A stretch of 64,000 nt of DNA from Ricordea florida (Eukaryota > Cnidaria > Anthozoa > Corallimorpharia > Ricordeidae): positions 3,873,201-3,937,200 of the forward strand of contig OX453276.1 of assembly GCA_949710005.1 (NCBI GenBank), read 5' to 3'. Below are positions 1 to 64,000 of this stretch, piece by piece; position 1 is the first letter of the stretch, and every line of letters begins with the position of its first letter. The notes below the pieces were generated by a model. It made no database searches. It was not told where the DNA came from and saw nothing but the letters and a program-made list of their open reading frames with translations. The translations under genes were made by a program, and so were the position numbers.

Positions 1-38
1 TATCTACAACATTCAGGCTTACATTATTTTAGCAGATA

Positions 39-534
39 AGGCCTTTTTTTTAATCACTTGGTTTACGGGACCGCCGACGTTGAATTTCCCGATTTCAGAA
101 AAAAAATAAAATTGAAAATTTTGTATTATTTTTTTCCCGCCGATTGTATACTTCAAATGTGCTTTTTTATTTTCAAAAGCGGAGAAAATAAAACCTCATA
201 TTGTCATATTTTCGGAAATAAAACTATTCAAATGGCCAAGGTGTGTTATTTTCATTTATTTTCGTGAGATGTAATAGTCTACCAACACAACCTCGCTCCC
301 AGTGCCGAGTTACACTCAGGACTGTAATGTATTAGAGCACCAAACTGAGCCCTAGGTACGAGGTTTGTGTTACATTGGCTACGGAACATCTTATTTTTCC
401 CTCCGATATAAAATTGTACACGTTGCCTGAAAAAAAAGGTTGAATATTTTATTTTATTTTTATTTTTATTCCCCCCTCCGACATTAGTTTTTTCCAGAAA
501 TGTCCCGTAAACCACGTCATTAAAAAAAAGGCCT
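39..534. repeat. MITE-like element with about 33 bp inverted ends
   Basis: The left end (AGGCC, T-run, then GGTTTACGGGAC) recurs as its reverse complement at the right end with two mismatches. The interior is AT-rich and has no coding signal. A smaller palindromic repeat lies inside at 288-365. No clear target-site duplication was found. Confidence 0.6.
288..365. repeat. Short palindromic MITE, AACCTCG family (degenerate)
   Basis: The ends AACCTCGCTCCCAG and CTAGGTACGAGGTT are imperfect inverted repeats. They match the ends of the cleaner copy at 11246-11337, so this is probably an older member of the same family. Confidence 0.5.
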
Positions 535-964
535 AAATGTTGATGCATTATTTTCAACATGAAGCTCTGATATGGAGAAACAGATCACTACGTGCACGCA
601 CGTCTTAAACTGTGCTGCTGCTTATTACAATCATGTTTATTACGTTAAAAGGCAATTATTAGGTTAATTATTATGTTAATAATTTAAATGGTACTTCAAT
701 CTCAGGTTTTGACCCAAGTACAAGTTAAGGGCAATTTTTCGGGTTGATTTTTAGGTCTTGAAAGGTTGACTTACACACGGGTAAATATGATAATTATACC
801 TGCGCCAAGTGAAAGGTGCTCCACATCGTCTACTTTCATTTCCTCTCGTTCTACTTAAAATTTTCTGGAGGATGTAGGGTGTCTTTTGAAAACAGCTTCT
901 CTGTTGCATGTTGGCTAAGTTAGCCCACTGGTTTTAAGGTACAGTGTATCTTTCTGTCTAAGTA

Positions 965-1296
965 CAGGGCTTGAAATTAATTTTTTCAGAAAGGTGCTGG
1001 CTGTTGACTAATCCAAAAATTATGGTGGCCAGATCTTAACTTTAAGTCGCCATTTTTTTTCACGGAAGCTGCTGAATCAAACATGGCGCTTGATTATGAA
1101 ACATGGCGATCTAAGAGTTGTGGGTTTGTTTTGTTATATCTGTTCGCATAAATCGTGCATTTTATCCAAAAGGACGATTAACTTACCTTTGTGATTAAAA
1201 GGTTGGAGAAAAAGCTGTGAAGGTGAGGCGACCAGCTCTAAAAATGCGTAATTTCTGGTCATATTGGTGAGCAGTGAGTTGCAATTTCAAGCCCTG
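965..1296. repeat. hAT-like MITE (CAGGGCTTGAAATT ends)
   Basis: Begins CAGGGCTTGAAATT and ends AATTTCAAGCCCTG, inverted, 332 bp. Both flanks carry AAGTAC, part of a probable 8 bp target duplication, which fits hAT-type non-autonomous elements. No coding sequence is seen inside. Confidence 0.65.
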
Positions 1297-1429
1297 AAGT
1301 ACAATGCTGCTAAACATAAATCTTACCTCCCTTTAAGCAAGTCTTCTCTAAGTTGCAAGACCATCTGATACCTAAAAAAAAGTAAAATAAATCTATGTGA
1401 CATTGATCTTTCAAAAAGAGTTCGATAAA

Positions 1430-1870
1430 TACAATAGAACAGCTACAGCTGTAGCTTCCTTTTTCAAAAAATTGAATGAAATCCTTTCTATTATTTCCAA
1501 AGACATTAAACATTGTTATATGATGGGTGATTTCTATTAAGATCTCTTAAGTTTAATCATCATGCACCAACACAAGAATTTATCGATAGCTTGTTTTTGC
1601 ATGCATTTCTTCCACTCATTTCCAATCCAACGCACCTTAATTACCTCTTACTCTGCAACACTAATTGATAATATGTTCACCAACCATGAAAAAGGTTTCA
1701 ATGGCATAATTCTTAACAATTTATCTTATTACTTTCAGGGTCATGTATTTTCATGATGAAGTACTGAAACCAGGTGCCACTACGCATGCAAAATTCAACA
1801 AGTATCAATGCCTTTAACGCTGGTCTTGATCTCTTTAAGTTATCTAAACCTGATTCACCTAATGGATGTG
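1430..1870 (+). pseudogene. Relic of a non-LTR retrotransposon endonuclease domain
   Basis: Across two frames the translation shows the signature of the APE-type endonuclease of CR1/L2-like LINEs: a CYMMGDF stretch near 1513-1533 (family pattern GDFNxDLL), then a THxEFID-like segment and SATLIDNMFTN near 1650-1685. Stops and frame changes break it and the reverse transcriptase part is absent, so it is a dead fragment. It is much older than the LINE at 58588-63170. Confidence 0.55.
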
Positions 1871-2344
1871 CAAATTACTGGAAGAAATCTTTAATAGAAT
1901 AAGCGATAAAAGTGAACACGCAGAAAAATATTGTTTTAATAATTGATTTTGTTTTTCCCTGTTTTTAGCATCTTTTTCTGATTTTAGCATTCTTCTAATC
2001 AATAATACATTATTGATTTTTATCACATGTTCATAATAATTTTGTAAATAGATTTTGTAAATGGATATATTGAGGTGATATAATAAAGTTACCTTACAAT
2101 GAATATGTGTACATACATAAAGTTTGGAAAGTAGAACTCAATTAAAACCCTGATCAAAAGTGGTGCTGTTTGTAATGTTGCATTTCTTGACACCAAGAGG
2201 TTTCACTTCCTTGTAGCACCTACCTTGTTATGTCCTCCACCAGAGCAGCGGGGTTTGGTGGATAAAACTTCACAGCAAAATAGAAGTGATAAGGCTCTGA
2301 CAGAGAAAATAAAATTATAGCATTGACTAGATAAATAGAGGATA

Positions 2345-2442
2345 TTACATGGCCGCGCAGAGATACGAAATTTCTCTTCGAGTGCTGAGAAATATTTTTT
2401 CAACACAAGAAGAGAAATTTCGTATCTCCAAGTGGCCATGTA
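2345..2442. repeat. Hairpin-forming repeat (inner part of a larger interspersed repeat)
   Basis: TTACATGGCC plus AGATACGAAATTTCTCTTC is mirrored by its reverse complement about 50 bases later. The arms differ only in a six-base spacer. The flanking 2205-2770 is non-coding and includes another small palindrome near 2730-2756, so the whole stretch may be one interspersed repeat. Confidence 0.5.
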
Positions 2443-3599
2443 ATGTTCTGTTTATTTTATAGATACTGGTAAAATTTCCACATAAAACAACTTCGGCAAA
2501 TCTTCCTGGATGTTGTACCAGCTTGGAAAAAATATTGATGTGAAAATTTGGCAGCTCATCAAGAGAGTAACCAGTAACCGTACCGCCTTCGCACCTCGAA
2601 GCCATGTTTTGAATGAAATTTCAAAAGAACTGGCCACGCATCTGAGCGGGAAGCTCTCTTGTAATTGGCTAATCATGTTGGTAACCATGGCAACACCGAT
2701 ATCCTCACACGTGAAAGATAAAAATGATATCTTCACTGCGCGCGGTGAAGATATGATTTTTTAATAAAAGGAAAAATCCTGGTATTTCATCAGTATCTAT
2801 ATAATAAATAATATTACAAAATCAGCTTCAGAGGTATCATACAAAAATGACCAAGGAGTGCAAAAATCAACATTATTAGCAAGAGAATCAAGTTACATCA
2901 GTTTTTATTATCATTATTATTATCCTAATCATCATCATATTATTACTACAGAATTTTTTTAGCAAGAGAAGATGTGCTGGTAGGTTCCTGGTGCAGAGCA
3001 GGGCACGTAAGCAGTTCAAAAGTGTATTACATCTGAAAGTACACGTAACAAAATTTTACCTGTGTATAGGTCGCACTATGAACTACTGACCTAATCTCAG
3101 AGAAAAAGGTTTTTCCACTAACAAAGCACAATCAAGTGAGACAACTCTTTCTTTTTTATTCAATTTCTCATTTGACAACAAAACAACTTCACCAAGAAAC
3201 AAAACTGTCTTCTTCAGTTAGTGGGAACATCCACAGAAAATTGCAAATATCCACAAAGGGTCACTGTTCCACTACCGTATCTAAAAACTAGAATCACTTA
3301 AACTCGCTTTCACTGACAATTTTTCTGAAAATACCTCGATATTCGCTCTCATCAACCTCTGTGATCAACAGTTCATCCTACTCAGCATAATAATGTTAAG
3401 ATTTACTTATTTTCATTATTGATCTTATATTGTAGTTATCTCATTTTTGTATTATTGTAGCTGTAGTAATTACTGTTCTTTATCTGCGCATTTTTGTACA
3501 TTTTATTCTATGTGGCAAAAATTCAAAATAAAAAAATAAAATAAATAATAAAGTTCTCCTTCTTCATCAACCACTTCAGCCTTGTCATTGGGGTCATTA

Positions 3600-4780
3600 T
3601 CATCTTCATCTTGCCACAAGATAACATATTCCATTCCATGAAGGGAATTGGCAATGTAATACCTGAGGAATGACTGTAATTGTCCCTGGAAAAATTGCCT
3701 CCCAGCTTTCCAAAATCCACTTGCAAATCAACTGTACATCAGGCTTCCTCATGCACCCTGCAGGTGTGAAAGACTGCTCTCCATCAAGCATCCATTCATT
3801 CCATCACTGCCAAAGTTGATCCTTTAATGGTTTGTTTTCGCCAATATCGAGGGGCTGCAGGATGCTTGTCATACCTCCTGGAATAACCTCGACACCTGTC
3901 TTTCAGAACTAGTTCAACATTCTGGCAAAGATGTGCTCTGAAAGAGTTCCAAACAAGTAAGATCCATTTTCGCATCAGACCACCAATCTTAGACCAAACT
4001 GTACCTAGCCAGTCTTTATCAAGTTCTTCATCCTTCCAGCCTTTGACTTGAGTGCAGACATGAATGCCTTGTGGAAATACTAATCCCTTTGGTAAGGTTT
4101 TCCTTTTAAATACAACATATGGAGGAAGCTTTGAACCATCCCCAAGGCAAGCTAGCATCACAGTAAAGAAATCCTTTTAGTGGCCAGTTGTTACAATTGA
4201 AACTGTTTTCATGCCTGTCGAAATGACTGTAGTGTTCGACAACATGTCAAATGTTAGTGGAGTTTGATCTGCATTTTCAATCACCAAAAAATCGTATTGG
4301 TGTCCTCGGCGTTCAGTGATGATAAATAATTGGTATTTCTGAAGTTTGTGTTCGAAGTTTTCAGGCAGTTTCTGAGCGATGAACATTCTTTGACGAATTG
4401 AGAAGTTGTTCGAGTCCATGAAGTGATGGCACCAGAGTCCTGAGGCTTTAACTTCAGAGTCACCAATCTGCTTTGAAGTTGCAAGTGCTCTTGCTTTCAA
4501 GCGAGCAAGAGTTGTTGAAATACCAATTCCAGCCATTCGCTTTTCTTTGATCCACTGTGTCATTCCCTTCTCCAATTCAGGAAACTTTGGTGAGCAGAAT
4601 CTGGCATTTCTTTGGTCTTTTGGCTGCTGGTCTTTCAATGATGCCTGGTTTAACTTCCACCTTCTTATGTTCTTCTCGTTCACTTCATATTGGTGGGCAG
4701 TTTCTTGGTTTCCCTTCTCTAAAGAGCAAGTAATGACAGCAAGTTTAAAGTGTGATGTATATGATACTCATGTTGATCCT
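3600..4780 (-). pseudogene. Pogo/Tigger-like (Tc1/mariner superfamily) DDE transposase pseudogene
   Basis: Reading leftward, the product has the order of a pogo-type transposase: a basic N-terminal helix-turn-helix region (IRRWK), a CENP-B-like DNA-binding part (GIGISTTLARLKARALA), then the catalytic core with NADQTPLTFDM (first Asp), KTVSIVTTGH, LPPYVVFKRKTLPKG and VWNSFRAH. In active relatives this last motif is LDSFRAH, so the second catalytic Asp has become Asn. A stop follows TTGH at about 4177 and more stops lie beyond 3796. No terminal inverted repeats or TA duplications could be fixed. It is an inactive remnant of a DNA transposon. Confidence 0.8.
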
Positions 4781-5103
4781 TTCTGTTTCATGATTTCTTA
4801 GAAAATGAGCTTGAATTGCCTGCTATCACTCTTTGACAATGTGACCCATTTGTTTGAGACCAAGCATTACCATGGTTATGTACCGGGCTAGTTGTATTGA
4901 AAGCAATAAACACCCCTCTTTAAGCAAAGAGAACAGAGCACATGTTATTGAAAAAAATCACTTGCCTTGTTTGTTTGGTCGACAAGGCTATTCCATGCAA
5001 ATTACAGTGGATGTCTTTAAAGAAGAAACATGTTCGGAAGCTGGACAAACTGTTAAGGAATGGTTCATCGTGGAAAATTTAATGATAATATACATTATGG
5101 GGA

Positions 5104-5370
5104 GGCAGGATGGCCGAGTGGTCTAGGGCGCGGTATTTCAATGCGGTGACCCGGGTTCAAATCCCGCTCTGGCCACTACCTGGTGTTGTTCTGGGTAAGT
5201 ACCTGGTTCAACTCCTCGATCATCCTTGTAAATAGCCAACTGGTCTGCCTCCCACCAGTTGGGATTCTTAACTATGTTGTATGTTGTATATAATAAGTGA
5301 CTCTGAAAAGCCCCGTAAAGGGGACGAGCCACTATATGTATTTATATTATTATTTATATTATATTATTCT
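5104..5370 (+). mobile_element. tRNA-derived SINE
   Basis: The head looks like a class II (Ser/Leu-type) tRNA. An A box TGGCCGAGTGG lies at 5111-5121 and a B box GGTTCAAATCC at 5154-5164, which form an internal RNA polymerase III promoter. A poorly paired acceptor stem and the lack of a clean anticodon arm argue against a functional tRNA. An unrelated body of about 170 bases follows and ends in a TATT-rich tail, the usual SINE layout. Confidence 0.75.
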
Positions 5371-5395
5371 TGTTTTGTCACACAATGTAGTCACC

Positions 5396-5695
5396 AGGTG
5401 TTGATCGCGACGTTTTGACTGCTTACTGCTAGTCTTCTTCAGGCGATGGGGTCGACTGATTCCAGCTCGCCATCATGTAGCTGCGTGGTCTGCTCTGATT
5501 GATGCGTTTCAGTCCTGCTATTGTTCCTGCTTGCTGTGTTTTCCTCAGGGGTCCGGTGGCTTGATGCGTGTTTGTTGTTGTGTTTCTTGATGGTCGGCAT
5601 CCACGCTTCTGGAATTTCAATTCCGTTATCCCTGTTGATGCTATAAGGGTGCAGTCTTATATGAATTGCCTCTTTCACCTTCCTTGTGTACCAGT
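5396..5695 (-). pseudogene. 3' end of a Penelope-like retroelement
   Basis: The minus strand reads RKVKEAIHIRLHP then NRDNGIEIPEAW, the C-terminal signature of Penelope-like GIY-YIG endonuclease proteins, followed by a low-complexity Thr/Gln-rich tail. Just downstream (5396-5445) is a compact stem-loop with flanking bases that resemble a hammerhead ribozyme core. The rest of the element is missing. Confidence 0.6.
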
Positions 5696-5699
5696 AATA

Positions 5700-6579
5700 A
5701 TTATTATCTCAATCAATAAACTTAACTTCTTTCCAAAGCTTCTTGACAAACTTATTGCAGCCAAGAGAAGCAAACTTCTTGGAAGATATGGATTAATTTG
5801 ACGTAAGCTTAAATAATACATTGATTAAAACTAAACAACTTAGGAAGTTTGTTGATTAATAGGTTGAGAAATTTTGCATATTAATGAGCTCCTCTTTGTA
5901 CCTACATATAGACTGCACCCCAAACTTTTAACGAGGTGTGGCCTTTATGCGGGTAAATAAAGTATGTATTTTACTTTTTCTACTGCAATAGGGGCAAAAC
6001 TTCTTAAAAATGCAATGCTTTCATTCAAATCAAAATAAACAAAATTGTGGCATCCAGTTGTATTATTGTAGTCTACAGTAAGTGGAATGCGGATCACCTA
6101 CCATGCTTCAGCTGCTTTTTAATTGGCCTCAATGGGTCCAGCCAATTATACTACAAAGGCAACGAAAACATAGAAATTAGCCACATAATTACGATTAAGT
6201 GGACATTCCTTATATTCAGCATCTCTTTGATAAAGGGTGTGAATTTAATTGTGGGTCTGCTTTATAGGGGTTTCACTGTATACATGTTAAATGTTGTTTT
6301 CTTGGGATTGTGGTGATTCATCCTGCTGAATTATGTGTGAGGCACTCACTCACCTGTCCATCTTTCTCGTCAATGTATCTCAAACCAAAGTAGTCTTTCT
6401 CAGCGAGCTCAATTTTATCACAAATCTTGTCAAACAGCACTTGTCCCTTAGCATTTTTCTAATCAAACAAACACATCTAGTTACTACAGTCATAGCTAGT
6501 TACTGTGACTTCTGAATGTGAATGTATGAAAATTTCATGTGAACTATGGAAGAAAGATTTGAGAACTGAAAGAAGGTTG
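5700..6579. other. Intergenic, no gene seen
   Basis: AT-rich, with only short open frames lacking any recognisable motif. No RNA gene or clear repeat structure is seen. Confidence 0.5.
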
Positions 6580-6760
6580 TGCAGTAATGAGAGCAATTTA
6601 TGCAGTTGCAAAGATGAGACCAGGAAAATATTCATTGCACCAGCATCGCAAGGTCATGGGTTCAAATCCTGTTAAAACCTGAATTTCTTTTTTAAGTCCT
6701 GTCTTTGCAACTTCTAAGTTGCTCATATGACTGCAACGATCTCGCACCTATAAAATAGTG
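6580..6760 (+). mobile_element. Degenerate tRNA-derived SINE
   Basis: A pol III B-box-like GGGTTCAAATCC occurs at about 6659-6670 after a CATCGCAAGGTCAT segment. The following body resembles SINE bodies common in anthozoan genomes; that last point rests on recall and not on a search. The A box is weak. Confidence 0.45.
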
Positions 6761-6769
6761 AGATTTCTA

Positions 6770-8735
6770 TAAGCCAATAGCCAACAAGCAGGGGTTTTGC
6801 TTAAGTTTGGAGCAGGAAGGCACTTAAATGTGACATCTGGGCGCACATTACCGGTACTCAACATTAAGTCATACAAACATTATTATTTACAATTAGAACA
6901 GTTTTACATTTCAGCAGACAAGCAGGTAGCCAAGGCTAATCTAGGCAGGTATGCTTTGGAAAAATAAATTACAAGCTGTCAATATAAATGTATTTATCCT
7001 ATATGAGGTAGTTAAACAACTATAAATTACAAACCTATACTATACACTAATACTAGCAATGTGATCTAAGAGAAAAAAAAATCATTTTTTGGATAATTTC
7101 CAAAAAATTATCCAGCATTGCAATTGACCAAAACTTATATTTTGTTCTTTTGGTTAAGAATATGAAAGCAGCCACGCAAAGTCATCTTCACACCTGGTTA
7201 ATTTGTCCAGTGCCCTAAATGAAACCAGTGTAACAGGTCACCCATGTTAGAGTTACCAACAATATGACAAAATCAAAAATTCATTACGTGCCTTGTCTGG
7301 GGCATGAACAGAAACAAGATGTACATTGTAAGACTGGTTCGCTCTTAGCCCGGGCTGGTTAACCTATCTACTGAACTATACCTTCTCCCTTAATAAATTT
7401 GTACAAGGATTGCAGTTTTATTGCTCAAGAACAGAAACCATACAGTGCAACAAATTAAAAGAATTAATGAGATGTCGGTTAAAGTTGTCAAATAATTATT
7501 TCCTTGAATATCAGTCACGGTCATGTTCACAATAATTGCAAATAGTTTTTGCAATAACAACACTGGGCCGACGCGTGCCGATATCAACCAAACTCTAGAC
7601 GAATTAACACATTTTTAAGAAAGGCTTTTTGAATTGCTCCTGTGCGACGATAACTTTAAACCGTAATTTAAACATGACATGAACTGCATTATACATGGTA
7701 CCGTTGTACAGTATTGCAATTCTTCGAAATTAAATTCGATTATATACCTCGAAACATTTGCAGATGCAAAAGGAAATCTGCAATATTGAAATGATATTCC
7801 GGGAAACAATTTGCTTTAATATGATCGGGGTAAACAAAACCTGCGAATGTTAACTGGTAAGCTCGTGCACAAATGCTGAAGGAACATAGATAAACAAGGT
7901 TTTGCAACCTGTGTTATCAAAAAATAAAAAAAAGAGACGTATTTGAGCACTTTAAGGATTTTATGGGAGTTCACGATTAAGTTAACTTAAAATCCACAGA
8001 CGGCTATAATACCACAGTTCAAACCGCACCATCATGCTTCGAATACCGAACACAGAACAGTTTGTTTCGAAGCAAACAAATATGGAAATTTGATGAATCG
8101 GGGATCCCCCTAAACCTTTTAGGTAAAGAAACGTTTGTCATGATACTTTATAGTGTCATGATACTTTATAGTGTCTGAATAGTTTACGAATAGGAAACAA
8201 CATTACAGGGTGCAAGCGAGCTGGTACAAGGTTGATTCGGGGTCGAGCAAAGACATGACGCCAACAAAGAGAAACATAACTACAAAAAAATTGCAAGAAT
8301 AGTCAATAAGTAGCTTACATCCAGGTCCTCAGTTAGACATTGATCATCGAGCATTTGGACTTCACAGTGCAAATCACTGGACTTCCCCATGTTAACGGAA
8401 ATTAGGACAGTTTCTGAGCCAACTTCCGAAAACAGACTTAAGAATAGACGCGCGTTCGTGGAGTCGAACCCTCCCCAAGCCAAGGACTTGCCTCGATTTC
8501 AAAATGTTCGCGTCCGTGTGCATCATGGGTACTTTGTTGAGCGAAGAAGTTCCGCTGACAACGTAAACAAACATTCTTCGGAAAATGTATTTCCGCACTG
8601 CGGAGGCAAACTTGGTAAAAGGCTAATCCGAGTTCTCCCAATAGGATTCCAACCTACGACCTTCTGATTATTCGTTCCGATGTTCTGCTTCAGGGCTATT
8701 GAAGACTCGCGGGAGCAAGATCTTTAAACTAGGCA
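6770..8735. other. Intergenic, no gene seen
   Basis: No supported gene. Minor items: a small hairpin near 7090-7120, a tandem pair of about 20 bp units (CATGATACTTTATAGTGT) at about 8140-8176, and a B-box-like GGTTGGAATCC on the minus strand near 8650 that could be SINE debris. Confidence 0.4.
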
Positions 8736-8737
8736 TT

Positions 8738-8845
8738 CGCTCCGACGAAGGGCCAACGCTCGAAACGTCAGCATCTCCCTTTTACCTTACGGTGCTATAA
8801 CTTACCTAATCAATTCGTTTGATTATCCCAATTTCTTGGGCTTTA
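8738..8845. repeat. Half-copy of the foldback repeat seen whole at 48194-48399
   Basis: The stretch from GACGAAGGGCCAACGCTCG through the TTACGGTGCTATAACTTAC segment to CCCAATTTCTTG is nearly identical to the right arm of the palindromic element at 48194-48399. The left arm is missing here. Confidence 0.6.
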
Positions 8846-9043
8846 AACTAGGTTCATGGGAAAAAGATCCTGCATGCTTTGCTTTATGAAGACGTATTCA
8901 TATGATTGAAATTTCAAAGTTTCCTTGAAACGTCTGCAACGTCTATTTTAATCGACTAAATCAGGACCTCATGATAAGTTCTCGTGATCTATTGCGTTCC
9001 GCAACCAATAGAATGTTTGACTGCATGTTTTAGTTTATTACAG

Positions 9044-9053
9044 GGGACTCCCC
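9044..9053. promoter_or_regulatory. NF-kB-type site upstream of RHIM-TPR1
   Basis: GGGACTCCCC is a perfect match to the kB consensus GGGRNYYYCC and lies 244 bases before the ATG at 9297. Comparable decamers precede the other two intact paralogues. Function is inferred. Confidence 0.5.
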
Positions 9054-9296
9054 GGGTATCAAAGTCCGCGAACCAAACAAGCAATATCAGAGGCGAGTCA
9101 GTAATATATCATATATTCCGGTTTTAGCAAACGGTTGGCGTTGTATCTTAATTTCCGTCGCGTAAAAAGCAGGAATCGAATGAAGCTAGGTCGTTGAAAA
9201 TGAAATTCGTGACAGCTTCGAAACAAGAAGTCTGAAATTGAACATGAATAAGAAAGGTGGCCTTCGTGTATCTAAGGCAGAAAAATTTTGGTTATC

Positions 9297-11162
9297 ATGA
9301 CTCCTAGTTGCCGTGCAATTGAGCACGAAGCGACAGACGTCCTTCCTATGCCTTCGCGTGATCAGCGGGAAGAGAATCTGGAGACGGAAAGTAAACAAAT
9401 TAGAAGCCAAAATTCTGGTGATTTTGAACCTATGGAACAGGAAAGAAAATCAGTTAGAGACAATGTTGTGGAGTTGCCTATTCGTTCTTGCTGCACGCAG
9501 ATTGGCAGAGATAACACCATATGTTTTGATTCAAAGATAAGGAATAATGCTGCAATTCACGACAGTTTCCTTAAAGAAGGCCCCGTTCTGAGATTTCATC
9601 GGAAGCCCGACGACTTCGTCGCAATCGGTCGGAGTAGACTGGGATTTCCCGATTGGAAGAACGACCACTTGATCCAACTGTTGGTTTGTAAAGGGCCGTC
9701 TATAAGTGAAACCGTGGACATTACAGACAAGTATGACATCACTGTTAGCGTTAAATATGATGGAACCATGGATACAGGGCAAGACTCCCCTGAGTACCAG
9801 TGTAAGCTCAGGAAAAATGAAACGCGAAATGGAAATCTATGCTGCCTTCCTGGTCTTGTGGACTTCCTGTTTCGTTTCCATGAGCCAAATGTTAAGTACA
9901 AGATTACGTTTGCATTAAAAATGGTTCCACCGAAAAACAAGAGACGAAAGAAAAGTGGAGCATCACACATTAATTCTGAAACAATAAGCGAAGTTTCATT
10001 GGTGCTAGAAACTGGATGTGTGGAAACTAAACCAAACAAGACTAAAATGAAAATGTCAAAGAATCGGGTGGAAAAGAGTGGGAAAGCTGTGGTGACTTTA
10101 AGGGCGCTGGGGGCAGCTTCTCAGTCTGAAGAATGCTTGGTGCTGGTCAAAAGATCTTCGTGGGTCATGAAACAGCTTCAGTCACTTCGTGATAATGGCA
10201 AATGGGAGGATTTCAGTCAAGTATCAACAGGTCTTTTGCATTCATTCCCCGACATTGATACACAAATAGCAGTTAAGCTGGAGGAAAGCGTGGCAGCTTG
10301 TTATCGAAATGATCTTGAGCGTTCAATTCAACTGATCAATGAAGCAGACGGAATGATTTCACAAGCGAAAAATCCCTGCTTACTGGCCGGCAGAAGTAGG
10401 TGCTACCTCGCTGGTGTGCTACGGCGACAGAGGAAGCTTGGAGAGGCCGAGCAGTGCGTGGAACTCGCGGAGCAAAACCTTCGTTGCTGCCAGTCGAACC
10501 TAGATGAAAGCTATGTGGTTTATGAGAAGGCGAGTGTGTTGCTGGATTTCATCGCACGCGCACCGCAGAGGAGCTACACGCAAATACGTGAGGCACTGAA
10601 AACCCTCGAAAAGTGTGTGGATGTGTGCGTCCGAATCGAGACCGAATACGAAGAGTTGTACTTGAAGAAACATCACTTCGCTTTCATCAAAATGGCGCTA
10701 CTTCTACTCGACTGCAGAACTGAGGCGGCCAGAAAACGGATCGTCAGCGGTGATTTTATCGCGAAAGGGCGACGTTGTTTAAACACCCTTCAAATAAAGT
10801 ACTGGGATGAAATATCCGAGGGAGTTAAGATTCAGTTCTATTTGGCCCGCTCCGATTTGGAATACAGAGAATCAAACTTCGCAGAGGCGGAAAAATTTGC
10901 GCTCATGGCCAAGGAAATGGCGACAAGTTTGGGCTTCGGTACTGAAATCTCCCCTGCGCAGGAGCGAGTGGATCACATCACTCAACTCCAGGCATCAAGC
11001 ACACACCATAAAGAGGCACATGTACCATCAGACGCAGGCAACAATGAAACCAAGCTTTTCACTTCCGGGGCAAGTGAAGGGGAGCGCGATGACGTCATTG
11101 CCTCGAGCTCTGGCCCCGAGTCTGATTGGTGGCTTTTCCAAAGCGGGAATGAAAATCAGTAA
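9297..11162 (+). CDS. RHIM-TPR1: RHIM-motif, TPR-like repeat protein
   Basis: Predicted 621-residue cytoplasmic protein on one exon. ATG 9297 is the first after an in-frame TAA at 9273. Order: polar N-terminus; a RHIM-like core TQIGRDNTICF at about residues 67-77; a strand-rich segment of unknown fold (about 95-210, starting GPVLRF) shared with RHIM-TPR2; a very basic linker (about 213-260); an alpha-helical repeat region (about 287-565) in which LRDNGKWEDF, YRNDLERSIQLI and NFAEAEKFALMAKEMA fit TPR-like helix pairs; and a Ser/acidic tail. RHIMs follow [IV]-Q-[ILV]-G-x-x-N-x-[ILMV]; here Gln, Ile, Gly and Asn are kept but Thr replaces the first hydrophobic residue. Known RHIM proteins assemble into signalling amyloids in innate immunity and necroptosis. 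A role as adaptor or scaffold is inference, and the binding partners are unknown. Confidence 0.85.
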   Translation: MTPSCRAIEHEATDVLPMPSRDQREENLETESKQIRSQNSGDFEPMEQERKSVRDNVVELPIRSCCTQIGRDNTICFDSKIRNNAAIHDSFLKEGPVLRFHRKPDDFVAIGRSRLGFPDWKNDHLIQLLVCKGPSISETVDITDKYDITVSVKYDGTMDTGQDSPEYQCKLRKNETRNGNLCCLPGLVDFLFRFHEPNVKYKITFALKMVPPKNKRRKKSGASHINSETISEVSLVLETGCVETKPNKTKMKMSKNRVEKSGKAVVTLRALGAASQSEECLVLVKRSSWVMKQLQSLRDNGKWEDFSQVSTGLLHSFPDIDTQIAVKLEESVAACYRNDLERSIQLINEADGMISQAKNPCLLAGRSRCYLAGVLRRQRKLGEAEQCVELAEQNLRCCQSNLDESYVVYEKASVLLDFIARAPQRSYTQIREALKTLEKCVDVCVRIETEYEELYLKKHHFAFIKMALLLLDCRTEAARKRIVSGDFIAKGRRCLNTLQIKYWDEISEGVKIQFYLARSDLEYRESNFAEAEKFALMAKEMATSLGFGTEISPAQERVDHITQLQASSTHHKEAHVPSDAGNNETKLFTSGASEGERDDVIASSSGPESDWWLFQSGNENQ

Positions 11163-11245
11163 TTTTGATAACGAGACAGTGTTAACTATGAACTGCAAAT
11201 CACGCGGAAATGGGTTCCTGTATAGCATACAGCATCATTCAACAG

Positions 11246-11337
11246 CAACCTCGTTCCCAGGGCTTTTCCCTAGAAAGAAAAATGGTGGACGGGTCCGCCA
11301 TTTTTTTTTCTAGGGAAAAGCCCTGGGAACGAGGTTG
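11246..11337. repeat. 92 bp palindromic MITE with 9 bp target duplication
   Basis: The ends CAACCTCGTTCCCAGGGC and GCCCTGGGAACGAGGTTG are perfect inverted repeats extending to about 30 bp. ATTCAACAG flanks both sides exactly (11237-11245 and 11338-11346), so the insertion is well defined and young. It lies 84 bases downstream of the RHIM-TPR1 stop codon. Confidence 0.85.
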
Positions 11338-11875
11338 ATTCAACAGGAGTTTAACATCGCAGGGGCAAGAACAGCTGACACACACTGATCACATTATTTG
11401 TTAAGACTGATAATGATTCACCCCTGCTTAAATATCATGTGATTATATAAATTTAAAGGATCGAAACGAAGTAAATAAATTGATGCAATCGTATGCTCTT
11501 TGTTTGTTTACTTCCGAGTCATTCTCCCCGATACACTCCCTTCTAATCTCCATTTCCTTCGTAATTCTTTTAATTTGTCTTGACCTCAGGGCCAAGCGAA
11601 TTGTCAAACAAACAAAGGTTCTATCGCTTTCTTGAATCAAACTTCCGTTTAAGACGTACTTCTCATGTTATGTTATGAACGAAAACACCGAGCAATGCCC
11701 GGCCGCAGGTGATCAAGTGCATTATAGACCAGCGAATGTTCGCGCGCTAATTGGTAAAATTTCATCATTGATAGGAGCATAGACGTATATAACAAAAAAA
11801 AAAGAAAACTGTAAAGTGTGTAATTGTAAGTAACTGTAAGTGTAAGTAAGTATATAAGTAGTGTTGTAAGTATTG

Positions 11876-11908
11876 GAATAATAATAATAATGATAATAAT
11901 AATAATAA

Positions 11909-11939
<31 letters not shown>

Positions 11940-11960
11940 AAGAAAAATTATAATAATAAA
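11876..11960. repeat. AAT/AAG microsatellite
   Basis: Runs of ATA/AAT trinucleotides pass directly into about 12 AAG units. Confidence 0.9.
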
Positions 11961-12468
11961 TAGACGTATATAACCCTTTCTTATGCTTTACTTGAAGCTA
12001 ACAGCTTTCGAATTGGGAAATTTCAAAACAGAAAGTGTATTTAAAGACATGTAAGAATTATTACATGTTTCACAGCGAACGCCAGACTGGGCGAGTCGCT
12101 CGGAGTCACATGTTCCACTCACCTTTCTCTTTTCAGACGAATTTCATTTCGGAAATTTCGATTCTCGCGGAACCCTCACACAGTGTACTTTGATTTTGGC
12201 ATTTAAATTTGTCGACCTAATCAGAATTTTAATATATTTTAAGATAGAATGACAATTCGTGCAGCACCTTTTTGCTATCTGCTATATATGGTCTGACCGG
12301 AAGTTGAATCGCCTCGTGGTAGTTCTCGTTTGCTTATTATTGTCAGGGTGCGGCTCCTGGAGCAAATAGGTTTTAGTCTTTGACAAGCTGACTCTCTCCA
12401 CCCTGAGAGTGGAGCATATGTATGGTAGGGTGTGCCTTGTCACATCAAGCTCATGTGACGCTACGTAC
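11961..12468. other. Intergenic / 5' flank of RHIM-TPR2
   Basis: No gene seen. The stretch is unique-looking non-coding sequence that probably includes the RHIM-TPR2 promoter. Confidence 0.4.
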
Positions 12469-12469
12469 G

Positions 12470-12479
12470 GGGATTACCC
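12470..12479. promoter_or_regulatory. NF-kB-like site upstream of RHIM-TPR2 (one mismatch)
   Basis: GGGATTACCC differs from the kB consensus at one position and lies 303 bases before the ATG. It is weaker than the sites of the other two intact paralogues. Confidence 0.3.
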
Positions 12480-12772
12480 TTTGCGACGATACATGATTTA
12501 AAATCCTATCGAACGTAAACATTGAAAGGTAGCTTATCTCGTTTCTGACTTGAATTATCGAAGGTAAGGGAGGGCGTTTCATATGAATCTCAAACAGAAA
12601 ACTTTAACGCCTACAACGAAACAATTTGAAGGGAGGAGTTCGAAAACGAAGCGGGTAAGATACAAAGGTGAGAAAAACTCAACCCTTTCTTGATACAGTT
12701 CGCGAAATCGTGCTGCTTTAGTGACGTTGCTGGAATTCACGATAGCCGTTTGAGCGAGAAAAGATGCTCTAA

Positions 12773-14467
12773 ATGGCGTTTATGGGAGGTAGTGTAATAG
12801 GAAAGGCTGTTGATGTACTGTTGCCAACAGGCAGGACTTGTGAAGGAAGCAATGGAAACGAACCGCTGTTCACTCACATACGGCATAAAATTCAGACAGA
12901 GTGTTTACAAATTGGAGATCACAACACAGTGACGATTGATTTCGCCGACCTTCCCGAAGAGAAACAGTTTTCCGATCACTTCACGACAGCTTCCGTGAAC
13001 AACCGAATCGTTTTTCGCGTTCTACGAAGGAATGGCTCCGAAGAGGAACTGGTTTTGATTAATGATGGGAATGTGAAGACTCAAACAGTTGACATACAAG
13101 CCGACTTTGTTAGAATAATTCCGTCTTCTTCTAGTGAATTGCAAGAGGAGATGCAAATTGAAACCGAAGTGGATTCCCGAGTTCTTGTCCAGATCGGCAA
13201 CAATAATCATATGGTGATATCTTCTGGAGTTTACCCGAATACCTTCGGCGATTCTCGCCCTGTGCTTCGTTTCCTTCGGCAATTACCGATAGATCCCGTT
13301 CCTTGTTGTGGTTCCAAGAGCGATTTCCCAAACCCCGAGAAAGATTATTTGGTGGCGTTCGAAGTAAATGAGACGCATCCACCAATAATAGCAACTGATT
13401 ATGACCTAAAAGGGACGCTTACCACCTCAAATTCCAAGGATTTGGAATTGGTAGTTTACGTTAAACGATGCGCAAATGATGGACAGACAGAAAACAATGG
13501 TTTTCTGTTGCAAAAGGTCACTTCACTGGCGGGAGTTCACGAATTTTGGTTTCGTTTTTTGGAACCTAAAACTCGGTATTTTATCAGATTTTCACTCTTG
13601 ATACAAACTGCTCTACAGACGGAGAATGAACTGCTTGATGAATTAACTGTTTCAGTTGAAACCTGCGCCTCAAAAACAAGGCACAAAACTTACAAACACA
13701 GAAAAAAACAAAGAAAACCAGCGGAAATAAACAAAACTTTACAAGAAGTCCCCTTCCGGGTAAAAGTCGAAGTACAAGATTCACTTCCGGAGCAAGTAAA
13801 TGTCCAATCAGCTGAGTTGGATGATTTCTTCGAATGCTGCAATGGCTTCATGGAGATGTTACTAGAACTTCGGAATAATGGTGAATGGGACAAGTTAGAT
13901 GATGAAGTGACACGGTTGCTGGACGAATGCACAGACATAAATATTCGGATTGCCATTATGTTGGAACAGGGAATGACTGCCTGCTGTCGAGGTGAACCGG
14001 AAGTCGCAGAGGCGTTAATCCGGAAAGCGTCCGTGATCTTTTCCAAGGCATCTCCGGAACTGAAACCCCTCTTGAAGGGCCGTGCCAGTTCTTACTTAGC
14101 GGCGATTTATCGAAGGGGTAACATGAAACTCGGCAGAGCACAGAAATGCATCGAGTCCGCAAAAAACTTTTTGAGACATAAGGGTTTTGTTCATGATTTA
14201 GGATTTGTTGCATATGAAGAAGGATGCCTGCTTCTTAGGTTTGGTCGCAAACGTTGTTCCTTGAAGAAAGCAATGGAATGTTTTGATCTATGCCATGAGC
14301 TTTGCTCAAGAGGCACCCAAATCAACTCGGCATTGCAAAAGCATCATTTATCCATGGTAGATGAAAAACGCCAAGCTGTCTTACGACTGTTGTGGAGCGA
14401 GCGTTCTGGGGATGCGGGAAAGATGACCAAGAATCAACGCCAGGATCAAGAACCGATTCAAGGATAG
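12773..14467 (+). CDS. RHIM-TPR2: two RHIM-like motifs, shortened TPR-like region
   Basis: 564-residue single-exon protein. The ATG follows an in-frame TAA directly. It has two RHIM-like cores: CLQIGDHNTVTI at 44-55 and VLVQIGNNNHMVI at 137-149. The second is the best RHIM match in the window, with V-Q-I-G-x-x-N-x-M intact. A strand-rich domain (about 162-300, SRPVLRF to TVSVET) aligns with RHIM-TPR1, followed by a basic linker (302-320) and helical repeats from about 355 to 535. The helical region stops where RHIM-TPR1 continues for roughly 100 more residues; the divergent tail (from about 528) and the duplication of this 3' end just downstream suggest a rearranged terminus. Probably a signalling adaptor able to join two amyloid stacks or to nucleate more strongly; that role is inference. 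Confidence 0.85.
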   Translation: MAFMGGSVIGKAVDVLLPTGRTCEGSNGNEPLFTHIRHKIQTECLQIGDHNTVTIDFADLPEEKQFSDHFTTASVNNRIVFRVLRRNGSEEELVLINDGNVKTQTVDIQADFVRIIPSSSSELQEEMQIETEVDSRVLVQIGNNNHMVISSGVYPNTFGDSRPVLRFLRQLPIDPVPCCGSKSDFPNPEKDYLVAFEVNETHPPIIATDYDLKGTLTTSNSKDLELVVYVKRCANDGQTENNGFLLQKVTSLAGVHEFWFRFLEPKTRYFIRFSLLIQTALQTENELLDELTVSVETCASKTRHKTYKHRKKQRKPAEINKTLQEVPFRVKVEVQDSLPEQVNVQSAELDDFFECCNGFMEMLLELRNNGEWDKLDDEVTRLLDECTDINIRIAIMLEQGMTACCRGEPEVAEALIRKASVIFSKASPELKPLLKGRASSYLAAIYRRGNMKLGRAQKCIESAKNFLRHKGFVHDLGFVAYEEGCLLLRFGRKRCSLKKAMECFDLCHELCSRGTQINSALQKHHLSMVDEKRQAVLRLLWSERSGDAGKMTKNQRQDQEPIQG

Positions 14468-15024
14468 AATTACGAGAATAAAAACACGAGTCCTTCGTCT
14501 AGAGGAGCGAAAATATTGTTTACAAAACAGACCTTGGATTTTTTTCTCGCAAATTAAAAATATGTAATAATATATTTAACTTTAAGGTGAAAAAACGTAA
14601 AAAAAATGATCGAGTCCTTTGATTGCGAGAGCGAAAATGACAAGAGAGACGTTTAACGGGAATGTTTAACGGAATGGATCTTCGGACCCTCCCCTCAACC
14701 GGACTTGTCTATACTACAACAGTCTCCTACTACTCCACAACAGTCTTACGACTGTTGTGGAGCGAGCGTTCTGGGGATGCGGGAAAGATGACCAAGAATC
14801 AACGCCAGGATCAAGAACCGATTCAAGGATAGAATTACGAGAATAAAAACACGAGTCCTTCGTCTAGAGGAGCGAAAATATTGTTTACAAAACAGACCTT
14901 GGATTTTTTTCTCGCAAATTAAAAATATGTAATAATATATTTAACTTTAAGGTGAAAAAACGTAAAAAAAAATGAACGAGTCCTTTGATTGCGAGAGCGA
15001 AAATGACAAGAGAGACGTTTAACG
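14378..15024 (+). repeat. Direct duplication of the RHIM-TPR2 3' end with a palindrome at the junction
   Basis: About 281 bases from 14378 (last coding bases, stop and 3' flank) recur at 14743-15024 almost unchanged. The copies are about 365 bases apart. The second copy starts inside a perfect hairpin: CTCCACAACAGTC, TTAC, then its reverse complement (about 14734-14763). The near identity points to a recent event. Confidence 0.85.
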
Positions 15025-15133
15025 ATGCGTTTCCGTCAAGCGAAACCGTATATCAATATTGAACTTTCAATTATCAGAGTTTCACTAGTTTTGTTAGTAG
15101 AGGGGCGGACTTCTTCATAAATTCAGATAATAA

Positions 15134-15432
15134 GGGACGGACCATTAGAAAAGTGATGGTGGGGGGGGGGGTGGGGAATTTTCAGCTTGCACGAATTTTT
15201 TTTTTCGCTCACTGCTTGTGCAGGAATTTTTTTTCAGGTGAACCCCTCTGCACGAATTTTTTTTACTACGTGTGAAAAAGTCACAATTGGACTTTCCTTC
15301 TGCTTGAATTTTTTTCTTTACCTTCTTCTTTGCATGAATTTTTTTCTTGGCATTTTCCCTTGAATGATTTTTTTTTTGTTTTTTTCCGCACCCCCCCCCC
15401 CCCCCCTCATCACTTTTCTAATGGTCCGTCCC
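15134..15432. repeat. Harbinger-like MITE (GGGACGGACCATTAG ends, TAA target site)
   Basis: Inverted ends GGGACGGACCATTAG extend through AAAAGTGATGG into G/C homopolymer runs. TAA lies on both sides (15131-15133, 15433-15435), the target type of PIF/Harbinger elements. The interior has repeated GCATGAATTTTTTTC-like phrases and no gene. A sister copy at 58377-63226 is split by a LINE. Confidence 0.8.
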
Positions 15433-15435
15433 TAA

Positions 15436-16087
15436 TCAGCTCAAGCTGGCAGTTTTGACATCAGATTCCCCAAACTAACAAAGAAGGACAGGTGTATGGT
15501 ACTCAGTAAAGAGAATTCTTGATCCGCTTTTGCGATTGGAATAGTCAAGCCGCTATAGACTGTTCCAGGTGTTTTTTCACTGACTATCCCCTATATTTTG
15601 TAGTTATTTTTTGGACGTGTAAAAAACTGACTGGCAATGTAACGGCACCCTTTTATTGCTGTGCCATTTCTTTATGTGCTCATCGATCTCATTGAAAATT
15701 GCGAACAATAGTTTCTTAATTTTGCCCCGGAATCCTAGTAACTGAATACTGGTCCAAGCATTTTCACGCCAAAGTCCATTAAGATATTTATCACAATTAA
15801 AAGAATACTGCTTGATCATGATCACATGGCATTAAAAATTCAACAGTTTCAATGCATGATAAAAATTCCTTTTCCACGTGCAATGCACCAGTGCTTCTAA
15901 TATCTTTTCTCTAATATAAGCCATGGAAAAAAAATTAGAATGATTCTTTTTTCTCTGAGGAGCTTCGTAAATTTGCTTTGAAGTATGTGTAATGAAATGG
16001 TGACGTGTGACATTCGGGAATAATTTCACGCGCATTTTGTCCAAATTCTAATAATTTCCCCAGCCTTTTTATTCCTAATTTCACGAG
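15436..16087. other. Intergenic, no gene seen
   Basis: AT-rich. No coding, RNA or repeat signal that I can support. Confidence 0.4.
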
Positions 16088-16112
16088 TATACCGTTTGAA
16101 TTATTACCCATT

Positions 16113-16214
16113 AATATCATGGGTGACAAATTACTATCACATGTGAACTGAGTATAACTTAACGCCGAAATTTTCTGCGCCAAAATCAAGGAGTAATTTG
16201 TCACCCATGATATT
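16113..16214. repeat. Small MITE with AATATCATGGGTGACAAATT ends
   Basis: AATATCATGGGTGACAAATT at the left is inverted at the right, with 102 bp in total. A longer copy with more interior sequence sits at the matching position in copy B (about 49191-49342). Confidence 0.7.
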
Positions 16215-16538
16215 TTGAAAAGAGTACTGATCTGTGGATTGACTCAGGTTTTAGCTTCTGTTCTGGACTTTTCTTGCACCCAGTGTGGTCGTCGCTTATT
16301 GGAGAGTTGACTTTAAAGTGCATATGAAACGAAATTATATCATTCCTCCAAATTATGATTTTGTGTACTTCATGTTCTCTGTTTACCATTATCAAAATCC
16401 GTTTGCCTTGATCGACAATAAAACTGATAATTTTCGACTCTGAAAGTTGGTCTCCCGAGTTTAAATTTTGCGACATTTCCCGCGCGGCCAGAAAGGTGTG
16501 AGTGACGTCATTAGTTGTGTAGCAAGCGGTGAGGAAAC

Positions 16539-18085
16539 ATGGCGGAGAGTGGGAAAAAGAGAGTATCCGGAAAGTTTTGCGTGGCTGGTGGCCCTGGAAG
16601 AATTAGTTGTACAAATAGTAGCTTGAAACCAGGGATTTCGATGCACCTCTTTCCATCCCAAGATGTTTTAAGGAAGCAATGGACAAAATTCGTCCAAAAA
16701 CACAGGCCTGATTTTAAGCCATCGAAAACTTCAGTGTTGTGTTCGGTGCATTTTGCACCAGAGTGTTTTTCGCGAAGGCTCGATATTGCTGGTAACAGCT
16801 CAGATGTCTCTACTAGTAGACGACTGGAAAAGGGATCGGTACCGACCATTGATGTAACTATCAGCGAGCCAAACACACCATCTTTAACAAGTCGGGAGCG
16901 AAGGAAGGTGAGTGGTTTGGTTTGCACTACTAAGCGTCCTAGTCAACTTAAAGAGCTTAAATTCCATCTTGTTTTTCATGCAGTAATGAGAACTGAAATG
17001 ATTTACCATAACTCTTGGCCACATACTTTCTGAAACCTTTTTTTTACGGCAGCTTGCGCTATAAATTTTCTGACACTCCAGAGGCAAACATTGATTGTAG
17101 CATGGGTATTGAAACTCCTGCCACTGTACCTGGACAAAGAGTTTTTCTATCAACTGCAGATGAGACACCAGTTCCATCACTTGGGCCACCAAGTGCTCCC
17201 TTGTGTGGCAAGTGTTACAGACTAAGCAAGAGTGTGAGGCGCCTTCAGAAACAGAATAGCTTCCTGAAGAAAAGGAACAGAGAGCTGACAGATCAATTGA
17301 AACATGTGCGTAATATAAAATGCTATCATCCTTTATGAACGTAATTGTTATTTTTGTGTGCTGCCCCTGCATCACAGACAGGGGTTGGGTGTGTTGATGA
17401 TTGTCTGATTGTCATTTTTTTAGGTTCATGTAGATGATAGCACTGAAGGTTCTCAAGATGAGCTTGAGATTGACAGGACTGAGAAACCAATATTACCTTC
17501 ACCCTTGAAGAGCTCATCTGAGGGACATACAGAAACAGAAGCAGAAGCAGACACGAGATCCCAACTGGTCCTCCCAAGGAGAAGAGGCGGAGGATAATAC
17601 CGCTGATGATGATAATGATAACAACGACCTACGAGATGGTAAAGTGAGGTATGTCATTTTTGAGAAGGCCATGGCCCACATATCGTGTGTGTGCAATATA
17701 CTGTTTATTTTTCCTGTGCCTTCCACATTACAATCACGTGTCAAAATGTGTAGACAATTGTTGAGATAAGTCTCTCTGCCATAATTACAGGGTGGAACGT
17801 GACACACCAGTTCAGGATGAGCCAAAGTTCTTGGTGTTCTATGGTATGCTTCTCAGCCTTTTCACCATGTTCTGTTTTCGTTGCAAAAGTGGAAAGCCAA
17901 CATTGGAGATGAAACAAAATGGGACAATGGTGACTGTGCTACAGCACTGCAGGAATTGCGAGGGTCAACCCTTCACTTGGAGGAGCCAGCCCTTTGTCTT
18001 AGGGAGGTACCCAGCTGGGAACGTTCTACTTAGTTTTGCGGTGCTGATGGCTGGGGCATCTATAAGCAAAGTTCTGCAGACATGA
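16539..18085 (+). pseudogene. THAP-domain transposase-like gene, frameshifted and truncated
   Basis: Exon 1 (16539-16907) encodes a C2CH THAP zinc-finger DNA-binding domain: KFCVAGGPGRISC, later LFPSQ and SVLCSVHFAPECF. Exon 2 (17084-17305) encodes a coiled coil (RRLQKQNSFLKKRNREL). Exon 3 is about 17424-17648 and exon 4 is 17791-18085, with a CFRCKSGKP and HCRNC cysteine pair and a QPFxLGRYPAGN segment. The splice sites fit GT-AG, but exon 3 needs a one-base frame change between its start (stop at about 17595) and its acidic end, which joins exon 4 in phase. The product ends soon after exon 4 begins to resemble a transposase core, and no catalytic DDE residues follow. It is probably a decayed transposase of the enclosing element. 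Confidence 0.6.
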
Positions 18086-18515
18086 TGAAGTCAGGCATAA
18101 TAATAATTATTTATGAGAGGGCTGTCACTAAGCGCTGGGGCCGGGGACTGAGGATTTCCCGTCAGCTGCAATAAGCATGACCCCTGACTAGTTTCACAGG
18201 AAAGAGAAGGAAAATAGAACCAAAAGAAATTTACTTCTTAGCTGTTCAATTCCCTGCTTACACTGTACTAATTGCATATAACCGGCAACATGAGATCTTA
18301 GTGCCAGCCCTGAATATACCATTTATAAAGAGATTGTTTTCAGCATTCATATTATAAACAATACTGATGCATTTAACTGGAACATGTAATGTTATTCAAT
18401 AAATAATAATATAATCCAACTTCTTCAATTAATTTATCTTTGTAAGTACTGTTTTGCTAACATAATATTATTGTCCTAAGTGCAGAGCAAAATAGCTTTG
18501 CCAGGGTAGGTTTGC

Positions 18516-19616
18516 TTAGCTCCTGTCCTCAGCTGAAGTATACCCTGTAGTATGGTGACTAGTAAATCTGGATCTGACGTTGTGGTAAATGCAAGCTGGT
18601 AATGGTCTACAGTTGTCCCAGCCTAGATAACCAAAGATCCAGCGAATAAGCCATCTGTAAGCGGTAGCTCTGAGAAACCTGAAGTGCACAGAAGAGAAAA
18701 AAAGAGTTATTCTATATGTATTTAACAGTCGTGATTACATGAAAATAAAACATTCCTTGAAGTGAGTATAAATTTAGAAAGCCTGCGAGCAGAGTCACTT
18801 TGATCTTACTGACCTCGGCTCATATCTAAGAATAATTGACGCATGCTAGTAGGTAAAATGAAAGAGCCAAATCCTACAACTCGATCCACGTCAAAAACAC
18901 AACATTTATATCCTTACTCGTTTTCTGAAGTGTTGCCCCTACGTCGGTACGTTCTTCCATCTTTCCCTTTAAGAAGAGGTGCCACTTGTGTAAGAACTGC
19001 TCTGTTCGTAAGTGCAATGAAGTCCGGGTGCTGGGTAATACATGTGAACTGTTCAATAGTGCCATCAAACACAAGCTTTCCAATGGCGCAATCGACTTCC
19101 TTGCAGCATCTAAACTCCCGTGCGGACTCCAATGCAGCGTCATAGCAATGGTTACAGGAACACCTAAAGTAGTCATTTCAGACACGGAATCCATAAGATG
19201 AATAACCATTTACGCCGAGGGCTTCACACACAGACATGGGCCGTGCATGCTTCATACATGCAGTTCGTCGAACAGTCCTCTGTCGAGCTCAGTCGAGGCA
19301 AAAAAAAAAGAAAACGGAGAATGACTTAAATCTAGCTGTTCGATTTACAATAAAAACAAAACTTTCAGACATACCAGTTGCCGACTGGGATCGTTTTCTC
19401 GAATCGCTGTTCCAAAGTTGCTGGAATTATTCCATCTTCATCGGCTTCATCATTCTCATCGAGGCCATCAAGAGAATCCTCGATCGTCGCCAAAGGTTCG
19501 TTCTGGTACGGTGCAATAGAGTCTGTTATGGCTCCTACATCTGAATCACTGCCTTCTGAGTATTCTGTTTCATCTTCAGAAGAGGATGACGAAAAATTCT
19601 CATCGCTTTCAGCCAT
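18516..19616 (-). CDS. P2X7 ballast-domain-like cysteine protein (three exons)
   Basis: Exons on the minus strand: 19616-19375, 19163-18918, 18678-18516. Donors (G|GTATGT, GA|GTAAGG) and acceptors (TTTAG, TTCAG) keep phase exactly and give 216 residues. The N-terminus is Ser/Glu/Asp-rich. The rest matches the intracellular zinc-binding 'ballast' domain of P2X7 receptors (Pfam P2RX7_C): WCSCNHC at 81-87, FRCCKEVDC at 98-106, CITQHPDF at 122-129, ATAYRWLIRWIFGYLG at 167-182 and RPLPACI at 187-193. There is no P2X channel or membrane segment. It lies wholly inside the TTAA-flanked transposon and is transcribed against the THAP gene. In cnidarians this domain is common outside receptors; its role here is unknown. 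Confidence 0.75.
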
Positions 19617-19894
19617 GTTGATCCACAGTATTTCAAGTTTACACGGTAACTCGTGTTTATGACAGGAAATGCACAAGAGAGCAACACAACTAATGACGTC
19701 ATCGGGAATCAACTGGAGCCCAGGCCCTTGTCGCACGTTTTGGCCTAAATACGTGTAACTTCTATCGAAAAAAAAAATATGTCGCGCCGTCCCACAGAAC
19801 TTATTTTGCTCTCAAATTGTTTATTTTTCTGATGAGGTTTTCGATTTAAGAAAAAAAAGAGGGGTTTAAATTTCGTTTCATATGCACTTTAAAG

Positions 19895-19904
19895 GGGAAA
19901 TCCC
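19895..19904. promoter_or_regulatory. NF-kB-type site upstream of RHIM-TPR3
   Basis: GGGAAATCCC is a perfect kB decamer 59 bases before the ATG at 19954. It is conserved in copy B at 49403-49412. The transposon at 16317-19888 ends 6 bases upstream, so it left this site next to the gene but displaced everything further upstream. Confidence 0.5.
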
Positions 19905-19953
19905 TCATTCCTGCTTTTATTTTACCTTACGTGGATTTCTTATCACTTACAAG

Positions 19954-21339
19954 ATGGCGGGCAATAGACCACGACCTATTTCAGACACTCCGATGTCTAG
20001 TGGTTCTCAACCAGCATTTAATGTGGATTTGAGATGGAGCCAAATAGGTGTCCTTCAGATTGGGGATGGTAACGTGGTTAATTTGCAAAGTCCCCGTCAG
20101 TCAGAACTTGGGAAAATCTCCTCAGCCTCGGACAAAGTGCCTCTTCCCCGGATCACACAGGGAATACAGGGTTGTTTTCATTGTGGTGCAAAGCGGAAGC
20201 AAAGCACAATTAACTTCGCGAAAAAGAAACGAAAATCAAATTCAAAATTAATCTCCAGTAGTAGCGGAGATGAATTGGCCTTAACGAAGCCTTCACCAGA
20301 TTTACTGGAAGCCATTAGAGGAAGAAAAGAATCACTGGAAAAAGCTTTCAGTATAATCAACCAACTGCATCCTTTGCGAGACAGCGGCAAGTGGGACGAG
20401 TTTCAGAAAATTGCAGATAGTATTCTTCTCGAGAGAAAAGGCGATTTAGGGAGCGAGTTATTGGTCTCATTCGAAAGAAGTGTCGTTTTCAGTTATCAGA
20501 ACGATCCCGATAGATCGGAAGCAATGCTTGAAAGTGACTTAAAAAAACTCAAGGAATCAAAATTTGAAGACATGTATCTATTTTATTTCTTGATGGCGAC
20601 AGCGTTTATACACCAAACAGGACTTAACAGGCGGCAGAACAGACATGGCGATGCCGAAGAAAGTCTTGCATTGGCTCGCCAAAACGCAAGTGCTATAAAA
20701 TCTGGTTATCTCCAAGCGATCCTTGCCTATGAATCTGCTAGCAATCAGTCTAAGTACGTGTCAGTCTTGTCCTCTGACAAAAGACGTGCAAATTTAGTAA
20801 ACAAAGCTAAGAACACCATGGAAGAATGCATTTCGATATGTGCTCAAATAGACCGTCATGAACATTACATTCGTAAGGACCATTTTGGTCTCACAAAACT
20901 GGCTCTGGTGGATTTAAACTGTCGCACACGAATGGCCCGCTCGATGCCCGTGAAGGCGAACTGTTTAAACAACGCAAGAAAATACATCGAATGTTTGGAA
21001 AAGTACGAACATCAAGGTGAGATCAGCGAGGGAAACAGGATACAAATTTGGGTGGCGAAATCTGACTTTGATTTCAGGTTGAACAATCTGCAAGCGGCAG
21101 AGGTCGAAGCCAAGCGTGCCTTGGAAATGGCAGAAAAATTTGGGTTTAGTCTGGAGATAAGTCCTATCAAGGAACGACTGGAAGATATTTCACAGTTAAT
21201 CGCATCTCAAGAACAAAGAAGTTTTGCAGAAAGGACGTCCACTCAATGGTCAGTGGCTCAACGAGCGCAGTCGCCAAGTTCCTCATCATCAAGCCCTACT
21301 TCTTCAAGGTTTCCCAGCTCTTCAGATTGCGAACTCTAA
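19954..21339 (+). CDS. RHIM-TPR3: short RHIM-motif, TPR-like repeat protein
   Basis: 461 residues, single exon. I choose ATG 19954 (AAGATGG context) over the in-frame ATG at 19882, because the latter lies in the transposon end and its codons are absent from copy B, while the peptide starting MAGNRPR is shared. RHIM-like core VLQIGDGNVVNL at 33-44; a basic patch (about 79-98, KKKRKSNSK); helical TPR-like repeats from about 124 to 430 (LHPLRDSGKWDEF, GDAEESLALARQNA, LQAAEVEAKRALEMAEKF), closely similar to RHIM-TPR1; Ser-rich tail. The strand-rich middle domain of RHIM-TPR1 and 2 is missing, so motif and repeats are nearly adjacent. Probably an amyloid-nucleating adaptor; the partner is unknown. 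Confidence 0.85.
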   Translation: MAGNRPRPISDTPMSSGSQPAFNVDLRWSQIGVLQIGDGNVVNLQSPRQSELGKISSASDKVPLPRITQGIQGCFHCGAKRKQSTINFAKKKRKSNSKLISSSSGDELALTKPSPDLLEAIRGRKESLEKAFSIINQLHPLRDSGKWDEFQKIADSILLERKGDLGSELLVSFERSVVFSYQNDPDRSEAMLESDLKKLKESKFEDMYLFYFLMATAFIHQTGLNRRQNRHGDAEESLALARQNASAIKSGYLQAILAYESASNQSKYVSVLSSDKRRANLVNKAKNTMEECISICAQIDRHEHYIRKDHFGLTKLALVDLNCRTRMARSMPVKANCLNNARKYIECLEKYEHQGEISEGNRIQIWVAKSDFDFRLNNLQAAEVEAKRALEMAEKFGFSLEISPIKERLEDISQLIASQEQRSFAERTSTQWSVAQRAQSPSSSSSSPTSSRFPSSSDCEL

Positions 21340-22116
21340 GTAAAATATGCCTGTATTTAATTTAGGTAAGCAGCTAAACTGATTTTAGATTTACGCAGTA
21401 GCGTGATGGTTTTTGATCGAGACACTGCTCTCAAGAGTAGTGGGAAGAATAGTGGATTGTGGGCATGGGGTAGGGACAGTTGTGTACTCCCTTTGACTGA
21501 CAGAGAGGTGCAGAGAATTGTTCGGAGGTTTTGATCTATTTTTTTTTTTAAGTGGAGGGTTCAAAAGACTCACCGGCATTTTTTTGTGTTCTTAAATCTT
21601 ATGAAGGATGATTTAGAGATTTTTATAGCACCTGTACAAATACATTTATGTTTATTAATTTTGTCATTGAGATTACTGCAAACAAACATGCAGCATTAAC
21701 CCTTTCAATACCACAGGTGACCCATGTATAAATTCTCTTTGTAATTCCAATACACTACTGCACAAACAGATTATAAGAATTGATAACATGATCAAATCAA
21801 GGGTACTAAATCGATCAACTGCCAAATTCTCTTAACTAGAACATAAGGAACTGTATAACGCTTCCTCCAGAGAATTTATACTCGATCTTGCCAGTGAAAG
21901 GGTTAAGCTGTGGGTTTGCTTGTTTTATACTAAACTTCACTTTTTGTTGTATGTAGCACAGTGTAATTGAGTACAGGTTGCTTCTCAATAGCAATGATGT
22001 TACAAGTGAATAGTTTCTTGAGTGGAGTTGAATTGTCAAAATGCCTCCTCAAAATACCGGTATTCACTATTTAGTTGTAAAAATGGAGGTTTAAGGCTGT
22101 AGGAAATGTCAAAGTT

Positions 22117-22232
22117 TATTTTATTTTTATTTTATTTATTTTGTCACAAAAATTAGTTATATTTAACAAAACGATTTACATGTATGACAGGAGGAAGAAA
22201 CAGGGCGAGCCCCAATTGACATCAACCCCCTA
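22117..22232 (-). mobile_element. Short 3' fragment of a retroelement with A-rich tail
   Basis: About 116 bases ending (minus strand) in an AAAATAAAATAAAT-like tail, flanked by CAAAGTT on both sides (22110-22116, 22233-22239). Copy B has a single uninterrupted site at the matching place near 54690, so the insertion is directly shown. Element class unknown. Confidence 0.75.
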
Positions 22233-22632
22233 CAAAGTTCTATCTGAAGTAACATTTCCTTTTTTTAATTTGCCAAATGTAGTTTCCTTTTTCACCCACC
22301 CTGTTTTTCAATTAACATGTAGTGATATCAAATGTTTTGGACAGTGCTATTCAAGAAGCACCAACTTTAACTGCCTTAAACATGGCATATCAAATACCAG
22401 TTTTAATGTTCAAGCCTTTTGGAGATGTTTTACTCAATATCTGTCACAGATATTGTTTCGTCATTCATCTTTGTCCATATGCCAAGGAAACTAATAACTA
22501 AACTATTAACAAAAGTTTATAGAATCCCAGCAAAATAATTTTATTGGAAAACAAAAAGATTGTACTGCTGTTGCTATGGTAACATCTAATGCCTGGCAAC
22601 CTGCATCAAAATATACTTTGGTCGTCTTTGAC

Positions 22633-23389
22633 ACGGTCAGAATAAAACATGGACTGCGTACTACAGACTGTGGACTACGGACTAGGTATAAAACACAGAC
22701 TGGGGTATAAAATGAAAACTAGGGTATAAAACGAGGACTATGGTATAAAACGAGGACTATGGTATAAAACACCGACTGGGGTATTAAATGCGCACAAAAA
22801 TGCAGGTTCTGAAAAATTAAATTTTTTAGTCACAAATTGTTAACCAATTAATCCCATTCATCTTTTGCGTATCCATGTGTTCTTGTGCAGTCTCCAAGGA
22901 AAGACGTTCAAAATTGGTTAATATTTGCGTTAACGACCCAACCATGTTGTGTATGGTTGTTAATCTTGATTATGACTTATGCCTGATGCCATTTTGTGAT
23001 CATCTGGTTTGTGTGCTCGCAGGCGCACAACAGTGTTTGTATATGTTGTCGTTTAATTTTTTCCTTTGTTTTTTGGTATGGTAATGTACGATAATGAGTT
23101 TGAAACAAACGAAAATAAAATTTAAACCAAGGAAAAAATTGAACTACAACATATACATCGACAGGAACTCCTGGAATCCATAGAGCTTGTTGTCTGAACA
23201 TCAGCAAAGTTTACTTCCTAAAATGTGCCTCGCGTTTCGTTTACTTACCCTAATTCTTAACCCCAGTCTGTGTTTTATACCTTAGTCCTTGTTTTATACC
23301 TGGTCCGTAAGATTCAGTCCATGTTTCACACCCCAATCCGTGCTTTATACCTAACCCGTAGTCCACAGTCCGTGTTTGATACTGACCGT
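22633..23389. repeat. Foldback repeat with GTATAAAAC minisatellite arms
   Basis: The arms share ACGGTCAG and GGACTG and each carries tandem units around GGTATAAAACACAGACTG, in opposite orientation left and right. An inner hairpin pairs AATTTTTTCC with GGAAAAAATT. Copy B has the same structure at about 55093-55856. Confidence 0.7.
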
Positions 23390-23581
23390 CTTTGACATAT
23401 GTGGTAAAACATGGTAGCAATTGAAGGTTGCCTTGTGTTGACATTTTTGCCTTTAAGACTTTCACCTCAAGGACTAAAAAAACTACTGTGGACCTCCTTA
23501 ACTTCTTATATTAAGTCAGAAGACAGTTTTTAGTAAGCAATAAGTTTGATCCTCCCTTTTGATTTTGATTTTCTAGTAGTG

Positions 23582-23731
23582 TTGACCAAGCTCCTTCAGT
23601 CAAGATGACTGCATATTGACCAAGTTCTTTATTGCATTTGTATTTACCGAGATGTAATTGAGGTCAATAAAAACACTCAAAAGAATGAGGTCAAAATACA
23701 GCCATCTTGACTGAACGAGCTGCGTCAATAA
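23582..23731. repeat. MITE, TTGACCAAGC / TCAAGATGG family
   Basis: Imperfect inverted repeats TTGACCAAGCTCCTTCAGTC and GACTGAACGAGCTGCGTCAA. Further copies lie at 56060-56215 and, with better arms, at 39800-39957. Confidence 0.6.
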
Positions 23732-25147
23732 AGGATTTATTATAAGGCCATTTTGCTCTGTTTTGATTTGTGAAACAACCTGGGAAATCCTGGGCGGCCA
23801 AGATAGGCGCATTCTGCACGCTTGGTTAGCCAATCAGAACACAGGATTTGCCTAATCTTGCCCACTCGCAGAACCAGCCATAAAATAAATTGTCATTATC
23901 AATATGCACGTAATGTGAGTCCCCGAGGTAAACACTTTTGTTTTCTGTGAGTCCTGATGTTTCATAAAATGAATTCAAAGTCTAGGGAAGACAAAATTAA
24001 CTGGTTTTCCAATTGCAAGGGACTTGACTGTTACCTGTTTTGCAACATTCCTTGACTTTCACTTCAACAGTGACAAAGAGTGGAAGTTATAAGAACTCAA
24101 AAACGCTGAATGAATGATTTACAAACCTGAAAAAGTGGTTTCTGCAGGTCTCTGTTGTGTTCATTCATTAAAGTGAAAATGTGTAGTGTTTTCCCCACTT
24201 TCTAGCTATCATGCCATCTTTCATGATGCTTTGATCAGGTGCTGTCACATATTCTGTGTGGGGTAAAATTGCTGAATTATATCCTACCTGGGATACATTT
24301 TTAGCCTCATAATCAAAAATCAATTAATGACAGTCCATGTTTAGTTGAATGAAAGTCTAGGAATATAACAAATCAGTCATTATCACAGAATAGACACTGG
24401 GTAGATAACCAAATCAGATTACACCTTTTGTGTGCAAGTTGGTTTCTGCTAAAAATTATTACAAATCATCTGTAGGTGAATGGCTAAATTACAGACCACT
24501 TAGTTCTGTACAGAAGTACATTTTGCAATTAAAATAGTCACTAAACATTAATTTATCACAGCTTGTTATTACTAGTACGCATATCAAGCAAAAAAAAAAA
24601 AAGAAAACCTAAGAATCAACACTTTAAAAAAAGACTGATAAATAAAGAGCTGGAGAACAGTTCAAACAAGGTGGATACATTTCTAATCAGCTGACTAATA
24701 AAATATTTCATTGAGCTTGTCACTGTTTCAATCCATTTCAGTGCAGCAGCAGCCATATTTGGAATTTTTTTTGACAAGAGATCTTTTTGTTTGCAGGATT
24801 AGGTTTGTAATGAGTTTCATTTAAATTCAGCAAGCTGTGTTATTTGGTTCGTAACGCAACGCCAGGGCAAGAGCATTGCGTGACGCGGTAAATATGATAA
24901 TGGCCGTGAATTATGATTAGTGGAGGCATGTAATGAACGATACCTTAACAACCAAAATACATGGGCTTGATATCCAAATTTGTGATTTTCAGCCTCACTG
25001 GTTTATTTTAAACTCGCAAGTCAACAAAAATCATCGTAATTTTAATTTGAGAATCCCTACCGCAAAGTAGATTTGCCATGGAAACAGGTTAATGAACTGC
25101 CAAATACAAGGCGACGCGGAGATGATTGGTTCAGTTACTCGGGGGTT

Positions 25148-28100
25148 TCATGTGCTGCTTTTAATGGTGAGCAAATATTCAGGATAGCATTGAGCGTCGC
25201 GGAATACCACAAACAAAGTTGGATTCGAAACATTGTCCACCACAAAGTCATACAGCACTTCCGGTATCAAAGGATCACGAGGTGGAGGTATCCGAAGGCC
25301 TTTGCGTCCCATTGTATACAACCCCACCAAGACACGTGCAAGATACATTTGCCGCTCGCCGCAGACAGCTGACGTGTAGGACATCGAGTAAGAAGCATTT
25401 CTGGCGAAGTAAACTCCATTGCCGTACATCGCACCTTATGAGTAGAAGCAGAAAAAAATGCAAGTGTTGCGATAATGGGTAAGATTTCCGCACAGGTCCC
25501 TACTTCATTATGCATTCTGTAACTATACTATTTCGTTCTTCGAGCACAAGAAATATTTGCACGTGCATTACACCAGACAAGACAGCTTCAGCATGCATAA
25601 TGAAGTAGGGACCTGTGCGAAAATCTTACCTAATGATGTCAGTTTTTTCTGTTATCCTAGTGTGGCATTACACGGAAGGCCGAGCAATGGGAAAGAATTT
25701 TATAAATATACTAGATACTAATACACTTGTTCTATACCTACAGACTTAAGACTAAGATTGTCGGGTTTCAGTTTGTAATTTTGAAACGTTCAGTGGTGGT
25801 CGGAACATTTTGCAATGTTGGCAAGGTTTCTTCGCAAAGTCGTTATAAATGTTCGACAGTCACTGGGGCGTTTCAGGAAACCACGGTCATGGCGCGACAA
25901 AAATCTCTTGCATTTGACTCACAAAAGTTGGCATGTATGCAATATACCTATTCCTCCTCGGATAAAATACAGTGATGTTCGCAGATCCAATCGCAAAATA
26001 GACAGCACTATTTCGCGATGATTAGGCAAGAAACAAAGAAAGGATTGAAATTTGTGAAAATAAGAAAACATTGGAGTGAGTATGTATCTTCCAAGAGTAT
26101 CAGAACTGAAAGGAGGGCTTCATCACCAGGCACTATTCGCAGACTATTCGGGACCGAGCCCACATATGAGTGGAAATCGAGCTTAACTATAAAGTGATGA
26201 AAAATGGTAGGGTTGTGGGATGTGGCTTGAAATGACAATGTCAAAATGTAACAAGGGTAAGTTAAAGCCACACATATGCGCACTGAGGTGACAGTGGTAG
26301 AAGGGATTAAACCCTGTTGCTACCAAAAAAAAAGATGAAAAAATTGAGCTCAAAATGGCTGCTGGCTTTTGAGCTGAAATTTTTCATCTTTTTTTTTTGG
26401 TAGCAACAGGGTTTAATCCCTTCTACCACTGTCGCCTCAGTGCGCATATGTGTGGCTTTAACTTACCCTTATTACATTTTGACATTAACTATAAAGTGAA
26501 TGTGTTACATGTGTCCCTCGGGCTGGTTGTTCGAAGGCCGATTAGCACTAACCCAGGGTTAAATTTCAACCCGGGTTTCTTTTCCTCTTGTTAAAAAGCG
26601 TTTTCTCCGATAACTTTCTCTACGTTATTCAGAGCATACAATCATCAAATTGTATTCGAAAAGAATTATACTGAATGTGCTTTTTAAGCTCTCATATCAG
26701 CAATTAAATTTCGCACTAACCCACCAGCCCCAGGACAGTATAATGCGTACTTGTGTGGTTTCCTAGACCACGTAACAGGCGCTCAACTCTCGTGGAACAC
26801 TAAATAAATCCGATCGTGCCATAATGTGGCAACACAAGGCGTGTAAGCCACACAAAAAGCAGCTATTTTTGAAACTCGTATTTCCCGCGAAACTCTCTTC
26901 TATGGCACAACTTACCGTTGGATCCACTAAAGCTTCTATTGAACCCCTGTCTGTTGATAGAGTTGACGTTCCATTCGTCCGTTCCATGAAAAAGCTGTAA
27001 CTCATTGAGTTTATCAGAAATTCGACTGTTTTCCCTCTCCATCTCCTCCTTACACAGTGTATACTGCTTGTACAAGTAGCGGTTTTGAACCCTCTCTATC
27101 TTGATCAGATCTCCTTTTCCTCCCGTATAATGGAACATGTCAGCAACGGTCACGTGCTCCCAAGAGGTGTTATCCAAACAAACCAGATGAACAGGACTTT
27201 CATCTCCTTCAATGTACGGGTGGGCTTCCCACGAAGAGGGTAGAACTGATCCTGAAAAAGGGAACGAAAAGTCCCAAGAGGGGTATAGCTCAGTAGGCAG
27301 TATCAACGTCTCTCATTCTCTTGGTGTACCATGAACAATAGCTGCGACCATGGGATATTTTAGGGCTGGTTCGAAGTTTGTTATTATCTTTTTTTTGGGA
27401 AAGATATGGCGGATGGTGGAATAATGACCCCACTTAGCGCTTCAAACTACGGCAGACCGCATGCGTGAGTAGTTGGTCATTTCGCCTCCGATCCTCCGAG
27501 CAAACGTATTACAAAAAAAGAAAAAAAAGAAGATAACGGTTCACCACTTTACCTCTACCTTAACGGCATCCGTGGCTTTTCTGCTCAAATCATAGCTTCA
27601 CAGTCGCGTCTCTTTTTAATCAAAGTGGCAAGATTTCTGCACAGGTCCCTACTTCATTATGCATGCTGAAGGTGTCTTGTCTGGTGTAATGCACGTGCAA
27701 ATATTTCTTGTGTTCGAAGAACGAAACAGTATAGTTGCAGAATGCATAATGAAGTAGGGACCTGTGCGGAAATCTTACCATCAAAGTATTAGGGAAAATG
27801 AGCAGATGAGGGCAACTCACAGTCTATTAAGACTACAGAAACCTGAGCATCCTGTGGATAGCATGCGCTTCATTCCTAAGTAAAACTGTATATATACCTA
27901 CCTGATTCACCTTGATGTTTTCGAATCAACGGAACTGACTGACAGTTACCATGACCTGCGACTATGGTCATATTTGTAAAGTTTGCCTTGAATTCCTTGT
28001 TGCTTACCCGGAAAGAAACGTCGTTGTACTGCTGGCTGTAAGCTTCTTCCAGAATGCAGTTCACTCTCACAGAACAAGCGATTGGCAGTTCAAGAATAAC

Positions 28101-29931
28101 GAAACTCCAACAAACATACTTCGACAGCAACTCACGTTTCTTAAGCAGACTTGGGTTTATCGCGTATGCGTTGATTTCCTCCCAAATGCGAACCGCCACC
28201 GAGAAAACATCATCCGGGTTTCCGCATAGTGAAATGGCATTTTCGTTACTTTCTGGTTGGAGCGTGATATCACAGCGCTGAGCAATATCACGCAATCGAT
28301 TCCAGGTACATGTGTTTTGCAGAAGTTGTGGTACAACGTCGTTGGTTACCTTCTGATCTGCAATATTTAATGCGTAATACGCTTGCAAACTACTCGCAGC
28401 CTTAAGAATACTTTTCTTGTCCTTTCCATATATACGAACGCGAAACGCTTCCTTGTTCATTGCATGGTCTCCACGGTCGACCATGTTACCCTGCTCCCTT
28501 CCTGGACACAGATCTGCAGTGTTCCCTTCGTCCTCGTCATCATCAGTCTGCCTAAATAGCGGGGAATATTCTTCAAGTGTCAACACCGGAATACACTCGT
28601 CACTCACCTCTTTAGAAAAAGTGGCAAACATTTGTCTTTTGAAAAGGACAATTCTGATTTGGCGGAGAGTTTTTGGTGGGCACTCCAAGAAACTCAGGAT
28701 ACCCCGAGACAAGAACTGGGCCGAGGTTCTCCAGCTTAGTCCCATGCCACCTGCTCCGACAGTGGGCAGTGAAATAGAAACCAAGCTTCTAGAGTCAGCC
28801 AATTGTAAAGCAGTTTTTATGCCAAATTGAAGTGCACCAGCCTGCTGCAAACATGACGAGTGAATCACGTGAATCACATATTTACATGGCAGACGTCCAG
28901 CGGCGGTCATTACGGCAGAACCAAGATGCTGAGCGCCATTTTCCATGACCAGCGACTCACATTCTTCCTGTAGGATAGGGCCAGCCGCCTTCAAAATCTT
29001 ACAATTGAGTTCGCCCCCGTTACTCAGGTTCAAATCCATCCGATTGATTACTAGAATGGCGTCAGTGGTTTCTTTTGTCAAATTTCCAACACAGATAAAA
29101 ATTTCAGCGCCTTTAATATTTATTGATTTGGTCAACATGGCGTGCGCAGATGTCTGTGATGGCAGCTGATTCAGCACGAGTCCTCCCCGAATGTTCGTAT
29201 CTGTAATCTGGGCATGCACCCAAACGTTTCTCTCGCCTTCCGGCTCTCTATACAAAATCCCTGAACCATCAACAGTATTTCCTGGGTATGATAGGTTGTG
29301 AGATTCTTTCTGCAAAACAAATCAAACAAAACTAAAATTTAATTATGTTCCGCTTTTCAACATTGGGCAGTTCTCAGGTTACGCGCCCCTATGATCAGGG
29401 TACTTAGACTCTCGGAACAAGTCTTACCTGTTGCCATGGCAACGCTTGCACGTTGCCCCTCGTGACATTTTGTTCAATATCTTGTGACTGTGCTTCTTTT
29501 AGCACCTCGATGACACAAGCATACTTCCTTTCCTTGTTGCTAAGCGCATGCTTCCCAATTCCACGGACAAAGAACTTCCGCATTCCAGGTTGGCTAAATG
29601 AGACAGTCGCTACGTGAACGTGACTCGCTATTTCTGGGAAAAGCGCGTAGATCCTCACAAGGTTTCGTCTCTCACTTTCATCGCTCACAGAAGACGGGTC
29701 AAAATCTGTCGGTCTCTTGAGCTTTTTGTTCAACTTTTTGAGCTTTTCCTTTAACAATGGTAAATCGCGCCGGCCATAATCAAACAGGTACTTTAGGACA
29801 CCGCTTTTGGTATCATTGCAGGCCCAAAACAAGTCTGATGCTCGTCTCCAATCCACGTTCATATCCTCAACATTCTCTTTGTTAGTAATGACTTCAGGCT
29901 CAGGTAAAGCATTGTCACCGCACTCTTCCAT
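25148..29931 (-). CDS. PARP14-like macrodomain mono-ADP-ribosyltransferase (four exons)
   Basis: Exons: 29931-29428, 29309-27902, 27251-26916, 25434-25148; all junctions are GT-AG and in phase, giving 844 residues. Order: N-terminal region of unknown fold (1-168); macrodomain about 233-403 (FICVGNLTKETTDAILVIN, PTVGAGGMG); acidic linker; KH-like part about 454-552; WWE domain about 565-633; ART catalytic domain 638-844. The triad is His726 (LFHGT), Tyr758 (GVYFA), Leu823 (PTLFVVF). Leu in place of the PARP1 Glu predicts mono-ADP-ribosylation. In the macrodomain, the usual VNAAN-like loop is altered (VINRMD), so ADP-ribose binding is uncertain. MITEs sit in introns 2 and 3. Vertebrate PARP14 has more macrodomains and N-terminal RRMs; upstream exons could have been lost or cut off by the retrotransposon at 30162. 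The family acts in interferon and antiviral responses in vertebrates. Confidence 0.85.
25478..25630. repeat. MITE, GGTAAGATTTCCGCACAGG family (PARP intron 3)
   Basis: Inverted ends GGTAAGATTTCCGCACAGG / CCTGTGCGAAAATCTTACC, 153 bp. This family has five copies in the window (also 27627, 39380, 41460, 63306). The matching copy in B (63306-63464) shows this insertion predates the segmental duplication. Confidence 0.8.
26237..26486. repeat. 250 bp near-perfect palindrome (PARP intron 3)
   Basis: Arms of about 118 bases starting AATGTCAAAATGTAACAAGG are inverted around a short centre near 26356-26370. AACTATAAAGTGA appears just right of the element and also about 50 bases to its left. Probably a foldback MITE. 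Confidence 0.75.
27627..27779. repeat. MITE, same family as 25478 (PARP intron 2)
   Basis: 153 bp with the same inverted ends. A perfect 8 bp duplication ATCAAAGT flanks it (27619-27626, 27780-27787), which fits a hAT-type insertion. Confidence 0.85.
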
Positions 29932-30161
29932 TGTGGACCGAAGTATCCCTTCCCGACGCGGGTGTTTGCACTCTACTTCCTAAAGTTGATTAAGACCACA
30001 TGTTCACGACATAATGTATAAGATCAGCTCTTTAGCTTTAAGACTGAATAACAAACTATCAAACGTAATTAACAATAGCAATAATACTGAGTGGAGTCCA
30101 ATTCACGGCCTGTACGTGGAAGAGTTCGAGTGATAACAAAGGCGGACCACGGTACAGCGCG
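29932..30161. other. 5' flank of the PARP gene, cut by a retrotransposon
   Basis: Only about 230 bases separate the PARP ATG from the retrotransposon LTR at 30162. No clear kB decamer or TATA box was found, and further upstream exons cannot be excluded. Confidence 0.4.
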
Positions 30162-30569
30162 TGTCGCGTTCCCGATCGGAGTCCTCGACTGAGTATCCGA
30201 ACGGAGTCCGCTGTGTTCAACCAGAACACTTTTCGGTTTTTCATTCATTTATTTTGCGATCCATAAAGCATGCGGTGAGAACTGAAAATAACAGTGATTG
30301 TTTGGAATTGTAGAAATACTGAAGATTATAATCAAAAGACAAAACTAAAAATAAAGAAAGGGCAAAAGGCTTACGTTATAATTTCTCACTCCGGTGGAGA
30401 AGAACGATAAATTGCGCCGAAGATTGAGCGTTCTCTTTTTCTCCGTCTCCGAAAATAAAATGCGTATATAAAAAAACTGGTATCATGTAACTGACATGTC
30501 TGTCAAAATTGCGTCACGCAATGTGACACGCGCAGACAAAACTAGTTTAGCAAATAACGTAACATAACA
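30162..30569 (-). repeat. 3' LTR of the BEL/Pao element
   Basis: 408 bp, TG...CA ends (plus sense), matching the two halves of the split 5' LTR with moderate divergence. Confidence 0.9.
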
Positions 30570-31639
30570 CTCCTCGCCCAAGGATATACGATCCTTGCTC
30601 CAAAATCAAACAGTGTCAATCAAATTGTTGTCAAATTAAAGTTCTAGACTGAAGTGGACTGCAAGGCTAAGCCTCTACACAAGACTTGTCTACTCGATGG
30701 TCTGCTTGTCCTGCTCTAACAGGAGGACAAGGCTGGCGATGGGGCGTGTGTATGCCTTTGCATTTCCTCCTTTCCAAGATGCTACCCTCGCGCTCCTAAC
30801 TTTCCCGTCTGAACTTGTGTAGACTTCGGCTATCCTACCCAAAGGCCAGTCGTTTCGGTGTGCGTCGTCTTCCTTAATAAGCACTACGTCTCCCACAGAG
30901 AGATTGCGCTCACTGCGTTCCCACTTGGATCTGCTCTGAAGGTTGTGCAGATATTCTCTCCTCCACCGTACCCAGAACTGGTCAGCCAGGTATTGGGCTC
31001 TTCGCCACCAGTTGCGAGCGTAGATATCCTGTGGTACAAAGTGGCCAGGCGGTGGGGCAAGAAGACGATTCTTCATGGTGAGTAGCATGGATGGCGTCAA
31101 AGGCTGTGGCTCTTCCGCGTCAGACGGTATGGCGGAGATAGGTCGACTGTTCACGATTCCGGCTACTTCTGCCATGAGAGTAACCAGTAGCTCGTGCATG
31201 AGCTGGGCGCGTCCAATCCCTCTAAGCATGGCGTCACAACCATGCTCGGTCACATATCTTTTGATTTGTGCCTGGTCCATCTCAGTGACGCGGTCGTCTA
31301 GCTGTGACTCACCGCCAACGAAATTTGTGCCGCGGTCGCACCTGAGGTTTTTTACCGGACCACGGATAGCCTACGTGTAGCCGCACCCTCCCCCCGAAGG
31401 AAAAAAACGGGAGGAGGGAACGTCTACGAAAACCTGACACAAATCGTGTTATGTGACGTCACCCTTTAGCAAGAAAATGTGTAGTACTTTTTCATTGGTG
31501 AGCCATTTTCTCAATACTTACATGAACTCTGATTGGACCATAGAAGAAAATGCCGGGCTAACCATGTTCTCGCACAACAACGAACTGTCCGAGCTATATC
31601 GCGGCTTTGAATTTTTCTTGAGCGGCTCTCGGAATAGAG

Positions 31640-31790
31640 AAATTTCATGGAGAACAGCAGCAAGCCATCGATTTGTTTCTTGAAAGGAAGGATATCTTCG
31701 TTTCTCTACCAACCGGTTCCGGGAAGTCGATAATATTTCAAGCGATACCGTTGATGGCCTCTGCTCTTTGGTTTAAAAAAAGTTGTGACA
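31640..31790 (+). pseudogene. Captured RecQ-type helicase fragment
   Basis: The frame reads GEQQQAIDLFLERKDIFVS then LPTGSGKSIIFQAIPL, the Q-motif and Walker A region of RecQ-family DNA helicases. Only about 50 residues remain before the similarity ends. Confidence 0.7.
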
Positions 31791-31890
31791 GGCCTACACG
31801 ACTCCCGCTGTTCACAAGTGTACGGTTTCTTTGCCTTTGGAGTTTGGGTATCACGAGTATGTCCTTGAGCGATTTTCCTCTTTTGTACGT

Positions 31891-32295
31891 TTAAAAAATA
31901 GACACCGTTGGGTGGTATTGTGTGACAAAAGGAAGAATTATCTTGTGGGTTCGTTTATTTTGTTGAAGAGCCGACTTTCTCTCTTCGAATTTCACTTCTG
32001 AGGGGACTTTATTCACCAGAATATCAGGATAACCTCTCGTGTAAAGGCGTGATCTGAATGCTACAATATTCACTTCAAAAGTATTTTTTGAAGAGTTACG
32101 AAGCAGCCTAAGTGCTTCGCCTTTGATGAAGCCTTTACTGACCCCTGGTGGGTGGCAGGAAGCGAAATGTGTGTACTGAAATGTTTCTGTCGGCTTGTAG
32201 TGAGTTCGCAAGTCCAGGATAGATCTTTGTCTAAATCTATCGCCTTTGTAAACGCAAGTATCCAAGAAAATGGTTTCTTTGTTTGATATCACCAA
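31891..32295 (-). pseudogene. Captured Penelope-like reverse transcriptase fragment
   Basis: Open frame with LDTCVYKGDRF, HYKPTETFQYTHFASCHPPG, GFIKGEALRLLR and RGYPDILV, the thumb-side signature of Penelope-like RTs. It has no catalytic YADD box and is bounded by the TIR element. Confidence 0.65.
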
Positions 32296-35200
32296 AGTCG
32301 ACGAGGGCTTTTCTATAGCTTTACAATTAACTTGCTAAATTCTCAAGCGCTAGACTTACGTCAAACATAGTTTTCCTTCTGCTCTTAACCAAATACCTCT
32401 CATAATCCTTGTCGATCTCTTTAAAACAAAAGAGCACAATTGTAAACGGCCATTAAATTGCAAATGTGTTTGAAAGAATAGGAACGTGATACCATTGTTT
32501 ACACAATCGGGGAAAGTGCTGAGACATACGTTTGCATAAATTAGAGTGACGTCACATAACACGATTTGTGTCAGGTTTTCGTAGACGTTCCCTCCTCCCG
32601 TTTTTTCCTTCGGGGGGAGGGTGCGGCTACACGTAGGCTAGACCACGGATAGCCAGGAACCGACGTAAGGCGCAGAAAAACGAGCTTGCTTCCATGGTCT
32701 CCAGGACCTCGATGTGGATGGCGCGGCTGCTTAAGCATGTGAAGTTCAAGCCCCAGCGTTTCGAGTTTACTGCGCCGCCCCTTAGTTTTCTCGTGGAGAT
32801 CTCACAGGGTCCGAAGACGTCGAAGCCCACGTTTGTGAAGGGTGGAGATGTTTCCGTCCTCTCCGGTAGTAAGTTCGCCATCTGTTGTGTCAGGGTAGTT
32901 GCCCTTAACTTTCTGCACGTCACACAGCCTTCTATAAGCTTCGCTATCATTCGATGGGCTCCAACAACCCAGAAACCGGCTTCACGGATAGCCCCGTGCG
33001 TGATTTGGCGGCCTTGGTGGAATACTTTTTGACGGAAATGCCGTGTGATTAGCATCGACACGTGGTGTCTTCTAGGAAGAAGCAATGGGTGTCTTTCTTG
33101 GTAAACAAGCGTTGAGTTCCTTAGACGACCTCCTACACGAATCAGGCCGCCCGCATCAACAAAGGGGTCCAGTTGTAGCAGATTCGACTCCTTCGGCAGT
33201 TATTTCTCTTCGTGGTTGAGTGAGAGTGTTCGGAGCTCTGTGGTGAACGCCTCGCGTTGAACTGCTCCGATTATTACCTTACTGGCTTGTTCGAGCACGG
33301 CTACTGACGGACAGAGTGTAATGACCTTTTCGGGGTTAGGAACGTCCCCATTTTGTTTTTGAAACGTTTTCGCGAGTACGATTAGGTTGGCTATCGCGCG
33401 CCTCAGTGACGACCAGCTGGAGAAGCGGAGGAATCTTGCGCATCCAAGGTTCTCGTTGGTTCGCAACGTTGTAGCATTGACAGCGACTTCTCTTCTAACT
33501 TCTGGGTCATTCTCGCAAAGAGGTATTTCCTCGGGTGGCGGTCGAGTCCCCAATGTGTAATTCCAAAGGGCTTCTGGACCAGTCATCCACCGTGAATTCA
33601 TCAATTTGTCTGGAGACATGCATCGGGTTGCGAGGTCAGCGGGATTTTATTCGCTCTCTAGGTATCTCCACTGGCTTGGGACTGAGACATTACGAATGGC
33701 TTGAACGCGGTTTGCCACGTAAACGTAAAAGCGCCTGCTCTCGTTTTGAATGTATCCAAGGACTACTTTAGAGTCGGTGTAGTAAACCTCTTCGTCCACA
33801 TCGACATCAAGTTCCCTGCGAATAGCCTTTACTGCCTGGGTAGACAGCACCGCGCCACAGAGTTCTAGTCTGGGGATACACGTTGTTTTTATTGGAGCGA
33901 CTTTCGAGCGGCCAAACAGGAGAGAGACGGCTACGTTTCCTTCGGTGTTGATCTTGCGCAAGTAGACGGCGGATCCGACGGCTTCCTCACTTGCGTCTGA
34001 AAATGCATGAATTTCCCTCCGTTTGATAGAACCAAATCCTTTCGGATGATAGCACCGTGGGACAAACACGTCTTCGAGCTGTGCAAGTGAGTCTCTCCAT
34101 TGGCTCGAGCGGATCTTCGTGTTCTTCGGTAATGGATCATCCCACCCAAGTTGGCTGCCGTTCTTTGCCTTCTTTCCCATGAATACGAGTTCTTGGAGAA
34201 TCAGCTTGCCTCTAAGTACAACAGGGGAGGCCAACCCCAGAGGATCGTACACCGAATTGACAATGGATAGAACGCCTCTCGGTGTGAATGGTTTCTCCTG
34301 AAGCGAAACTCGAAAGATGAATCGGTCCTTTTCTATATCCCAGTATACTCCCAGTGAACGTTGAGTCGGTAGTATGTCGCAGCGTAGGTCTAAATCGTTG
34401 ACACTCTTAGCGCGGTCCTCAGCTGGCAATGCTTCCATAACGGTGACGGAGTTGGAGACGACCTTGTGTAGCGGAATGTTTGCAGTGGCCAGCATCGCTT
34501 TGGTGCTCGTCAGTAGATCAATGGCTTCCTTGTCGGTGGAACATGACGACAGACCGTCGTCGACATAAAAGTTTCAGTGTACGAAGACTCTTGTCGCTTT
34601 GCCGTATTTCTCCTCGCCGACGTCTGCTGTCTTCCTCAAACCAAAGCTGGCTACAGTGGGGCTAGGTGCGTTACCAAATAGGTGTACGGTCATCTTGTAT
34701 TCCATAATCTCTTTCGATGGGTCGTTGTCTTTATACCACAGAAAACGGAGGAAGTTCTGGTGTTCAATGTTCACGTGGAATGAATGGAACATTTGTTCCA
34801 CGTCGCACATTATACCGACAGTTTCTTGACGGAATCGGATGAGAACTCCCATGAGGCTGTTCATAAGGTCGGGTCCGGGGAGGAGCCTCTTGTTGAAGGA
34901 GACGCCCTGGTATTCGGCTGACGAGTCGAAGACGACACGTATCTGCTCCGGTTTCTTGGGATGGTACACCCCGAAGTGTGGTAGATACCAGACACGACCG
35001 TCATTTTTCGCTAACTCCTCGTCTGGTACAGGAACTGCGTGCTTACGTTCGAACAACTTTCCCATAAACTGGAGATAATCCTCTTTCATCTTAGATTTTT
35101 TGTTTAAGGTGCGTAGTAGACCATTGAGGCGATTGACAACTAGGGAGCGGTTGTTGGGCATTCCATTGTTTGGGGGACGGAAGGGGAGTGGCATCTCCAG

Positions 35201-38200
35201 TTTCCATTTTCGTTCTTGTGGATCCCAGTCTCCATGATCTCCAGGAAGCGCCGGTCCTCTTGTGATATGCCTATCATATTGTCGTCCGTCGTCGTCGGGT
35301 AGAGATCCGCTCCAATTTCTGCGTTGTTTGCGAATTTCTCCTTTATCTTGAAGTAATTGGGACAAGGAATGACTTGGTATTGAGAGGTAGCGCTCCAGAT
35401 GGGCTCTTCTGAATGGTTGACTTCGGTGCGGCGTGCTGATATGTGAATGTGTCCACCGACTCTGTCTAGACACATCTACCCGGACACTGTTCATCCTAGG
35501 TCCAGTTTCTGTGCCCAGGGGGCTCCCTTGGGCCCATTTCTGCTGGCTCTGACTTTTAACAGTTCAGGCGCGTCCCTGCCGATGAGAATTTCGACCGCTG
35601 CCTCTGGGTCATAAGGGGGAATCTCTTAAGCAATCTCTCTAACGTTGGGGAACCGTTTGGCCATCTCCGGGGTCGCAATTTCTTGCTTGTCTTGGGGAAT
35701 ATTAGCACATTCAATAAGGGGAGGTAACTTCGATGTCCTGCCATCCATTGATCGCACTGAAATACCAAAAATCCGCTGCCCGGACCTTTCTTCTTTCCCA
35801 GCGCTGCAGGTTGACAGGAGGTACTTTAAACATGGGCCGTTAACGTTGAGTTTACTGACCAGGTTGGGGCTGACCATTGAGGCGTTACTCTGGTCGTCTA
35901 AAATGGCGTAGGCTCGGTGTGTCTTCTGGGGGGAACTGTCGCAGAAAACGTCAACGAGTACGATCTTACTGCAAGAAACTCCACCACTGCGCGGGTTGTG
36001 GCAGACTGACGTGCAGATTGATTGTATCTCCTCGCCACGTTCCCTGTTCTTGTCCTCGGGCTTCTCCTTGTGTAGCACCGTTGAATGGCGATCACTCTTG
36101 CATTTCGCACATTCCATGATTTCGGTACATTCACTGGACCTGTGGCTAAGTTGGAGGCAACGAAAGCATAACCCCGCTCTTCGGACGAAGTCGATTTTGG
36201 AATCCAGTGATTCGTTCTCGAACGCTTTGCAGTCTTTCAGCCGATGCCCTCTTCGCTGGTGAAAGTTGCAGTAGTTCTCCTCGCCATTATCTTTCCTAGG
36301 GGCGTTTTTGTTTTCGACCTTAGACTTGAGGACTCTTCTTTCCGGCTCTATGTTGGCCGTAGACGTGTTCTGTTGACATGTCCTGTGACTTTGTGTCCTC
36401 TGTTTCTCCTTGGTTGATGTGGCGCTTGCCAGAACGTTCGGATGGTTTTTTAGCTTGGCTTGCTCGCACACCATGGCAGCAAAGTCTTTGAAGTTGGGGT
36501 ATGCATCGCTGTGCCTTTCTGCGTACTGAACCACACGTTTTTCCCACTTGAGGCGGAGGGAGGTTGGTAAACTGTCTACAATAGGGGCTATCGAGCTGAG
36601 GTAGTTGAGGCATCCAAGGCCTGGAAGGAAGTCTAGTTGACTGTCCACGTCTGCGCATACATCTGCGAAGGCTTGTAGCTTGTCGTTGTCACCTTCCCCA
36701 AATTTGGCTGCTTGTTGGAGTCGTGTCAAAAGGACATTTGTGATGGCAGCTGGGTTACCAAAGCGTCTCTCAAGTTCGGTCCAGTCCTCTCGCAGCGCGA
36801 CGGTTGGGTTTAGGTACTGCCTTTGGCGGTAGTTGTTTATTACCTTCAGTGCCTCACCCCTCGTGTAGTTTCTTAAGTAGTTTATCTCCTGTGCGGGGGA
36901 AATGTCAGCATGTTGAATCATTGCTCGAAATGCGCCTTTCCAAGGGTGAAAGAGAGTTACGTCGCCTGTGAATATGTCTGGATGGCACTTGGGCAGACTC
37001 TGTCGCGCTAAGGTCGCTGCTAGTTTTTGATTGACGGTCACAAGCTCTTCTATGGGCGTGGTTACGAAATGTCTTCCATTCTGGAAGCCGTGTTCTGGTA
37101 CATGATTCCCTGTATTGCATGTGTCGACCAAATTCTTTCTTTCTATGAGGGGCAAGCGAGTGCCGAATTCTCCGGTATCTCCACTGCTGTGATTGCTCTG
37201 AATTTGTTGAACGTTTGGGGTCCATGAGGTGCGGTCCCACGTTTCCAGCGTTCCCTGTGTGTTCACCCAAGCTTGGGTTTGTTGACTCGTATCCAGTGGT
37301 TCTTTACGAGCAGATACGGTATTCACCATTTCATCTTCTTTGACGGCTTGTTCAATGGCTTTCAACTTAGCGTCGGCCATCGCTACTTTCTGTTTGCGGT
37401 TAACAAGGCCATGTCGCATTCGAATTTTGCTCTTTGACTTTGACGTCTTCGTTCTTCTTCCGCCTCCATTTCTTTTCTTTCGCGTTCCTTCTCCGCTAAG
37501 AGCCGGTCGAATTCCGCTTGCTGTCTCGCTGCGGTAGCTTCGGCCATTGCTTTTCTCCGTGCGACGCTGGAAAAGATAGAGAGACGAGACGACGATGTCA
37601 CGCGTGAACCAGAACGCTTCTCAGATGTTTGCGAAACGGACTCTATCCTGTCGGCTAGAAGTGGTTCCATGATTTGATGTTTTTCATCTCCGTTCGACGA
37701 AGATGATGATTTAAACGGTTGAAAACTTTTCGCCATGTCGAACGGACTCGATTTGTTCTCCGACTAAATTTTGGGGGCGTTGCGCCGTGTGGTATTTGGT
37801 AATAACTGCTCCAACTCCAAATGTTCGCCTATCGGCTCCAAGGTAGCATTAAAGCTTCTCACTGTCGCGTTCCCGATCGGAGTCCTCGGCTGAGTATCCG
37901 AACGGAGTTCGCTGTGTTCAACCAGCACACTTTGTGGTTTTTCATTCATTTATTTTACGAAGTGTCTCCGTGTCCGACAGTCGGATGAGGTTTTAAGGAA
38001 ACTCCGTGTCCGACAGTCGATAAATTTCTGAAAATTACAGCAAATGTCTACAGTCCTTTCCAACGTAAGCATAATAGTATTAATAAGAAGGTCCAGTTGC
38101 ACAAGATGACCGCTACAAATCTTCATGTAAACAAGAGGCTTCAAAAGCCTTCACTGGGTTGCCTTTGTGAACCCTTTGTACGCAAACGGCTCAATTTTTT

Positions 38201-39379
38201 GAAACTGTTTTGTCAATACATTTTAGTTTGCAGTGTCAGTTGTGTTCAATAAGAGAAGTGTACAAGGAGTTAATCAAAGGCTCCTATGAACAAACTCATG
38301 AATACATTCGGTGACACATGAGGAGAATTTTAGATTTCAGAACTCATTCAAATAATTCAATCAAGAAAGGCCTGTAGGGCTCTGCCATCTCGTGTTCCAT
38401 TTACCAATTTAAAAAATAGGCAGCCAAGGGCTGCATACAGCTTCACATTCTATATAGAAAAGGGTATCTTTGAAAAAAAGAAAAGAAAATCGATTCAGTT
38501 TAAAAAAAAGAACAAAAAAAGAAAGTCAAGAAAATCCTCACTGGGGATTGAACTCGGGCCAACTGCCCAACAAGTTTTCAAGCATTTTTGGAGGGACTGT
38601 GTGAGGAGCTCCGCTTTTAGGTTTGCTTAAATCTATTTAATATGTTATAGATCTTTCGCTTTTACACTCTACTTTGTGAAGCTGTAAAAATTATATCTCA
38701 TTTTTCAACGTTCATGAAAGGTAGTCCGTCATTCCCGAGGCTTTATCTGGAAACCGATATTTAAAATGGAGATGCCGTTGTAGAATTGACAAATTTGTGG
38801 TAAACATTAACGAACGTGTTTTATTTTATGGGGAAAGTGAAATCTGAAACGTGACACGACAGCACAAACCCAGCCGTAAATACTTGGCATCTTTTCTTCC
38901 TCTGACCCGTTTTGGAGGTTCAACATTTTATTTGAAAGCGTGAAGTTCACCAGAAATAGATAAGTTCCTTAAATTGGTGGCTTTGTGCCGGTTTCGGTGT
39001 TGTCGCAAATAATGATTTTGAGATTCAATGAAGCTGCATACCACCGGACTGTTTTTGCTCCATTTGATTATATATCGGGTTTTGTAGTTAGAGGATCCAA
39101 CGCTATAAATATAAATGAACACCGTTTATGAGAATGCTTTCCCCGATGTTTTCGATTTGATCGCTTTTAGAAGTCAAGTTAGAACGAAGTATCGTATTTT
39201 GACGTCCGTAACCAGCTTGTTATCTCGGATTCAAAATAATACATGTCACAGCGAGCCACACTCCTGCTTTCCAAACTTCACGCGTGGATCGACTCATGAA
39301 CTCGATGGACGTGGTCTGCTAAGCGTGAACCAATTCTTAAAAATAAGCTCTACATTTCCAACAGAAAAGATGTGAATCC

Positions 39380-39860
39380 GGAATGATTTCCGCACAGGTC
39401 CCTACTTCATTATGCATGCTGTAGCCATATTGTTCATTCTGCAATAACAAAAATTATTATATGACTAGCTCCGTGAGCGGGCAAGATGAACCGAATCTCG
39501 CGCTGTGATTGGCTACCCGAGCGGGCAATATGGAGCTATCTTGCCCGCTCGGGATGAGGGCTTTGTCCCGGAAGGAAAATTCATCCGAGGCGAAAGCCGG
39601 TTTACCAAAATTTTCTTTCTTAGTTTTTCCCTGAAAAATCTCTTCCGTGACAGTTAAAGATTTCCTGTGGTTTGTGTATCGATGAAGCTGGAAAACGAGA
39701 AAACTTGATTTTTGCATGTAACGGGCTTCCTTTTCAGTCCTTGAAAATAAACACGTACACGGATCATTTTTTGGTGTTTTATCCCATATAATAAATCCTT
39801 TATTGACCAAGCTTGTTCGGTCAAGATGGCTGGATATTTGCCTCGTTCTTTATTTGCGTG

Positions 39861-39903
<43 letters not shown>

Positions 39904-40030
39904 AAAAAGAACTTAGCCAATATCCAGCCATCTTGACCTCACGCTTGGTCAATAACCCATATATGTTTACATGTGAACAATTCATCTGGTACATGCATGA
40001 TGAAGTAGGGACCGGTGCGGAAATCTTGCC
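39380..40030. repeat. MITE of the GGTAAGATTT family, enlarged by nested MITEs
   Basis: The ends match the 153 bp family. GTGAATCC flanks both sides (39372-39379, 40031-40038). Inside are a palindrome around GAGCGGGCAAGAT / ATCTTGCCCGCTC (39475-39555) and a TTGACCAAGC-family MITE (39800-39957). Confidence 0.8.
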
Positions 40031-40670
40031 GTGAATCCTTTCACCGAGGGAATCGCTAACACCACAGACCTCAACGTTTAAAGAAGAAAACACTCTCCAG
40101 CACGTAAACACATCCAGGAATAGCAAACATAGACACTAATAAAGTCATTTAGTGAATAAATCGAGTTAACAGCTCGAAAAGAGAGCAGCTCTGCACAAGA
40201 GAAACACTTAGGCGAATGGAGTCCACATGAAACTCTTCACGTTCTCTTCACCGTCGTGCTTACTTCAATTAGGTTGTTATGGCGATGTTCATGCCGAGCC
40301 AATCACACAGCGGCGGCGTCTTTGCTAACCCTTGTATAGGCAATATTGCGCAAGAATTGAAATTTCTCACGGAGAAAAAAAAAATAGCAACCCCATTTTA
40401 ATACTGGATTGTCATGGCAACCCAGTAATTATCTAGTAGAGCCCGGCACTCTATAGCGAAGTTGACATCTACATGGGACTTACTACCATTTGCGTTCAAC
40501 CCTGAAGCGTGACGGTTTTTTCGCGCAAGTTTACTTTTCAAACGTAACGGTCTCCTAGACAACTGTCTCGCATAGTCCAATGAAAGTGTCTCGTTTGGAG
40601 CGAGAAACTGCTCACCTTCCAATGTAAATACTTGCATGTTTTGCTCTCGTTATGTGCATGTTTTGAAAAT

Positions 40671-41057
40671 ATGTCAGAGGGTTTGCGGGTTTCACCGGGA
40701 AGTTTAGAAGTCAAAAGTGCGATGTATTTAGTGCAGATAAGAGTAGTTTATGATTATTATGCTTCAAAAAGGACAACACCATTCTTTATCACAGAAGACG
40801 AAATTCTGGAATACGACTTTGATTCCTTCAAAGCGCGATTTTTTAGAGGGGTGCTTTACCTAGCCAAGTCAACTTCCTCAGCGAGCCTTCGATTAACCAT
40901 GAATGACGAAGACTTGGAGATTGACCTAAGTCCTGTATATTTGCAAATGAAAGAGATGCTTGGAGAGCAGATTCTCCCGTTACAAGCGCTCTCGAAACAG
41001 CAGAAAGGGACACATTTTCACCACCCATTTCTTCCACACAACTTATTATTTCTGTGA
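40671..41057 (+). CDS. Unrecognised 128-residue open frame in the TA transposon
   Basis: Starts inside the left inverted repeat. It reads like a real globular domain (YLVQIRVVYDYY, ILEYDFDSFKARFF, LRLTMNDEDLEIDLSPVYL), loosely like a ubiquitin/PB1-type fold, and a degenerate copy of the ILEYDFDSFK part occurs in the right arm. It may be a captured host exon or part of the element. The C-terminus probably runs past its true exon end. Function unknown. Confidence 0.35.
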   Translation: MSEGLRVSPGSLEVKSAMYLVQIRVVYDYYASKRTTPFFITEDEILEYDFDSFKARFFRGVLYLAKSTSSASLRLTMNDEDLEIDLSPVYLQMKEMLGEQILPLQALSKQQKGTHFHHPFLPHNLLFL

Positions 41058-41370
41058 GAGAAAGTGAGGGCTTCTCGATCTTTAACACTTCCATCAGTTC
41101 GAGGTCGTCTTCTGTAAGTTTACTCCATTTTGCGCCTCCTCTGGGTCGTGGAGTTACCGAGTTGTCGTCGCAGTATCTTCGCCATATCGCATTAATCGTG
41201 TTGACATGTAATTCGTCAGAAAAATATTTGAATGAACGTGGAATATAACCTGTAGTACGGTCACCTCCTTCACTCAAAATCCTATCTATAATCATTCCTT
41301 TCAAGTTCTCATCTAGGGAAATCCCTGGACGATAAGTTCTCCCAAACTCATTAACTTTTCTTGCCTCCAT
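40843..41370 (-). pseudogene. Paired-like helix-turn-helix transposase N-terminus
   Basis: GRTYRPGISL, INAIWRRYCDDNSVTPRP and the TEIISCVEEMGGENVSLSAVSRAL stretch (positions about 41000-41075) follow the two-part paired-type DNA-binding fold of Tc1-like transposases and PAX proteins. No DDE/DDD catalytic domain follows, so the gene is truncated. Confidence 0.55.
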
Positions 41371-41459
41371 CGCTGGAAATAACCGGTCTTCCTTTGAACG
41401 AATCGAGGTCGTATTCCAGAATCCTTAATCCGTCGTGACCTTTCTGAAACGGAAAGTGT

Positions 41460-41602
41460 GGAATGATTTCCGTACAGGTCCCTACTTTATTATGCATGCT
41501 GTAGCTATATTGTTTCATTCTGCAATAACAAAAAATGTTTACATGTGAACAATTCATCTGGTGCATGCATAATGAAGAAGGGACCGGTGAGGAAATCTTG
41601 CC
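41460..41602. repeat. MITE, GGTAAGATTT family
   Basis: Same ends as 25478, with GAAAGTGT / GAAAGTGC as the 8 bp target duplication (41452-41459, 41603-41610). Confidence 0.8.
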
Positions 41603-42889
41603 GAAAGTGCTCTTACAATATATACACTAAAGAGATCGCGCTTTTGACATCTCAACTTCCCGGTGAAACCCGCAAACCCTCTGATATATTTTCAAAACAT
41701 GCACATGACGAGAGCAAAACATGCAAGTATTTACATTGGAAGGTGAGCAGTTTCTCGCTCCAAACGAGACACTTTCATTGGACTATGCGAGACAGCTGTC
41801 TAGGAGACCGTTACGTTTGAAAAGTTTGAAAAGTCGTTTGAAAAAACCGTCACGCTTCAGGGTTGAACGCAAATGGTAGTAGAAAATTTTCACTCTTTAC
41901 TAGTACTGGAGCTGTCGGACGCATAACTTTCAAATAGTCCGTGTCCGACAGCCAAAGAGAGGTATGAAAAATATTAAAAAATAAAAAAAAGATTATATAC
42001 AATATTCGAAAGAGGCAGTGCAAAATAGTAATGTAATCATTATTATCTGCATAGAACACATTTGCTGGAAATAACCATGAGTTATAAGCAAAGTAACTCT
42101 TACTGTCGGACAGGAAATGCAAAGTACTCCGTGTCCGACAGTCGTTTATTTGTTATTGTCACACCAGTCGCCCGAAGATCGTGAAAGTGTTTTAAACCGC
42201 AGTCATTAAGGCCTAAAGAGTAAAGTAGGACGAAGTAACGTTTTGTTTTTACATGCGGTGAGAACTGAAAATAACAGTGATTGTTTGGAATTGTAGAAAT
42301 ACTGAAGATTATAATCAAAAGACAAAACTAAAAATAAAGAAAGGGCAAAAGATTTACCTTATATTTTCTTACTCCGGTGGAGAAGAACGATAAATTGCGT
42401 CGAAGATTGAGCGTTCTCTTTTTCTCCGTCTTCGAAAATAAAATGCGTTTATAAAAAAACTGGTTTCATGTAACTGACATGTCTGTCAAAATTGCGTCAC
42501 GCAACGTGACACGCGCAGACAAAACTAGTTTAGCAAATAAAGTAACATAACAGCGCGAGTACAATGCGAAGGTTCAACACGGCCACAGTAAAGTTTCCCA
42601 GAAATGCTCACACTGCAGAGCAACATATTTAAGGTTAGGAACAAAAAGGTTTAACACTACAAACTTAATAGTTTACTTGTGCGCGTGTACTACTGTTTGG
42701 AAGCCGTGAAGAACTGGTTTGTTGAAATGACGGGAAGCAATGAAATCTCTAACCCCTTTTTTCGTGACGGAATCTCGTTATCATCAGCTGGTTCAATCAC
42801 GGAAGAGAATTTTCCCGGAACTTGATAGTGTGAGTCATTGTGTCTGCTAAATTGCTCTCAGGGGGGCATAATTTGAAAATATAAATATT

Positions 42890-44050
42890 GGGGGCTTTCC
42901 ATTCACCGAAAATTCTCGGTTTGAATTTTCGAAAATTTCTGTCTCGAATGGAACGGGCTTAGTCTCGGTCGTCACGTGGTCAGTTTTTGCCCCAGGATTC
43001 TTGATGCGGCTTTTCGCATGTATTCAAAATAGCGGGTGTTTTAAAAATTTACACAGCAACCGATTATGGGCGATTATGATCCTAATTTCATTTTGCTCTT
43101 GTTAGATGATGAAAACGAAATACCCTTACTGGCTGCAGTTTCGTGCTTTATGCGGAGAAGTCGGAACCGTATAAATGGCTTCATGCAAGAGACGACTCCT
43201 TCGTAGTCGCAGTCGGTAATTTGTTTTTTTTTTCTTCCAAAGAGCATGCGAGGAGACTGGAGAACATTCCGACTGGAAGCTTTTGAATGGAACACAAGAA
43301 TTTTCGAAAATACCGAAATTTCCAATTTCGAGAACACTGAAACAAGAGTACCTAGCGGAGCCGCTCCTCCAAATACCCGCTCCGCAGACCGTACTGAGCT
43401 GGCTGGGAAATTTCCGTTTGAACCGGAACCTTGCTAGCTTTTTTTCTGAAATACCGATAAACTTGCTCGCATATTGAATTAAAACATAAAAACTTGCTGG
43501 GAAAAGAATGGCATGCTTTATTTCTAGCTGACCTGCAGCCTTTTGCAGTGCTCTCTAGCTAGAGATCTCTAATCATGAAATTTAGGAGTCATGTCACACA
43601 CCAATATGAAAAAACTCAAATTAGATGTTGGCAAAAAGCAACTTCTAAATAAATTTCCTGGCTAGCAGATCTGAAAAGTCAAAATAAGACGCTGGCAAAA
43701 CAACGCAATAAAAATCCTGGCTGGGAGTTTTTCCTTGGAATTGAAAACTTGCTGGCAACAACTGAGTAAATAGGCCTTTGCTTGCTGGCTAAAATAATTG
43801 AATAACCGTTGCTTGCTGGCAGTGAGGAGCGGCTCTTTTTTTCCCACGCGAGTTAATTATTAACCAAAAACGACTCCGCAGATTGCAAAACATCGTAACA
43901 TGCAATAAAACACCTTTCTAGAAAAAACATTCGTTGAGCACTCCTGCTGAAAAGGTTGTCCTAAATTTTCGAAAATCTTTTCCGGAAAAGATCTGTTCCA
44001 TTTGATTCCTACGCGAAATTTTCGAAAATTTCGTCGAATGGAAAGCGCCC
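42890..44050. mobile_element. TIR element (GGGCGCTTTCCATTC ends), non-autonomous
   Basis: The left GGGGGCTTTCCATTC and right GAATGGAAAGCGCCC are inverted, each followed inward by GAAAATTTTCG-type repeats and a second copy of AATGGAAC. The interior includes tandem-like phrases around CTTGCTGGC (43485-43825). The target duplication is unclear. Confidence 0.6.
43066..43206 (+). pseudogene. Harbinger transposase-like N-terminal fragment
   Basis: 46 codons: DDENEIPLLAAVSCFMRRSR then NRINGFMQETTPS. This resembles the N-terminus of cnidarian Harbinger transposases; the match is from recall of family style, with no catalytic part to confirm it. Confidence 0.3.
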
Positions 44051-44388
44051 ATTAATGTACTTTCTACGCGGAACTGTATCATGCGTGATCGAGAACATTC
44101 TAATCAGTGTGTGTTCGCCGTTTCTAGTGACGAAAAACATGGAAATAGTGTTTGCATTTTTAGAGGTCAGATATATCACTGATATTTTTAAAAAACATTG
44201 TTGCTATTTAAGCAATTCAAACTGGAGAAAACATCAGATCTGGACAACAACTCTTCACAGCTTGGGCTGAACATCCACAGACGCAAGACGAAGATCTTGA
44301 GGGTAAACACAACAACTGAACATCCAGTCACCTTTTAATAGGGGGAGTCATTTGAGGACGTGGAGTATTTTAGTTACCTCGGTAGTAC

Positions 44389-44652
44389 CCAAGGGCGGAT
44401 CCAGGGGAGGTGAAATGGGTGAATTTTCACCCCCCCCCTTTTTCTGAGCCCCCTTCTTTCTCTTTTTTCTTATCCCTCGAATATTGAAATAATATTTGAT
44501 TTCTCTGATTGAGGTGGAGAATGTGCGTAAGCGATGATCGGTTCTACCAATCATGCTGATGCACAGACCTCAAACACCTTAACCAGGCTTTGGTTCTATT
44601 ACATTATTACAAAAATTTACCCCCCCATTTTAAAATCCAGGATCCGCGCCTG
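44389..44652. repeat. MITE with GGGCGGATCCAGG-type ends
   Basis: Left CAAGGGCGGATCCAGG and right CCAGGATCCGCGCCTGG are imperfect inverted repeats. Interior C-runs, no gene. Confidence 0.6.
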
Positions 44653-44660
44653 GTACCATT

Positions 44661-44881
44661 AGGGAGTTTAAGCAAGCGCGTTTTTGAGACGCGGACGGCA
44701 ACCGGAAGTGAGCTGCTCCCTTTTAGCTTGTTTTCACAGAACTACATTTACATTGATTAGTAACATTTCTCCATTAGAGATGATCACTATAAAAATATTG
44801 GAGACACCAATGTCCCGGCACGTGAAATGTTCTCTTCCGGTTCCCGTCCGCGTCTCAAAAAAGCGCGTGTTTAAGCTCCCT
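44661..44881. repeat. 221 bp MITE (AGGGAGTTTAAGCAAGCGCG ends)
   Basis: Inverted arms of about 45 bp including GAGACGCGGACGG. ATT lies on both sides (44658-44660, 44882-44884). Confidence 0.75.
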
Positions 44882-45271
44882 ATTGACAAGCAAGGAGGCA
44901 CAGACGCGGACATTAAAATTAGAAACAAAATGCACGCATCACCTTTGCTGTCATGAAAAATATCTGGAGTTCAAGGAAAATCACCACACGAACCAAACTG
45001 AGGCTCTTTAATTCCAACATTAAGTTTTCCTTTTTGCTTCAGAGACTTGGAAAACAACAAAGGCATCGACAAAGAAACTCCAAGTTTTTATTAATAAGTG
45101 CCTGCGTATGATTTTACAGTTGGCATGGTCAGATAGAGTCGGTAACATCGACATATAGCAGAGAGACTGTTCTTGACCTCAGTATGCTTGTAACGGCCTC
45201 TTTGGTTAGAACTGGTCGAGGCCGTTGAGTGTCAACGCGCCAGTGACGAGCCGGAGTCCCTGAACACTTAA

Positions 45272-47795
45272 GAGCGACGGTCAGGAAATATCGACCATTG
45301 AGTGGCAAGAGTTGAAAATTTAATTTCGCTTATTTTCTGACTATAAGAAGCCACTAAGAATAGAAGAAATTTAATGTATTTGTTTTTCTTCCGGAGCGCT
45401 TCAATTCTGAGAAAACTGAGAAGAACGAATTTGACCCGCGACGATCCCGAAAGGTCCCGCAAGCAAGTGTGAAATTGATATTTTAAACTGACTTTTGGTC
45501 TTCAAGGAAAAACGATTCAAAGGATCATAACACCGAATTTTGATAGAGTGAGTGCCGTACTTTCATAGAAACTATATGACTTATCTTTATTGTTGTTCAT
45601 AAATAGCAAACAACGCGCAGGAAAGTGCTCTATTTTCAAACGTGAAAAATCCCGCAAATACCTCCTTAATTCAAATGTTTTTTTCACTATGTGGTATAAT
45701 TCAGATTTTCCTTTTAACTATGTTATTAGAGGGATTTAAGGTTGTTCTTGATAATATGTTAGAATCAGCATGGGTTTTTTTTACAGCGCCTCACACTAAG
45801 GTTTTGAAATGACCGTAATTCATTCAAATTTCTACAACGGCTGAGTAAACAATTCTTGTTGCGTGACCGTAACGTCAAGCGGAGTTTTTACACAGCTGAC
45901 CGGAATATACACGAAAGCGTACTGAAAACGATTCTGGTGTGCGCTTTTCGCCCTTTTTTATTGAAAAAAAGGTAAGCGGCCAAAGAGAGGTTATTTGTTC
46001 TCATTGTTAAGGTGGAAGTTTTCTTTTTCACTATAAGATGTTTTCACTGATAAATATCAGGATGTAATTTGATTAGCTCTCGGTTAACCTGTTTAACTTT
46101 TATACTTGTTTTTTTCGCTTCCTTTGGTTTCAGAAGAATCGGAACAGAGAGACAAAAATGATAGATGCTTTTTAAATTGATATTTACTTCAATTGTGAGG
46201 ATTTATTTTTATTATTTGTTGAAGAAATGACAGAGTTGGCAAAAACTCGAAGCAGTTTACTAGCTCTAGCGTATTAGTAAATTGAATTAGTCAATTAAAT
46301 GCAGAAAAATTTAATTAGCAAAGTTGGAGTGAATTTGCTTTGCCAGTTTTGTGTCATCATGGACGTTAAGTGCTCGTTTAGCTCCTTAGTCGGCGGTTCT
46401 TGCTCTTATGACCCCAGAGATAGGAGCAGATCAACTGAGGTTATTCCATTTCTAAACTACAAAAGAGACATCGCGGGTCATAAGTCTTCGTTGTCAATAC
46501 TGACGTAGACGTAGAAACCGAAATCGAACTTATTTTGGGAAGAGGTATCTACATCCTTTTCTTGGGAGTTAAACCTTTCGGAATTAACGATTTGTCCCCG
46601 GCACCGCTCATCTCTTGGTATTGGGTGGCGTCGAGGATCGAATCTGTGCCGAGTTCCTCCGCCAATCTCGAAGCACGACTTTTTACAGTCTTTTTAGCGA
46701 TTATTATGTCGTCAATGTATTCCATGAAAGACTATTTTTCTGGCTGCCTTGATACCCTCCCCGTCCCCCATCCCACAGCTTGTATTGCGCTTTGCGCATA
46801 TAATTTCCATATTCGCCTTCAAGCAACAGATGCCAAGACATAAGCCTGAATCAGGAGCCCCTTCTGGTTTGAATCTTTTACCTTTCTATTTACTTGTCTA
46901 GGACGATCGATTTTTTCTTCCTCAAAACACTGTTCTCATTCGCCGTCAAGAAATGCATTGTTAATATTGTGATTCCGTGACTGATCGACTCCCCAATATC
47001 ACGTTTAGTCACGAAACAATTCGTCACGCGGAGTCTCCGGTCGATAGAGTTTAGCGTTTCAAAATGGCTAAAATTCACCCAGTTTGGCTTTTCTATCTCA
47101 CTCTTTAAGTAGAAACGCAACTTTGCAACTATAAGGCCTACAAGGGTTAAGAAAAATGAGTATCTGGAGATCAAATATCCACTTTCATGGATTTCGAAAC
47201 TGGAAGTGTTTACACAATAACCGCCGACCCACCATGAAAATTCCACAACTTCGATACCGCCTTATAGAGACTTCCTTCAATAACCCAAGCTAATTCCTAG
47301 GTATGTTTTAGATGTATGTCTAAATGTGGGATTTAACTAGAATGAAGTCAATTTGGAGTTATACCACATGTGCAATATTGCCGTCGAAAATCAATAACAA
47401 AACGGAGTTTTTGTTATCCATAAAACCTATTCCTCATTTTTGAATTATTTCTGCTCGGTGAGTGTCGCTTTTGCTCTAAAAGAATCTTCTAGTAAAAGAA
47501 GAACAGTGGTTCTGTTGAAAGAAAGTGTCCAAATTTTTCCCTGCGACTTTGTTTGCGAACGAGAGGCAAGTTGATGTATGCAAATTTCACGCAAATAATT
47601 AGCCAATTTTGTGACTCCGACCACAAAAACCGATGTTCTAATTTTTCTAAAAAATAAAAAGCTTTTGGCGGGAACAATCCACATCAGGTATCTTATCTAC
47701 CTAAAAGCTATCTATGGACTAAAAATGAAAGAAATCGATTTTTCAACTCTTGCCACGAAATTAAGATTTTGGTCGATATTTCCTGACCGTCGCTC
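45272..47795. mobile_element. 2.5 kb TTAA-flanked DNA element without recognisable transposase
   Basis: Inverted ends GAGCGACGGTCAGGAAATAT plus CGACC, with TTAA at 45268-45271 and 47796-47799. Inner arms share GTGGCAAGAGTTGAAAA. Open frames inside are short and match nothing I know. TTAA targets fit piggyBac or Kolobok non-autonomous elements. Confidence 0.75.
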
Positions 47796-47799
47796 TTAA

Positions 47800-48193
47800 C
47801 TATTTATTCAATCCGACTGGCTACAAAGCGGTGAAACACCAGTGAGAAATCCTGGCTAGAACATGGCTTATTTAAATACTATTCGAACAAACCGGGAAGT
47901 TCTGAACGAAAAACTCTGACCACGAGGTAAAAAACAACGCTTCCCCTACGTATCGCTCACGTATCTCATTTGGTGAAAACGAAGAGAACTAGGCGCTAGT
48001 GTCCAGTACTAATTAATGTCCAACAATAGAAAAGTACAAAGCCGTTGCAAAACAGCGGCTGCAACAATGCTCTTGAGAAGGACTAGGCGAAGTACTACTA
48101 CCCAGCAATTTAAACTGTGTACGCAGTGAGCAGTTTGAACCATACTGTATTGTTAAGTCTGTAAATTCATGCCGACAGGCAGAGTTTGTCAAG
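47800..48193. other. Intergenic, no gene seen
   Basis: No coding or RNA feature that I can support. Confidence 0.4.
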
Positions 48194-48399
48194 AACACAA
48201 GAAATTTGGTAAATAAAACGAATTGATTAAGGAAGTTATTCCCCCATAAGGTAAGAGGGAGGTGCTGACGTTTCGAGTGTTAGCCCTTCGTCGTCGCTCC
48301 GAAGAAGGGCTAACGCTCGAAACGTCAGCACCTCCCTTTCACCTTACGGTGGTATAACTTACTTTATCAATTCGTTTGATTATCCCAATTTCTTGTGTT
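48194..48399. repeat. Foldback repeat with about 100 bp arms
   Basis: AACACAAGAAATT at the left pairs with AATTTCTTGTGTT at the right. The arms meet near 48292 around GAAGGGCTAACGCTCGAAAC. A single-arm copy is at 8738-8845. Confidence 0.75.
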
Positions 48400-49176
48400 T
48401 CAATTCCCCACCGACGCAGCATCGGTTTCTTTAGAAGCTATCCCCACAATATTTGTCAAGAACAGTTGATTTCCTTTTTGCCTCAACTGAACATAGAGAA
48501 GGTGCAAAATAAGCTATGTTTTGCGAAAAAAAAGTAAACCGTTGAATGACTCTGTTAAAAGGACAATTCCTCTTTGAAAAAAGAGAGGAGCAGTCGCCAC
48601 ATTTCAACAATGAAGACACGGTACTTGAGATTTCCGTATGACGTCGACACAGCAATGATATCGATACGTTGACTGTTTGCGATATTGGATGCGAAAAATA
48701 AACAAAAGAAATACACCGTGGTCTAATCACACAGCATGAGACAGTTTAATCGGGGCAAAGCTTAAAAGCTGAAAATATGTTGTCAGCACGAAGCCCTCAG
48801 TGAGTAAATATAATTACACAGTTTCCCGCCTTGATAACTGCAAGTTTTTTTGTGTACAGTTTTATATCGACGGAAATTGGAGAAAACGCTGACCAAGCAG
48901 ATTCAATAAAGTAATGCAAGCACAATTTTTCATCGAGTGTTTGCTATGGTTGTCCAGGAGTAAAGAAAGCGAAAGCGATACAAATTCCTGTATAGAATTC
49001 ACAGCTTAATTACCACAGAAACGGCAGTACTTAATTTAAACAGTAGATTGGAGAATTATAGTAAACTCTACGTGCACATTTTAGGGGTACTCTCAGCGTT
49101 ATTTTTACTATTAACGATAAGAAGAGGAACTACACGGGGAAAAAAGTTTCTTGGCTTCATTAGGTATACCGAGTAT
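48400..49176. other. Intergenic, no gene seen
   Basis: Unique-looking AT-rich sequence up to the border of the segmental duplication. Confidence 0.4.
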
Positions 49177-49402
49177 ACCGTTTGATTAATAATATCATGG
49201 GTGACAAATTACTCTTTAATTTTCGCGCCGTAGGAGAAGTTGTCATAACAACATTGTAATTTCACATGTGAATTGATTATAACTTAACGCCGAAATTTTC
49301 TGCGCCAAAATTAAGGAGTAATTTGTCACCCATGATATTTTGAAATGAGTACTGATCTGTGGATTGACGCAGGTTTTAGTTATTGGAGAATTGACTTTAA
49401 AG

Positions 49403-49412
49403 GGGAAATCCC
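49403..49412. promoter_or_regulatory. Conserved NF-kB-type site upstream of the RHIM-TPR4 pseudogene
   Basis: GGGAAATCCC, 59 bases before the ATG at 49462, identical to the copy A site. Here the sequence upstream is the uninterrupted ancestral flank. Confidence 0.45.
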
Positions 49413-50514
49413 TCATTCCTGCTTTTATTTTACCTCATTTGGGTTTCTTATCACTGACAAGATGGCGGGCAATAGACCACGACCTATGCCAGACACTCCG
49501 ATGTCTAGTGGTTCTCAACCAGCATTTAATGTGGATTTGAGATGGAGCCAAATAGATGTCCTTCAGATTGGGGATGGTAACGTGGTTAATTTTCAATGTC
49601 CCCGTCAGTTAGAACTTGGGAAAATCTCCTCAGCCTCGGACAAAGTGCCCCTTCCCCGATCACACAGGGAATATAGGGTTGTTGTCATTGTGGCGCAAAG
49701 CGGAAGCAAAGGACATTAACTTCGCGCAAAAGAAACGAAAGTCAAATTCAAAATTAATCTCCAGTAGTAGCGGAGATGAATTGACCTTAACGAAGCCTTC
49801 ACCAGATTTATTGGAAGTCCTTAGAGGGATATGTCGAAAACGAAGACCCAAAAACGAAGACCGAAGACCGAAGACCCTGTGGTCTAAAACGAAGACCCAC
49901 TGGTCTAAAACGAAGACCCACTGGTCTAAAACGAAGACCCTGTGGTCTAAAACGAAGACCCTGTGGTCTAAAACGAAGACCCTATGGTCTAAAACGAAGA
50001 CCCTGTGGTCTAAAACGAAGACCCTGTGGTCTAAAACGAAGACCCTGTGGTCTAAAACGAAGACCCTGTGGTCTAAAACGAAGACCCACTGGTCTAAAAC
50101 GAAGACCCACTGGTCTAAAACGAAGACCCTGTGGTCAAAAACGAAGACCCACTGGTCTCATTGCTGTAGCGCATAAATAAAATGTCATCTGAGCGCGCGA
50201 CAAACTTGACAGTTGCTTTATCTCAGTCGGTACAACACGTGTCGAATTGTGTAACGCAATTAAATTCCAACAGTATAGAAATATACGTTTTAGTGACGAT
50301 TTTAGTATATCTTGTCGTCACCGATATTCTATTTTTCAAATGCATATAAGCAAATTACGATGAGGTGACTTCATTACTTTGCTATATATACTGTCCTTAT
50401 CTTATAAAGGCGCAAAGGTCAACTTTGCGTGACTCGGAAATTTATTCACCACGTGCTACAATAATTTAATTTTCCCGGGAAAATTACATTATCACTCTCA
50501 CATGCATCCCTGCG

Positions 50515-50950
50515 TTGAGAATGTCGTTTTTTCGGCATTTCAAGCTTCCCCAATTCTTAAAAAAGCAACAATCTTCTGCGGAAATTATCGAGAACATAAA
50601 AGTATTTGATTGCAATGCTCTGCAAGTGAAAAAGCGGCTCGGTCAAGGTGCTTTTGGCGATGTATACACCACAGAAACACCTACAGAATATGGAACTGAG
50701 GTAAAGGCCAAAACAGTGGTTGTCAAGAAAATGTTGCATGTCCTTGACCAAGGCGAGAAGAAACTTTTCTTCAAAGAAGTAGCTCTTCTCAATGGACTTC
50801 TGCACCCCAACATTGTGAAACTGCTTGGAGTATCAGCCGCTGGCGATAATGCTTGAATATGTTTACTTTGACTTCAAGCTGTTTGGCGTCGACGATTTGC
50901 GTGTCAGCTCGCTGATTTCTTGCTGCAAATTAACGATTTCAACTGCAAAG
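50515..50950 (+). pseudogene. Captured protein kinase N-lobe fragment
   Basis: Reads MRMSFFRHFK, then a glycine loop RLGQGAFGDVY at about 41-51, VVVKKM (ATP-binding Lys), FFKEVALLNGLLHPNIVKLLGV (helix C Glu at 88), and, after a frame change near 50830, a hinge-like IMLEYVYFDF. The style is tyrosine-kinase-like/TKL. No catalytic loop (HRD) or DFG follows, so it is inactive. It sits between the foldback arms, inside the broken RHIM gene. Whether the source kinase was RIPK-related cannot be told. Confidence 0.7.
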
Positions 50951-51452
50951 GATTCCACGATGTAATTAATCATGCGGATTCTTGCAGGAGCCCATGGGTT
51001 CCTGATTGCAGTTGTTGTTGTAGTGAAAGTTCATGCAGGTGTCCCTAGGGTTACCTTATCAAGTGCAACAGTGTTAGCCCTATTAATCAAAGTAGCAGAA
51101 ACATCTGAGCTGTGCTATCAGAACAAAATTTATTACTCAAACTCCGACACATTAAAAAGAACACTTAGTGTAATGTAAGGACTGTTCATCTAACAAAAAT
51201 TTAAAGATAAGTCATCTTTTGACTTACGCGACAGCTTTCTCGGACAGCCATAACGGCACAAGCCTTTGAAATGCAAACGTGATCTGATACAAAATGAAGA
51301 GCCTGTTTGCTGTATGACACTTTTGACATATATCAAAACCACAACAGTTCTATAACTGTTGTTCGTTTTTACACTTGACTTGGCCAATGTATAATCAATC
51401 ACAAATTTTCCCGGGGACATTGCATGTGCTATATTTGTTTGTGGAAGCTTAT

Positions 51453-52502
51453 CCACGTGTACGGAAGCCTGTAAGTACGGAAGCCTGTAAGGGACATTCG
51501 AGATGCGAGTTAGTAGGAGAAGAAAAAAAATTTTGGAGGTAAATGCGACATAAAAATGCGAGATGCGAGATAAAAAATGCGACATGCGAGATAAAAAATG
51601 CGACATGCGAGATAAAAAATGCGACATGCGAGATAAAAAATGCGAGATAAAAATGCGACATGCGAGATAAAAAATGCGACATGCGAGATAAAAAATGCGA
51701 GATAAAAATGCGAGATGCGAAATAGGGCCTTCGCTTTCAAACTGGCAGATGGAGAAGCGGCTGCTGATAATATTGGCTTATAAAGCTACGTGGCTGCTTA
51801 TTTTCCTCTGTGTTTTGTGTCGGTTATGGTTATGGAAAATGGAGTTGCCTGTACTTATTGGTATTTTTGTTGCATGTCTTTCACACTTGATGAACTGTGT
51901 AAATGCTGTTCTTCCCAGCTACATACCAGCACTATCCCTAAATGCCCAGCAAGATCGTATCCTCTTGATTGTATTCGATGATATAGAAGTTCGATTACGT
52001 AGTGAGAAAGACATGCAACAAGAATACCAATAAGTACAGGCAACTTTATTTTCCATAACCATAACAGACACAAAACACAGAGGAAAATAAGCAGCCGCGT
52101 AGTAGCTCATAAGTCAATATTATCACCAGCCGCTTCTCAGTCTGCCATTTTGAAGGCGAAGAAAGTCCTATGAACAAGTCCTATCTCGCATCTCGCATTT
52201 TTATCTCGCATTTTTTATCTCGCATCTCGCATTTTTATCTCGCATGTCGCATTTTTTATCTCGCATGTCGCATTTTTTATCTCGCATGTCGCATTTTTTA
52301 TCTCGCATGTCGCATTTTTTATCTCGCATGTCGCATTTTTTATCTCGCATCTCGCATTTTTTATCTCGCATGTCGCATTTTTTATCTCGCATGTCGCATT
52401 TTTATGTCGCATTTACCTCCAGAAATTTTTTTCTTCTCCTACTAACTCGCATCTCGAATGTCCCTTACAGGCTTCCGTACTTACAGGCTTCCGTACACGT
52501 GG
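51453..52502. mobile_element. Inner foldback element with 21 bp minisatellite arms
   Basis: Ends CCACGTGTACGGAAGCCTG are inverted. Both arms carry tandem GCGAGATAAAAAATGCGACAT units (51545-51720, and inverted at 52180-52410), then a conserved 150 bp arm containing TTATGGTTATGGAAAA. Long open frames here are by-products of the tandem repeat. Confidence 0.8.
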
Positions 52503-53953
52503 CTTTGAAAGTCACACACAGTTGACCTACCTCAAACGATAGGCACAGTCACAGTATGGCGTAGTATAATTGAAGTCACCTCATCGTAATTTGCTCATGC
52601 ATTTGAAAAATAGAACATTGGTGACGACAAGATATACTAAAATTGTCACTAAAACGTATATTTCTATACTGTTGGAATTTAATTGCGTTACACAATTCGA
52701 CACGTGTTGTACCGACTGAGATAAAGCAACTGTCAAGTTTGTCGCGCGCTCAGATGACATTTTATTTATGCGCTACAGCAGTGAGACCAGTGGGTCTTCG
52801 TTTTAGACCAGTGGGTCTTCGTTTTAAACCAGTGGGTCTTCGTTTTAGACCAGTGGGTCTTCGTTTTAGACCACAGGGTCTTCGTTTTAGACCACAGGGT
52901 CTTCGGTCTTCGTTTTTGGATCTTCGTTTTCGACACATCCAAGTGGGAAGAAAAGTATCCCTGGAAAAAGCTTTCAGAATCATCAACGAACTGCATCCTT
53001 TGCGAGACAGCGGCAAGTGGAAAGAGTTTCAGAAAATTGCAGATAGTATTCTTCTCGACAGAAAAGGCGATTTACAGAGCGAGTTATTAGTCTCTTTCGA
53101 AAGAAGTGTCGTACGTTGTCAGTTATCAGAACGATCCCGAGAAATCAGTAGCAATGCTTGAAAGTGGCTTGAAAATTCTCAAGGAATCAAGATTTGAAGA
53201 CATGTATCTATTTTATTTCTTGATGGCGACAGCGTTTATACACCAAACGGGGTTTTACAGGCGTCAGAACAGACGTGGCGATGCCGAAGAAAGTCTTGCA
53301 TTGGCTCGCCAAAACGCAAGTGCTATAAAATCGGGTTATCGATCCTTGCCTATGAATCTGCTAGCAATCAGTCTAAGTACGTTTCACTCTTGCCTTATAA
53401 CAAAAGACGTGCAAATTTAGTAAACAAAGCTAAGAACACCATGGAAGAGTGCATTTCGATATGTGCACAAATAGACGGTCATGAACATTACATTCGTAAG
53501 GACCATTTTGGTCTCACAAAACTGGCTCTAGTGGTTTTAAACTGCCGCACACGAATGGCCCGCTCGAGGCCCGTGAAGGCGAACTGTTTAAACGACGCGA
53601 GAAGATACATCGAACGTTTGGAAAAGTACGAACATCAAGGTGAGATAAGCGAGGGAAACAGGATACAAATTTGGATGGCGAAATCTGACTTTGATTTCAG
53701 GTTGAACAATCTGCAAGCGGCGGAGGTCAAAGCCAAGCGTGCTATGGAAATGGCAGAAAAATTTGGGTTTAGTCTGGAGATAAGTCCTATCAAGGAACGA
53801 CTGGAAGATATTTCACAGTTAATCGCATCTCAAGAACAAACGGCCTTCACTCAATGGTCAGTGGCTCAACGAGCGCAGTCGCCAAGTTCCTTATCATCAA
53901 GCCCTGCTACTTCCACAAGGTACTCTCCCAGCTCTTCAGATTGCGAACTCTAA

Positions 53954-56900
53954 GTAAAATATGCTTGTAATTAATTTAAGCAGCTAAACTGATATTAGAT
54001 TTTCGCAGTAGCGTGATGGATTTTGATCGAGACGCTGCTCTCAAGAGTGGTGGAAGAATAGTGGATTGCAGGGGTGGGGTAGGGACAGTTGTACACCGTT
54101 TGATTGACAGAGAGGTGCAGAGAATTGTTCGGAGGTTTTGATATAGTTTTTTTTGGAAGTGGAGGGTTCAAAAGACTCTCCAGCATTGATTTAGAGATTT
54201 GCATAGCACTTGTACAAATGCATTTATATTTATTAATTTTTGTTGCCGAGATTACTGCAAACAAACATGCAGCATTAACCCTTTCAATACCCAAGTGACC
54301 CATGTATAAATTCTCTTTGTAATTCCAATACACTACTGCACAAACAGATTATAAGAATTCATAACATGATCAAATCAAGGGTACTAAATCGATCAGCTGC
54401 CAAATTCTCTTAACTAGAACATAAGGAACTGTATAGCGCTTCCTCCAGATAATTTAGACTTGATCTTGGCAGTGAAAGGGTTAAGCTGTGGGTTTGCTTG
54501 TTTTATACTAAACTTCACTTTTGTTGTATGTAGCACAGTGTAATTGAGTACAGGTTGCTTCTCAAAAGCAATGATGTTACAAGTGAATAGTTTCTTGAGT
54601 GGAGCTGAATTGTCAAAATGCCTCCTCAAAATACCGGTATTCACTGTTTAGTGGTAAAAATGGAGGTTTAAGTCTGTAGGAAATGTCAAAGTTATATCTG
54701 AAGTAACGTTTCCTTTTTTTAACTTGCCAACTGTAGTTTCCCTTTTCACCCACCCTGTTTTTCAGTTAACATGTAGTGATATCAAATGTTTTGGACAGTG
54801 CTATTCAAGAAGCACCAACTTTAACTGCCTTAAACATGGCATATCAAACAACAGTTTTAATGTTCAAGCCTTTTGGAGAATTGTTTTACTCAATATCTGT
54901 CACACAGATTTTTTTTGTCATTCATCTTTGTCCATATGCCAAGGAAACTAATAACTAAACTATTAACAAAAGTTTCTCTATAGAATCCCAGCAAAATAAT
55001 TTTATTGGAAAACAAAAAGATTGTACTGCTGTTGCTATAGTAACATCTAATGCCTGGCAACCTGCATCAAAATATACTTTGGTCGTCTTTGACACGGTCA
55101 GAATAAAACATGGACTGCGTACTACAGACTGTGGACTACAGGCTAGGTATAAAACACAGACTGGGGTATAAAATGAAGACCAGGGTATAAAACGAGGACT
55201 AGGGTATAAAACACAGACTGGGGTATTAAATGTGGACAAAAATGCGGGTTCTGAAAAACTAAAAATTTTTTAGTCACAAATTAACCAATTAATCCTGTTC
55301 ACCTTTTGCGTATCCATGTTTTCTTGTGCAGTCTCCAAGGAAAGACGTTCAAAGTTGGTTAATATTTGCGTCAACGACCCAACCATGTTGCATATGGTTG
55401 TTAATCTTGATTACGACTTACGCCTGCTGCCATTTTGTGATCATCTGGTTTGTGTGCTTGCAGGCATACAACAGTGTTTGTATATGTTGTCATTTAATTT
55501 TTTCCTTGGTTCAAATTTTATTTTCCTTTGTTTTTTGGTATGGTTATGTATGATAATGAGTTTGAAACAAAGGAAAATAAAATTTAAACCACGGAAAAAA
55601 TTGAACTACAACATATACATATGCTGGAACTCCTGGAATCCATAGAGCTTGTCGTCTGAACATCAGCAAAGTTTACTTCCTAAAATGTGCCTCGCGTTTC
55701 GTTTACTTACCCTAATTCTTAACCCCAGTCCGTGTTTTATACCCTAGTCCTTGTTTTATACCTGGTCCGTAGGATTCAGTCCATGTTTCATACCCCAATC
55801 CATGCTTTATACCTAACCCGTAGTCCATAGTCTGCAGTCCATGTTTTATACTGACCGTCTTTGACATATGTGGTAAAACATGGTAGCAATTGAAGGTTGC
55901 CTTGTGTTGACATTTTTGCCTTCAAGACTTTCACCTCAAAGACTAAAAAGCTACTGTGGGCCTCCTTAACTGCTTATATTAAGTCAGAAGACAGTTTTTA
56001 GTAATAAGTTTAATCCTTTCTTTTGATTTTCTAGAAGTAGCCTTTTTTTTTACTTTGGTGTTGACCAAGCTCCTTCAGTCAAGATGACTGCATATTGACC
56101 AAGTTCTTTATTGCGTTTGTATTGACGGAGATGTAATCGAGGTCAATAAAAACACTCAAAAGAATGAGGTCAAAATACAGCCATCTTGACCAAATGAGCT
56201 GGGTCAATAAAGGATTTATTATAAGGCCGTTGTGCTCTGTTTTGTTTTGTGGGACAACCTGGGAAATCCTGCGTGGGCAAGATAAGCCCATTCTGCACAC
56301 TTGGTTAGCCAATCAGAGCACAGGATTTGTCTCATCTTGTCCGCGCGCAGAACCAGCCATAAAATAAATTGTCATTATCAATATGCACATAATGTGAGGC
56401 CCCGAGGTAAACACTTGTTTTCTGTGAGTCCTGATGTTTCATAAAATGAATTCAAAGTCGAAGGAAGACAAAATTAACTGGTTTTCCAATTGCAAGGGAC
56501 TTGACAGTTACCTGTTTTGCAACATTCCTTGACTTTCACTTCAACAGTGACAAAGAATGGAAGTTATAAGAACTCAAAAATGCTGAATGAAGGATTTACA
56601 AACCTGAAAAAGTGGTTTCTGCAGGACTCTGCAGGTCTCTGTTGTGTTCATTCGTGAAAGTGAAAATGTGTAGTGTTTTCCCCACTTTTTAGCTATCATG
56701 CCATCTTCCATGATGCTTTGATCAGGTGCTGTCACATATTCTGTGTGGGGTAAAATTGCTGAATTATATCCTACTTGGGATACATTTTAATCAAAAATCA
56801 ATTAATGACAGTCCATGTTTAGTTGAATGAAAGTCTAGGAATATAACAAATCAGTTATCATCACAGAATAGACACTGGGTAGATAACCAAATCAGATTAC

Positions 56901-57063
56901 ACCTTTTGTGTGCAAGTTGGTTTCCGCTAATTACAAATCATCTGTAGGTGAATGGCTAAATTACAGGCCACTTAGTTCTGTACAGAAGTACATTTTGCAA
57001 TTAACCCTTTAAGCCCCAATAGTGTCTTTACAGATTTCACTCTGTCTAACGCCAGACGATTTC

Positions 57064-57096
<33 letters not shown>

Positions 57097-57715
57097 CAGG
57101 GTGACCCCTTGGCGCTTAAAGGGTTAAAATAGTCACTAAACATTAATTTATCACAGGTTGTTAGTACTAGTGCCCATATTAAGCAAAAAAAAAGAAAACC
57201 TAAGAATCAACACTTTAAAAAAAGACTGATAAATAAAGAGCTGGAGAACAGTTCAAAACAAGGTGGATACATTTCTAATCAGCTGACTAATAAAATATTT
57301 CACTGAGCTTGTCACTGTTTCAATCAATATCAGTGCAGCAGCAACCATATTTGAAATTGTATTTTTTGTTTGCAGGATTAGGTTTGTAATGAATTTCATT
57401 CAAATTCAGCAAGCTGTGTTATTTGGTTCGTAACGCAACGCCAAGGCAAGGACCGTTGCGTGACGCGGTAAATATGATAATGGCCGTGAATTAAGATTAG
57501 TGGAGGCATGTAATGAACGATACCTTAAGAACCAAAATACATTGGCTTGATATCCAGATTTGTGATTTTCAGCCTCACTGGTCGCAAGTCAACAAAAATC
57601 ATCGTAATTTTAATTTGAGAGTCCCTACCGCGAAGTAGATTTGCCATGGAAACAGGTTAATGGACAGCCAAATACAAGGCGACAAGGAGATGATTGGTTC
57701 ATTTACTCGGGGGTT
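53954..57715. other. Intergenic, copy B of the convergent region
   Basis: Collinear with 21340-25147. Contains the foldback copy at 55093-55856, a TTGACCAAGC MITE at 56060-56215 and a B-specific MITE at 57005-57123. No gene seen. Confidence 0.6.
57005..57123. repeat. 119 bp MITE, TTAA target, B-specific
   Basis: Ends CCCTTTAAG / CTTAAAGGG, with TTAA at 57001-57004 and 57124-57127. Copy A has the single empty TTAA near 24530. The interior holds a tandem pair of GATTTCACTCTGTCTAACGC units. Confidence 0.85.
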
Positions 57716-58002
57716 TCATGCGCTGCTTTTAATGGTGAGCAAATATTCAGGATAGCATTGAGCATCGCGGAATACCACAAACAAAGTTGGATTCGAAACA
57801 TTGTCCACCACAGAGTCATACAGCACTTCCGGTATCAAAGGATCACGAGGTGGAGGTATCCGAAGGCCTTTGCGTCCCATTGTATACAACCCCACCAAGA
57901 CACGTGCAAGATACATTTGCCGCTCGCCACAGACAGCTGACGTGTAGGACATCGAGTAAGAAGCATTTCTGGCGAAGTAAACTCCATTGCCGTACATCGC
58001 AC
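57716..58002 (-). CDS. Last exon of a second PARP14-like gene (partial)
   Basis: Nearly identical to exon 4 of the PARP gene at 25148-25434. It encodes the end of the ART domain with GNGVYFA (catalytic Tyr), PTLFVVF (Leu at the third triad position) and the stop. The acceptor site (ATAAG before GTGCG) is kept and there is no damage. The next upstream exon should lie beyond position 64000 because the intron is enlarged by 5.3 kb of nested insertions and runs off the window. Whether the whole gene is intact cannot be seen. Confidence 0.75.
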
Positions 58003-59241
58003 CTTATAAGTAGAAGCAGAAAAAATTGCGAGTGTTGCAATATGGGACCGGTCATTTTTTATGTGGGGGGTGTGGGGGGGTGGGGGGGATTTTTTTTGTT
58101 TTAGCATGAAAGAAAAAGCGTGACCCACCCCTTTAAGCCCATTAGTTAATTCTTGACCCACCCCCATATAACTTTATTTAAGAGGTGACCCACCCCCAGC
58201 CCCCTTCAATCTATACCTCTATAAGGAGTTCCTGTGGACCAGTGTCCTACTCTGCGGCCAATTCTTGTTGATGTGCCTTCTTGTATTGTTACAGTATGAC
58301 TGTCATCATCCGATTCACTTTCGCTTTCACACCCAATCATCGTGAAATTCTCTTTTGGCCCACCCCTTTACTCTAAGGGACGGACCATTAGAAAAGTGAT
58401 GGGGGGGGGGGGGGGTGGAGAATTTTCACGAATTATTTTTTTCGCTCACTGCTTGTGCAGGAATTTTTTTTTCAGGTGAACCCCTCTGCACGACTTTTTT
58501 TTACTACGAGTGAAAAAGTCGCAATTGGACCTTCCTTCTGCATGAATTTTTTTTTTACCTTCTTTGCATGAATTTTTTTTCTTGGCATACAACAACAACA
58601 ATCTTTATTTACTTAACATATATATTTGAACAATAGTGCTGACCCGCAAGTAGCCGCAACACTAATCGAGGCGGGTCAGACACGGATAAAATATTAATTT
58701 ATATTATTTACATATAGTATATACCAAAACTAAGAGAGGGTTGCAAAAAAAAAAAAAATTAAAGTAGGAAAAAAAGTATAATTTTATACTAAACGTATTA
58801 AATAATATCACAGACTCCAAAGCTGTTTAATCCTAGACGTAATAGTAAACGTATCAACATAATCATCCTCAAACAATAGAATATCTAAGAGTTGTCGATG
58901 AATTGCTTCTTTAAATTTATGTTTTGATAATGAACGAATATTAAAAGGAATACAGTTCCATGTCTTAGCACCAAAACAAGAAAACGATCTAATCCTCTGC
59001 TGTGTTCTCGAATTTTGTATGGCAAAGGTGCCAGCCTGAGAAAATCTAGTGTTATAATGATGTACGTCAGAGGCAGGAGTAAATAAACTCGAGATATTTC
59101 GGGGTGTTTTGTTGTTAGATATGTCATGCATTATGATACAAATGGATTTAATATACTGAAAATTCAGCGGAAGAACATTATAAAGATCAAATAAAGGGAC
59201 AGCATGAGATTTGAAGGGTGAATCAAAGTAGGACTATGGTG

Positions 59242-60965
59242 AACTCGTGGATATGTTTACAAAACAGAGAAAAAAGAAATAATTTAAAAATTAATGAGGT
59301 GTTTTTTCAGAGTTGTGATTGAATGAACTTGAAGATAATTTTAATAATCTATAATCACAACATAAAAGTGACCAGGGAGCTGAGTAGCTTTTTGAAATAA
59401 ACATACAGTGAGTACATGACGCCAATCATTTGACTACACTAGGCATCAGTTATAAGGCAGGTGGCAAGCATACAGTTGTTAAAAAATTTGATAACTTAAC
59501 ATAAGGGTACAGGATTAAATGGCACCGAAACCAAATGTAGTTCTGGTATCCTGCTGCTCACTGTCTGTGTGTTCAAAGTAACAGGGTCCTTCTGAATAAG
59601 GTCTGAATTTTGTTGCCATGACATTGTCAATTTTATCATCATTATAGTTTTTGTTGTCTACAAGTCTATTCAATGTATGCAACAGAAATATCCACCTTGA
59701 TTCTGCAGCTGATAATGAACAAAACCATGTAGGATAGCCCAGCTGATGTGATGATCTTAAAATCCTTAAGACTCTCAATCCTTTATCAAGTTGAATTAGT
59801 TTATTTACCGTACCATCTCATTTTAGGTTATCAGTGGTATATATATTCAGGGTTGCACTTAAAAAAAATCAGACTTGCCATCATTAATACAGCAATACAT
59901 CTTTGTTTTTATCCTTATAACTTCTTGTTTTTACAATGTAAACATGATGAGTCACACAACAGTAAGCAAAACAGGTAAGCCTATTTTTCCAACATGTCTA
60001 CTTCAACACAATCTAGTTCACTTCAAGGTAAATTCGGAAATCAATAGACAGAAAACGTTTCATTGTAACGGCTTGTGGTGTATTGTATATAATATAACGC
60101 TTAATACATTTTCTACATGACTTACTCTTTTCGAACCCTGGTTCTCCGTCACGGCATGCGCCTCTATATTTAATGGTAAGCGTTGACATACTTCTTGACC
60201 GTCCCAATACTTTTCCAATTCGCTCAAATAAATTCTCATTCAAGTGCTAATTTTGCTCTATGAGTTCTCATCAAAGCTTACTACATTAGCAAGAGATTTT
60301 CTCATCTTCAGATCACTTTCGAGCCAACTGAAATTCATATACTGCTTGTAATCTTGGGGGCGGTCGATGGCGCTCGATGTCGGAAAAGCAAATAGTTATC
60401 ATCTGTTCACGTTTAGCGCCTGGCCGAGTAAAAGGCTCACGAAATTCAGTCTCCAAGTTGGTCATTGTCCTAACTGGAAACATTTAAACTCCTTTTGATT
60501 TTAGTAAGACCGCTAATGAGGCCCTGTTAGTGAGGTTGTTTATGTCGCGCGTCTGAGTTTCAAACCTTTTCACGTCGCAATTTCGGAAGGTCGAAGGTCG
60601 CTGTCGTAATTTCCCGTAAGCGGCTCGTCGTTCGTCGCCATTTCAGGTCCTTTATGTCGCCGTTTCAAGGCCACGTCGCTTGTCGAAATTTACCCCTAAC
60701 AGGGCCTCGCTAATCGTCCTCTTAAGCTACAAAATCATTACAAACTCTGGCAACGGTACGATACACTTTCAGCGTGAACTTTCATCAACAGACTTCCGTG
60801 ACTTCGGTCACGACAATTGTCGTCTTCATATCGGTGCCCCCGAGTTCTATCCGACTAATTACGAAGATGTCTACACTGGAGTGAGTGAGTGAGTGAGTGA
60901 GTGACAATTTGCATATCGAAGTCCCCACAAAAACTCGCAAATACGCTTCGCGTATCCACGAGTTA
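59242..60965. mobile_element. Insertion with AACTCGTGGATA inverted ends inside the LINE
   Basis: Separates two parts of the LINE ORF that otherwise continue each other (RALRLINF and SPFKSHAVPLF). Ends AACTCGTGGATATG / CGTATCCACGAGTT. Contains a MITE (60518-60708) and a short GAGT microsatellite (60877-60903). No gene recognised. Confidence 0.6.
60518..60708. repeat. 191 bp MITE (GAGGCCCTGTTAG ends)
   Basis: Inverted ends GAGGCCCTGTTAG / CTAACAGGGCCTC, flanked by CGCTAAT on the left and CGCTAAT overlapping the end on the right. Interior phrases around GTCGC repeat irregularly. Confidence 0.75.
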
Positions 60966-62413
60966 AAAATTGATTAGGCGAAGCGCACGTTTTTGTAGTA
61001 TCAAGATCTTATTAAGATTAGATTGAGCAGCTTGACCCCAAACCGCCAGGCCATAGCTTATATAAGGTTGAATCAGAGATCTATAAATATTAAGCAGGGT
61101 GCAAGAAGGAACAAAGTGCCTTAGCCTCGCCAATATGCCAAGTGATTTGCTGATTTTTGTTGCGATATACGCAATATGATATTTCCAAGACAGATTCGAA
61201 TCAAGCAAAACACAAAGGTACTTAACATGGTCTCTATGTTCAAGAGAAACATACGAATTAAGGCAGAAATCATAAATCTTCAGATCAACATTGTAATCAA
61301 TTTTTTTTGATAAGGACGAAATATAACAAAATTTGATTTGCTTACGTTTAAAGATAGTTTGTTAGCCATCAGCCATTTGCTGACATTACTAAGTTCAACA
61401 TTGATAGTATTCTCGAGAGATCTTAAGCTCTTATCAGCATAAAGTAGATTAGTATCGTCAGCAAAAAGATAGAAGCTAAATTTCTCTGATGAATTAGAAA
61501 GGTCATTAATGTATAATAAAAATAAAAGTGGGCCTAGGACTGATCCTTGAGGCACACCGCAAAGAGCTTTTGCCTTTTTTGAGATACAAGGACCTATTTG
61601 TGTACTCTGGTATCGATCAGTCAGATAGGATGAAAACCAATTATTGACCACACCTCTAATACCATAATGTTGAAGCTTTTCCAGTAATATTGAATGGTTA
61701 ACAGTATCAAACGCCTTCTTCAAATCGATAAAGATACCACAAGAATAAAGCCTTCTATCGCTGTTACGTTGTATTCTATCAACAATGTCTAGCAAAGCAT
61801 GTTCAGTGGAGCAGCGTTCACGAAATCCATATTGAGAATGATATAATACATCGTGTTTATCAAGAAAAGATTTAAGGCGACTGTACATAAGTTTCTCAAA
61901 TACACGGTTGAAGGAAGAAAGGAGCGAGATCGGTCTATAGTTGTTCGGATCTAATTCATCACCGGATTTGAAGACTGGTATAATCTTTGCAAGTTTTAGC
62001 TTAGATGGGTATATTCCAATTTCAAGCGATTTGTTTATAATTGCAGCAAGAGGTTTCGACAGAAGGTGAGCAGCAGATTTTACAATTTTAGTGGGGCAGG
62101 AATACAACCCCAGAGCTTTGTTTAAAGGAATGTCGTTTATCACTTCCTGGATATCCTCGGACAAAACAGTTCCAAACATAAAAGAATCTGAGTATTTACG
62201 CTTTGGTAAATACTGTGAGAAACGTACGTGGCTATGAGGAATTTTAGAAGCTAGTCGATGGCCTACAGAGGCAAAGTGCTCATTAAGGGCACTTATTAAG
62301 GGTGCTCATTAAGGGCACTTATTAAGGGTGCTCATTAAGGGTGTCAGATATTACACTCTGATCGGATGTGGGACCACTATTGCCCGGGCGCCAAATACTA
62401 GAAAAAGGTTTAT

Positions 62414-62690
62414 CCAGGAGCCCATCACCCGGAGCCTCCATACACACTATATCCTTGAGTCAACCTTTGCTCGTATCTTTTTATTTTTAGAACAGTCTCA
62501 AGAGAATATTTTGTGAGACGCTATCACTCAGGGTTTGTGACTGCGTGTGACGTAAAAGAACAACTTTGTTCTGATTGGACGGTACAATGCATTCGTGGGA
62601 ATTCGAACGACTAAAAATAGAAAGATACGGGCAAAGGTTGTCTCCTAGGGTTTATAAGGGAGATGGAGGCTCCGGGTGATGGGCTCCTGG
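62414..62690. repeat. 277 bp MITE (CCAGGAGCCCATCACCCGG ends)
   Basis: Perfect 27 bp inverted ends, with TTTAT on both sides (62409-62413, 62691-62695). It interrupts the LINE between its linker and RT parts. Just to its left, 62278-62345 holds a tandem AAGGGCACTTATTAAGGGTG repeat. Confidence 0.85.
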
Positions 62691-63305
62691 TTTATCACTT
62701 CTCTTATTCCGGTTAATTAGCAAGTTAATGCCATTCCAGGTTTTTTTCATATTACTAATATTAAGTTCGAAAAAGTTGTGATAATAATTTTTTTTACTAA
62801 TTCTAGAGAGAAGCACAATCTTATTTCTGTAAAATTTATATCGCTCCCTATTTCCAGAGTAGAAAAGCTCATTCTTTATCTTAATAGATTTCCTTAGTCC
62901 TTCAGTTATCCATGGTTTTGACAACTGTTTACTTTTCCGTTTAGATAGGGTACGAAGTGGAGCATGTTTATTAATAATCTTATTTACTTTATTGTAAAAG
63001 GTAGAAAATATTTTGTCGATATCATCCCCACGCAGTGATGCGTCCCAATTTGTCATCGAAAGATCTTCCAAAAATCTATGCTCGGAGAACTGAGAGTAGT
63101 CACGAGTAATGATTTTTTTAGGCTCAACTTTAACCAAAGACGATTTCAGGATGCAAAATTGAGAAAAAAGTATTTTCCCTTGCATGAATTTCCCCCCCCC
63201 CCATCACTTTTCTAATGGTCCGTCCCTAAAAAAAATAGGCCTGGCCCACCCCATGATTTTTCCCCCCACCCCCCCCCCCACATAAATAATGACCGGTCCC
63301 TAATG

Positions 63306-63464
63306 GGGTAAGATTTCCGTCCGTACAGGTCCCTACTTCATTATGCATTCTGTAACTATACTATTTCGTTCTTCGAACACAAGAAATATTTGTACGTGCA
63401 TTACACCAGACAAGACAGCTTCAGCATGCATAATGAAGTAGGGACCTGTGTGAAAATCTTACCC
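63306..63464. repeat. MITE, GGTAAGATTT family, copy B of 25478
   Basis: Same inverted ends and position as in copy A, with a small insertion (CCGT) in the left arm. The following 63465-64000 matches 25631-26160, which is PARP intron 3. Confidence 0.8.
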
Positions 63465-64000
63465 AAAAATGTCAGTTTTTTTCTGTTATCCTAGTGTGGC
63501 ATCACGCGGAAGGCCGAGCAATGGGAAAGAATTTTATAAATATACTAATATACTTGTTCTATACCTACAGACTTAAGATTAAGATTGTCGGGTTTCAGTT
63601 TGTAATTTTGAAGCGTTCAGTGGTGGTCGGAACATTTCGGCAATATCGGCAATGCTTCTTCGCAAAGTCGTTATAAATCTTCGAAAGTCACTGGGACGTT
63701 TCGGGAAACCGCGGTCATGACGCGACAAAAATCTCTCGCATTTGACTCACAAAAGTTGGCACGTATGCAATATACCTATTCCTCCTCGGATAAAATACAG
63801 TGATGTTCGCAGATACAATCGCAAAATAGACAGCACTATTTCGCGACGATTAGGCAAGAAACAAAGAAAGGATTGAAATTTGTAAAAATAATGAAAATAT
63901 TGGAGTGAGTATTTATCTTCCAAGAGTATCAGAACTGAAAGCAGGGCTTCATCACCAGGCACTATTCGCAGACTATTCGGGACCGAGCCCACATACGAGT

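Follow-up and report, generated by a model that had tools for sequence, protein, structure and literature searches.

Amyloids related to the RHIM are known not only from mammals and mammalian viruses but also from flies, fungi and prokaryotes (PMC7889193). Two of the described systems combine a RHIM-like motif with tetratricopeptide repeats. The fungal protein PNT1, of the PNT1/HELLP system, has the architecture PP(RHIM-like)-NB-ARC-TPR and carries an N-terminal RHIM-like amyloid motif and a TPR in one protein (PMC12881547, PMC7885112). The adaptor TRIF (TICAM1) has a helical domain of the TPR type at its N-terminus and also contains a RHIM (PMC12965317). In bacteria, RHIM-like amyloid motifs (BASS3) occur in signalling proteins (PMC8086366, PMC7889193). 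With regard to the RIP kinases, one survey places RIPK1 with RHIM in lancelets and spiralians and not in cnidarians (PMC12119088), and another places the RHIM function in RIPKs at the vertebrates (PMC9573974).

The gene family described here resembles PNT1 and TRIF in this combination. The RHIM-plus-TPR architecture is therefore not new in kind, and the statement in the earlier note that no such architecture had been described does not hold, since both precede it (PMC12881547, PMC7885112, PMC12965317). No cnidarian protein of the RHIM-plus-TPR kind in which NB-ARC, TIR and RIPK-type kinase are all undetected turned up in the literature searched.

Organization of the locus

The whole stretch analysed, referred to as the window, is 64,000 nucleotides of the genome of Ricordea florida; an anthozoan source is supported by 61 matches to the GFP family. 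Three open genes in it, p1, p2 and p3, encode diverged paralogues (Table 1). The identity between p1 and p3 is 33% over 287 residues, and that between p1 and p2 is 29% over 423 residues, the second p2 motif included. As read from the genome sequence, each seems to be a single-exon gene.

The three frames and the four cores quoted in the earlier note were all found as written: TQIGRDNTI in p1, LQIGDHNTV and VQIGNNNHM in p2, and LQIGDGNVV in p3. Its description of a cluster of three intact paralogues needs some correction. The three are present, but a broken fourth copy at 49390-53953 had been overlooked. In addition, p2 has no internal stop, but roughly the final 100 residues of the repeat region common to p1 and p3 are missing from it.

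Table 1. Features of the RHIM-like gene family in the window
Feature	Position	Strand	Remark
p1 open frame, 621 aa (motif, middle domain, TPR-like region)	9297..11162	+	in-frame stop 7 codons upstream
p1 RHIM-like motif, SCCTQIGRDNTICFDS	9486..9533	+	no Pfam RHIM match
p1 middle domain, common to p2, C5b and C7	9564..10031	+	alignment
p1 TPR-like helical region	10146..11021	+	remote profile
p2 open frame, 564 aa, C-terminally shorter than p1 and p3	12773..14467	+	
p2 first RHIM-like motif, TECLQIGDHNTVTIDF	12896..12943	+	no Pfam RHIM match
p2 second RHIM-like motif, RVLVQIGNNNHMVISS	13178..13225	+	Pfam RHIM match, best of the genome
p2 middle domain	13226..13678	+	alignment
p2 TPR-like region, shorter than those of p1 and p3	13820..14374	+	
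229-bp direct repeat, first copy; holds the last 28 p2 codons and the stop	14378..14606	+	identical second copy at 14743-14971
p3 frame, 461 aa from the likely start ATG 19954	19954..21339	+	second ATG at 19882; open frame counted from it, 19882-21339
p3 RHIM-like motif, IGVLQIGDGNVVNLQS	20044..20091	+	no Pfam RHIM match
p3 TPR-like region	20335..21225	+	remote profile; TPR_8 14.3 bits, below cut-off 25.7
Disrupted p3 copy, N-terminal part, LQIGDGNVV (QIGDGN from 49564)	49390..49828	+	more than one frame
Same disrupted p3 copy, C-terminal part	52946..53953	+	stops inside

The family extends beyond the window. The genome contains at least ten open members, of which C5b, C5d, C7, C13a/b and C15a/b are outside the window; a fragment at C13:10.42 Mb was left out of this count.

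Middle domain and helical region

The middle domain gave no PDB match by profile search. The C-terminal region has a remote likeness to TPR proteins. A nine-sequence profile retrieved 11 matches from the PDB, including a bacterial kinesin-light-chain-like protein (two chains, E 5e-4) and O-GlcNAc transferase (E 0.12-0.22), both of which are TPR proteins. Among the other matches were helical proteins made by design, the best of them at E 0.001, as well as lipoproteins and the envelope protein of a virus. All matches to the Pfam TPR models were below the gathering score, the best being that of TPR_12 in C5b (21.2 bits against a cut-off of 30.1, E 3.5e-4). The TPR-like C-terminus proposed earlier is thus weakly borne out by the remote profile, but not by Pfam.

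Core motif and its likeness to RHIMs

The Q-I-G-x-x-N core is N-terminal in all three proteins, with two copies in p2 and one each in p1 and p3. When p1, p2 and p3 were aligned blind to the motif, QIG was the sole run of three adjacent invariant columns before the solenoid, followed by N at +3. The residues at N+2 and N+4 are hydrophobic in all four copies from the open genes, which is the alternation expected of a β strand.

In the six frames of the window, all five occurrences of Q[IVL]GxxN are inside the gene family, one of these being in the disrupted fourth copy. Since 40 trials of a first-order Markov model gave 1.9 occurrences on average and 5 at most, it is their placement, and not their number, that constitutes the signal. 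Furthermore, only three of 91 open frames (140 or more codons, without N) contain the pattern, and these are exactly p1, p2 and p3; the frames were taken from the window and from sixteen 10-kb stretches around or near family members and are not a random sample. In a shuffle test (1000 residue shuffles, own copies left out), the P values were 0.001 for p1, 0.001 for p2 (first motif) and 0.007 for p3. The p3 pseudogene copy was left out of the model, with which the seven members outside the window were also scored.

The motif is well supported in three of the ten open members, tentative in one distant member (C5d), and unsupported in the other six; a motif general to all members was ruled out by the shuffle test. 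In the 11-column form of the test, C5d (P 0.004) was the only member outside the window with a value below 0.1. Close to the N-terminus of C5d is TVVGDGSQVNI, in which the Q is lacking. A site in C7 (P 0.017 in the 16-column form) was discounted, as it is within the C7 solenoid. It should be mentioned that the alignment of nine sequences keeps p1 and p2 together at the motif but places the p3 motif on VQVG/VLVG of C15 and C13, so that a single common motif site is not certain.

The published RHIM tetrad is (V/I)-Q-(V/I/L/C)-G (PMC9444067). It is matched by the second motif of p2 (VQIG) and by C15a/b (VQVG). p1 (TQIG) and the first motif of p2 and that of p3 (both LQIG) deviate at the first position, and C13a/b (VLVG), C5b, C5d and C7 do not match. 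In the comparison with the Pfam RHIM model, which has a gathering cut-off of 20 bits, the second motif of p2 scored 22.3 bits on 20 residues, 21.3 bits on 31 residues and, below the cut-off, 18 bits on the whole protein. It was also the best of three RHIM matches in a scan of the genome (538 Mb), with 19.8 bits, or 20.6 bits with its neighbours; its six-frame genome E value of 0.56 is not significant alone. The other two genome matches, L002 (TKIQIGNYNKISGG, a 40-codon frame) and L003 (16 codons), were set aside because of their short frames and E values of 1.9 and 5.6. The model matched one of the ten open members, with nothing outside p2, and one of ten motif peptides (the five QIGxxN copies and five from other members).

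A profile built from the five copies retrieved five matches from the PDB, the top three of which were RHIM chains (E 0.18-0.27). Two of these are RIPK1, and the third is an RNR-large-subunit-like chain, which we take to be a RHIM as well; the remaining two are unrelated proteins. The reversed profile gave one match and no RHIM chain, and three single motif peptides gave nothing RHIM-like. The RHIM likeness claimed in the earlier note is therefore borne out in sequence by the Pfam scores of the second p2 motif on fragments and in the genome scan and, weakly, by the PDB profile, but the other copies are below Pfam detection.

QIGxxN might instead be a conserved short β-strand or docking element, such as a partner-binding strand, which became RHIM-like by convergence and forms no amyloid. 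This explanation is possible, though we are inclined to doubt it. The six open members without a supported motif would be in accordance with it, and C5d, which lacks the Q, points to a phi-G-x-x-[NST]-x-phi element more than to the RHIM tetrad. The detection of just one of the five copies by Pfam RHIM and the two unrelated proteins among the PDB matches point in the same direction. However, what p1, p2 and p3 have kept is the RHIM core, with its Q, its G and the N at +3, and hardly any other position of their N-termini is invariant. Furthermore, p2 carries two copies of the motif, as ZBP1 and HET-S carry repeated motifs.

Domain content and comparison with known systems

No effector domain over the cut-off was found in the ten open members. 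They gave no match to protein kinase or NB-ARC/NACHT models, and none to TIR at E values up to 10, although most matches with E above 0.1 are removed by filtering. Neither death nor RNR domains were matched in the coral family. C7 gave a sub-threshold match to BCDHK_Adom3 (13 bits, cut-off 24), presumably a domain of a mitochondrial kinase and not the catalytic one. A search with MLKL_N was empty; the control was also without any match, and this model may be insensitive here.

These proteins thus differ from PNT1 in having no NB-ARC match and a TPR that is only remotely recognizable, and from the PNT1/HELLP system in that a Pfam scan of nine other ORFs in the window found no HeLo-like effector. 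The order of the domains is reversed in comparison with TRIF, in which the TPR is N-terminal and the RHIM C-terminal; TRIF also has a TIR, for which no coral member gave a match. The Q-I-G-x-x-N core is shared with RIPK1/RIPK3 and the herpesvirus RNR-like RHIM proteins, and the coral profile retrieved RIPK1 and the RNR-large-subunit-like chain; the coral family gave no match to a kinase of the RIPK type, a death domain or an RNR domain. As for the bacterial systems such as BASS3, the p1 solenoid had no sequence relative in the prokaryote genome collection when used as a single-protein query, which detects close relatives only. No relatives of the family were found in viral_contigs.

Instead of activating a response, the members might use their RHIM as a decoy or inhibitor and cap the assemblies of other RHIM proteins. 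RHIM decoys or inhibitors are known from herpesviruses (PMC9444067; also PMC7375649, by its title), and none of the ten open members has an effector domain over the cut-off. An adaptor, however, needs no such domain either, and no partner RHIM protein to be capped was identified in the genome scan, in which the RHIM model may be insensitive; we consider this role unlikely. Chance occurrence is highly improbable, because, short as the motif is and fast as the recent pairs without QIGxxN evolve (dN/dS 0.50 for C13a/b and 1.07 for C15a/b, with few changes), every occurrence of the pattern in the examined sequence is in a frame of the family, and it is kept among paralogues at about 30% identity.

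Proposed function

That the members with the motif serve as sensors or adaptors in amyloid signalling is the likeliest explanation, and we put its probability at roughly one half. The family has clustered copies, and its proteins have a largely polar N-terminus, which in some members bears the RHIM-like core Q-I-G-x-x-N-x-phi-x-phi, a middle domain in some members, and the TPR-like helical solenoid. Binding of a ligand or partner to the solenoid would cluster the N-termini. The clustered motif might nucleate a β-amyloid and thereby recruit other RHIM-like proteins, as in PNT1 and TRIF. The sequences show the family, the motif with its confinement to family frames in the stretches covered, and the remote TPR likeness; the predicted parts of this scheme are that amyloid forms, that the solenoid drives clustering and that the outcome is an immune response or cell death. 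The broader proposal, that anthozoans have a form of amyloid signalling by proteins that consist of a RHIM and a solenoid and have no kinase, TIR or NB-ARC, encoded by clustered copies that evolve fast like immune genes, is made tentatively and seems less than probable at present.

Cell death is important in the bleaching and diseases of corals, and the coral family may, as far as its sequences suggest, be an immune or cell-death signalling switch. If the broader proposal is true, RHIM-type amyloid signalling would occur in cnidarians, for which the survey reports RIPK1 with RHIM as missing (PMC12119088), and the PP-TPR design of fungi would be linked with that of TRIF in animals. A coral family with this core would help to settle if the ancestor of animals already had RHIM signalling, and would also show the motif working with a bare helical solenoid.

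Genes of the family and their surroundings

The three open frames p1, p2 and p3, with the four motif cores quoted for them, were all found in the window as the earlier note had stated. The identity between p1 and p3 is 33% over 287 residues, and that between p1 and p2 is 29% over 423 residues; that the frames are kept open despite such deep divergence argues for genuine proteins. The C-terminus of p2 is short compared with its relatives, and its final 28 codons are contained in a 229-bp direct repeat. A fourth copy, that of p3, is split and has stops inside. By eye, the insert splitting it carries mutually inverted arrays of a 21-bp satellite.

Protein searches of the same genome (queries p1, p3, p2, C7, C13a, and C5d; best candidates only, so that the count is a lower bound) gave at least ten open members, each a single open frame: p1, p2, p3, and, labelled by contig, C5b, C7, C13a/b, C15a/b, and tentatively C5d, in addition to the disrupted copy and one fragment. 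C5b lies 43 kb past the window. The distant C5d was supported by E values of 0.03 and 0.014 in the genome searches and of 8e-6 by BLASTP against the family. The C13 and C15 members form a supported clade (98/96) in the tree without C5d. The dN/dS values of the recent pairs, 0.50 (C13a/b) and 1.07 (C15a/b), indicate fast evolution, which is compatible with immune genes or with relaxed constraint. This small coral family is real. It is "undescribed" only in the sense that none of the open-licence papers among the literature matches listed dealt with RHIM-TPR proteins of cnidarians.

Two PARP14-like frames lie near the family, the PARP-catalytic one at 24.8 bits, below its cut-off of 26.7. Other observations on the genome, several made by eye, are included in the table. 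The genome has 61 matches to the GFP family (exon pieces), and a single contig carries 57 of these. Arrays of this sort mark corals, and the matches support an anthozoan, coral-like origin of the DNA.

Features in the window and in other stretches of the same genome (L numbers)
Feature	Position	Strand	Remark
p1	window 9297-11162		
p2	window 12773-14467		two motifs
p3	window 19954-21339		
Disrupted p3 copy	window 49390-53953		
Insert in p3 copy	window 49829-52945		splits the copy
Inverted satellite pair	window 49869-50158, 52784-52905		in insert
Inverted satellite pair	window 51541-51724, 52190-52412		in insert
Macro/PARP region	window 26863-29931	-	similar-looking ORFs at L032 3423-6302, by eye
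PARP-catalytic ORF	window 26866-27306	-	
Macro-domain ORF	window 27879-29315	-	
Retroelement-like ORFs	window 35629-37419 and 61283-62179	-	DUF1759; reverse transcriptase
L029-L032	C5:3937201-3977200		between window and C5b; apparently two adjacent copies of a virus-like mobile element, with packaging-ATPase-like ORFs and others that are very long, by eye
C5b	C5:3.98 Mb		
C5d (L053)	C5:1064400-1066300 (1.06 Mb)	-	
L038	C13:10.42 Mb		p1-like C-terminal fragments adjoining ORFs resembling scavenger-receptor (SRCR) exons, by eye
RHIM-profile match	L002 1501-1548		TKIQIGNYNKISGG, 40-codon frame

Distribution of the motif

The pattern Q[IVL]GxxN occurs five times in the six frames of the window, each time within the p1/p2/p3 family. 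A first-order Markov model gave a mean of 1.9 and up to 5 in 40 trials; the count is therefore unremarkable, and the placement in family frames is the remarkable part. Sixteen stretches taken around six other family members and adjoining the window (150 kb unmasked) contain the pattern four times, the frames concerned being 12 to 62 codons long. Among the 91 open frames of at least 140 codons and free of N in the window and these stretches, only p1, p2, and p3 have the pattern; the disrupted copy does not enter this count, its motif-bearing frame having fewer than 140 codons.

Compared with 1000 residue shuffles, own copies being left out, the motif scores had P values of 0.001 (p1), 0.001 (p2), and 0.007 (p3). 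In a motif-blind alignment of these three proteins, the Q, I, G, and N share columns, p2 being represented by its second motif. In the nine-sequence alignment, the p1 and p2 motifs are still together, whereas that of p3 stands opposite the VQVG of C15 and the VLVG of C13. Pairwise, the first motif of p2 and that of p3 match over 30 residues (40%), with an E value of 0.008 in one comparison and 0.06-0.07 in another.

The seven other members were also scored against shuffles. The N-terminus of C5d has TVVGDGSQVNI, which is near the p3 motif and lacks the Q (P 0.004 over 11 columns, 0.028 over 16). C15a/b show VQVG by eye, with a score no better than shuffles, C13a/b have VLVG, and C5b and C7 have no recognisable motif. 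The motif is well supported in p1, p2, and p3; the RHIM-like core thus belongs to part of the family.

Likeness to RHIMs

The N-termini had been proposed to carry RHIMs. With the Pfam profile, this held for fragments around the second motif of p2 (21.3 bits for 31 residues and 22.3 for 20; cut-off 20), but the whole protein remained below the cut-off at 18 bits and the other motifs gave no match: one of the ten open members and one of ten motif peptides matched at all. Over the 538-Mb genome, this motif was the top of three matches and the sole one to pass the cut-off (20.6 bits when its neighbours are included), its E value of 0.56 being non-significant by itself. The second-best match (E 1.9), in L002, is possibly an exon, and more likely due to chance.

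A 16-column profile of the five motif copies was run against 177,635 PDB sequences and gave five hits. The first three, at E 0.18-0.27, were two chains of RIPK1, each about as long as a RHIM, and a chain resembling the large subunit of RNR; the other two were unrelated proteins. We take the RNR-like chain to be a herpesvirus RHIM. With the columns reversed, one hit, unrelated, was obtained, and none of three motif peptides searched singly against the PDB retrieved a RHIM. Herpesvirus RHIMs of the kind seen in the RNR-like chain are among those listed in PMC9444067, which gives the RHIM tetrad as (V/I)-Q-(V/I/L/C)-G. The second motif of p2 fits this tetrad, and those of p1 and p3 and the first of p2 deviate at position 1.

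This evidence is specific, not significant; it is good evidence of a likeness, short of proof. The RHIM likeness in some members is convincing, judged from sequence, but statistically modest. The main alternative, that the motif is a family element of non-amyloid nature, is somewhat less probable than amyloid signalling.

Probable C-terminal solenoid and proposed function

The C-terminal region had been described as TPR-like. A TPR-type structure did head the 11 hits of the nine-sequence C-terminal profile (E 5e-4), with designed helical proteins and other structures ranking after it, and Pfam TPR models matched repeatedly in the family, at scores below their cut-off. The region is likely a diverged TPR-like solenoid, as far as remote profiles can suggest. 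p1, p2, C5b, and C7 have a middle domain in common, which matched no solved structure by sequence comparison. TIR, protein-kinase, NB-ARC, and death-fold domains were not matched in the ten members.

The suggestion that no RHIM-TPR architecture had been described does not survive: fungal PNT1 combines a RHIM-like motif with TPRs (PMC12881547, PMC7885112) and animal TRIF a RHIM with TPRs (PMC12965317). RHIM-bearing RIPK1 is reported as not found in cnidarians (PMC12119088). Amyloid signalling, which the solenoid would trigger, seems the likeliest mechanism for the coral proteins, with a probability of about 0.5.
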